From Mycobacterium sp. (GTDB lineage: Bacteria > Actinomycetota > Actinomycetes > Mycobacteriales > Mycobacteriaceae), in NCBI GenBank assembly GCA_020438845.1, contig JAGQTV010000018.1, positions 1 to 46,313 on the forward strand: a stretch of DNA of 46,313 nt. Direction: 5' to 3'. Within the stretch, counting starts at the first letter, position 1. The number at the start of each line of letters is the position of its first letter. This document shows, piece by piece, positions 1 to 46,313 of the stretch. The notes below the pieces were generated by a model, which saw only the letters and a program-made list of their open reading frames with translations, made no database searches and had not been told where the DNA came from. The position numbers were made by a program, and so were the translations under genes.

Positions 1-123
1 AAGGCCTTCTACGACCGCTCCCGCAACCATGGCAGCACCTGGTGTGACATGGGCAGATGCGGCAACAGGGTCAACAATCGGATGTTTCGTGCCCGCCGAA
101 GCCACCGGGACACATCGGACTGA
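1..123 (+). CDS. CGNR zinc-finger protein, C-terminal fragment
   Basis: Frame 1 is open from the window edge to a TGA at 121-123 and encodes the last 40 residues of a protein. The peptide reads FYDRSRNHGSTWCDMGRCGN followed by RVNNRMFRARRSH. The W-C-x4-CGNR spacing and basic tail are the signature of the CGNR zinc finger found at the C-terminus of actinobacterial putative transcription regulators; the other two metal ligands would lie before the edge. It runs towards the next gene and ends 9 bases before that gene's stop codon, so the two are convergent. The start and N-terminal domain are outside the window, so the target and function cannot be given. Confidence 0.6.
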   Translation, partial: KAFYDRSRNHGSTWCDMGRCGNRVNNRMFRARRSHRDTSD

Positions 124-132
124 ACCGACAGG

Positions 133-1854
133 TCAAGGTCGTCCGCAGCGTCGTCGCACCGCCAGCACTACGGCTGAACCAACCAGTAAACCCGCCCACA
201 CCAGGTGCGCGATTATCATCGTGAGCCGTTCGCGCGCCGGGATTGGCGCGCTCGTACCGCCAACCCGGTAGAGCGCGATGTCACCGTCCCGATAGACAGC
301 CGGAAGCTGCCGCAGCGTCCGCAAAGCCAGGCCCGTTATTCCAGGAGTGCCGTTCTCCACGACCACCCAGCCAACCCCGGCTTCAGCCAGCGCAGCCGGG
401 GTGGCACCGGCGAGGAGCATGTCCTGAACAGCCCTGGCGTGACTGCCCTCTCCGGGAACGGGTGTCCCGGCAACCGTCAGATCGCCGGTCGACAGAACGT
501 CGGCACGCACCCAGCGGGGGAGCGGATCGAGTACCGGAGCGGGCCCGGCCCAGGCGAACTGGCGCATGATGTCCGCCGGTAGCACCGCGACGGCCGGTGT
601 CTCGGAGGTCTCGTTCAGCGATGTCGCAACGGCAGTCCACCCGGGCGGGTAATGGGCCGGCCGCAGCGCTCCCCAAACTCCCCAGGCCAGATCTGGAAGG
701 GCTGCGATCAGGGCGGTGGCGCACAGCAGGGCGGCGACGGCGGGGCGCACCCAACGGCGCAGTGTCACGACTGCGCCGGCTCCGGCCAGGGCGTAGCCGG
801 GCATCGCACACGCAACCCATTTCTGTCCATCGCGCAGCACGCCCAACCCGGGGCTGGCGTCCACGAGCACCCGCAACAGTGCCTGTCCGGGGGCGGTGGC
901 CAGGGCCGCGGGCACCAGCACCGCGACAACGGCGAGGATCAGCAGTGGCTCGGCCTGTCGGCTGCGCAGCGCGGCGGGCGCACCGCATGCCACGACCGCC
1001 AGCAGGATTGTGGTGGCCAGCAGAGCGAATAGCGTTGTGCGTGAATGGGGTACGGCCTCGACATTCCAGATGCCGCCGAGGCCGGCGAGGCTTCCCAGGG
1101 CACCGAGGCCCGGCTCAGCCCGGGCGGCGAAAGGCGCCAGGCCGGATGAGGGCAGGCTGTGCAGCGCGTTGCTGAGTGCCGGCGCCACCAGCCAGGGCGT
1201 GGCCGCCAGCACAGCCGTGCCGGAACACCACGCCGCGCATCGTATTCGGGACGCGCCGACCCCGGGAACGCCGACGCAGACCAGCGCGACGGTGGCGGCC
1301 AGCAGTAGCCCGGTCGGGGTCAGTCCGGCCAGCGCGATCCAGAAGACCACGGCTGCCCACTCCGCGAGTCCGCCCTGCTGCGACGGGCCCGTCCGGAGCC
1401 GGATCACGGCCACAGCCACCCATGGCAGGCAGCCGTATCCGACGAGCAGGCTCCAGTGGCCCTGCAACAGCCGTTCGGCGACGTAGGGATTCCAGACCGC
1501 CATGGTCGTGGCCACTACTTGGCCGGGCCGGCCACTGTCCGGCAGCACCACCGCGGCCAGGCGGGCTGCGCCCCAGCCGGCCAGGAACAATCCCGCCATC
1601 ACCAGGCCCTTGACCAGGAGACCGCCGTCGACAATGGCGGTGCCGACGGCAACCGCGAAGTCCTGGGGCAGTGCGCGCGGAGCGGCCTCGCTGAGCCCGA
1701 GCGCGGCGTCGGACAAATACGACCGCGGCGTAGAGACCGCGTCACGCAGCAGGAGATAGCCGGGAGCCAGCAGCGGGGCGGTTACCGCAAGGGTGAGCAG
1801 CAGAGCGTAGCCGGGGGCCAACCAGGAGGCGGGCCGTGGTTGCAGTGGCGTCAC
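133..1854 (-). CDS. Polytopic membrane protein, Rv0226c-like
   Basis: 573 residues with about ten or more hydrophobic segments (for example APGYALLLTLAVTAPLLAPG near the N-terminus), so an integral membrane protein. Length and position beside a DUF3068 gene and an acyltransferase match M. tuberculosis Rv0226c (about 576 aa). Its multi-span layout with short extracytoplasmic loops resembles GT-C glycosyltransferases of the envelope, but I see no motif that proves activity. I chose the GTG at 1854 because it overlaps the upstream gene's TGA by four bases (GTGA), which indicates translational coupling; the open frame extends 79 codons further but only as an arginine-rich shadow of the upstream gene. 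It is the second gene of a two-gene minus-strand operon. Confidence 0.8.
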   Translation of the reverse strand: MTPLQPRPASWLAPGYALLLTLAVTAPLLAPGYLLLRDAVSTPRSYLSDAALGLSEAAPRALPQDFAVAVGTAIVDGGLLVKGLVMAGLFLAGWGAARLAAVVLPDSGRPGQVVATTMAVWNPYVAERLLQGHWSLLVGYGCLPWVAVAVIRLRTGPSQQGGLAEWAAVVFWIALAGLTPTGLLLAATVALVCVGVPGVGASRIRCAAWCSGTAVLAATPWLVAPALSNALHSLPSSGLAPFAARAEPGLGALGSLAGLGGIWNVEAVPHSRTTLFALLATTILLAVVACGAPAALRSRQAEPLLILAVVAVLVPAALATAPGQALLRVLVDASPGLGVLRDGQKWVACAMPGYALAGAGAVVTLRRWVRPAVAALLCATALIAALPDLAWGVWGALRPAHYPPGWTAVATSLNETSETPAVAVLPADIMRQFAWAGPAPVLDPLPRWVRADVLSTGDLTVAGTPVPGEGSHARAVQDMLLAGATPAALAEAGVGWVVVENGTPGITGLALRTLRQLPAVYRDGDIALYRVGGTSAPIPARERLTMIIAHLVWAGLLVGSAVVLAVRRRCGRP

Positions 1855-3050
1855 CGCTCCAGCTGCGGGGGCTCCGGTCGCCGGGTGGGGATCTTCTCGG
1901 TGGGTGCTTGGGCGGCCGGCATCGGCCCGGTCTCGTCCTTGCCGAACAACCCGATGTCGATGTCGCTCTCGTCCTCGCCCGGCCCGAGCATCGCCGACTC
2001 GATGTGGACGCTGTAGGTCCCCAGCAGTGCGCCGCCGACCAAGGTCACCAGACCGGCCGCGACGAAGCTGATCGGCAGGACCCGCGACCACAGGCCGATC
2101 CGATCCCGTTCGTCGCGGGCCGCGGCCACCTGGGACTCGATGGTCTGCTCGGTGGAGGTCACCGTGTAGTCGGCCACCGTCGCCTCCGGCTTCATCGGCT
2201 CACGGGCGTAGTAGTGGTTGGCGTGCTCTTTGGACTTCACGATCGTGCCGGTCACCGGGTCGACCCAGAAGGTGCGCTGGGCAGCGTAGAAACGGGTCAT
2301 CGTGACCGGCTCGTAGGGGTCATCGGGCAGGCCCCAGAGCCCGGCCCGCGCGGTGACGTCGCTGTCCTCGTTCTTGTCGTAGAGCGAGGCGTATTTGATC
2401 GGATCGCTCAGCTTGCCGTCGGCGTCGTAGCCGACGTTTTGAGTGAACCGGTAGGTGGTCAAGCCGTTGACGTCCTCTTCTCCGTCGTAATTGGCGTCAA
2501 ACGGCTTCTGGGCGATCGGATCGAAGTACGGGTAGGACTTCTTCTCGGTGCTGAACGGGAACCGATAGGCCAAGCCCTTGTGGGGCAGCGCGATGTTCGT
2601 GGGCGGCTTGTCATCCCCGATGGTCCGCGGTTTCTGCACCGAGCCCCCCGGACGATCGTCCTCGGTTACCGCTTCGGCGGTGGCGCGGTTCAGCGTCACC
2701 GTGTCGACCATGGCGAGGAGCAAGCCGTGGTCCTGCTGTTTGTCGGTGCGCCGGACGGTGGTGCCGACCTGGAAGGTGACCACGTTCGCGTTGGCCGGGT
2801 TCTCGACGGTGATGGCCTCCTGGGACACCACCGGGACGTCCTTGTCGATTTCGAACTTTTCCCCGGACAGCGACGCCGGGTCCAAGGCGGTGCCGGTGCC
2901 GCTGCTGACCAGCGTCTCGTCGATGTTGAGCGGAATCTTGCGGATCTTGCCGGAGGTGTAGGTAACCAGCAGCAACGACGCGATCAGAAGCGCGGCCCCG
3001 AGCCCGATGACGGCCAGGGAGGCGAGACGCACCATGCTTGCGCGGTTCAC
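1851..3050 (-). CDS. DUF3068 / PorA-family membrane-anchored protein, Rv0227c-like
   Basis: 399 residues. There is an N-terminal membrane anchor (about residues 9-30, LGAALLIASLLLVTYTSG), a long extracytoplasmic region rich in Asp, Thr and Tyr, and a second membrane segment near residues 325-347 before a short charged tail. This two-anchor layout is that of the DUF3068 (PorA family) proteins of mycobacteria, typified by Rv0227c. Their exact role is not established; an envelope function is inferred. The GTG at 3050 is preferred over the ATG at 3035 because GAGGGAGG lies about 10 bases before it. It is the first gene of the operon with the Rv0226c-like gene and is transcribed away from the acyltransferase across an 80-bp gap. 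Confidence 0.82.
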   Translation of the reverse strand: MNRASMVRLASLAVIGLGAALLIASLLLVTYTSGKIRKIPLNIDETLVSSGTGTALDPASLSGEKFEIDKDVPVVSQEAITVENPANANVVTFQVGTTVRRTDKQQDHGLLLAMVDTVTLNRATAEAVTEDDRPGGSVQKPRTIGDDKPPTNIALPHKGLAYRFPFSTEKKSYPYFDPIAQKPFDANYDGEEDVNGLTTYRFTQNVGYDADGKLSDPIKYASLYDKNEDSDVTARAGLWGLPDDPYEPVTMTRFYAAQRTFWVDPVTGTIVKSKEHANHYYAREPMKPEATVADYTVTSTEQTIESQVAAARDERDRIGLWSRVLPISFVAAGLVTLVGGALLGTYSVHIESAMLGPGEDESDIDIGLFGKDETGPMPAAQAPTEKIPTRRPEPPQLER

Positions 3051-3130
3051 GCTGCCCGGGCCTCCCTCGTTCGCCTCTCAAGAAGATCGGGTCTGACCCT
3101 AACAGCAGAAGCTGAGGCACACTGTGACCC

Positions 3131-4306
3131 GTGAAAGCTGTGCCCGCACAGGTTGGCGGAACCCGCGGTTTCCTGCCCGCGGTGGAAGGCATGCGTGCCT
3201 GCGCGGCGATGGGTGTGGTGCTCACCCATGTGGCATTCCAGACCGGCACTTCGGGAGGGGTGATCGGCCGCCTGCTGCACCGCTTCGACTTGGCCGTGGC
3301 GGTGTTCTTCGCGCTGTCCGGCTTTCTACTGTGGCGGGGGCATGCATCGGCCGCCCGCGGTCTGCGCCACCGTCCGAAGACCGGCCACTACCTACGGTCG
3401 AGGCTGGTCCGGATCCTGCCGGGCTATCTGGTCGCGGTCGTGGTGATCCTGACGCTGCTGCCGGAGGCCAGCCACGCCAGCCGAACGGTGTGGTTGGCGA
3501 ACCTGACCCTCACCCAGGTCTACGTACCGCTGACCCTGACAGCCGGGTTGACTCAGATGTGGAGTCTGTCGGTGGAGGTCAGCTTCTACCTCGCGCTACC
3601 GATCCTCGCTTTTCTGGCCTACCGGCTGCCGGTGCGGGCCCGTGTTCCGGTGATCGCCGCGGTGGCGGTGGCGAGCCTGGGCTGGGGGCTGCTGCCGATC
3701 CACACGCCGGAGTTCGTGAACTTCCTGAACTGGCCGCCGGCCTATGCGTCCTGGTTCGGCGCGGGCATGCTGCTGGCAGAGTGGACCGTCAGTCCCGTCG
3801 GCTGGCCGCATCGACTGGCCCGAAATCCGTGGGCGATCTACGGCATCGCACTGGTGGCCTACCTGATCTCGGCCTCGCCGTTGGCCGGGCCCAAGGACCT
3901 GGTGCCGGCCACCCTGGGCCAATTCGTGGTCCGCACCTCGATGGGCGCGATCGTGGCCGGAACGCTGCTGGCCCCCCTGGTGCTCGACTATCCCGACACG
4001 CAGCACCGGATACTGGGCAGTCCGGCCATGATCACCTTCGGGCGCTGGTCCTACGGATTGTTCATCTGGCACCTGGCCGCGCTGGTCATGGTCTTCCCGA
4101 TGGTGGGCACCTTCATGTTCAACGGCAACATCATCGTGGTGTTCGTTCTGACCACGGTGCTGGGTTTCGCGATGGCGGCGGTCAGCTACGGGCTGGTGGA
4201 GAACCCGTGTCGCAATGCCCTGCGGCATTGGGAGTACCGCAACAATGCACCGCCGCCGCTGGACAGTTCGGTCACCGACACCCCGGAGCCCGTCGTCGCG
4301 CATTGA
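3131..4306 (+). CDS. Membrane acyltransferase, OafA/YrhL family, Rv0228-like
   Basis: 391 residues with about ten membrane spans. The N-terminus has the acyltransferase-3 pattern: VEGMRACAAMGVVLTHV followed by a phenylalanine-rich AVFFALSGFLLWR, where the histidine of LTHV is the usual catalytic residue. Later SLSVEVSFYLALPIL and RWSYGLFIWH fit the same family. These enzymes move acyl groups to extracytoplasmic glycans or lipids; the acceptor is unknown. It is syntenic with M. tuberculosis Rv0228. GTG start at 3131. It is divergent from the DUF3068 gene, and its TGA lies only 2 bases from the convergent stop of the next gene, leaving no room for a separate terminator. Confidence 0.85.
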   Translation: MKAVPAQVGGTRGFLPAVEGMRACAAMGVVLTHVAFQTGTSGGVIGRLLHRFDLAVAVFFALSGFLLWRGHASAARGLRHRPKTGHYLRSRLVRILPGYLVAVVVILTLLPEASHASRTVWLANLTLTQVYVPLTLTAGLTQMWSLSVEVSFYLALPILAFLAYRLPVRARVPVIAAVAVASLGWGLLPIHTPEFVNFLNWPPAYASWFGAGMLLAEWTVSPVGWPHRLARNPWAIYGIALVAYLISASPLAGPKDLVPATLGQFVVRTSMGAIVAGTLLAPLVLDYPDTQHRILGSPAMITFGRWSYGLFIWHLAALVMVFPMVGTFMFNGNIIVVFVLTTVLGFAMAAVSYGLVENPCRNALRHWEYRNNAPPPLDSSVTDTPEPVVAH

Positions 4307-4308
4307 AC

Positions 4309-5805
4309 CTAGTCGTGCTGCGCCCGCCGCGCGATCACCTCGTCGCGCACGGCACTACGTCGGGCCTTGCCGGCGTCGTCGCGTAACGGGGTATCGACGA
4401 ACTCGACACTGCGAGGCACCTTGTGGTGAGCCAGGCGGCTTGCCACGAACGCCGTCACCGCCGAATGGTCGAGATCCGGCGATTCGGTATGTACCAGGGC
4501 GTGTGGCACCTGCCCGAGGTCCTCGTGCGGGACACCGACGACCAGGCAGGACAGCACTTCCGGGTGTTCGGAGAGTGCGTTCTCGATCTCGGCCGGATAG
4601 ACATTGCGGCCCCCGACGGTGAACATGTCTACGCGGCGGTCGGCCAGATATAGGTAGCCCTCCTCGTCGAACCAGCCCAGATCGCCCAACGAGTCCCAGC
4701 CGTCAGACACCTTGGCGGTGCTGCCGATGTAGCGATAGGTCGGTTTGCTGCCCGGCCGTGGCCGCATGTAGATCTCCCCGACCACGCCAGGAGGACATTC
4801 GTTGCCCTCATCGTCGAGCACCTTCATCTCCCCGGACACCACCGTGCCCACCGATCCGCGGTGGGTGAGCCACTCTGTACCGCTGATGAAGGTCAGGGCC
4901 TGAAGTTCGGTGCCGCCGTAAAGTTCCCACACCGCATCAGCGCCGAGGATCTCAATCCAGGCCTCCTTGACCTTCGGCGGGCACGGCGCGGCCAGGTGCC
5001 ACCACCGCCGGATCGAGGACAGGTCGGCCCCGCTCGCCCGGTACGCCGGCAGCAGCCGTTGCATGATGGTCGGAACCGTGGCCAGGTAGTCGACCCGGTA
5101 CTCGGTGATCAGTCGCAGAAATTCGTGGGGGTCGAATCGGGGCAGCAGAACCAGATGCTGCCCGGTGGCCAAAGCTATTGTTGCGCAGGTGAATCCGGTG
5201 TTATGGCTCAGCGGCACCGGAATCAGTTGGGTGTCGCTCGGCAGATTGCCCATGGTCGCCGCCACCATCTCGCCGGGATAGCGGCCGTCGCCACCGGACT
5301 CGATCAGCTTGGGTCTGCCGGTGCTGCCCCCCGAGGCCATCGACTTCAACGACGGCGAAACCGCTTCGGGCAGTGGCGCATCGGAGACCTCCGGCCCGGG
5401 TTCGTAATCACCGGGAACCGACGTCACCAACCCGCGGGGATCTGGTCGGCCCACCAGAAGGGCCCGCGGTCGCAATTCGAGCAGGGCCGCATATTCGGCG
5501 TCGGGCAACCGCGGCGACAGCGGTTGCGGGATGGCCCCGAGCTTCCATACCGCCAGCGTGGCGGCCACCCACTCGATCGAGTTGGGCAGCGCGATCGTCA
5601 CGTAATCGCCCTGCCGCACACCGAGTTCGGCGTAGGCACGGGCGAGCCGGTTGGCGCGCGACTCCAACTGCGCACGCGTAAGGGTCCGGCCGTCGCAGGT
5701 GACGGCGGGATGCTCGGGATCCTGGGTGGCCAATCGGGTGAACTGGGTTCCGATCGGCAGGACTTCCTCGGGTACCGTCTCCTCCGGTGCCTCCTCGGGG
5801 GTCAC
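4309..5805 (-). CDS. Acyl-CoA synthetase (AMP-binding), BaiB-like
   Basis: 498 residues, class I adenylate-forming enzyme that activates a carboxylic acid through an acyl-AMP. Seen motifs: phosphate loop MASGGSTGRPKLIES, A5 motif WELYGGTEL, A8 hinge DLGWFDEEGYLYLADRR with GGRNVYPAEIE, and the C-terminal catalytic lysine in DDAGKARRS. The SGGSTGRPKLI loop resembles bile-acid and other bulky-substrate CoA ligases rather than fatty acyl-AMP ligases. The substrate is unknown. The GTG at 5805 shares one base with the php stop codon, so it is read from the aftD-php operon; a longer 785-codon reading is an arginine-rich artefact over php. In M. tuberculosis this spot holds Rv0229c, a different gene. 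Confidence 0.82.
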   Translation of the reverse strand: MTPEEAPEETVPEEVLPIGTQFTRLATQDPEHPAVTCDGRTLTRAQLESRANRLARAYAELGVRQGDYVTIALPNSIEWVAATLAVWKLGAIPQPLSPRLPDAEYAALLELRPRALLVGRPDPRGLVTSVPGDYEPGPEVSDAPLPEAVSPSLKSMASGGSTGRPKLIESGGDGRYPGEMVAATMGNLPSDTQLIPVPLSHNTGFTCATIALATGQHLVLLPRFDPHEFLRLITEYRVDYLATVPTIMQRLLPAYRASGADLSSIRRWWHLAAPCPPKVKEAWIEILGADAVWELYGGTELQALTFISGTEWLTHRGSVGTVVSGEMKVLDDEGNECPPGVVGEIYMRPRPGSKPTYRYIGSTAKVSDGWDSLGDLGWFDEEGYLYLADRRVDMFTVGGRNVYPAEIENALSEHPEVLSCLVVGVPHEDLGQVPHALVHTESPDLDHSAVTAFVASRLAHHKVPRSVEFVDTPLRDDAGKARRSAVRDEVIARRAQHD

Positions 5806-6776
5806 TAGTACCCGCCGCCGTGGGAGAAGATCTCGCGCGGGTTGGTCACCAGCATGGTCGTGATCTGTTCCTCGGTGACACCGCGCTGACGCAACGCCGG
5901 CAGCACGTCGTTGTGAATGTGCAGGAAGTGCCAGTTCGGCAGCGCGAAAGGCACGGCTGCCTCCGGGAGCCAGTCGATGTAGCAGGACGCGTCGTGGGCC
6001 AGCACCATCCGGTTGGCATGGCCGCGTTCGCACATCCGCGCCACGGTATCGACTCTGTCCTCGAAGCTCAGGAGGTTGTCCAGGCCGAACCGGTCCATGC
6101 CCAAGTAGGAGCCCGCGGCGATGAGTTCCTCCAGATAGTCCAAATCGGTGGTGTCGCCGCTGTGGCCGATGATGACCCGGCCCAGGTCGACTCCCTCCTC
6201 GGCGAAGATGCGCTGTTGCTCCAGACCGCGGCGCGTCCCCGCGTGGGTGTGGGTGGTGATCGGCACTCCGGTGGCGCGGTGTGCTGCGGAGACCGCTCTC
6301 AGAACCCGTTCGACGCCGGGAGTCACGCCTGGTTCGTCGGTGGCGCACTTGAGGATCGCCGCCTTCACCCCGGTGTCCGCGATGCCCTCGGTGATGTCCC
6401 GGACGAACATGTCCACCATCGGGTCGGGCCCGTCGAGCATGGTGCCCGGCCCGTTGAAGTGGAAGTACATCGGAACGTCGTTGTAGGTGTACACGCCGGT
6501 GGCCACCACGATGTTGAGGTCGGTGCGTTGGGCGATCCGCTGGATTCGGGGGATGTAGCGGCCCAGGCCGATGACGGTCAGGTCGACGATGGTGTCGACA
6601 CCCACCGCCTTCAGCGCGTTGAGCTTGTCGACGGCGGCTCGTTCGCGGGCGTCCTCGTCGCCCCAACCTTCGGGAAAATTGGCCATGATCTCGGTGGAGA
6701 GCACGAACACGTGTTCATGCATCAAGGTGACGCCCAGATCGGACGCGGCCACGTTGCCCCGGACAGTTTCAGTCAT
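5805..6776 (-). CDS. php: Phosphotriesterase-like lactonase
   Basis: 323 residues, amidohydrolase-fold metal enzyme of the PTE/PLL group; M. tuberculosis Rv0230c (Php, about 326 aa) is the counterpart. All metal ligands are visible: H20-E-H22 in TLMHEHVF, the lysine that becomes carbamylated in AAILKCATDE (about residue 142), histidines in ITTHTHAG and IIGHSGD, and the aspartate in LAHDASCY. Family members hydrolyse lactones, including N-acyl homoserine lactones, with weak phosphotriesterase activity. The ATG at 6776 overlaps the end of aftD by 8 bases (ATGACTGA), pointing to coupled translation; its TAG overlaps the next gene's GTG by one base. A longer reading from 6884 is not credible because it lies within aftD. 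Confidence 0.9.
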   Translation of the reverse strand: MTETVRGNVAASDLGVTLMHEHVFVLSTEIMANFPEGWGDEDARERAAVDKLNALKAVGVDTIVDLTVIGLGRYIPRIQRIAQRTDLNIVVATGVYTYNDVPMYFHFNGPGTMLDGPDPMVDMFVRDITEGIADTGVKAAILKCATDEPGVTPGVERVLRAVSAAHRATGVPITTHTHAGTRRGLEQQRIFAEEGVDLGRVIIGHSGDTTDLDYLEELIAAGSYLGMDRFGLDNLLSFEDRVDTVARMCERGHANRMVLAHDASCYIDWLPEAAVPFALPNWHFLHIHNDVLPALRQRGVTEEQITTMLVTNPREIFSHGGGY

Positions 6777-9700
6777 GCTTCGATTCTCGCCCAAACCAAC
6801 GTTTGGGCGGGAAAGTCCGGGAAGAACCCGCCATTTCGTCGACCTCGGCTGGGTGGTCCGGGCGTGGGACGGCCGAGGCGGCAAGGGCGCCGAGTGCGAT
6901 CAGGGCGGGTAGTTGCACCCAGGCCGAGTGGCCGATGTAGCCGTCGGTGGACCGCCAGGGATAGCGGGAGAGCAGCGCCCCAGCCAGGATCAGCCCGACC
7001 GACGCGGTCCAGAGTGTTATCTCGTCGAGCAACCCCTGCCGATCCCGCAAAAGGCGCCCCAGCGCCAGCGCTCCGCCGACTACCGCCACCCCGCCCACCC
7101 CGGCGATCAACGCACTGGCAGCGAGCAGGGCACCGACGGCGAGCGCCTGTGAGTTCCACGGCCGTGCCGGCCGGGCGGTCGGCGCAGGTCGCCGGGCCGG
7201 AACCAGAGCGAGTGCCAACAGCAGGGGCAGCAGCGCCAATCCGGTGCCCAACACCGCGCGATACGGACCGTCGGAGGGGAACCTCAGGGTGATCGTGCCC
7301 TGCTGACCCGCCGGCACCACCCACCCCTGCTGCCAGCCGTTGACGATGACCGGGGTTAGTTCGGCGCCGTCGGGTGTGTGTGCGACCCAACCCGGGTTGA
7401 TGCTCTCCGGCACCACCAGCAGGCGCGTGGTCGGTGAGCGGGTCACCTGGAGTTCCCGGTGATCCGGTGACCAACGGCGGACTTCGGCGGGGGTGGTCGG
7501 CGCCGTCGACAGTCGGTCCTCCAACGGACCGTCGAACTGCGCGCCGTCGGCGATGAAGGCCGGCCCGGGGCTGATCAGGACCTCCTGTGAGCCGGCGCGC
7601 AGCGTCACCGGAGTCGGGTCACAGGCGCGGGCCGGGATGGGGGAGCCCTTCAGAAGTTCCCCGACCGTCGTCGACACCGCCGTCTGAACGAACCGGCCGG
7701 ATACCGCGATCACCGGTCCCTGGCCGCAGGGGACGTCGACGGTGCGGTCGCGGTTGGTGGCAGCGTCGGCAGAGGCGATCGGTGCACCGGCCGGCCCGAG
7801 TGCGGTCACCTCGGCAAGTCCTGGTGGCTTGAGTTGGTCGAAACCCAATGCGGTGCGGTCGATGACGTCGTCCCAGTTGAGCAGGCTGATCCGGACGGTG
7901 TCGGTCACCCGCGGGTGCAGGTCGATCGTCTGCGCTCCGGCGTGCTCGCCGTTCTCCAGGGTGCGGACCTGAGGGCCGTCGCCGAGATCGACGGCAACCA
8001 GGCTCGGGTGGGTAGGGAGGACCGACCCGGCGGGAGTCAGCCGCAGCGCGGTGACTTCGGTGGGGCGGGGCAGCGTCAAAGTCAGCGTCGGAGCGTTCTT
8101 GAACTGCACAACACTCTGCTGAGCCGTCCACGAGGTCCGCGGATCTCCATCGGTGGCCGCGTAGGCCGAGCCGAGGACGTCGATCAGGTCGGCGTCGCCT
8201 TGTGCCCGGGTAGTGCCGGGGGCGGCGATCAGGTCAGCAAGTCGCGGGCCCTGCCGCGCCCGAACCCACACCGTGGGTGTGACGTCGATCGGTACGGGCA
8301 CACTCAAGGTGCGGCTCAGTGTCACCGGTTCCTCCGGAGCCACTGCCATCGAGGCTGCGCAGTGCACACCGTCGGGGGAGTCGGCGCAACCGTCGCGGCC
8401 GAGCAGTTCGGAACCCAGATCCCAGCCCGCGACCGCCGACCCGGCCGGCGGCGGGGGCACCACCACGGTGTGCCGCAACTCCACCGGATGGGCGTACCCC
8501 GATGCGTCGTACTGGGTGACCGCCAGATCTGTGATTCCGAACTGCACCCCGGAGGAACCGTCGTCGGTTCCGACCGCAGTGATACGCACCCACGGGGTCT
8601 CGCCGACCGGAAGGGCGACGGTCAACGGCTTGCCCGGCTGGTCGAAAGTCACCGTCGTGGTGCCGTTCGTCGTCGAGATCTGCATTCGGCGTACCTGAGC
8701 CCCGACCGCGGTGGCGCTCGGCGTGATGGTCAGTACCGCGTTGGTCACCGGCTGGTCGAAGTCGATCTGCAGCCACTGACCGATGGCCGGTTGCAGCGAG
8801 TTCGACACCCAGGCCGTCGCGGGGTCGCCGTCCACTGCGGCCACCGGGCCGCTGGCCGGTGCGACGTTGGGCAGGGTGGTGGCGTCCGAGGACGAACTCG
8901 ACGCGCTCAGCCGCCCGCCTGACCACTGGCCTACGACCAGCGGGGCGCCCACTGCCGGATAGTCGGGCACCCGATTGAAGGTGTTGCGCTCGTCCCCCGG
9001 GGCACGGACGGCGGAGGAATGGTCGTCGACCCGGCCGTAGTCGGTCTCCCGGTCGACGGGAGTGTCCGTCACGATCACCCCACGCCCCGCCGGAATGGCC
9101 AATCCGGCGCGCTGGGCATCGGCGGTGAGCAGCATGGGCCCCAGCGGCGGTTGCCGGAGCAGTCGGCGGCGTTCGTCGATGCGCAGCAGTGACTCCGGCC
9201 CACCGGCTACGCGGGCGAGGTCGGAGGCCGGCGTGAGGTAGGGCGTGGCGGGGTTCGCACCCCAGACCCGGTAGATCTCGACGGCGGGGAAGGACGGCCG
9301 CAGGCCGCTGTCGCTGACGAAACCCTCCACGGTGCCCGGACCCACCGGGTCGCCGAATTCGGCAACCTTCTGCAGCCCGGGTGAACCGTCGATCGCCCGG
9401 TGCACCAGCAGGGGACGCGCCGACCGTGAGGTCTGGGGGTCAAGGTCGTTGCGCACAACCAGGTAGGCGATACCTTGACGCTCCAGGGTGTCAGCCAGGC
9501 CGGCGGAGGGCCGGCCGGCGGCGATGAGCCGCTGCACCGAGTCCAGGGCCCGGATCGTCTGGGGCGGGGTAAGTGGAATCGAGTCGCGCACCCCCCACGG
9601 AAAGTCGCCGAGAACCTGAAGCGGCTCGTCGTGACTGTTCCCCCACACCTGGTTGGCGAACGGGGCACCGGGCACCACCAGCACCCGGCCCGGGGTCGGT

Positions 9701-11094
9701 CCGGGCGCCTTGTGTTCGGTGAGCCAGTCCGCGGCCTGGTGCCAATAGTCGGGGATGGCGCGGAACGCCCCCGCCGGGGTGAGCCGACCGGTCCAGGCCA
9801 ACGAGGTGGCCACCGCCAGCGCAGTCAGGACGACGATTCCGACGGTCACCCGTTTGTCATCCTCGGGGTGGGCGAACGCCCGAATCCAGGTGGGACGGGG
9901 TGCACTGCCCGGCAACGGGATCCGACTCAGCAGGTGGGCGACCCCGAGGGTGACCGGGATGCGGATCACAGGCTCGAGTTTGTGAACGTTGCGCAACGCC
10001 TCCCCACCGGCGTCGAGGAAGGCCTGCACCTGGTGGGCCACCGGGGAGCCCAGCCCGCCCGCATAGCCCACACCCAGCAGCACCAGTCCGACCATCAACA
10101 TCGTCACCAGTCGGCCGCGCGCGGGCATCGAGCGCAATGCGAGCCCGGCCAGACCGCCCGCTGCAACCAGCGTGGTGGCCAGGATCATGACGGGCTGGGT
10201 CACCAGCGTCGACCCCGCGGTCGCGGTCGGTGCCACGAACGGCGTCCACGCCGAGGTGCCCCTCAGCACCTCGCTCAGCGAGGTCCACTGGGTGGTGACG
10301 CCGGAAGACTCGATGAAATCGAGGAACGGCGGGCTGATCCGGCCAAGCAAGACCAACGCACCCACCCACCAGGCCACGGCGAGCGCGGAGGCGATCAACC
10401 ACCACCCGGTGAAACGCCACCACAGCCGGTTGGGCCGGTGGCAGGCCCACCAGATCACCGCGGGCAGGCAGGCGGCCAGGCTGGCCACCGCGTTGACCGC
10501 GCCCATCAGTGCTAGGGCAATGCCGGCCCGGGCGGCCATGACGCGGGGAGGCTTGGTTCCCCTGAGCCCTTGGATCAACGGCAGCAGCACCCAGGGTGCG
10601 AGCATCATCGTCCAGGTTTCCGAGGAGATCGACCCCAGGGTGGTCAGCACCCTGGGCGACAACGCGAACGCGACCGCCCCGACCAGTCTGGAGGGGCGGT
10701 TACCGATGCCCAGCGTTTCAGCCACCCGCAACAGCCCCCAGCAGCCGACCGTCAGCAGCATCGCCCACCACAGCCGCTGAATGACCCACCCCGGAACGCC
10801 CAGCGTGTGACCTAACAGGAAGAAGGCGCCGTGCGGGAACAGATAGCCGTACGCCTGGTTTTGGGCCTGGCCGAACGGAAGGTCGCTATTCCACAGGCTG
10901 GCGGCCCGTACCAGAAAGCGCACGGGGTTTGCGGTCAGGTCCAGCTTGGTGTCGGGTGCGATCTGGCCGGGGGCCTGGGCGAAACACAGCACCAGCGCAC
11001 CGGCGAAGACGGCTGCCAGCCACCGGCGCGACAGCGGGCCTTGGTCCTGGGGGGCGGCGCGGACGCTCGGGCTAGCCGCGGTTGCCGTACTCAA
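6769..11094 (-). CDS. aftD: Arabinofuranosyltransferase AftD
   Basis: 1441 residues, the size expected for AftD (about 1400 in M. tuberculosis Rv0236c), a GT-C enzyme that adds arabinofuranose from decaprenyl-phospho-arabinose to arabinogalactan/lipoarabinomannan. The N-terminal half is polytopic with an acidic first loop (IAPDTKLDL). The middle and C-terminal parts form a long extracytoplasmic region with discoidin/carbohydrate-binding-like stretches (for example GDPATAWVSNSLQPAIGQWL and GDPRTSWTAQQSVVQFKNAP). Membrane segments return near the C-terminus. The start is a TTG at 11094 lying 23 bases inside the upstream Rv0236A-like gene and lacks a clear ribosome site, so translation probably depends on coupling; the exact start is less certain than the gene. 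It is followed by php with an 8-base overlap. Confidence 0.93.
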   Translation of the reverse strand: MSTATAASPSVRAAPQDQGPLSRRWLAAVFAGALVLCFAQAPGQIAPDTKLDLTANPVRFLVRAASLWNSDLPFGQAQNQAYGYLFPHGAFFLLGHTLGVPGWVIQRLWWAMLLTVGCWGLLRVAETLGIGNRPSRLVGAVAFALSPRVLTTLGSISSETWTMMLAPWVLLPLIQGLRGTKPPRVMAARAGIALALMGAVNAVASLAACLPAVIWWACHRPNRLWWRFTGWWLIASALAVAWWVGALVLLGRISPPFLDFIESSGVTTQWTSLSEVLRGTSAWTPFVAPTATAGSTLVTQPVMILATTLVAAGGLAGLALRSMPARGRLVTMLMVGLVLLGVGYAGGLGSPVAHQVQAFLDAGGEALRNVHKLEPVIRIPVTLGVAHLLSRIPLPGSAPRPTWIRAFAHPEDDKRVTVGIVVLTALAVATSLAWTGRLTPAGAFRAIPDYWHQAADWLTEHKAPGPTPGRVLVVPGAPFANQVWGNSHDEPLQVLGDFPWGVRDSIPLTPPQTIRALDSVQRLIAAGRPSAGLADTLERQGIAYLVVRNDLDPQTSRSARPLLVHRAIDGSPGLQKVAEFGDPVGPGTVEGFVSDSGLRPSFPAVEIYRVWGANPATPYLTPASDLARVAGGPESLLRIDERRRLLRQPPLGPMLLTADAQRAGLAIPAGRGVIVTDTPVDRETDYGRVDDHSSAVRAPGDERNTFNRVPDYPAVGAPLVVGQWSGGRLSASSSSSDATTLPNVAPASGPVAAVDGDPATAWVSNSLQPAIGQWLQIDFDQPVTNAVLTITPSATAVGAQVRRMQISTTNGTTTVTFDQPGKPLTVALPVGETPWVRITAVGTDDGSSGVQFGITDLAVTQYDASGYAHPVELRHTVVVPPPPAGSAVAGWDLGSELLGRDGCADSPDGVHCAASMAVAPEEPVTLSRTLSVPVPIDVTPTVWVRARQGPRLADLIAAPGTTRAQGDADLIDVLGSAYAATDGDPRTSWTAQQSVVQFKNAPTLTLTLPRPTEVTALRLTPAGSVLPTHPSLVAVDLGDGPQVRTLENGEHAGAQTIDLHPRVTDTVRISLLNWDDVIDRTALGFDQLKPPGLAEVTALGPAGAPIASADAATNRDRTVDVPCGQGPVIAVSGRFVQTAVSTTVGELLKGSPIPARACDPTPVTLRAGSQEVLISPGPAFIADGAQFDGPLEDRLSTAPTTPAEVRRWSPDHRELQVTRSPTTRLLVVPESINPGWVAHTPDGAELTPVIVNGWQQGWVVPAGQQGTITLRFPSDGPYRAVLGTGLALLPLLLALALVPARRPAPTARPARPWNSQALAVGALLAASALIAGVGGVAVVGGALALGRLLRDRQGLLDEITLWTASVGLILAGALLSRYPWRSTDGYIGHSAWVQLPALIALGALAASAVPRPDHPAEVDEMAGSSRTFPPKRWFGRESKHD

Positions 11095-11245
11095 CGCGAT
11101 TGAGCACCGACGACGCCGGATCGCCCGGGGCCAGCGGCGGCTTGGTGTCCTGCTGGATCATCAGGGTCACGCCGAACACCGACGCGGCTCCGAGCAGCAG
11201 GCCCACCACGGTGCTGGCGGCGGCGGGCAGTGCGAAGCGGGTCAT
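11072..11245 (-). CDS. Small membrane protein, Rv0236A-like
   Basis: 57 residues: a short basic start, one hydrophobic segment (LPAAASTVVGLLLGAASVFG, residues 6-25) and a polar extracytoplasmic tail ending NRVEYGNRG. Length and position directly before aftD match M. tuberculosis Rv0236A. The ATG at 11245 is chosen because GAGGAG sits about 7 bases upstream. Its end overlaps the aftD start by 23 bases, so it acts at least as a translational leader for aftD and may be a membrane partner of the transferase (inference). It is divergent from lpqI. Confidence 0.8.
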   Translation of the reverse strand: MTRFALPAAASTVVGLLLGAASVFGVTLMIQQDTKPPLAPGDPASSVLNRVEYGNRG

Positions 11246-11382
11246 CCAGCACTCCTCGGCAGACAGGTCAAGCGTGGTTGGTGGCCAACCTAGCACGCGA
11301 GTCAGCCAGAACCTGGCTGGCCGCCGGAGCGGGATCGGGGGAGAGATTGGGACTCCGGCGGGTCCCATGACAGCATGTTCGG

Positions 11383-12588
11383 ATGCTTACTCGCGTGTCC
11401 TCCCGCGTACTCGCGGCCGTGACGGTCGTGCCCCTCATGCTTGCCGGCTGCTCGTCGACAGCCTCTGACACCGCGTCGACCCCGTCCAAGGCGGCCGGAA
11501 CGGCCCAGTCCAGTGCTGCCACGCCGCTGGCCGGTCCCATCACCCCACCCGCCGCGCCGGCACCGCCGGCCTGCGGCAACGGCGCGGCGTTGCTGGCGTC
11601 GATGTCCACTCGCGACAAGCTGGCCCAGCTGCTCATGGTGGGTGTGAAGAACGGCGCCGACGCCCGCTCGGTGGTGGGCAACTATCACGTCGGCGGCATC
11701 ATGATCGGCAGCTGGACCGACTTGTCGATGCTGACCGACGGAACCACGGTCAACGACATCTCGAACCTGGGACCGCTGCCCCTGGCCATCAGTGTCGATG
11801 AAGAGGGCGGCCGGGTGTCGCGGCTCTCGTCGCTGATCGGGGCCATTCCGTCGGCGCGGACGCTGGCCCAGACCAAGACCCCCGACGAGGTCTACCAAAT
11901 CGCTCTGGACCGCGGCAGGCAGATGCGTGGTCTGGGGATCACCGTGGACTTCGCCCCGGTCGTCGACGTGTCCGACCAGGGCGCGAACACGGTGATCGGG
12001 GACCGGTCCTTCTCCAACGACCCCGCCACGGTGACCGCTTACGCCGGGGCGTTCGCTCGGGGTCTACGGGATGCCGGTCTGCTGCCCGTGCTCAAGCACT
12101 TCCCCGGCCATGGCCACGGCTCCGGTGACTCGCACACCGCCGGCGTGGTCAGCACCCCGCCGCTGGATCAGCTGATGAAAAGCGACCTGGTGCCTTACCA
12201 GACGCTGACCACCGAAGCTCCGGTCGCCGTCATGATGGGCCACCTCGAGGTGCCCGGCTTGACCGGAGACACCCCGGCCAGCCTGAGTTCCGCCGCGGTC
12301 GGCCTGCTGCGTAGCGGGGGCTACGGCGGCCCGGGCTTCAACGGTCCGGTGTTCAGCGACGACCTGTCCAGCATGGCCGCCATCTCCTCGCGCTACGGGG
12401 TCGCCGAGGCGGTCCTGCGCACGTTGCAGGCCGGTACCGACGTGGCGTTGTGGATCACCACCGCTGAGGTGCCTGCCGTGCTGGATCGGTTGGAGGCTGC
12501 GGTCAACGGCGGCGAACTGGCGATGCCGGCGGTCGAGGGCTCCATCATGCGGATGGCCAAGGGCCCGAGCGCTCGCTGTGGCGGATAA
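11383..12588 (+). CDS. lpqI: Lipoprotein beta-N-acetylhexosaminidase, GH3 (NagZ-like)
   Basis: 401 residues. A lipoprotein signal ends in LAGC with the acylated cysteine at residue 23, so the enzyme is anchored outside the membrane. The GH3 N-acetylglucosaminidase catalytic loop is intact: KHFPGHGHGSGDSHT supplies the Asp-His dyad, and FSDDLSSMAAI carries the nucleophile aspartate. It should release GlcNAc from muropeptides during cell-wall recycling, as M. tuberculosis LpqI (Rv0237) does. ATG at 11383. The gene diverges from Rv0236A/aftD across 137 bp and is followed 13 bases later by a TetR gene on the same strand, probably co-transcribed. Confidence 0.92.
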   Translation: MLTRVSSRVLAAVTVVPLMLAGCSSTASDTASTPSKAAGTAQSSAATPLAGPITPPAAPAPPACGNGAALLASMSTRDKLAQLLMVGVKNGADARSVVGNYHVGGIMIGSWTDLSMLTDGTTVNDISNLGPLPLAISVDEEGGRVSRLSSLIGAIPSARTLAQTKTPDEVYQIALDRGRQMRGLGITVDFAPVVDVSDQGANTVIGDRSFSNDPATVTAYAGAFARGLRDAGLLPVLKHFPGHGHGSGDSHTAGVVSTPPLDQLMKSDLVPYQTLTTEAPVAVMMGHLEVPGLTGDTPASLSSAAVGLLRSGGYGGPGFNGPVFSDDLSSMAAISSRYGVAEAVLRTLQAGTDVALWITTAEVPAVLDRLEAAVNGGELAMPAVEGSIMRMAKGPSARCGG

Positions 12589-12601
12589 GCGGGGCGGATA
12601 G

Positions 12602-13195
12602 ATGGCCGGCGGCGCCGGTGGCACCAAGCGACTGCCGCGCGCAGTGCGCGAACAGCAGATGCTCGACGCGGCCGTGAAGATGTTCTCGGCCAACGGCTAT
12701 CACGAGACGTCGATGGATGCCATTGCCGCGCAGGCGCAGATCTCCAAGCCGATGCTGTACCTGTACTACGGCTCCAAGGAGGAACTGTTCGGGGCCTGCC
12801 TGGGTCGGGAACTGGGCCGTTTCATCGACTCGGTGCGGTCTGACATCGATCTGAAGCTCAGCCCACGGGAACTGTTGCGCCGCACCATCGTTTCGGTGCT
12901 GCAGTACATCGATGCCAACCGGGCGTCGTGGATCGTGCTCTACACCCAGGCCACCAGCTCGCAGGCGTTCGCGCACACGGTGCGGGAAGGCCGGGAGAAG
13001 ATCATCGACCTGGTCGCCCGACTGCTGGAGGCCGGCACCCGGAAACCCGAGCCGCACAGCGACTTCCACATGATGGCCGTCGCGTTGGTAGGGGCCGGCG
13101 AAGCGGTGGCCGCCCGGGTCAGCGTCGGTGACGCCGATGTCGACGAGGCTTCCGAACTGCTCATCAACTTGTTCTGGCGGGGTCTGAAGGGCTGA
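12602..13195 (+). CDS. TetR-family regulator, Rv0238-like
   Basis: 197 residues. The N-terminal helix-turn-helix is typical: REQQMLDAAVKMFSANGYHE, then TSMDAIAAQAQISKPMLYLY and YGSKEELF (about residues 17-65). The C-terminal half is the ligand-binding/dimer domain. Same place and size as M. tuberculosis Rv0238. The ligand and targets are unknown; it is the only DNA-binding regulator near the fabG4/fadA2 and fadE5 promoters and so a candidate for the shared palindrome there, but that is inference from position. Starts 13 bases after lpqI and converges on the minus-strand secreted-protein gene. Confidence 0.85.
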   Translation: MAGGAGGTKRLPRAVREQQMLDAAVKMFSANGYHETSMDAIAAQAQISKPMLYLYYGSKEELFGACLGRELGRFIDSVRSDIDLKLSPRELLRRTIVSVLQYIDANRASWIVLYTQATSSQAFAHTVREGREKIIDLVARLLEAGTRKPEPHSDFHMMAVALVGAGEAVAARVSVGDADVDEASELLINLFWRGLKG

Positions 13196-13234
13196 TCGGA
13201 CCGTCGGGGTCGCCTCGCCCGATATCTTGCGGCG

Positions 13235-13522
13235 TCAACGGTTCTTGCCGTCCATGTAGGTGTCCTGAAGGCTGGCAGGGCTCGAATACACCGAGCCCAC
13301 GCAATTGCCCAGCCGTCCCGGCAGGCAGGGGCCCTCACCCGACATGCCGGCAGCGAGGTCCGGGGCGATCTGTGTCCAGCACATCCGGGTGGTCGGATCC
13401 TCGAACTGCCCGGCAGGGCACGACGCGTAGGCGGGCGCCGCGGCGATCAGCGCCGACGACACAACGAGTGTGCCCAACGCCGCAACCAACAGTGCGGTGG
13501 ACGGCCTACCTGCGCTGGTCAT
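13235..13522 (-). CDS. Small secreted four-cysteine protein
   Basis: 95 residues with a clear Sec signal peptide (hydrophobic LLVAALGTLVVSSALIAAAP, likely cut after AYA at residue 33). The mature chain of about 62 residues has four cysteines (35, 48, 66, 74) that could form two disulfides, and no catalytic motif I recognise. ATG at 13522, only 5 bases after the htdX stop, so it is the third gene of the fabG4-htdX operon. Its co-transcription with acyl-chain enzymes suggests an envelope role, but nothing in the sequence shows one. I do not recognise an experimentally described homologue. Confidence 0.7.
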   Translation of the reverse strand: MTSAGRPSTALLVAALGTLVVSSALIAAAPAYASCPAGQFEDPTTRMCWTQIAPDLAAGMSGEGPCLPGRLGNCVGSVYSSPASLQDTYMDGKNR

Positions 13523-13527
13523 GGCGT

Positions 13528-14358
13528 CTAGACCGGACGCACGGTCGCGGTCAGATGCGGGTACCCCTTGGCCATGTTGCGCAGCGTGAGGTCCCAGCCG
13601 TCGGCCACCCGGTCGACGTAGAGTCCGGCGCGGGCCGGCAGGATCACCGGCTTGCCGAACTTGATCGAGTACTGCACCCGATCCGGCAGTTGACCTTCGA
13701 TATTCGCCAATATTGCTGCCCCGCTGAACATTCCATGTGCGATCACGGTGGGGAAGCCGAACAGTTTCGCACCGATGGCGCTGGTGTGGATCGGGTTCCG
13801 ATCGCCACCGACACTGGCGTAGCGACGAATCTGTGCCGGGGTGATCCGCAGAATCGCTTTGGGCGGCCGGAGCTTCTCCTGTCTCGGAGGCTCGGGTCTG
13901 GGTTGGTCGGACAGGCTGGTGCGTTGCTGGTGCAAGAAGGTCGCAACCTGGTGCCAGGCCGGCTGGTTGCCGACGCTGACCTCGGTCACCAGGTCGACCA
14001 GTAGGCCCTTGCGGTGCTCACGCAGGTTCTCCGCATGCACCTTCACCCGTACCGAATCGGTCACCGCGATCGGGCGATAGGCCGTGATCTGGTTCTCGAC
14101 ATGGACGGCACCGACGGCCGGGAAGGGAAAGTCGAATCCGGTCAGTAACTCCATAGCCAACGGGAAGGTCAACGCGAACGGGTAAGTCAGCGGCACGTTT
14201 TCGCCGTAGCGCAGTCCGGTCACCGCGGTGTAGGCCGCGACGTTGGCCCGGTCGATCGGCAGGTCGTCGACCGTCACGACCCGGTCGGGCAGCCGTTCTG
14301 ACCTGGGAACGAAAGGCAATACGCCGACCACGGCTCGGGCCATGTTGAGCAGCGCCAT
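13528..14358 (-). CDS. htdX: 3-hydroxyacyl-thioester dehydratase HtdX (MaoC-like)
   Basis: 276 residues; the M. tuberculosis counterpart Rv0241c has about 280. Double hot-dog fold: a degenerate N-terminal half (about 1-150) and a C-terminal half carrying the hydratase-2 motif GGDRNPIHTSAIGAKLFGFP with the catalytic Asp and His, followed by TVIAHGMFSG. The family interconverts (R)-3-hydroxyacyl and trans-2-enoyl thioesters. ATG at 14358 lies 2 bases after the fabG4 stop, so the reductase and dehydratase are made from one message and act in consecutive steps on 3-oxoacyl chains. Confidence 0.9.
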   Translation of the reverse strand: MALLNMARAVVGVLPFVPRSERLPDRVVTVDDLPIDRANVAAYTAVTGLRYGENVPLTYPFALTFPLAMELLTGFDFPFPAVGAVHVENQITAYRPIAVTDSVRVKVHAENLREHRKGLLVDLVTEVSVGNQPAWHQVATFLHQQRTSLSDQPRPEPPRQEKLRPPKAILRITPAQIRRYASVGGDRNPIHTSAIGAKLFGFPTVIAHGMFSGAAILANIEGQLPDRVQYSIKFGKPVILPARAGLYVDRVADGWDLTLRNMAKGYPHLTATVRPV

Positions 14359-14360
14359 GA

Positions 14361-15713
14361 TCAGGCCCCCAGCAGAGCCTGGCCGCAGACCCGAATGACG
14401 TTGCCCGTCACGGCACTCGATGCCGGGCTGGCGAAGTAGGCGATGGTTTCGGCCACATCGACCGGCAGGCCGCCCTGGAAGAGGGAGTTGAGCCGCCGGC
14501 CAACCTCTCGGGTCGCCAACGGGATCGCCGCGGTCATGGCGGTCTCGATGAAACCGGGCGCGACGGCGTTGATCGTGATGCCCTTGGCGGCCAGTTCCGG
14601 CGCCAGGGCCTGGGTCATGCCGATCATGCCCGCCTTCGTGGTGGCGTAGTTGGTCTGGCCGCGGTTTCCGGCGATCCCGGCCATCGATGACAGACCGACG
14701 ATGCGGCCGCCGGCGCCAATGCTGCCGTTACCCACCAGGCCCTCGGCAAGGGCGAGTGGGGCGAGGAGATTGACCGCGATCACGGCGTCCCAGCGGGCTT
14801 CGTCCATGTTGGCCAGGAGCTTGTCCCGGGTGATGCCGGCATTGTTGACCAGGATGTCGGCCCTGCCGCCATGATGCTCGGCCAGATGCGCGGTTATGCG
14901 CTCCACGGCGTCGGGCGCGGTGACATCGAGGGCCAGTGCCGTGCCCCCCACCCGCGTGGCGGTGTCGGCCAACGCCTCGGCAGCCGGTTCGACGTCGACG
15001 GCCACCACTGCGGCTCCATCGCGGGCGAACACCTCGGCGATGGTGGCCCCGATCCCACGGGCCGCGCCGGTGACGATCCCGACTTTGCCGGCCAATGGCC
15101 TGTCCCAGTCGGCCGGTGGGGAAGCGTCGTCGGCACCCACGTAGAACACTTGACCGTCGACGTAGGCCGACTTGCCGGAGAGGATGAATCGCAGGGTCGA
15201 CTCGAGCCCGGTCGCTGCAGGTCGGGCGCCCGGTGAGACGTACACCAGCGTGGAAGTCGCGCCCCGGCGCAACTCCTTGCCCAGCGACCGGGTGAAGCCC
15301 TCCAGCGAACGCTGGCAGATCTGCTCATGCGGACCGGTGACCTCGTGGGGGGTGCTCCCCAGGACCACGATCCGCCCCGACGGGCCGAGGTTGCGCATCA
15401 GCGTGGTGAAGAACTCGAACAACCCGCGAAGATCGGCGGGATCGGTGATGCCGGTGGCATCGAACACCAGTCCGCCGAAGGTGTCGGCCCACCGACCGCC
15501 GAGATTGTTGCCGACGACGTCGTAGTCGTCGGCCAGAGCGGCGCGCATCGGCTCCGCCAGCCGGCCGTCACCACCGATCAACAGCGAGCCGGCCAGTGGC
15601 GGTTCGCCCGGGCGGTAGCGTCGTAGGGTCTCCGGCGCGGGCAGTCCGAACTGCTTGGCCAGGAACGAGCCGGGTGCGGAGTTGATGACTTGGGACAACA
15701 GGTCGGAAGGCAC
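14361..15713 (-). CDS. fabG4: High-molecular-weight 3-oxoacyl reductase FabG4
   Basis: 450 residues (M. tuberculosis Rv0242c about 454). There is an N-terminal flavodoxin-like domain (about 1-205) that lacks catalytic residues, and a C-terminal short-chain dehydrogenase domain with the nucleotide loop TGAARGIG, the structural NNAG, and the catalytic Ser-Tyr-Lys set in [20 protein letters not shown]. It reduces 3-oxoacyl-CoA/ACP, probably with NADH as in FabG4. The GTG at 15713 has no ribosome site, but a TAAGTT -10 element lies 6 bases before it, suggesting a leaderless message. It heads the fabG4-htdX-secreted-protein operon and diverges from fadA2 across a perfect palindrome. Confidence 0.92.
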
Positions 15714-15721
15714 AGCACGAA

Positions 15722-15737
15722 CTTACTCCGGAGTAAG
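15722..15737. promoter_or_regulatory. Perfect 16-bp palindromic operator, fabG4/fadA2
   Basis: CTTACTCCGGAGTAAG is its own reverse complement. It lies between the divergent fabG4 and fadA2 genes, overlaps the likely fabG4 -10 (TAAGTT, minus strand, 15725-15720) and the fadA2 -35 region. A site with the same TTAC-N6-GTAA core occurs in front of fadE5 (25081-25100). Binding here would block both promoters. Position and symmetry suggest a TetR-type repressor site; the protein is not identified. Confidence 0.7.
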
Positions 15738-15752
15738 AACGGTGCGTAGAAT
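15724..15752 (+). promoter_or_regulatory. Likely fadA2 promoter
   Basis: A good -10 hexamer TAGAAT is at 15747-15752, with the -35 position (15724-15729) inside the palindrome, so repression by occlusion is expected. The leader to the fadA2 GTG would be about 20 bases and contains GGGAGAG as ribosome site. Confidence 0.5.
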
Positions 15753-15780
15753 GGGTCTGCAACAAAACAGGGAGAGTGGC

Positions 15781-17085
15781 GTGACGCAGAACAGCCGGAA
15801 CTGTCGGAGGGTCGCCGTCCTCGGCGGAAACCGTATCCCGTTCGCGCGGTCGGACGGGCCCTACGCGGAGGCGTCCAACCAGGACATGTTCACCGCGGTG
15901 CTGACTGGCCTGGCGGACCGTTTCAACCTCGACGGCGAACGCCTGGACGCGGTCATCGGCGGGGCCGTGCTTAAACACAGCCGGGACTTCAACCTGATGC
16001 GCGAGTGCGTCCTGGGCAGCCCGCTGTCGCCCTATACTCCGGCGTTCGACCTCCAACAGGCCTGCGGCACCGGTCTGCAGGCGGCCATCGCGGCGGCAGA
16101 CGGTATCGCCAACGGCCGGTACGAGGTTGCCGCGGCGGGAGGGGTGGACACCACCTCTGACGCGCCGATCGCGCTGGGCGAGGACCTGCGTCGCACCTTG
16201 TTGGCGTTGCGCCGGGCGAAGTCCAATCTGGACCGGCTCAAGCTCGTCGGAGCATTGCCGGCCGCACTCGGCATGGATATCCCGGCCAACAGCGAGGCGC
16301 GCACCGGGCTGTCGATGGGCGAACATGCCGCCATCACGGCCAAGAAGATGGGCATCAAGCGAGTCGACCAGGACGAACTCGCTGCGGCCAGCCATCGCAA
16401 CATGGCCGCCGCCTATGACCGCGGATTCTTCGACGACCTGGTCAGCCCGTTCCTCGGCCTGTATCGGGACAACAACTTGAGGCCCGAGTCCAGCCCGGAG
16501 AAGCTCGCCACACTCAAGCCGGTGTTCGGGGTGAAAGCCGGCGACGCCACCATGACGGCCGGCAATTCCACGCCGCTGACCGATGGCGCCTCGGTGGTAC
16601 TGCTGTCCAGCGAGGGCTGGGCGCAGGAGCAAGGGCTGAACCCGCTGGCCTACTTCGTTGACGCCGAGACCGCCGCGGTGGACTACGTGACGGGCGAGGA
16701 CGGCCTGCTGATGGCACCCACCTACGCGGTACCGCGGCTGTTGGCCCGCAACGGGCTGACGCTGCAGGACTTCGACTTCTACGAAATCCACGAGGCATTC
16801 GCCTCGGTGGTGCTGGCCCACCTGCAGGCCTGGGAGTCCGCGGACTATTGCCGGGACCGGCTGGGGCTGGATGCGCCACTGGGTGCGATCGACCGGTCCA
16901 GGCTTAACGTCAACGGTTCGTCATTGGCCGCGGGCCACCCGTTCGCCGCCACGGGCGGCCGGATCGTCGCGTCCCTGGCGAAACTGCTGGCAGAGAAGAA
17001 GGCCGAAACGGGTAAGCCGGTCCGCGGGCTCATCTCCATCTGCGCTGCGGGCGGGCAGGGAGTCGCTGCAATTCTGGAGGCCTGA
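15781..17085 (+). CDS. fadA2: Thiolase FadA2 (acetyl-CoA acyltransferase)
   Basis: 434 residues (M. tuberculosis Rv0243 about 440). Thiolase catalytic residues are present: nucleophile Cys in FDLQQACGTG (about residue 94), EIHEAFA, the histidine of AAGHPFAATGG, and the C-terminal cysteine in ISICAAGGQG. It cleaves 3-oxoacyl-CoA or condenses acyl-CoA with acetyl-CoA. The GTG at 15781 is chosen over an upstream in-frame start at 15655, which would run through the fabG4 start and the palindrome; GGGAGAG lies 5 bases before the GTG. It is monocistronic, closed by a long hairpin at 17129-17179. Confidence 0.92.
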   Translation: MTQNSRNCRRVAVLGGNRIPFARSDGPYAEASNQDMFTAVLTGLADRFNLDGERLDAVIGGAVLKHSRDFNLMRECVLGSPLSPYTPAFDLQQACGTGLQAAIAAADGIANGRYEVAAAGGVDTTSDAPIALGEDLRRTLLALRRAKSNLDRLKLVGALPAALGMDIPANSEARTGLSMGEHAAITAKKMGIKRVDQDELAAASHRNMAAAYDRGFFDDLVSPFLGLYRDNNLRPESSPEKLATLKPVFGVKAGDATMTAGNSTPLTDGASVVLLSSEGWAQEQGLNPLAYFVDAETAAVDYVTGEDGLLMAPTYAVPRLLARNGLTLQDFDFYEIHEAFASVVLAHLQAWESADYCRDRLGLDAPLGAIDRSRLNVNGSSLAAGHPFAATGGRIVASLAKLLAEKKAETGKPVRGLISICAAGGQGVAAILEA

Positions 17086-17128
17086 GCATGTTTAATTTCG
17101 GCCGGGCGCGGGTATACGGAAGAACTGG

Positions 17129-17179
17129 ATGCCCCGCGCTGCCGTCCCAACCCCCCGACCCGACGGCAGTGCGGGGCAT
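17129..17179. terminator. Long hairpin terminator after fadA2
   Basis: Arms 17129-17146 and 17162-17179 pair over 18 positions with a single G-T wobble, around a C-rich 15-base loop. No U-tract follows, as is common for mycobacterial hairpin terminators. It separates fadA2 from the IlvX-like gene. Confidence 0.75.
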
Positions 17180-17278
17180 TCGCCATTCTGGGGATCGCTG
17201 ACGGCGCCCACCAAATTCCTCCCCGGTGGCCTGGCGTCCTGGGTACGCTTCAGGCCTGCCCATCCCCGGAGGAAAACG

Positions 17279-18829
17279 GTGAACGGTTCGCAGTCCCTGA
17301 TCCGCAGCCTGGTGGCCGCCGGCGTGGATATCTGCTTCATGAACCCCGGAACGTCGGAGATGCACTTCGTGCACGCCTTGGACGACGTCCCCGAGATGCG
17401 AGGGGTGCTGGCCCTGTTCGAAGGCGTCGCCACGGGCGCGGCCGACGGCTACGCCCGCATCGCCGGAAGGCCCGCCGCGGTGTTACTGCACCTGGGGCCC
17501 GGACTGGGCAACGGACTTGCCAACCTGCATAACGCTCGTCGCGCCCGCACCCCGATGGTGTGCATCGTCGGCTCGCACGCCACCGGGCATGTCCGCTACG
17601 ACGCCCCGTTGCAGTCCGATATCGAGGCCGTCGCACGCACGGTCTCGGGGTGGGTGCACACCAGTGGCACCCCGCGCGACGTCGCCGACGACGCGATGCG
17701 CGCCCTCGAAGCGGCCAACCGCGGGCAGATCGCGACTCTTGTCCTGCCCGCCGATGTTTCGTGGGACGAGGGTGGAATGCTGGCCTACCCGCGGGCCGTT
17801 CCGGCGCGGCCTGCGGTGGCCGACGCCGCCGTCGACGTCGCGGCGACAGCCGCCGAAGCCGGCGGTGAGACCCTGCTCCTGCTCGGCAGCACCGCGCTCA
17901 CTGAGGACGGCCTGCGCGCCGCGAGCAGGATCGCGGCCGGAACCGGCGCACGCCTGCTCGTCGAGACCTTCCCGGCCCGTTTGGAGGAGGGCGCGGGCCT
18001 GCCAGCCATCGACCGCCTGGGCTATATCGCCGAAGCGGCACAGTACCAACTCAGCACCGTCACCACCCTGGTGCTCGTTGGTGCACTGGCACCGGTGTCG
18101 TTCTTCGCCTACCCGGGCAAGGCCAGCGACCTCGTCCCGGAGGGATGCGCCGTCGTGCGCCTTGCCGATCCGGACCAGGATGTCGTCGACGCACTGAACC
18201 GCCTCGCCGACCGCGTCGCCCCGGACGCCGAACCGATGTTGGCCGAGTTGGGCACCCCCGACGAGGTCCCCGCTGCGGATCTCGACGTCAACAACTTCGC
18301 GGCGGCTGTCGCGGCCACGCTGCCGGAGAACGCCATCGTCGTCGACGAGGCCAACACGTCCGGGGTCACGCTGCCCCCGGCCCTGGCTACCGCCCCGCGT
18401 CATAGCGTGTTGACCCTGACCGGCGGGGCTATCGGTCAGGGTTTGCCGGTGGCCACCGGGGCGGCAGTCGCCGCACCGGACCGCCCGGTGCTGTCCCTGC
18501 AGGCCGACGGCAGTGCGATGTACACCATTCAGTCGCTGTGGACCCAGGTACGCGAGAACCTCAACGTCACCACCGTGATCCTGAACAACGCCGCGTATGC
18601 CATCCTGCGCCTGGAACTCATGCGAACCGGCGCGGGTGCGGCGGGGGAGCGGTCGGGTCCGATGCTCGACCTGTCCAATCCCACAATGGATTTCGTCGGG
18701 ATGGCGCAAGGCATGGGCATGCCGGCCGAGACGGTGGGCACCGCCGCCGGACTGGCCGACGCGCTGCGCCGGGCCTACGACGAGCCCGGCCCGCATTTGA
18801 TCGAGGCCATCATCCCGCCGATCATCTGA
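17279..18829 (+). CDS. ilvX: ThDP-dependent enzyme, IlvX-like (acetolactate synthase / benzoylformate decarboxylase type)
   Basis: 516 residues, the length of M. tuberculosis IlvX (Rv3509c, about 515). Three-domain ThDP enzyme: the activating glutamate is in LFEGVATGAADGYAR near the N-terminus, and the cofactor-binding motif reads QADGSAMYT to ILNNAAYAILR, with ADG in place of the common GDG. The N-terminus MNGSQSLIRSLVAAGVDICF and NPGTSEMHFV are as in IlvX-type proteins. The substrate is not predictable; a true acetohydroxyacid synthase role is doubtful because no regulatory subunit is nearby. GTG at 17279 follows GGAGGA at good spacing. Its stop overlaps the convergent FAD oxidase gene by 8 bases. 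In M. tuberculosis ilvX is elsewhere. Confidence 0.78.
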   Translation: MNGSQSLIRSLVAAGVDICFMNPGTSEMHFVHALDDVPEMRGVLALFEGVATGAADGYARIAGRPAAVLLHLGPGLGNGLANLHNARRARTPMVCIVGSHATGHVRYDAPLQSDIEAVARTVSGWVHTSGTPRDVADDAMRALEAANRGQIATLVLPADVSWDEGGMLAYPRAVPARPAVADAAVDVAATAAEAGGETLLLLGSTALTEDGLRAASRIAAGTGARLLVETFPARLEEGAGLPAIDRLGYIAEAAQYQLSTVTTLVLVGALAPVSFFAYPGKASDLVPEGCAVVRLADPDQDVVDALNRLADRVAPDAEPMLAELGTPDEVPAADLDVNNFAAAVAATLPENAIVVDEANTSGVTLPPALATAPRHSVLTLTGGAIGQGLPVATGAAVAAPDRPVLSLQADGSAMYTIQSLWTQVRENLNVTTVILNNAAYAILRLELMRTGAGAAGERSGPMLDLSNPTMDFVGMAQGMGMPAETVGTAAGLADALRRAYDEPGPHLIEAIIPPII

Positions 18830-21752
18830 CCGGTCGGGTCTGTTCCTCGAGCAGGAAGACGAACGACTCGTAGGGCTTCCCGGTGGCCTGCCGCATGCCC
18901 ATCTCGCAGGTGCGGTTGGCGCACAGGTAGGCATCCGCGGGTGTCTGATCGAGGGCGGCCTTCTCCTCCTGGGTGGCCGACTCCACCAACTCGGGGTGCA
19001 GCAGTCCGCGGTCCCCGGCGGTGCCGCAGCAGGTCGTGCCCACCGGAATCAGAACCTCGGAGGACAGTGCCTCGGCCATCTGCTGCAACGTACGGTTGAG
19101 GCCCAGGTGGGTCGTCGAACAGGTCGGGTGCACCGCGACTTGGGAAACCTTCTGCGAGACAGTGAGATTCGGTAACAACTCGGAGCACCAGGCGATCGAG
19201 TCCAGCAGCGTGATCTTCTCCAGCCTGGCGCGCCGTTCGTCGTCGATGTAGTTTTTGACGTCGTCGAGCAGGCCGTAGGTGCACGACGCGGCATCGACGA
19301 CGACAGGAAGCTCACCGTGGCGGCTCCACTCCCACAGGGCGTCGCACATCGTCGCGGCCATCCACTTGTGGCCTTCCGTGTAACCCTTGGAGCTCCACGG
19401 GGTCGAGCAGCACTTGCCGACGACGTCGGCCGGAATCCACAGCGGCTTGCCGGCCCGCTCGGACACGGTGACCAGGGCCTGCGGCAGGGAGGGGTTCCTG
19501 GGTCCGTCGGGGTCGCGGCCGAAGATCCGGTTGATGCACGCGGGGAAGTACACCGCGGCAGCGCCGGTCGAGGACGTCACCGGAAGCGTCGGCGGCGCGG
19601 GGTGCGGCATCGGTCCGGCCACCGTGGGAACCAGGTCGGCGCTCACTGCGAGCCTGGCTGTTTCGGTCAAGCCGCCGAGCGCTTTGACCCCCAGCGTGCG
19701 CTGGATGACGTCGGCCGCGCCCATTGCGGTGCGGGCCAGTTTCTCCACCGTCGCCCACCGTTTGGCGATGGCAAGCGCCACCTTCTCGCGCCGAGCCGTG
19801 GACTCCGCCCGCCGGAACTCCTTCGTCAGAGCGCCGGTGTTGATGTGCAACGGACACGGGACCGCGCACATGCCGTCCACGGCGCAGGTCTCGATGCCGT
19901 CGTACTCGAACTCCTCCTGCAAGCGGCCCAGCAGCGGTGAACCTTCGGCCTGCCGGGCCATCTCGCGGCGCAGCACGATCCGCTGGCGTGGGGTGGCGGT
20001 GACATTGCGGCTGGGGCAGGCGGCCTCGCAGAAGCCGCATTCGATGCACAGCGTCGCAACCTGCTCGATGGCCGGGGTGGACTTGAACTTCTGCAGATGG
20101 ATGTCCGGATCCCGGGACAGGACGACATTCGGCCCGAGAACGCCGCGCGGGTCGGCCAGTTCCTTGATCCGCCACATCATGGCGGTGGCCTTCTCGCCCC
20201 ACTCGCGGGAAACGAAGGGTGCCATGTTGATTCCGGTTCCGTGCTCGGCTTTCAGCGACCCGTCGTACTTGTCGACGACGACGGCGACGAGGTCGGACAT
20301 GAACGCGCCGTAGCGCTCCCGGTCAGCCTCCTCGGAGAGCTTGGCGGTCAGCGTGAAATGGAGATTGCCGTAGGCCGCGTGCCCAGCGACCCCGGGCAGG
20401 AACCCGTGCTTGGTCAGCAGGGCCATCAGGTCGGCTGCGCCCTCGGCGATCCGGCCAGGCGGAAAGCACACGTCCTCGTTGACGACGGACGCCCCCTCCG
20501 GGCGCAGCAGTCCGACGATGCCGAGCAGACCCTCACGGACCCGCCAACTGAGTTCGATGAACTCCTCATCGCGGGCGAACTCGAGGGGGTGCTGCAGGGG
20601 TTCGCCATCGACGATCTTGGCAACCTGTTTTTCGACGTGGTCGAGGTCTTCGTCTGTCGCGCCGCCGAATTCGACCAGAAGCGCTGCGGCCTTGGGGTCC
20701 AGGGTCTTCCAGTACTCGGGCGTGCCGGGAATGGTGTGGCCGGCGGCCATGAGCGCAGGGGCGACCATCAACTCGACGGCCTCAGCGCCGAGTGCGACCA
20801 GTTCCGGCACCAGTTGGGTCGCCTCGGCGATCGACGGCAACACCAGCCACGAGATGGTGGTGCGGGCGGGCGCGGGCAGGGTGTCGTAGACCGCCTCGGC
20901 CAGGAACGCCAGCGTGCCCTCGGAGCCCACGATCAGCCGGCGGAAGATCTCCAGCGGGGTGGTGCCGTCCAGCAGTGCCATCAGCGAGTAACCGGTGGTG
21001 TTGCGAATCGCGAACTTACGCCGGACCTTTGCGGTGAGTTCGCTGTCGGCCAGCAGTTCCTCGCGCAACTGCATAAGCCCTTTGGCGAGAGCGGGTTCGG
21101 CGGCGGCGAACTTCTGCTCGGCATCCGGGGCGGCCGTGTCGATAACGGTGCCCGAGGCAAGCACCAACGTCATCGCCGACACCGTGTGATAGGAGTTGCG
21201 CTCAAGGGTGCAGCGCATCCCGGCCGCGTTGTTGGCGATCACCCCGCCGATGGTGGCGACGTCCGCCGACGCCGGATCAGGGCCCAGCCGTCGGCCCTGT
21301 TTGCGCAGCACTGCCTGGGCGTGACCCAGCAACACTCCGCAACGTGCCCGCAATGTGGCGCCGCCGTCCTCGACCGTCATCCCACCCCAGTGCCGGCGCA
21401 CGTCGATCAGGATGTCGTCGGACTGGGACTGGCCGTTGAGGCTGGTCCCGGCGGCGCGGAAGGTGGCGTGCAGTCCCGTGGCAGTGCAGTACCGCATGAT
21501 CGCGCGGACGTCCTCGACGTTGCGCGGTTGGACGACCACCCGGGGCAGATACCGGTATGGGCTGGCGTCGCACGCGTAGCGGACCAGGTCGCTGATCCGG
21601 GTCAACACCTGCTCCCGGCCGATCCGCGCAGTGAGATCCTCGGCCAACTTCGCCGGGGTGCCGTCCAGCAGGGCGGGATCGACGGCGTCGGCAGCCTGCG
21701 GTCCGGACGGGCGGCCGATCGCGGCCGGGTTCGGGCTGGCCAGCTTCCGCAT
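18822..21752 (-). CDS. FAD-binding and Fe-S oxidase (YdiJ / D-2-hydroxyacid dehydrogenase type)
   Basis: 976 residues, a fusion. N-terminal FAD_binding_4 domain (about 60-280) with RAAGTSLNGQSQSDD for the FAD phosphates, FAD-oxidase C domain (to about 530), then a ferredoxin-like part with ATLCIECGFCEAACPS (about 565-577) and a second, sparse cluster motif CAVDGMCAVPCP. Last come two CCG-type cysteine-rich repeats: GKCCSTPWSSKGY (about 779) and TTCCGTAGDRG (about 907). This is the architecture of YdiJ-like enzymes that oxidise D-2-hydroxyacids such as D-lactate or D-2-hydroxyglutarate and pass electrons to a membrane acceptor. The substrate is inferred from the family only. ATG at 21752. Converges on, and overlaps by 8 bases, the IlvX-like gene. 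Confidence 0.85.
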   Translation of the reverse strand: MRKLASPNPAAIGRPSGPQAADAVDPALLDGTPAKLAEDLTARIGREQVLTRISDLVRYACDASPYRYLPRVVVQPRNVEDVRAIMRYCTATGLHATFRAAGTSLNGQSQSDDILIDVRRHWGGMTVEDGGATLRARCGVLLGHAQAVLRKQGRRLGPDPASADVATIGGVIANNAAGMRCTLERNSYHTVSAMTLVLASGTVIDTAAPDAEQKFAAAEPALAKGLMQLREELLADSELTAKVRRKFAIRNTTGYSLMALLDGTTPLEIFRRLIVGSEGTLAFLAEAVYDTLPAPARTTISWLVLPSIAEATQLVPELVALGAEAVELMVAPALMAAGHTIPGTPEYWKTLDPKAAALLVEFGGATDEDLDHVEKQVAKIVDGEPLQHPLEFARDEEFIELSWRVREGLLGIVGLLRPEGASVVNEDVCFPPGRIAEGAADLMALLTKHGFLPGVAGHAAYGNLHFTLTAKLSEEADRERYGAFMSDLVAVVVDKYDGSLKAEHGTGINMAPFVSREWGEKATAMMWRIKELADPRGVLGPNVVLSRDPDIHLQKFKSTPAIEQVATLCIECGFCEAACPSRNVTATPRQRIVLRREMARQAEGSPLLGRLQEEFEYDGIETCAVDGMCAVPCPLHINTGALTKEFRRAESTARREKVALAIAKRWATVEKLARTAMGAADVIQRTLGVKALGGLTETARLAVSADLVPTVAGPMPHPAPPTLPVTSSTGAAAVYFPACINRIFGRDPDGPRNPSLPQALVTVSERAGKPLWIPADVVGKCCSTPWSSKGYTEGHKWMAATMCDALWEWSRHGELPVVVDAASCTYGLLDDVKNYIDDERRARLEKITLLDSIAWCSELLPNLTVSQKVSQVAVHPTCSTTHLGLNRTLQQMAEALSSEVLIPVGTTCCGTAGDRGLLHPELVESATQEEKAALDQTPADAYLCANRTCEMGMRQATGKPYESFVFLLEEQTRPVR

Positions 21753-21838
21753 CGGACTCCTCGGATCGTCGATCGTCTGGTCGTCGTGAAGCGTTAGTGT
21801 GCCAGTTCAGCGGTGCGTTGTGCGCTGATCGACCCGAG

Positions 21839-23092
21839 CTAGCTCACGTCGCGGATCAGACCGGACTGCACCAAGGCTGCGTCGACGAACCGCTGCACCG
21901 GCTTGGCCTGGAAAAATCCGGTGTGCCCGCCGTGATACCAGCCGATGTCAGGCTGCCCCCAGTGTTTCCAGAGCTGCATCACCTGCTGGCGGGGATGCAC
22001 GATCCGATCGGCCACCCCGGCATAGATGAACCGGCCCTGCGGCGGAATCCTGGGTTCCAGAGCCAGCGGAGATACCATCCGGCCGATTGGCCTGGCCAGC
22101 TCCAGCGTCATCCGGCGGGGGTCGTCCTTGGGCAGTCCGGAGTGCTTGCCGAGTAGTTCGACCAGGTTCGACGGCGGCACTCCGAGAATGGCGCAGGTGA
22201 GGTCGTCATCGAGGCTGGCGACCAGCGAGGCGACGTAGCCGCCCAGCGAGATGCTGTTCAAGCCGATCGGCGCGCCGGGTTGCTGGGCGCGGATCCAGGC
22301 GATGACCCGTCGAACGTCCCAGACGGACTGGGCGGTGGCGTGCACGTCGTCCATCACGTTCTCGCCCGGGAACACCGCGCCCTTCGGCAACCCTTTCGCC
22401 CGGGGGCCATGCATGGGCAGGACCGGCAGGATCACGTTGAGGCCCAAGTCTTCGTGCATGTGCCACACGCGGAACAGGGTCATGTCCAGGGCTGCGCGGC
22501 CCATCTCGGTTCCGTGGATGCACACCAGCCACGGCCTCGGCTCCGGGTGACGCAACACCAGCGCGTACGCCCGGTCGTTGCCCGTGTAGGCGAGGTAACG
22601 CTGCGCGCCCGGCTCGCCCGGGTGCGGCGCGTAGCCGCTGTCGAAGGACAACCGCTCGTGGGTGCGACCCCGGCTGGTGAACGAGCGGATCGTGACGTCG
22701 GTGGGTGCCTCCGGGGCCGGGAAAAACCCCTGAGGCTTGTTCAGCCAGCCTCGCCGGCCGTAGTAGTCCAGTGCGGCGACGACTTCTTCATTGATCAGCT
22801 CGTAGGCCGCCGGATCGCTGAGTGGCCGACGCCAGAGCAATCCGACCAGCACCAATTCGTCGCGCAGCGCGTGGGTGGCCAGCGCGAGGGTAGGGCGGGC
22901 CACCGGCAATTCGTTCTGGGCGCTGCTCTGGGGGCCGACGAGGTAGGCGGTCCACGACCGCGCGTAATAGCTTCCGGCCTTGGTGAAGGAGCCGACGATG
23001 TTGGACAACGGGCTGCGACTACCCGGAGCCGGGGTCGACGGCAAGGATGGGGCCGGGTCGGTCTTGCTCTGCGGCGCCGTCACGACATGCAC
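21839..23092 (-). CDS. Alpha/beta hydrolase
   Basis: 417 residues. The core has an oxyanion/HG segment VCIHGTEMG, a nucleophile elbow around GLNSISLGGYVASLVA (Ser in a G-x-x-S-x-x-GG setting rather than strict GxSxG), and a C-terminal catalytic histidine candidate in WYHGGHTGFFQAKP. About 150 N-terminal residues precede the core and show no recognised domain. Esterase or lipase activity is inferred from the fold; the substrate is unknown. GTG at 23092 is the longest reading; a GTG three codons later is also possible. It lies 86 bp from the FAD oxidase gene and is separated from fadE5 by a hairpin. A small 11-bp palindrome GACCCTGGGTC sits at 23120-23130 upstream. Confidence 0.75.
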   Translation of the reverse strand: MHVVTAPQSKTDPAPSLPSTPAPGSRSPLSNIVGSFTKAGSYYARSWTAYLVGPQSSAQNELPVARPTLALATHALRDELVLVGLLWRRPLSDPAAYELINEEVVAALDYYGRRGWLNKPQGFFPAPEAPTDVTIRSFTSRGRTHERLSFDSGYAPHPGEPGAQRYLAYTGNDRAYALVLRHPEPRPWLVCIHGTEMGRAALDMTLFRVWHMHEDLGLNVILPVLPMHGPRAKGLPKGAVFPGENVMDDVHATAQSVWDVRRVIAWIRAQQPGAPIGLNSISLGGYVASLVASLDDDLTCAILGVPPSNLVELLGKHSGLPKDDPRRMTLELARPIGRMVSPLALEPRIPPQGRFIYAGVADRIVHPRQQVMQLWKHWGQPDIGWYHGGHTGFFQAKPVQRFVDAALVQSGLIRDVS

Positions 23093-23144
23093 CGTAGCAA
23101 TATTTCTCAGGTTGAAAGGGACCCTGGGTCATCTCCGAACGCGG

Positions 23145-23177
23145 TTCGGCCCCGGGACCGTCAGTCCCGGGGCCGAA
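23145..23177 (-). terminator. Hairpin terminator after fadE5
   Basis: TTCGGCCCCGGGAC and its perfect complement form a 14-bp stem around CGTCA, 22 bases after the fadE5 stop. No U-tract follows. It should end fadE5 transcription before the hydrolase gene on the same strand. Confidence 0.8.
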
Positions 23178-23198
23178 TGCCACGTCACAGAAGTCCGA

Positions 23199-25034
23199 TC
23201 AGAAGGCCGCTTCGTCGAGCTCCATGACCTCGTTGTCCAGCGACTCGACCACCTGACGGGTGCCGGTCAGCAGCGGCAGGAAGTTCTTGGCGAAGAACGA
23301 GCCGACGGCGACCTTGCCTTCATAGAAATTGCGGTCGGCGCCCGACGCGCCGGCGTCCAGGGCCGCGATCGCCACCGCCGCCTGACGCAGCAGCAGCCAG
23401 CCCATCACCAGGTCGCCCACGCTCATCAGGAAGCGAACCGAACCCAGGCCCACCTTGTAGATGCTCTTGGGGTCCTCCTGGGCCGCCATCAGGTAGCCGG
23501 TCAGCGCCGCCGCCATGCCCTGGACGTCCTCCAGAGCCTTGGCCAGCAGGGCCCGTTCGGTCTTGAGTCGGCCGTTTCCATCCTCGTTCTTGACGAATGC
23601 GTCGATCTGTCCGGCAACGTGCCCGAGGGCCTGGCCCTTGTCGCGGATGATCTTGCGGAAGAAGAAGTCCTGCGCCTGGATTGCCGTGGTGCCCTCGTAG
23701 AGCGAGTCGATCTTGGCGTCGCGGATGTACTGCTCGACGGGGTAGTCCTGCAGGAAGCCGGACCCGCCGTAGGTTTGCAGGCTCTCGGTGAGCTTGGCGT
23801 AGGCCTGCTCGGAGCCGACACCCTTGACGATCGGGAGCATCAGGTCATTGATCTTGAGCGCCAACTCGGGCTCGACTCCCTGGACGATCTTGGCCACCTC
23901 GGCGTCCTGGAACGTCGCGGTGAAGAGATACAGAGCCCGCAGGCCCTCGGCGTAGGCCTTCTGGGTCATCAGGCTGCGCCGGACGTCCGGGTGGTGGGTG
24001 ATGGTCACGCGCGGGGCGGTCTTGTCCATCATCTGGGTCAGATCTGCACCCTGTACGCGTTCCTTGGCGTACTCCAACGCATTGAGGTAGCCGGTCGACA
24101 GCGTGGCGATGGCTTTGGTGCCCACCATCATTCGAGCCTGTTCGATGACGTCGAACATCTGCGCGATGCCGTCGTGCACATCGCCGATCAGCCAGCCCTT
24201 GGCCGGTATCCCGTGCTGGCCGAAGGTCAGCTCACAGGTGGCCGATACCTTCAGGCCCATCTTGTGCTCGACGTTGGTGACGAAGACGCCGTTGCGCTCG
24301 CCGAGTTCGCCGGTCTCGGAGTCGAAGTGGAACTTCGGCACGAAGAATAGAGACAGGCCCTTGGTCCCCGGGCCGGCGCCCTCGGGGCGGGCGAGTACCA
24401 GGTGGAAGATGTTTTCGAAGAGATCATCGGAGTCGCCCGAGGTGATGAACCGCTTCACGCCGTCGATGTGCCAGGTGCCGTCGTCCTGCTGGACCGCTTT
24501 GGTGCGCCCGGCGCCGACATCGGAGCCGGCGTCCGGCTCGGTCAGCACCATGGTCGAGCCCCAGCCGTTTTCGGCGGCCATGACGGCCCAGCGCTTCTGC
24601 TCCTCGGTACCCAGGTGGTAGAGGATCTGGGCGAAACCGGCGCCGCCCGCGTACATCCACACAGCCGGGTTGGCGCCCAGCACGTGCTCGTGCACGGCCC
24701 ACATGAGCGCCTTCGGGGCAGGCATGCCGCCGAGTTCCTCGATCAGGCCGACCTTGTCCCAGCCGGCGTCCATGAATGTCCGGACCGACTTCTTGAACGA
24801 CTCCGGCAGTGTCACCGAGTGGGTGTCCGGGTGGAACACCGGGGGGTGACGATCGCCGTCGACGAACGAATCGGCTACCGGTCCCTCGCACAACCGGGCG
24901 GCTTCCCCCAGCATCTCGGTTGCGGTATCGACGTCCAGGTCGCTGAACGCGCCTTGACCCAGGGCCTTGTCCAGGCCGAAAACCTCGAACAGGTTGAAGA
25001 CCTGATCGCGGACATTGCTCTTGTAGTGGCCCAC
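23199..25034 (-). CDS. fadE5: Acyl-CoA dehydrogenase FadE5
   Basis: 611 residues, exactly the length of M. tuberculosis FadE5 (Rv0244c). Four-domain long acyl-CoA dehydrogenase that introduces the trans-2 double bond of acyl-CoA using FAD. Seen: FAD/substrate segment [20 protein letters not shown], helix with [20 protein letters not shown], and the catalytic glutamate at residue 447 in [10 protein letters not shown], the position reported for FadE5. The start is the GTG at 25034, matching the family N-terminus ([16 protein letters not shown]) and preceded by AGGAGGAACA; the longer 671-codon reading is rejected. A palindromic operator lies 47 bases upstream. In M. tuberculosis it faces fadA2 directly; here 6.1 kb separates them. 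Confidence 0.95.
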
Positions 25035-25374
25035 TGTTCCTCCTGAGAAATGCCACCGACGCGGTTGGGTACTCATCCATAAGTTACCCACCAGTAACTT
25101 CCTAAAGATATACCGCTTCTCTGCTGTTGGCAACCCGCGGTGCGGGTCCAGCGCGGTCAACGTCGGGCGCATTGGGCCCCTTATTTCGGCCTCCTGTGGG
25201 AGCCCAGTTCGCACCGGACTTTGCTTCCGGTGGCCGCGCGGCCGCCCACTCTCCGATTCAACATATTCGCCGCGAGTGGTTACCCTTGATCCGGACGGTT
25301 ATGGCGAGATAGCCCACAGCGCTCGACCATGACAGAGGGAACCGTCCCTGGGCTCGGATAATGAGGTAAGGATT
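25035..25374. promoter_or_regulatory. 340-bp divergent regulatory region fadE5 / pks
   Basis: No credible gene here. The fadE5 side holds the ribosome site AGGAGGA and the palindrome. On the pks side I see an inverted repeat AGGGA-ACCG-TCCCT at 25336-25349, a GATAAT -10-like hexamer at 25357-25362, and AGGTAAGG just before the TTG start. No convincing -35 accompanies the GATAAT. The central part (25110-25280) shows no clear structure. Confidence 0.45.
25081..25100. promoter_or_regulatory. Palindromic operator upstream of fadE5
   Basis: AAGTTAC-CCACCA-GTAACTT: perfect 7-bp arms around 6 bases. The core TTAC-N6-GTAA matches the palindrome between fabG4 and fadA2 (10 of 14 positions in all). 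The minus-strand TAACTT (25086-25081) can serve as a -10, placing the operator over the fadE5 promoter and predicting a leader of about 40 bases. Confidence 0.65.
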
Positions 25375-28300
25375 TTGCGCGTCGCTGCTGCTACACCAGT
25401 TGCCGTCATCGGAATGGCCTGCCGGCTCCCCGGCGGTATCGACTCCCCGGAGGCGCTCTGGGAGGCTTTGCTGCAAGGCCGGGATCTTGTGACCGAGATC
25501 CCTGATGACCGGTGGGACGTCGAAGCGTATTACGACCCCGAGCCCGGCGTTCCCGGCCGGTCGGTCACCCGGTGGGGCTCATTCCTGGACGACGTCGGCG
25601 GCTTCGATTCGGACTTCTTCGGGATGACCGAGCGTGAAGCGACGGCGATCGACCCCCAGCACCGTCTGCTGCTGGAGACTTCTTGGGAGGCCATCGAATA
25701 CGCGGGCGTGGATCCGCATGCTCTGAACGGCACCCGCACCGGTGTGTTCGTGGGGCTGACGCACACCGACTACGAATTGCTCTCCGCCGACAGCGGGGCG
25801 GCCGAGGGGCCGTACGGCTTCACCGGCACCAACCCCAGCTTCGCCTCCGGGCGGGTGTCCTACGTACTGGGTCTGCACGGTCCTGCCGTGACGGTGGACA
25901 CCGCCTGCTCGTCCGGGTTGGTCGCGCTGCACCAGGCCTGTCGGAGCCTGCACGAGGGTGAGAGCGATATGGCTCTGGCCGGCGGGATCTCGGTGACGCT
26001 GGAACCGCGCAAGTCGGTGTCCGGCTCGCTGCAGGGGATGCTGTCGCCGACCGGGCACTGCCACGCCTTCGATGTTGCCGCCGACGGGTTCGTCTCCGGT
26101 GAGGGCAGCGTCGTGCTGTTCCTCAAACGGTTGTCCGACGCCGAGCGCGACGGAGACCGCGTCTTGGCCGTCATCCGCGGCACCGCCGCCAACCAGGACG
26201 GACGCACCGTCAACATCGCAACCCCCTCCGAGACGGCGCAGATCGAGGTCTACCGCGACGCCTTGGCCGCCGCCGAGGTTGACCCGTCGACCGTCGGCAT
26301 GGTCGAGGCGCACGGCACCGGTACCCCGGTCGGTGACCCGATCGAATTCGCCAGCCTGGCGACGGTGTACGGCATCGATGAGCGGTGCGCACTCGCGTCG
26401 ATCAAGGCGAATTTCGGCCACTGTCAGTCCGCGTCCGGGACCTTGGGCGTGATGAAGGCGGTCCTCGCCCTGCAACACGCGTTGGTGCCGCAGAACCTGT
26501 TCTTCACCCGCCTGCCCGATCAGATGGCGGCCATCGACACCCACCTCTTCGTTCCGACGGCTAACACCCCGTGGCCCCACGGTGGCGACGGACCCCGGCG
26601 GGCGGCGGTCTCGTCCTACGGCATGTCCGGAACCAACGCGCACGTGGTCCTCGAGCAGGCTCCGGTCGTCGAACAGAGCGCGCTCTCTCCAGCCCCGGAG
26701 GAGCCACTGCTCTTCCCCATCTCGTCGACCTCCGAGGAGCAGCTGAGGGTCTCGGCCGGCAGGCTGGCCGACTGGCTCGAGCAGCACCAGCAGGCGTCGG
26801 AGGCGAGTAGCGGCTCGGCGCCCGACAGCGGGCTCCGCGACCTGGCCTACACCCTGGCCTGCCGGCGGGCTCATCGTCCCGTGCGCACCGCCGTCACCGC
26901 CCGAACCACCAAGGAACTGATCGCAGCGCTGCGCGAGGTTGCCGAGGGCGATCTGCCGTATCCAGCCGTGGTCGGCCGTGGTGACCGCGGACCGGTGTGG
27001 GTGTTCTCCGGCCAGGGCTCGCAGTGGGCCGGCATGGGTGCGGACCTCCTCGCTACCGAACCGGTCTTCGCCGCCACCATTGCTGTGATCGAGCCCATCA
27101 TCGCGCGCGAATCGGGCTTCTCAGTGACCGAGGCGATGACCGCAGGCGAGAAGGTCACCGGAATCGACCGAGTCCAACCCACGATTTTCGCGATGCAGGT
27201 CGCGATGGCCGAGACGTTGAAGTCCTACGGCGTGCAGCCGGGCGCGGTCATCGGCCACTCGCTGGGCGAGTCCGCGGCCGCCGTCGTTGCCGGCGCGCTC
27301 ACGCTGGAGGACGGCCTGAAGGTCATCTGCCGTCGTTCGAAGCTGATGAAGCGAATCTCCGGCAGTGGTGCCATGGCGGCAGTGGAACTGCCTGGTCCGC
27401 AGGTGCTTTCGGAACTGTCCGTCCGCGGCATCAAGAATGTCGTGCTCGCGGTGGCGGCATCCCCGACGTCCACCGTCATCGGCGGTGATACCCAGGCCGT
27501 CCGGGAACTGGTGGAGCACTGGGAAGCGAACGGGGTGATGGCTCGCGAGGTCGCCGTCGACGTCGCCTCGCACTCGCCCCAGGTTGAGCCGATTCTCGAC
27601 GACCTGATCGAGGCGCTCGCCGACCTCGAGCCGCAGGACCCTGAGGTGCCTTACTACTCCTCGACGCTTTGGGATCCCCGCGACCGGCCTGGCTTCGACG
27701 CCGACTACTGGTCGGAGAACCTGCGCTACACCGTGCGCTTCGCATCGGCGGTGCAGGCGGCCCTCAACGACGGATTCCGGGTCTTCGGTGAGCTCGCGCC
27801 CCATCCGCTGCTCACCCATGCCGTCGACCAGAACGCGAGCAGCCTGGACATGCCGATCGCCGCGCTGGCCTCGATGCGCCGCGAACAGGATCTGCCGGTG
27901 GGTCTGCGCGGATTCGTGGCCGATCTTCACAGCGCCGGTGCCGCAATCGATTTCACCGCCATGTACCCCGAGGGCGGATTGGTGGATGCCCCACTGCCGG
28001 CCTGGACCCACCGGGAGCTGATGCTCAGCCGGGAAGACCAGGACCATCCTGGCCACGGCAGCGCGGTGGTTTCAGTGCATCCGCTGCTCGGTGCGCACGT
28101 CCATCTCGACGAAGAGCCGCCCCGGGATGTCTGGCAGGGCGAGGTCGGTACCGACGTACACCCCTGGCTGGCCGACCACATGATCCACAACATCGCAGCG
28201 CTGCCGGGCGCGGCCTACTGCGAGATGGCGTTGGCCGCGGCTGCCGCGGTCCTCGGCGAGGGCGCGGAGGTGCACGACATCCGTTTCGAGCAGACGTTGC

Positions 28301-31300
28301 TGCTCGACGACCAGACGGCCATCTCCGCTGCGGCCAGTGTGCAGTCACCCGGTGTCCTCGCCTTCTCGGTGAGTACCCAGGACGAGGGACAGCGGACCGG
28401 CCGGGCGGCCGCGACGCTGTGCGCGGCGGGGTCGGAGTCGGAGCCTGGCGCGCCGTCGTACGATATCGAAGCGCTGGTGGCCCAGCATCCGGTCCGCGCC
28501 GACGGCGCCGACCTTCGGGCCGCGTTCGACTCGGTCGGTATCCAGTACGGCCCGGCCTTCTCGGGACTGACCGCCACCTACACCGCCGCCGGTGAGGTCG
28601 ACAGCGTCCTCGCCGAGGTGGCGCTGCCCAGCGCCATTCGGTCACAGCAGTCGGTCTACGGGGTCCACCCTGCCCTTCTCGACGCGTGCTTCCAGTCCGT
28701 GGTGGTGCACCCGACGGTGCAGAACGCCGGATCCGGCGGCCTGTTGCTGCCGGTGGGAGTCCGCCGGTTGCGGTTACACCACCCGGCGCGCAACGCCCAC
28801 TACTGCCTCACCCGCGTCACGCAGACACGGGCCGGTGAGTGCGAGGCCGACATCGAGGTGATGGACCAGGCCGGAGCTGTGCTGCTCAGCGTCGAGGGGC
28901 TGCGGATGTCCGCCGGTGTCTCTGAAGCCGAGCAGGCCAACCGGACGCTCAACGAGCGACTGCTCACCATCGAGTGGGAACCGCGCGAGCTGCCCGACAC
29001 GCAGAAAGACGGCCGCTGGCTGGTTTTCAGCACCGCCGACGCCGCTGATCCACTGGCCCGCCAGATCACCGACGCCATAAATACCGCTGCGGTGGAGGGG
29101 GCTTCGACATGCGCCGCACGGTGGGAGAGGCTGGACGATCCGGCGCGCATCCGCACCGAGTTGGCGGCCAGCACTGTCGCCGAGCCGTATACCGGCCTCG
29201 TGCTCGTGACGCCTCCTGCCGCCGGGCCGGCCGACGGTTCGACCGCCATGCGCGGGCGTGATCAGGTAGCCCTGCTGGTGAAGGCGGCCTGCCAACTTGC
29301 CGAGCTGCCTGGTGAGCCGCCGCGGTTGTTCGTGGTCACCCGCAACGCCGCGACGGTGTCGGCCGGGGAGTCGGCCAACCTGGAACAGGCGGGGTTGCGC
29401 GGGTTGATGCGGGTCATCGATTCCGAACACCCGCATTTGAAAACGACGGCGATCGACACCGATGACACCACCGACGCGGCCCTCGTGACGCGCCAGCTGC
29501 TGTCCGGGTCAGACGAGGACGAGACGGCCTGGCGGGACGGCCAGTGGTATTCGGCCCGCTTGCTGCGCGGACCGCTGCGGCCGGCTGACCGGCGCACCAC
29601 TCTGGCGGACCCTGCCAGCGAGCGGATACGCCTGGAGGTTCGGACGCCGGGCGACGTCGAGTCGTTGGAATTCGTCGTCGCCGACCGGCCGCAGCCCGGC
29701 CCGGGGCAGATCGAGGTCGCGGTGACGGCCTCGAGCATCAACTTCGCCGACGTTCTGGTGGCCTTCGGTCGATATCCCACCTTCGAGGGCTACAAGCAGC
29801 AACTCGGTATCGATTTCGCCGGCATCGTGACTGCGGTCGGGCCGGGAGTCACCGAACATCGGGTCGGCGACCACGTCGGAGGTATGTCGCCCAACGGCTG
29901 CTGGTCGACGTTCGTCGTCTGCGATGCCCGTCACGCCGTGACCGTGCCGACGGCCATCCCGCTGACCGAGGCGGCTTCCATCCCGACCGCCTCGGCGACA
30001 GCCTGGTACAGCCTGCATGACCTGGCCCGCATCAGCAGTGACGACAAGGTGCTGATCCACTCGGGCACCGGAGGCGTCGGGCAGGCGGCAATCGCGATCG
30101 CCCGAGCGGCCGGGTGCGAGATCTTCGCCACCGCCGGTAGCCCGGAGCGTCGAGAAGTGCTGCGCGAGATGGGAATCGAGCACGTCTACGACTCGCGCAG
30201 CCTGACCTTCGCCGACGAGATCCGGCGGGACACCGGCGGCTACGGCGTCGACGTGGTGCTCAACTCGCTGCCCGGAGCCGCCCAGCGGGCCGGGGTGGAA
30301 CTACTCGCCTTCGGCGGGCGGTTCATCGAAATCGGCAAGCGTGACATCTATGGCGACACCCGGCTCGGATTGTTCCCATTCCGCCGCAACCTGTCGTTCT
30401 ACGCCGTAGACCTGGCGTTGCTGACGCACAGCCATCCGGCGGTCGTTCAGCGGTTGTTGACCACGGTGTACCAGCAGACCGCTGACGGCGTGCTGCCGAT
30501 ACCGCCCACCACTCATTTCCCGATCGCAGATGCCTCGACGGCCGTCCGGTTGGTCGGCGGTGCCGGCCACACCGGCAAGGTGCTTCTGGACGTGAGTGGA
30601 AGTATCAGGGCTCACCACGGCAAGGTTCCGGCGGTGCTGTCACCGGCCGATGTTCCGGTCTTCCGTACCGACGGGTCGTACATCGTCACCGGCGGCCTGG
30701 GCGGGCTCGGCCTGTTCCTGGCCGGCGAGATGACCTCGGCCGGGTGTGGACGGATCGTCCTGAACTCGCGGTCGGCGCCGGGCGCGGAGGCGCAGGAGGC
30801 CATCGAGAAACTGCGGGCCGGCGGTGCCGATGTGCAGGTCGTCAGTGGAGACATCTCGGATCCGACAGTCGCCGAGACCTTGGTGGCCGTCGCCACCGAA
30901 ACCGGTCTGCCGGTCCGCGGCGTGCTGCACGGTGCGGCGGTGGTCGAAGACGCCACCTTGACCAACATCACCGACACTCTGCTCGGCCACTGCTGGGAGC
31001 CAAAGGTGGCCGGCGCGTGGAACCTCCACGAGGCGACGCTGGGGCAGCCCCTGGACTGGTTCTGCTCGTTCTCGTCGGCTGCCGCCTTGGTTGGATCGCC
31101 CGGTCAGGGTGCCTACGCCGCGGCCAACAGCTGGCTGGACGCCTTCTCGCGCTGGCGGCACGCGCAGGGCCTGCCCGCCACGGCGATCGCCTGGGGCGCG
31201 TGGTCCCAGGTTGGACGCGGCATGGCGCTGGCCGAGGGCACCGGCATCGCCATCGAACCGGCCGAGGGAGCGCAAGCCTTCGAGACGCTGCTGCGCTACG

Positions 31301-31707
31301 ACCGCCCCTACAGCGGCTATGCGCCGATCATCGGAACCCCCTGGTTGACTGCGTTCGGTCAGCGCAGCAAGTTCGCCGAGGCGTTCCAGTCAGCAAACTC
31401 CGCACAGAGCGACAGCGGCAAGTTCCTGGCGGAGCTGCGGGCGGTCGTCCCGGAGGAGTGGCCCGGAATCATCCGCAAGATGGTCTCGGACCAGTTGAGC
31501 CTTCTGCTGCGTCGCAACATCGACCCGGACCGGCCGTTGTCCGACTACGGCCTGGACTCGCTGGGCAACCTCGAACTGCGCACTCGGATCGAGACCGAGA
31601 CCGGTGTCCGGATCGGCCCGACTCAGATCACCACTGTGCGCGGGCTCGCAGATCACCTCTGCGAGGAGCTCCAGCAACGCGAGGCGATACCAGCATCCGC
31701 GGGTTAG
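25375..31707 (+). CDS. pks: Type I polyketide synthase, single MAS-like module (KS-AT-DH-ER-KR-ACP)
   Basis: 2110 residues, the length of mycocerosic acid synthase and Pks5. Domains in order: KS with Cys about 178 (VDTACSSG) and His in VEAHGTGTP and [14 protein letters not shown] with [12 protein letters not shown], nucleophile in IGHSLGES (about 627) and VASH near 729, a motif typical of branched-extender rather than malonyl ATs; DH with [13 protein letters not shown] (about 929); ER with [11 protein letters not shown] (about 1562); KR with VTGGLGGLG and [23 protein letters not shown] with [11 protein letters not shown] (Ser about 2062). There is no thioesterase, as in MAS. All reductive sites look intact, so each cycle should give a saturated, probably methyl-branched unit. 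TTG start. It begins pks-papA-mmpL; the acyl primer would come from the FadD at 38251. Confidence 0.93.
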
Positions 31708-31753
31708 ACAGCTACCCTGCAGTTGGGCATGCCCGTTCATTGAGGAGAAGACA

Positions 31754-33211
31754 ATGCGAGTTGGGCCATTAGAAATCGGCTCGATCACCGACTGGTCGCC
31801 TGTCGACGGTCCAGTGGTGATGTGGCAGCCGACTGCCAGATCGCTGGCGAAGTTGTCGCAGGCTCCGGTCAGCTCGGTGCCGGTGGGCTACATGCAAGCC
31901 CAGCACATCCGAGGGTACTGCTCACAGCGCGATAAAGGGCTGGATTACTCGCGATTGATGGTCGTCAGCTGCGACGCGCCCGGAGTGTGCGACATCCGGG
32001 CGATGACCTACGTCGTCAACGCGCATCTGCGGCGACATGACACCTACCGCAGCTGGTTCGAATACCACCCCACAGTCGACGGCTACGGCGACATCGTTCG
32101 CCACGCAATCGACGATCCGCGGGACATCGAGTTCGCCCCGGTCAAACACGGGGAGATGGGCATCGACGAGCTGCGCGATCTCGTCGTGAACATTCCCGAT
32201 CCGCTCAACTGGGATTGTTTCCGGTACGGCATCGTCCAGGGCCCGGACAGCTTCACCTTTTTCGCCAGCATCGATCACGTGCACGTCGACGCCATGATCG
32301 TCGGGGTCACGCTGATGGAGTTCTTCATGATGTACTCGGCACTGGTGGCCGGTGGTGCGCCTCTGGAACTCCCGCCTGCCGGAAGTTACAGCGACTTCTG
32401 TGAACGGCAGAACGCCTACACCTCGGCCCTGACCACCGAATCACCCGAGGTCCGCAAGTGGGTCGACTTCGCTCGCGCGAACCACAACACCCTGCCCGCC
32501 TTCCCGCTGCCGCTGGGTGACCCCGAGGTGCGGTGGGGATCGGCCATCGCGACCATGCCGGTGATGGACGAGCAGCAAATGATGCGGTTCGAATCGGCTT
32601 GCACCGCAGCGGGCGCCCGTTTCATCGGTGGCGTATTCGCCTGCATCGGCCTGACCGAGCATGAACTCACCGGTTCTGATTTCTACTACGCCGTCACTCC
32701 GAAGGACACCCGGCGCGACTTCACCGACTCAATGACCCAGGGCTGGTTCACCGGCCTCATCCCGGTCTCTGTGCCCATCCGGAACCAGTCGTTCGCCGAA
32801 GCCGCCCGGGCGGCCCAGGCGTCCTTCGACAACGCGCGGTCGATGGCGGAACTGCCCTACGACCGCGTCGTGGAGTTGGACCCCACGCTGAGTGGCCCGC
32901 CACCCAACTTCCCGGTGATCAACTTCCTCGACGCGGGCACTGCTCCGCTTTCGGCGTTGCTGACGGCCGAACTGGGCGACCTGCATGTCGGGGTGTTCAG
33001 TGACGGGCGGTATTCCTACCAGCTGTCGATCTACATCGCGCGCGTTGCCGACCAGACCGCCGTGTCGGTGATGTACCCGGACAATCCGGAGGCGCGCAGG
33101 TCGGTCGATCGGTTTGTCGCGGCGCTGAAGTCGGTCTTCCAGACTGTGGCGGAGCGCGGTGACTGGGACGTCCTGACTTGCGCTGCCTTGGCCTGCGATG
33201 ACGTTGCCTGA
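31754..33211 (+). CDS. papA3: Polyketide-associated acyltransferase (PapA)
   Basis: 485 residues, condensation-like acyltransferase (PapA3 about 472). The catalytic HxxxD is H175-V-H-V-D179 in [11 protein letters not shown]. Its N-terminus [16 protein letters not shown] resembles PapA proteins of the trehalose lipid loci. It should transfer the PKS-made chain, or a starter fatty acid, to a hydroxyl of trehalose or another sugar in the cytoplasm. ATG at 31754 follows GAGGAG; the open frame upstream is only the PKS tail in another frame. It sits 46 bases after pks and 17 bases before mmpL. The papA3 name is by locus position, not proof of substrate. Confidence 0.85.
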
Positions 33212-33228
33212 CGCCCTTTCGTGGTGCG

Positions 33229-36200
33229 GTGAGTGAGCTGACCGGAGGGGGGTTCTTCGGCTGGTTAGGACGTCTCGTCGTTCGTTGGCCGTGGGCGGTC
33301 ATCGCCATCTGGCTGCTGGTTGCGGCCGCGGTCTCCACGACTGTGCCGCCCCTGGCCGAGATGTCGCAGCGCAATCCCGTTGCGCTGCTGCCGGCCGATG
33401 CCCCTTCCAATGTGGCCACCCGCCAGATGAACGACGCGTTCAAGGACTCGGGTGCGGACAACATTCTGGTGGTGCTGCTCACCGACAATAAGGGGCTGAG
33501 CGGCGACGACGAAGCGGTCTACCGGCGGCTGGTCGACCGGCTGCGGCAGGACACCACGAATGTGGTGATGCTGCAGGACTTCATCAGCGCACCGCCGCTC
33601 CGTGAGGCCCTGGCGAGTAAGGACGGCCAAGCCTGGATCCTGCCGGTCGGTCTGTCCGGCGAACTGGGGACACCGAAGGCCTACAACGCATACATGCACG
33701 TGGTCGGCCTGGTGGACGACACGCTGAAGGGCTCGTCGTTGTCGGCGCGGATGACGGGGCCGGCGGCGACGGTTGCGGACCTCACCGATGCCGGAGCCCG
33801 CGACCGGATGCCCATCGAGGTGGCGATCGCGGTGCTGCTCCTGGTGATTCTGGCGATCATCTACCGAAATCCGGTGACGATGCTGCTTCCGCTGCTCACC
33901 ATCGGTGCGTCCCTGGTGAGCGCCCAAGGGCTGATCTCGGCCGTGTCGCTGACCACCGGCTTGCCGATCTCCAACCAGGCGATCGTGCTGCTGAGTGCGA
34001 TGATCGCCGGCGCGGGAACCGACTACGCCGTCTTCCTGATCAGCCGGTACCACGACTACATGCGTGGCGGCGACGACAGCGATACCGCGCTGCAAAAGGC
34101 CTTGCCCTCGATCGGGAAGGTGATTGCCGCCTCGGCGGCTACCGTCGGCGTCACCTTCCTCGGAATGGGACTGGCCAAATTGGGGCTGTTCTCCACCACC
34201 GGGCTGTCGCTGGCCATGGGCATCGGCACCGCGTTCGTCGGCGCGGTGACGCTGTTGCCCGCCGTCATGGTCCTGGCCGGGCGTCGCGGCTGGATCAAGC
34301 CGCGGCCCGAACTCGCGGCCCGGTTCTGGCGGCGCATGGGCATCCAGGTGGTGCGTCGGCCCCGCGCATACCTGGCGGCCAGCCTTGTGCTGCTGCTCGC
34401 GCTGGCGGCGTGCGCGAGCCTGGTGCGGTACAACTATGACGACCGCAAGGTGCTCCCGGCCGCGATGGAGTCGTCTGTCGGGTACGACCTGCTGGATCAG
34501 CACTTCGACGCGAACCACACCATCCCGCAGTATCTGGTGATCCAGTCCTCGCGTGATCTGCGCACCCCCCGTTCGCTGGCGGAGTTGGACCAGTTGGCTC
34601 AGCGTGTCAGCCAGGTCCCGGGCGTCCATGCGGTACGAGGGGTGACTCGCCCTACCGGTGAGACCATTCCGCAGGCCAAGGCGACCTATCAGGCCGGCAA
34701 GGTCGGTGAGGAACTGGCCAGCGCCTCAGGTCTGATCGCAGCGCGCTCATCGGACCTGAACCGGTTGTCCTCCGGTGCCCGCCAGCTGGCGAACGGACTC
34801 GGCGATGTCCAGGGCCAGGTCAACCAGGCTGTCGGCAACGTCTCCAGCATCATCGACTCGCTGGCCTACGTCCAGGGCCTGGCCGGCGGTGAGGCGACCT
34901 TCGAGGAGATCGACAAGGCCGCCCGGCTGGTCGACGGCCTGCGCATGCTCGGTGACATTCTGCAGGTCAAGTTCGCCGGTTACACCTACAAGCTCGACTG
35001 GATCGACCCCGTCGTCATCGCACTCGACACCAGTCCCTACTGCACCTTCAATCCGGTGTGCGCGACCGCCCGGGACCAGTTCCACAAACTCCAGAACGCC
35101 CGCGACGCCGGATTGCTCGACGGGGTCCTCAAGCTGGGTACGGAGTTGAGCGCCGCCCAGCCGGTGACGTCCGTCGCTTCGACCGTGCGCCGCCTCAGCG
35201 CTGCTCTGCAGACCGTGGTGAATTCGCTTCGCGCGTTGGGTGTGTATGACGCGTCGACCGCCCGGGCTCGGCTTTACACCGTGCAGGGCGGCGCCGATAA
35301 GCTGGCCAGCGCCAGCAGCCAGATCGCCGATGGTGTCGAATTGCTGGTGAACCAGACCAAACTCGTGGGCAGCGGCTTGGACAGCGCCTCATCGTTCCTC
35401 GAGGCGATGGGCCAGGATGCCGCCAGCCCGGCCATGTCGGGCTTCAACATCCCGCCCGAGGTTCTGCGCTCCGATGAGTTCCGCAAGGCGGCAAAGGTAT
35501 TCGTCTCCCCAGACGGCCATGCCGTCCGCTACCTGGTCCAGACTGACCTGAACCCATTCAGTACCCAGGCGATGGATCAGGTGAACGCCATCCTGGCCGC
35601 CGCCAGAGGCGCGCTGCCGGGTACCTCGCTCAGCGATGCGAAGGTGTCGTTGTCCGGCTATCCGGTGACACTGCGCGACACCCGGGACTACTACAACCGG
35701 GATTTGCATCTGATCATCGTCGTGACCATCGTGGTGGTGCTGCTGGTCCTGATGATCCTGCTGCGGGCAGCAGTGGCGCCGCTATACCTCGTCGGATCGG
35801 TCATCCTGTCCTATCTGTCAGCCGTTGGCCTCGGGGTGCTGGTCTTCCAATTCCTGCTGCACCAGGAATTGCATTGGAGCGTGCCTGGATTGACGTTCGT
35901 GGTACTGGTGGCGGTCGGAGCGGACTACAACATGCTGCTCGCCTCGCGACTACGCGACGAGGCAGCCAACGGCCTGCAGCGCCTCGGCGTGATCCGAACC
36001 GTTCGATCGACCGGGGGTGTCATCACCGCGGCCGGATTCATTTTCGCCGCCTCGATGTTTGGCCTGCTCTTTTCGAGCATCACGACGATTGTGCAGGCGG
36101 GGGCGATAATCGGAATGGGGATTTTGCTCGACACCCTGCTGGTGCGCACGATCACCGTGCCCGCGGTCGCCACACTTCTGGGCAATCTGAGCTGGTGGCC

Positions 36201-36270
36201 GGCCAAGCTGCGTCCCACTCGACCGGAACCGGCTGAGCCGCCCAAACCCACTGTCTTCGAACAGGTCTGA
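33229..36270 (+). CDS. mmpL10: MmpL-family RND lipid transporter
   Basis: 1013 residues with the MmpL layout: first membrane span ([17 protein letters not shown]), a large periplasmic domain, spans 2-6, span 7 near residue 385, a second periplasmic domain of about 320 residues, and spans 8-12. The proton-relay Asp-Tyr pairs are present in both halves: D265-Y266 in [14 protein letters not shown] and D899-Y900 in [12 protein letters not shown]. It should export the glycolipid precursor made by Pks/PapA to the periplasm. MmpL10 of M. smegmatis occupies the matching place in the trehalose polyphleate locus. GTG at 33229 has no clear ribosome site and lies 17 bases after papA. Its end faces the Chp-like gene. 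Confidence 0.88.
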
Positions 36271-36307
36271 CCGGCTGAACAGCTTCGGCCAGGACCAAGC
36301 CGCCGGC

Positions 36308-37471
36308 CTACCCGAAGGCGGAAAGGATTTCCCGGTACTGGGCGAATTGCTCGTCGATGGCGGCCTGCGACTGCGGATCGAGAACCGCGATGGGATCCAT
36401 GCCGTTGGGGTCCACCGTGACGGGATGGTCCGGGTTGTCGTTGCGGGAGTATCCCGCATCGATGATCGGCTGGAGGGCTCCGTCGATCATGTCCACTGTC
36501 CCGTCAGGTATGCCGAGGTAGCGCAGCGGCAGGGTCAGTGGCAGATGATTGATCGGGATCAGGAAGGACGTCGTCTGTGCGCCTTTGGAGTTCACTTCGG
36601 TTTTGATGTTCTGCGGCGGGACGACCTCGGGGGTGGTGAATGCCGCTGAGGTGTGGACGATCGTCGACCCGGCGATGGCATTGGCGACGGCAAACGGGTT
36701 CTCCGGCCGGTCCGGGAAGTCGGCCAGGCCGTCGTACGCCGCGACGATCCTGTTGGCGTCGTACTGGCTGTCCACCTTCTTGGGCATGGTGTAGTCGATC
36801 AGCGGGATGTACTCTCCTGGCCCGAAGATGCCGGCCAGGAAGCTCTTGCTGAGTCCGTTTGTGCTGGTCGGATCGCCGATCGTGGTGAAGGTGAGCTGGT
36901 CGCGTGGCGGGGCTTTCGGATCACCGGCAAGGCGGACCTGCTCCTGGTCGAGGGCCAGGGTGCCCTGTGACAGGCCGACGACGGCCACATCAGTCCCGAT
37001 GCCGTTCCAAATGGCTCGATTCAGGCTGTTGGTTGCGTCGGTCGCGGCTTCTCCGATGGTGACGTTGTCGCGCGGCCCCGGTGGCAGCAGTCCCTGCGGC
37101 ATCCAACTGAACGGCGCGCCGGCGGGATAATCGATCAGATCGCGACGGGAATCCGGGAACCAGCCCAGCCCGGCGCGCATCGTGTATTCGACCCAGGGGA
37201 TGCCCGGCGCGCGGGCACCGCCAAGGGCGTAGACGACAGGAGCGTCGGAGCCGTGGACGAGTGGTGACGGGGTCGGCCATGCCGCCTCGGCGGCATACGG
37301 GCCCGCGCCCGGCTGGGGCACGGGTTGCCAGGGCGTCCACGTGTCGGCGGCCGCCGCCCCAGTGCCAAGTCCCCCGGATGCTCCGAAAAGACCAAGGGTG
37401 AGCATCCCGGCGATCGTTCGCCTGGTTACCGCGCGTCCCGGGATCTTCCGGCCGGGAATCCGTCGAGTCAT
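36308..37471 (-). CDS. Secreted PE-PPE-domain serine hydrolase/acyltransferase (Chp-like)
   Basis: 387 residues. The export signal has a twin-arginine look (VTRRTIAGMLTLGLFGASGG, cut near AAAA-DTW), followed by a PE-PPE (alpha/beta hydrolase) domain with nucleophile elbow VVGLSQGTLALDQ. M. tuberculosis Chp1 and Chp2, which move acyl chains between acyltrehaloses outside the membrane, share this domain and locus type, and the M. smegmatis counterpart carries out the last step of trehalose polyphleate assembly. The same transesterification is inferred here. The ATG at 37471 is preferred to a TTG at 37489 because GGAGGGAGGG precedes it. It is the last gene of fadD > gap-like > chp-like and is convergent with mmpL. 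Confidence 0.82.
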   Translation of the reverse strand: MTRRIPGRKIPGRAVTRRTIAGMLTLGLFGASGGLGTGAAAADTWTPWQPVPQPGAGPYAAEAAWPTPSPLVHGSDAPVVYALGGARAPGIPWVEYTMRAGLGWFPDSRRDLIDYPAGAPFSWMPQGLLPPGPRDNVTIGEAATDATNSLNRAIWNGIGTDVAVVGLSQGTLALDQEQVRLAGDPKAPPRDQLTFTTIGDPTSTNGLSKSFLAGIFGPGEYIPLIDYTMPKKVDSQYDANRIVAAYDGLADFPDRPENPFAVANAIAGSTIVHTSAAFTTPEVVPPQNIKTEVNSKGAQTTSFLIPINHLPLTLPLRYLGIPDGTVDMIDGALQPIIDAGYSRNDNPDHPVTVDPNGMDPIAVLDPQSQAAIDEQFAQYREILSAFG

Positions 37472-37554
37472 GCAGCGCCCTCCCTCCAACGAAACACGCT
37501 ACCGCACCGCACACGATGCGCAGACGGGCAAGAGGCCCAAACGGCCCGCCACCG

Positions 37555-38235
37555 TCAGCTTGTGAGGATGCCGACCGTGAGCAACACGCAGCCGATGATG
37601 GCCAGCGTGAGGGCCAGAGCGGTCCTGCGGTTGGCGGCGAACCAGCCGTTGAGCCGGGCCATGGCGTCCCGTGTCGGCTCCGGGGCGAACACGTAGGCGA
37701 CCAGCGGGACTTCCACAAGTGCGAAGGCCACGATGTTGAACATCACCAGTGCGCCGATCTGCTGAACTGCCGAGGCTTCGGAGGCCAGGATCACCGCCAG
37801 CGCGGCAAGGTAATCGATCGAGGGCAGGGCGATCCCCAGACCAGCGACTCCGGCGACCCATGGGCTCTTGGCGCTCATGAGCCGCCGTGCTTGCCGGGCG
37901 AACCGCCCGGGTTCGGAATCGGGTTCCGGACCGGATTTTGGACCGAACCGCTGGAGGAGGGCCAGGACCACGGCTGCCACCAACGCGACGATGCCTATCC
38001 CGATCTGCACTTTGGGCACGGTGAAATAGGTTCCGTGGCCGGCTCCCGCGTCGGCCACCGGACGCAGCCCGAACAGCACGATCAGGCCGACCGTGATTCC
38101 CATCAGGAATCCGCCGAACAAGAAAGCCAGCAGGTCGACGACCGGCCGGGGACGATTCAGCATCAGCACCGTCATCCCCAGCCGGAACGGCTCGCTGCTC
38201 ACGGCCAAAGCCATGACGAGGACGGTCAGCCACAT
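37555..38235 (-). CDS. GAP / sulfolipid-addressing family membrane protein
   Basis: 226 residues with six hydrophobic spans in two groups of three, split by a polar segment (GPKSGPEPDSEPGRFARQAR, about 99-118). It begins MWLTVLVMALAVSSEPFRLG, the pattern of the GAP/Sap family (PF11139) that helps MmpL proteins move glycopeptidolipids, sulfolipid and related lipids across the membrane. ATG at 38235, 15 bases after the fadD stop, so it is co-transcribed with fadD; the chp-like gene follows 83 bp later. Role by family and neighbourhood. Confidence 0.85.
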   Translation of the reverse strand: MWLTVLVMALAVSSEPFRLGMTVLMLNRPRPVVDLLAFLFGGFLMGITVGLIVLFGLRPVADAGAGHGTYFTVPKVQIGIGIVALVAAVVLALLQRFGPKSGPEPDSEPGRFARQARRLMSAKSPWVAGVAGLGIALPSIDYLAALAVILASEASAVQQIGALVMFNIVAFALVEVPLVAYVFAPEPTRDAMARLNGWFAANRRTALALTLAIIGCVLLTVGILTS

Positions 38236-38250
38236 GGCCGGCGGCCCCGG

Positions 38251-39984
38251 TCAGCTGCCCAAGCGGGTGAACTGCTGTCCCAGGTAAAGGTCGCCACAGG
38301 CTGCGCGACGAATCTTGCCGCTCGTCGTGGTCGGAATGGAGCCCGGGGCCACCAGAACCAGGTCGGCGGCAGTCAGCCCATGGGCGCGGGCGATCGCAGC
38401 TGTCACGTCGTTGATGGCGGATTCGACAGGATCCGACCCCTCGGTGTTGCGCGGCGTCCTGTACTCGATGATCAAGACCAACTTCTCGGTCTCCCCGGCT
38501 GTGACCGAGATAGCCGCGACCCGGCCGCGGGTGATCTCGCTGACGGTGGACTCGATGTCCTCCGGGTAATGGTTGCGCCCGCGGATGATGAGGATGTCCT
38601 TCATCCGTCCCACGATGAACAGCTCACCGTCGGTGAAGAAGCCGAGGTCGCCGGTACGCAGCCACGGTCCGGCCGGCGTACCCGGGGATGGGTCGCGAAG
38701 CACGCCTCCAAAGGTCTTCTCGCTCAGCTCCGGCTTGTTCCAGTAGCCCGGCGCGACATTGGGCCCCTCGGTCCAGATCTCACCCACCGTGCCTTCCGGC
38801 ACCTCCACAAGCGTGTCCGCGTCGACGATGCGAACGACGGGTGATTGCGCTGCGCCGTAGCTCAGCAGCGGGATGCCACCGGGGGCTTTGCAGAGTTCGG
38901 CCCGATCGGCGGCCAGGCGTTCTGCGTCGAAGTTCACTACCTTCGGGGGACCGGGTATCGTCCGGCACGCCACGAACACCGTGGCCTCGGCCAGCCCGTA
39001 GGACGGCCGGAACGCCTCGGAGTTGAAGCCGAACTTGGCGAACCGGTCGGCGAAACGCTTCAACGTCGTGGGGTGGATTCGCTCGGCACCGCAGGTGATC
39101 CCCATGACTCCGCTGAGATCAAGCCCTGCCATGTCCTCGTCGGTGATCTTTGCCGCGGCCAGCTCCAAGGCGAAGTTCGGGGCCGCCGACCAGGTATGGG
39201 GATAGGCGGCCAAGGCGTGAAGCCAGCGGGCGGGCCGTTGCAGGAAGGACATCGGACTGGACAGGTGGCCGTGCAACCCACCCAGAATCGGGCACACGAT
39301 GCCCTGCACCAGGCCCATGTCGTGGTAGAACGGCAGCCACGACACCACCGTGGTGCCGGCCGGGGCGATCCCCGAGGTCGTCGGGAAGTAGCTGGCCATC
39401 AGCTGGCGGAAGTTCGAGTCGAGGTTGGAGTGGGTAATGATCACACCGGCCGGGGTTCGGGTCGACCCAGAGGTGTACTGCAGGTAGGCGATCTCGGGCA
39501 GCCCGTCGATCCGCATCCGCCCGCCGCCACGGGCATCCAGGTCCAGGGAGTCCACTTCGATGACCGCGGCGTTCTCCGCTCCGCTCGCGCGCCCTACGTA
39601 CTCGTGGACGATCTCCGAGCTGGCGGACGTCGTGAGCACCACGGCCGGTGCAGTGTCGGCGATGACGGCGCTGACTCGGTCGTCATGCGAGCCGGCAAAC
39701 GGCAGCGGGAGCGGTACCGCGATGAAGCCGGCGAGCATGGAGCCCAGGAAAGCCGTGACGTAGTCCATGCCCTGAGGAGCGAGAATGACCGCACGCTCAC
39801 CGGTCGTGCCGTGCTTGGCCACTTCTCGGGCCAGGTTCTGGGTGCGGCGGAACAGCTGTGACCAGGTGACGTCTTCGGACTTGCCGGCCCAGTCCGTGTC
39901 ATAGTCGACGTAGGTGAACGCGATGTCGTCGGGTTGAAGACCCGCGCGCTCCTGCAACGTGGAAAGAACAGATGCCTCGGACAC
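38251..39984 (-). CDS. fadD23: Fatty acyl-AMP ligase, FadD23-like
   Basis: 577 residues (FadD23 about 584). Adenylation motifs: YLQYTSGSTRTPAGVIITHS, PSYGLAEATVFVACR, LRTGDLGFFTDGELFIVGR, and the C-terminal lysine in TTSGKIRRAACGDLYL. These, with HYPEDIESTV, are those of long-chain fatty acyl-AMP ligases (FAALs) that load PKSs, not CoA ligases. It should activate the fatty acid primer and hand it to the Pks at 25375. GTG at 39984. It heads the minus-strand operon that converges on pks-papA-mmpL and diverges from the flavin reductase across 85 bp. The name is assigned from locus type. Confidence 0.87.
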   Translation of the reverse strand: MSEASVLSTLQERAGLQPDDIAFTYVDYDTDWAGKSEDVTWSQLFRRTQNLAREVAKHGTTGERAVILAPQGMDYVTAFLGSMLAGFIAVPLPLPFAGSHDDRVSAVIADTAPAVVLTTSASSEIVHEYVGRASGAENAAVIEVDSLDLDARGGGRMRIDGLPEIAYLQYTSGSTRTPAGVIITHSNLDSNFRQLMASYFPTTSGIAPAGTTVVSWLPFYHDMGLVQGIVCPILGGLHGHLSSPMSFLQRPARWLHALAAYPHTWSAAPNFALELAAAKITDEDMAGLDLSGVMGITCGAERIHPTTLKRFADRFAKFGFNSEAFRPSYGLAEATVFVACRTIPGPPKVVNFDAERLAADRAELCKAPGGIPLLSYGAAQSPVVRIVDADTLVEVPEGTVGEIWTEGPNVAPGYWNKPELSEKTFGGVLRDPSPGTPAGPWLRTGDLGFFTDGELFIVGRMKDILIIRGRNHYPEDIESTVSEITRGRVAAISVTAGETEKLVLIIEYRTPRNTEGSDPVESAINDVTAAIARAHGLTAADLVLVAPGSIPTTTSGKIRRAACGDLYLGQQFTRLGS

Positions 39985-40063
39985 CGCCGTAGGCTACCGT
40001 CCGGGGTCGGCAAACCTGAAACTCAGCCAGCGGAAAATCAAGCTGACCAGCGTGTAGGTTTGA

Positions 40064-40555
<492 letters not shown>

Positions 40556-40577
40556 CGTCGCAAACCCGGCAAAAGCA

Positions 40578-40607
40578 ACCACCCCTGCGGACGTCCCGCG
40601 GGGTGGT
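40578..40607. terminator. Bidirectional hairpin between flavin reductase and CMD gene
   Basis: ACCACCCC-T-GCGG pairs with CCGC-GGGGTGGT with one bulged T and a 5-base loop. It lies between two convergent genes and can serve both. It closely resembles the hairpin at 43155-43182. Confidence 0.75.
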
Positions 40608-40649
40608 CGCGTCAGCTTGGGCCGTCGATCCGGCCGTCGCCGGTGGCCC

Positions 40650-41219
40650 TCAACGTAGCGGATCAGGCGGCGTGGGCAAGCCCTGCTCGATGGGGATATC
40701 GAAGGCGACCACCGTGTAGCCCATGATCGCGTACAGCCCACACAACACGACCACTTCGACCACCCCGGCGTTTCCGTAGGCGGCGACTATCCGATCCTGA
40801 ACCTCAGCGGGAATCGACCTGTGTGCAACCACCGCGTCGACCGCCTGCAGGACGGCCCGCGACACGTCGGGGAGATCGGCCGGGATATCGCCCGCAGTCA
40901 CTTCGGTGATCGTTTCGGTGGACAGGCCTGCCAATCTGGCCGGGTGCTGATGGTGGCTCCATTCGTAGCCGAAGCCTTGACGGGCCGCATACCGCAGAAT
41001 CGCCAACTCGCGAACCGTATCGGGCAGCCTGCCGTGGAAACGAATCTGCTCCCCGAGCGCTCCGACTTTGGCAGCCAGAGCGGGGTTGTTGAACATCCGG
41101 ACGTACACCTCGCCGAGCTGGGCACGTCCTTCCGCGTGGGCCCGTATCGATGCCATCTGGTCGTAAGCGGCCTTGGCCTCGGCGTCGAGCTGGTCAGTCG
41201 GATCCGGCAATTGCGCCAT
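40650..41219 (-). CDS. Carboxymuconolactone decarboxylase-family protein
   Basis: 189 residues, all-helical AhpD/CMD fold. The characteristic helix reads RELAILRYAARQGFGYEWSH followed by HQHPARLAGLS, with the EW-x-x-H arrangement but no CxxC, so it is CMD-like rather than a peroxidase of the AhpD type. The substrate is unknown. ATG at 41219 shares its first base with the stop codon of the ThDP enzyme gene (TGATG), so the two are made together and likely act on successive intermediates; this recalls aromatic-acid or keto-acid breakdown modules. Convergent with the flavin reductase. Confidence 0.8.
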   Translation of the reverse strand: MAQLPDPTDQLDAEAKAAYDQMASIRAHAEGRAQLGEVYVRMFNNPALAAKVGALGEQIRFHGRLPDTVRELAILRYAARQGFGYEWSHHQHPARLAGLSTETITEVTAGDIPADLPDVSRAVLQAVDAVVAHRSIPAEVQDRIVAAYGNAGVVEVVVLCGLYAIMGYTVVAFDIPIEQGLPTPPDPLR

Positions 41220-42928
41220 CAGTCGTTGTCCTCCCACTCGCGCTGGCGTTCACGCCACGGGCCGATCGGTGTCGGGTATGTCTTGTCGATGTGCAGATCC
41301 AGCAGGTAGGGACCCTCCGCCGCGAGGGCGCGGCCGACGGCGGCAGCGATATCCCCGGGTTTGTCGACCCGCTCGCCAGTCGCGCCCACTGAATGGGCGA
41401 ACGCCACCCAGTCCATACCGGGGATGTCGGTCAGGCGGGTCGGTCCGGGACCCATCGGTTGAGCCCGGTAGTAGATGTTGCCGTAGGCGGCGTTGTTCAT
41501 CACCGCGACAATGATCGGGATGCCCTCGCGCGCTGCGGTGTGTAATTCCATGCCGTGCATCAGCATGCAGCCGTCGCCGGTGGCAACCAGGACCGGCTGA
41601 TGTGGCCGGGCCACCTGCACCCCGATGCCTAGCGGGATCCCACCACCCATCGGGCCGAGATTGGTCAGGGAGAAGTGGGTGCCTTCCTGCCGGATATCCC
41701 AATACTCGGCGAACCAGGCGCGGTGCGCGCCGGAATCGACACACAAAACGGTGTCGTCGGGGAATGCCTCCCGAAGCTCGGTGACAACGCGGGCGGGATG
41801 CATCGGGACGGCATTGCTCTTGGTGTCCTGCGGTTCGAGAACCCGGGGCTGTCCCCCTCGGATGGCATCAAGAAACGATCGCCGAGCCGGCCGCCCGGCG
41901 TCGAGGGCTCCGACGTCGACGCACTGGAGAAGCCGGTCCAGCGCCGTTGCCGGGTTGGCGACAACGGGATGCTCAACGGCCCACGTGCGCCCGATTCGCC
42001 GCGGGTCGGGGTCGATGTGCGCCATTGCTTTGGCGGGCAGCATTGCCGGGTCCCATTGCAGGGTGTCGCGCTGGGACAATCCGGAACCGATGACGATCAA
42101 GACGTCGATATCGGGGGAGAGGATCGCATCGGTCGCCCATCGCGACCCGCCGTAACCGAACACACCCAACGCCAGTGGGTGCGTTTCTGCGATCAGCCCC
42201 TTTCCGGACAGCGTCGTGGCCACCGGGATGTCGAACCGCTCGGCAAATGCGCGCAGTCGATCGGCGCCGTGGGCGTAAGCCACCCCGGGGCCGGCGAGGA
42301 TCACGATTCGTTGGTGGTCCGGCTTTGCGAGCGTTGCCGCAAGCTCCGCCAATGATCGCTCGTCGACAATCTCCGGAGAGATCAGATCCGCTTCGATGGG
42401 TTGCCACGAGGCGTCGATCTCGGCGTGCTGAACGTCGATCGGCACCGAGATGTGGGTTGGCATGCGCTCGGTGAGGGCGATGGTCACCGCGTGGCGCAGA
42501 TGATGCGGCACGACGGCGGGTGCGGACATCGACACCGAGAGCCCGGTCACCCTGCGCAGCACGGAGATGTCGTCGATCGCCGCGCCTGAGGCATCCTGGA
42601 AGCCCCCCATGCCCTCCCACGACGTCGGAACCTCGCCACTGATCGCCACCACCGGCGTGCGGTCCGACATCGCCGCGGTCAGTGCGGTCACCATGTTCAG
42701 AATTCCCGGGCCGCCGATACCCATACACACGCCGAGCCCACCTGTGGCACGGGCGTATCCGTCGGCCATGTAGGCAGCGCCGCCCTCGAACGCGGCGACG
42801 ATCGGCCGCACGCCCTCGGTGTTGGTCACTACCGGCATGAACGCATCGTTGAGCCCGCCGAGGTCGAGGAAGACATGATTGACGCCTTGATCACGCAAGG
42901 AACTGATCAGGTATTCAGTGACTTTCAT
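41219..42928 (-). CDS. ThDP-dependent decarboxylase/lyase (acetolactate synthase-like)
   Basis: 569 residues, full three-domain ThDP enzyme. The activating glutamate is in VAAFEGGAAYMADGYARATG, the cofactor motif is GDGCMLMHGMELHTAAR to VMNNAAYGNIYY with a canonical GDG...NN, and the middle domain has the RYGGSRWATDAIL-type nucleotide fold. It resembles benzoylformate/oxalyl-type decarboxylases and acetolactate synthases; the substrate cannot be told. The ATG at 42928 has no ribosome site; it lies in the first copy of a 16-bp tandem repeat and is overlapped by a small upstream frame. Coupled to the CMD-family gene. No counterpart lies here in M. tuberculosis. Confidence 0.82.
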   Translation of the reverse strand: MKVTEYLISSLRDQGVNHVFLDLGGLNDAFMPVVTNTEGVRPIVAAFEGGAAYMADGYARATGGLGVCMGIGGPGILNMVTALTAAMSDRTPVVAISGEVPTSWEGMGGFQDASGAAIDDISVLRRVTGLSVSMSAPAVVPHHLRHAVTIALTERMPTHISVPIDVQHAEIDASWQPIEADLISPEIVDERSLAELAATLAKPDHQRIVILAGPGVAYAHGADRLRAFAERFDIPVATTLSGKGLIAETHPLALGVFGYGGSRWATDAILSPDIDVLIVIGSGLSQRDTLQWDPAMLPAKAMAHIDPDPRRIGRTWAVEHPVVANPATALDRLLQCVDVGALDAGRPARRSFLDAIRGGQPRVLEPQDTKSNAVPMHPARVVTELREAFPDDTVLCVDSGAHRAWFAEYWDIRQEGTHFSLTNLGPMGGGIPLGIGVQVARPHQPVLVATGDGCMLMHGMELHTAAREGIPIIVAVMNNAAYGNIYYRAQPMGPGPTRLTDIPGMDWVAFAHSVGATGERVDKPGDIAAAVGRALAAEGPYLLDLHIDKTYPTPIGPWRERQREWEDND

Positions 42929-42983
42929 GATCTGCGAATTTCATGATCTGCGAATTTCATGATTTGCGAATTTCATGATCTGC
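42923..42983. repeat. 16-bp tandem repeat, 3.8 copies, carrying start codons
   Basis: Unit TTTCATGATCTGCGAA at 42923-42938, 42939-42954, 42955-42970 (one C-to-T change) and a partial copy at 42971-42983. On the minus strand each copy contains ATGAAA, the first two codons of the ThDP enzyme gene. It is AT-rich compared with its surroundings. Confidence 0.95.
42925..42960 (-). CDS. Possible 11-codon leader peptide in the repeat
   Basis: From the ATG of the third repeat copy the frame reads MKFADHEIRRS and stops with a TGA overlapping the ThDP gene's ATG (ATGA). The ATG of the fourth copy gives a similar peptide ending in ATGA on the second copy's ATG. It could feed ribosomes to the ThDP gene; it may equally be a by-product of the repeat. 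Confidence 0.25.
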   Translation of the reverse strand: MKFADHEIRRS

Positions 42984-43154
42984 CCAGGCCACCCTCGTCA
43001 CAGCTGATTGCGGACTTGCCTTCGGAAAAAGATGCTTCCACAGTTGGCTCGGGCCCCGCGCGGGAATGCAGAACACTGCGACGGGGATTCGATCGACCGC
43101 ACGCACCGGGATCGTGAGATCTCCCAACCCACGCCGGCCGGCAGTGAAACGGAA

Positions 43155-43182
43155 CCACCCCGCGGGATGTCCCGCGGGGTGG
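43155..43182 (-). terminator. Hairpin terminator after katG
   Basis: CCACCCCGCGGGA and its perfect complement pair over 13 bp around a TG loop, 18 bases after the katG stop. It separates katG from the ThDP/CMD operon on the same strand. The remaining bases between 42984 and 43154 show no gene. Confidence 0.8.
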
Positions 43183-43200
43183 CTGCGTTGAGGGGACGCG

Positions 43201-45916
<2,716 letters not shown>

Positions 45917-45922
45917 GCCTCC

Positions 45923-45953
45923 ATCCTGTCCAGTTTTCTTGACTGAGTCAAGA
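45923..45953 (-). promoter_or_regulatory. furA promoter with embedded palindromic operator
   Basis: Minus strand: -35 TTGACT (45951-45946), 17-base spacer, -10 CAGGAT (45928-45923), then 6 bases to the GTG. The 17-bp palindrome TCTTGACT-G-AGTCAAGA (45937-45953 on the plus strand) covers the -35, the expected place for a FurA box. Autoregulation is inferred from the M. tuberculosis furA system. Confidence 0.7.
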
Positions 45954-45982
45954 TTGCGGAGGCGCTGGAGCGTGTTCGCCGC

Positions 45983-46313
45983 TTACTTTCTCTTGAACAG
46001 CTTGTTGCCCAGCCAGACCACCGGGTCGTACTTGCGGTCCACCACGCGCTCCTTGAGCGGAATCAGGGCGTTGTCGGTGATCTTGATGTGTTCCGGGCAC
46101 ACCTCGGTGCAGCACTTGGTGATGTTGCAGTAGCCCAGGCCGAACTCCTCCTGGGCCATGTCCTTGCGGTCCAGGGTGTCCAGCGGATGCATGTCGAGTT
46201 CGGCGGTGCGCATCAGGAAGCGCGGGCCGGCGAAGGCCTTCTTGTTCTCCTCGTGGTCACGCACCACGTGGCAGACGTTCTGGCACAGGAAGCACTCGAT
46301 GCACTTGCGGAAC
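45983..46313 (-). CDS. sdhB: Succinate dehydrogenase/fumarate reductase Fe-S subunit, Rv0247c-like (partial)
   Basis: 110 C-terminal codons; the gene runs off the right edge. The translated end starts FRKCIECFLCQNVCHVVRDH, a CxxCxxCxxxC cluster, and has a second set in CNITKCCTEVCPEH, together the [4Fe-4S] and [3Fe-4S] ligands of the SdhB/FrdB ferredoxin domain. The tail KYDPVVWLGNKLFKRK closes the protein. It passes electrons from the flavoprotein to menaquinone. In M. tuberculosis the neighbour is Rv0246; here furA follows on the same strand 66 bp later. Confidence 0.88.
   Translation of the reverse strand, partial: FRKCIECFLCQNVCHVVRDHEENKKAFAGPRFLMRTAELDMHPLDTLDRKDMAQEEFGLGYCNITKCCTEVCPEHIKITDNALIPLKERVVDRKYDPVVWLGNKLFKRK

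What the first reader, a model, noticed from the sequence alone, without database searches (positions are those of the whole stretch)
25375..39984. Acyltrehalose-type glycolipid locus with a single MAS-like PKS in the place of the trehalose polyphleate locus
Seen: pks-papA-mmpL facing fadD(FAAL)-gap-chp, all complete, next to fadE5. Known: M. smegmatis has its trehalose polyphleate genes beside fadE5, and phleic acids have regularly spaced double bonds, which need two kinds of reductive cycle; as I recall that PKS is much larger than this one. Here the PKS is one 2110-aa module with intact DH, ER and KR and a VASH-type AT, as in mycocerosate and phthioceranate synthases. Inference: this organism makes a saturated, probably methyl-branched acyltrehalose-like lipid from this site, possibly undescribed.
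Basis: partly seen in the sequence, partly recalled or inferred. Interest (0 to 1): 0.72.

Follow-up and report, generated by a model that had tools for sequence, protein, structure and literature searches.

The report
Swappable mycobacterial surface-lipid gene cassette
A set of genes for what is probably a methyl-branched trehalose surface lipid sits exactly where many related bacteria carry a different trehalose-lipid gene set, and genome comparison indicates that the two sets have replaced each other at this one chromosomal site.

Summary
Window 25375-39984 holds an intact PKS-PapA-MmpL operon facing FAAL-Sap-PE, beside fadE5. The PKS is one KS-AT-DH-ER-KR-ACP module of the MAS/Pks2 kind with a VASH acyltransferase motif; trehalose-polyphleate (TPP) PKSs have two modules with HAFH motifs and are 38-41% identical over KS-AT. 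A phleate synthase is excluded by sequence; a methyl-branched product is likely; 'saturated' cannot be inferred.

The locus falls in a clade of single-module loci whose M. simulans and M. lepromatosis members carry a FadD21-class ligase, so it works like the M. tuberculosis DAT/PAT locus, though its own ligase misses the FadD21 cut-off.

New here: between fadE5 and a flavin reductase, 135 relatives are empty (70), TPP-type (55), window-type (3) or other (7). The cassette genes of the six window-type loci at this site are one clade, but on fadE5 the six fall separately among TPP-type genomes (AU p 7e-62). Mycolicibacterium sp. P1-18 and a relative about 91% identical on both flanks carry opposite cassettes, joined at gene ends. 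The site looks like an exchange site for outer-membrane glycolipid cassettes. No lipid was measured; direction and driver are open.

The parts
23199..25214 (-). fadE5, acyl-CoA dehydrogenase; left flank of the site
   Evidence: Pfam Acyl-CoA_dh domains; matches in 142 of 148 genus genomes at E<=1e-290
25375..31707 (+). single-module MAS/Pks2-type iterative polyketide synthase, KS-AT-DH-ER-KR-ACP, 2110 aa
   Evidence: NF041183 3436.6 bits over cut-off 2400, a family that the genome's second MAS-like PKS also passes
31754..33211 (+). PapA-type acyltransferase (start at 31754 is my choice; the ORF opens at 31604)
   Evidence: Condensation domain; PapA2 structure 6aef at 494.9 bits; HX3DX14Y motif read (motif recalled)
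33229..36270 (+). MmpL transporter, MmpL10-like
   Evidence: MMPL domain, tree
36308..37471 (-). PE/Chp-type acyltransferase (PE-PPE domain; start is my choice)
   Evidence: PF08237; NF041570 314.1 bits, under cut-off 580
37555..38235 (-). Sap/GAP-type membrane protein
   Evidence: PF11139 SfLAP, 201 bits
38251..39984 (-). fatty-acyl-AMP ligase (FAAL), FadD21-like
   Evidence: NF004509 890.4 over cut-off 775; NF038337 FadD21 918.6 under cut-off 1100
40070..40555 (+). flavin reductase (FlvR); right flank of the site
   Evidence: PF01613; lies 0.8-6.4 kb from fadE5 in the 70 empty sites

Best explanation
The locus is a complete acyltrehalose cassette that works like the DAT/PAT locus of M. tuberculosis. 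Inferred by homology: the FAAL puts an acyl-AMP starter on the PKS; the single module extends it over several rounds with methylmalonyl-CoA to a methyl-branched acid; PapA esterifies trehalose twice; MmpL exports the diacyltrehalose; the PE/Chp enzyme moves acyl groups between molecules outside the membrane to a polyacyltrehalose; Sap assists. Shown by sequence: the gene set, the single MAS-type module, the AT motif, the clade. Second, also shown by sequence: the cassette lies between fadE5 and a flavin reductase, the site that holds the TPP cassette in 55 of 135 relatives, and the two cassette types have replaced each other more than once. That this happens by homologous recombination in the conserved flanks is inferred.
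For: PKS: one module; in a KS-AT tree of 38 rows it groups with the 14 other A-type (single-module) PKSs at support 100 and apart from 18 TPP modules; KS-AT identity to the six TPP modules printed is 37.7-40.5%, to the 12 other A-type loci printed 62-76%. AT motif: HAFH in 17 of 18 TPP domains (the other is cut short), VASH in 10 of 15 A-type rows including the window. FAALs of M. simulans (1126.9) and M. lepromatosis (1165.4) pass the FadD21 cut-off. Site: 70 empty, 55 TPP-type, 3 window-type, 7 other of 135. Cassette genes: A-type is one side of a branch for MmpL (100), PapA (99) and PE (99); MmpL of 53 T and 6 A site loci splits cleanly at 100. Flanks: fadE5 5' DNA (138 rows) needs and, on starred branches, forces 6 separate A placements; in a 38-row subset the count is 6 (5-95% of 200 bootstrap trees: 6-6) and one A clade is rejected, AU p 6.8e-62; FlvR DNA (86 rows) needs 5 changes, AU p 4.4e-66. 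P1-18 (A) against G137 (T): 91.4% over 1.9 kb on the left, 91.1% over 2.06 kb on the right, different cassettes between, similarity ending at the stop codon of the left gene and resuming about 20 bases before the FlvR start; beyond FlvR 90% (G137, 5.5 kb) and 93% (G035, 4.8 kb). The 318 A-T pairs have mmpL DNA identity 60.2-70.2% even where fadE5 identity reaches 96.7%. The window's five best core-flank matches by bits among 147 other genomes (G106, G003, G009, G018, G043) are TPP-type.
Against: No lipid data. The window FAAL misses the FadD21 cut-off and scores no higher than a TPP-type FAAL (918.6 against 976.0 for L082); the PE misses the NF041570 cut-off; in the FAAL tree A-type is not one clade (2 changes, weak branches). 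No M. tuberculosis sequence was obtained, so orthology to Rv1180-Rv1185c was not tested directly. PKS hits in G001, G046 and G038 are as close to the window over KS-AT (75-77%) as A-type loci and could not be fetched, so they are missing from the tree; no labelled Pks5 or MAS gene was in it either. The background rests on flanking DNA (0.5-5.6 kb), not whole-genome trees. The TPP-type regions were read to 20 kb only, short of FlvR, so a second cassette further right would have been missed, except in G137, where FlvR follows the TPP-type Sap directly. The nearest loci to the window, MAG fragments L051 and L052, are A-type too, so any exchange in the window's own lineage is older than their split. 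Many A-type loci are not beside fadE5. Mycolicibacter A-type rows show VAAH (2) or no motif match (3, one of them lacking the domain in the stretch scanned).
Confidence: 0.76

Rival explanations
1. Differential loss: an ancestor carried both cassettes at the site (or the single-module cassette was ancestral) and lineages lost one or the other; no exchange between lineages.
For: Loss is common: 70 of 135 sites are empty, and G054 and G052 hold remnants (PKS piece and Sap; Sap only). P1-18 and G055 cassettes diverge about as much as their fadE5 (mmpL 83.4%, fadE5 85.8%), as vertical descent of A in that lineage would give.
Against: No site read holds both types (TPP-type regions read to 20 kb). 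Among the 60 genomes the listed MAS-like KS-AT hits of the TPP-type genomes do not lie by fadE5. At least 6 separate placements would need both cassettes kept in tandem through many nodes. TPP cassettes also travel: G053-G024 fadE5 82.5% but mmpL 92.8% and papA 93.7%; G124-G021 84.2% but 93.5% and 91.2%.
Confidence: 0.14
2. Only flanks moved: the fadE5 and flavin reductase genes were exchanged between species and the cassettes are inherited vertically.
For: The background was judged from flanking DNA only.
Against: Both flanks and up to 5.5 kb beyond agree for P1-18 with G137 and G035; for the window a stretch 3-12 kb left of fadE5 agrees as well.
Confidence: 0.05
3. Only the PKS gene was swapped in a TPP locus.
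For: Same site; homologous PapA, MmpL, PE, Sap and FAAL in both types.
Against: MmpL, PapA and PE of the A-type loci form their own clades too, and gene order differs.
Confidence: 0.02
4. The cassette makes another lipid, for example the acyl part of a lipooligosaccharide (Pks5/PapA4/MmpL12 kind) or a sulfated acyltrehalose.
For: MAS-like PKSs of several lipids are close, and none labelled Pks5 was in the tree.
Against: No sulfotransferase, second PapA or glycosyltransferase among the nine proteins examined from fadE5 to the TPP-enzyme gene; SL-type loci form other clades; the PE/Chp and FAAL partners fit acyltrehaloses.
Confidence: 0.1

Closest known systems
DAT/PAT locus of M. tuberculosis (pks3/4, papA3, mmpL10, chp2, fadD21)
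   Same: Gene set (PMC4183827 passages) and, as recalled, convergent order; single MAS-type module; sister loci in M. simulans and M. lepromatosis pass the FadD21 cut-off
   Different: Lies between fadE5 and the flavin reductase; has a Sap gene (recalled as absent from the M. tuberculosis locus); FAAL under the FadD21 cut-off
Trehalose polyphleate locus (pks, papA3, mmpL10, PE, fadD23)
   Same: Same chromosomal site with fadE5 and flavin reductase; homologous PapA and MmpL (48-54% and 49-57% to the window protein at the sites)
   Different: TPP PKS: two modules, HAFH motif, divergent from papA; separate clades
Sulfolipid-1 locus (pks2, papA1, mmpL8, chp1, sap, papA2, fadD23, stf0; composition recalled)
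   Same: PKS-PapA-MmpL facing PE and Sap, as in the SL-like locus L102
   Different: No Stf0 or second PapA by the window locus; separate clades for MmpL and PapA
Capsule and O-antigen loci that are exchanged through conserved flanking genes (recalled)
   Same: Alternative surface-molecule cassettes between fixed flanking genes, scattered on the tree of the flanks
   Different: Here the cassettes make lipids, and two filled types were seen at the site

Membership tests
TPP locus | two-module PKS, one module without DH and ER | tested here: not met
   one module, 2110 aa, against 3689 aa with two KS and one DH, one ER
TPP locus | malonyl-type AT motif HAFH | tested here: not met
   VASH in the window; HAFH in 17 of 18 TPP AT domains; what the motifs mean is recalled
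TPP locus | PE over the NF041570 cut-off | tested here: not met
   314.1 bits against 580; a TPP-type fragment from M. chelonae scores 573.2, itself just under
TPP locus | position between fadE5 and the flavin reductase | tested here: met
DAT/PAT locus | single MAS-type PKS with PapA, MmpL, PE/Chp and FAAL in convergent order | tested here: met
   the order in M. tuberculosis is recalled
DAT/PAT locus | FAAL over the FadD21 cut-off (NF038337, 1100) | tested here: not met
   918.6; L055 1126.9 and L064 1165.4 pass, L056 1057.8 and L059 1003.5 do not
DAT/PAT locus | direct orthology to Rv1180-Rv1185c | not tested
   no M. tuberculosis sequence among the loci obtained
DAT/PAT locus | product di- and polyacyltrehalose | not testable with these tools
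   needs lipid analysis
SL-1 locus | Stf0 trehalose sulfotransferase and second PapA in the locus | tested here: not met
   none among nine proteins examined; compare L102, where Stf0 is present

The most novel reading that the evidence does not exclude
The fadE5-to-flavin-reductase interval is a general exchange site of fast-growing mycobacteria, like a capsule or O-antigen locus: whole glycolipid cassettes (polyphleate, or methyl-branched acyltrehalose) are swapped through the conserved flanks and switch the main trehalose lipid of the outer membrane; phages that need polyphleates may be one force that keeps both alleles in circulation.
Probability: 0.4. Interest if true: 0.75.

Novelty: new variant of a known kind. 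Interest (0 to 1): 0.58.

Why it matters
Polyphleates are needed by the therapeutic phages BPs and Muddy to infect M. abscessus (PMC10465359, passages) and are surface lipids with effects on clumping and fitness. If mycobacteria exchange the polyphleate cassette for a methyl-branched acyltrehalose cassette at a fixed site, surface lipid type, and perhaps phage range, can change in one recombination step, and the type of a species could be predicted by reading one interval. It also gives sister pairs (P1-18 against G137 and G035) in which the effect of the two lipids can be compared on a nearly equal background, and bears on where the DAT/PAT locus of the tubercle and leprosy bacilli came from.

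Tried and rejected
Phleate synthase: rejected. PKS-only swap: rejected. NCBIfam NF041183 (Pks2) as proof of a sulfolipid PKS: rejected, because the genome's second MAS-like PKS passes it too, and it rang in no control over the cut-off. PDB comparison to separate MAS from Pks2 kinds: not decisive (window 2744.6, L278 2977.1, L002 2648.5, L102 2821.5 bits to MAS). M. tuberculosis references: not obtained. Direction of exchange: not settled; the P1-18/G055 pair and the T cassette of G137/G035 (closest to G090 after each other by mmpL, 79.6 and 81.2%, while fadE5 is closest to G112) hint that T entered the G137/G035 lineage. Plasmid search with the locus: two short Streptomyces PKS matches only. 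Composition: cassette GC 66.9% against 68.0 and 65.9% in the window flanks, uninformative. Literature: searches listed no title or abstract on exchange of these loci; the TPP paper of 2016 (Burbaud and others) is not held, so prior notice there cannot be excluded.
Full report
What is there. The window is contig 111 of a 4.53-Mb genome in 118 contigs. From left to right: fadE5 (23199-25214, -), a 2110-aa polyketide synthase (25375-31707, +), PapA (to 33211, +), MmpL (33229-36270, +), then on the other strand a PE/Chp-type acyltransferase, a Sap/GAP-type protein and a fatty-acyl-AMP ligase (to 39984), and a flavin reductase (40070-40555, +).

The PKS. Pfam finds KS, AT, DH, ER, KR and ACP once each. 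It matches MAS structures over its whole length (9d2y, 2744.6 bits). In a KS-AT tree of 38 rows the window groups with 14 other single-module PKSs at support 100, far from the 18 TPP modules. The AT motif is VASH in the window and in 10 of 15 A-type rows; two Mycolicibacter rows have VAAH and three gave no match (one of these lacked the domain in the stretch scanned). It is HAFH in 17 of 18 TPP domains, the last being cut short. By the usual reading of these motifs (recalled), the window PKS takes methylmalonyl-CoA and phleate synthases take malonyl-CoA. So methyl branches are likely. Saturation is not: Pks3/4 is credited with mycosanoic and mycolipenic acids (PMC4183827, passages).

Which known locus it resembles. 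I call the single-module convergent loci A-type and the TPP-type loci T. Of 80 named loci with the nearest MmpL homologues, 11 have the A-type plan with a complete single-module PKS (M. palauense, M. simulans, Mycolicibacterium sp. P1-18, M. uberis, M. rhizamassiliense, five Mycolicibacter-like genomes, M. lepromatosis), and three MAG fragments (L051-L053) agree as far as they go. MmpL, PapA and PE trees each put A, T and SL-like loci on separate branches; the FAAL tree does not hold A together (2 changes, weak branches). NCBI's FadD21 model passes the FAALs of M. simulans (1126.9) and M. lepromatosis (1165.4) over its cut-off of 1100, but not those of P1-18 (1057.8), M. heraklionensis (1003.5) or the window (918.6); two T FAALs score 900.7 and 976.0. 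So the A clade is of the DAT/PAT kind, and the window is a divergent member by phylogeny that fails one curated test. I say that it works like a DAT/PAT locus and do not file it as one.

The site. For 141 other genus genomes with fadE5 placed I fetched 135 stretches of up to 20 kb outward from the fadE5 5' end. State of the site: 70 empty, with the flavin reductase 0.8-6.4 kb from the start of the stretch; 55 T; 3 A (G014, G055, G067), all three with the flavin reductase on the right; 3 cut by a contig end after a PKS on the T strand; 2 with neither cassette nor reductase found; 2 with remnants (G054, G052). In the named set, M. palauense and P1-18 also have fadE5 beside the A cassette, and P1-18 has the reductase on the other side. 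No site read showed both types, with the limit that T regions mostly end before the reductase. Other A loci lie elsewhere: M. simulans and M. lepromatosis, recognised in the unnamed set as G023 and G075 by equal contig lengths, have an empty fadE5 site.

Exchange. If the cassettes were inherited with their surroundings, the six A loci at the site should be neighbours on a tree of the flank. On fadE5 5' DNA (138 rows: 6 A, 58 T, 74 empty or unclear) they need 6 separate placements, and the well-supported branches force all 6. In a 38-row careful tree the count is 6 with a 5-95% bootstrap range of 6-6, and a single A clade is rejected (AU p 6.8e-62). The other flank, the flavin reductase (86 rows, 6 A including L051, 8 T), needs 5 changes and rejects one clade too (p 4.4e-66). 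MmpL of the same loci (53 T, 6 A) splits into two clades at 100. Over 318 A-T pairs mmpL DNA identity stays at 60.2-70.2% while fadE5 identity ranges up to 96.7%.

The clearest case is P1-18 (A) against G137 and G035 (T). Left of the cassette P1-18 is 91.4% and 93.3% identical to them over 1.9 kb. Right of it, it is 91.1% identical to G137 over 2.06 kb, and further out 90% (G137, 5.5 kb) and 93% (G035, 4.8 kb), against 83-87% for the A-type G055. Similarity stops at the stop codon of the left-hand gene and resumes about 20 bases before the start of the flavin reductase. Between the joints lie about 15.5 kb of A cassette in P1-18 and a T cassette of about 19.3 kb in G137 (from the coordinates). 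The left-hand extra gene present in P1-18 and G137 is absent in the window, where the cassette starts close to fadE5 as in its T-type relatives G003 and G106: flank structure follows the lineage, not the cassette.

For the window itself, DNA 2-17 kb from the cassette on the left gives as best matches by bits G106 (80%), G003 (79%), G009, G018 and G043, all T-type; the matches cover different parts of the query, and an empty-site genome (G013) comes at tenth place. The nearest loci of all, however, are the A-type MAG fragments L051 and L052, so an exchange here is older than their split. T cassettes move as well: G053 and G024 are 82.5% identical in fadE5 but 92.8% in mmpL and 93.7% in papA; G124 and G021 84.2% against 93.5% and 91.2%.

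Limits. No whole-genome tree, no lipid data, no M. tuberculosis sequence, no labelled Pks5 or MAS in the tree. KS-AT hits in G001, G046 and G038 (75-77%) are as near to the window as A-type loci and could not be fetched. Direction of exchange is open, with hints that T entered the G137/G035 lineage.

Meaning. Polyphleates are required for infection by phages BPs and Muddy (PMC10465359, passages), and the TPP precursor is itself a diacyltrehalose exported by MmpL10 and transacylated by PE (PMC12183618 and PMC11633156, passages). A and T cassettes therefore share the chemistry after the PKS, and the exchange mainly changes the acyl chain. That phage pressure drives it is a guess. Paper searches listed nothing on such an exchange; the 2016 TPP paper could not be read.

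Noticed in passing
L102:2092-20876 (M. wolinskyi) and L126: Sulfolipid-like loci in fast-growing mycobacteria: single-module PKS, PapA, MmpL, PE, Sap, second PapA, FAAL; in L102 also a trehalose 2-sulfotransferase Stf0 (NF047724, 449.8 over cut-off 400). One paper search found none holding both 'sulfolipid' and 'Mycobacterium wolinskyi'.
   Followed up: partly
L063:10028-23019 (M. colombiense NS-7390): Apparent hybrid locus: MmpL falls in the single-module clade and PE is 65% identical to the window's, next to a TPP-type PapA and the start of a two-module PKS; no FAAL hit in the stretch.
   Followed up: partly
L192 (G054) and L190 (G052): Remnants between fadE5 and the flavin reductase: PKS pieces plus part of Sap, and Sap alone; probably decayed cassettes.
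   Followed up: no
L165, L191 and others (G024, G053, G124, G021): TPP cassettes much more alike than their fadE5 flanks, pointing to transfer of TPP cassettes between lineages.
   Followed up: partly
G000:C91:45499-70994 and C86:24012-30224 (L002): The window's genome also has five KS-bearing PKS stretches in 25 kb (PpsA-E-like by recall) and a second MAS-like PKS beside a PapA-like gene, 59% identical. The search with the window PKS showed no TPP-like two-module PKS elsewhere.
   Followed up: no
window 41219-42928 and 43201-45567: A thiamine-diphosphate enzyme and a catalase-peroxidase KatG-like gene (by sequence, named from recall) follow the flavin reductase; in L051 the KatG-like gene follows it directly.
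   Followed up: no
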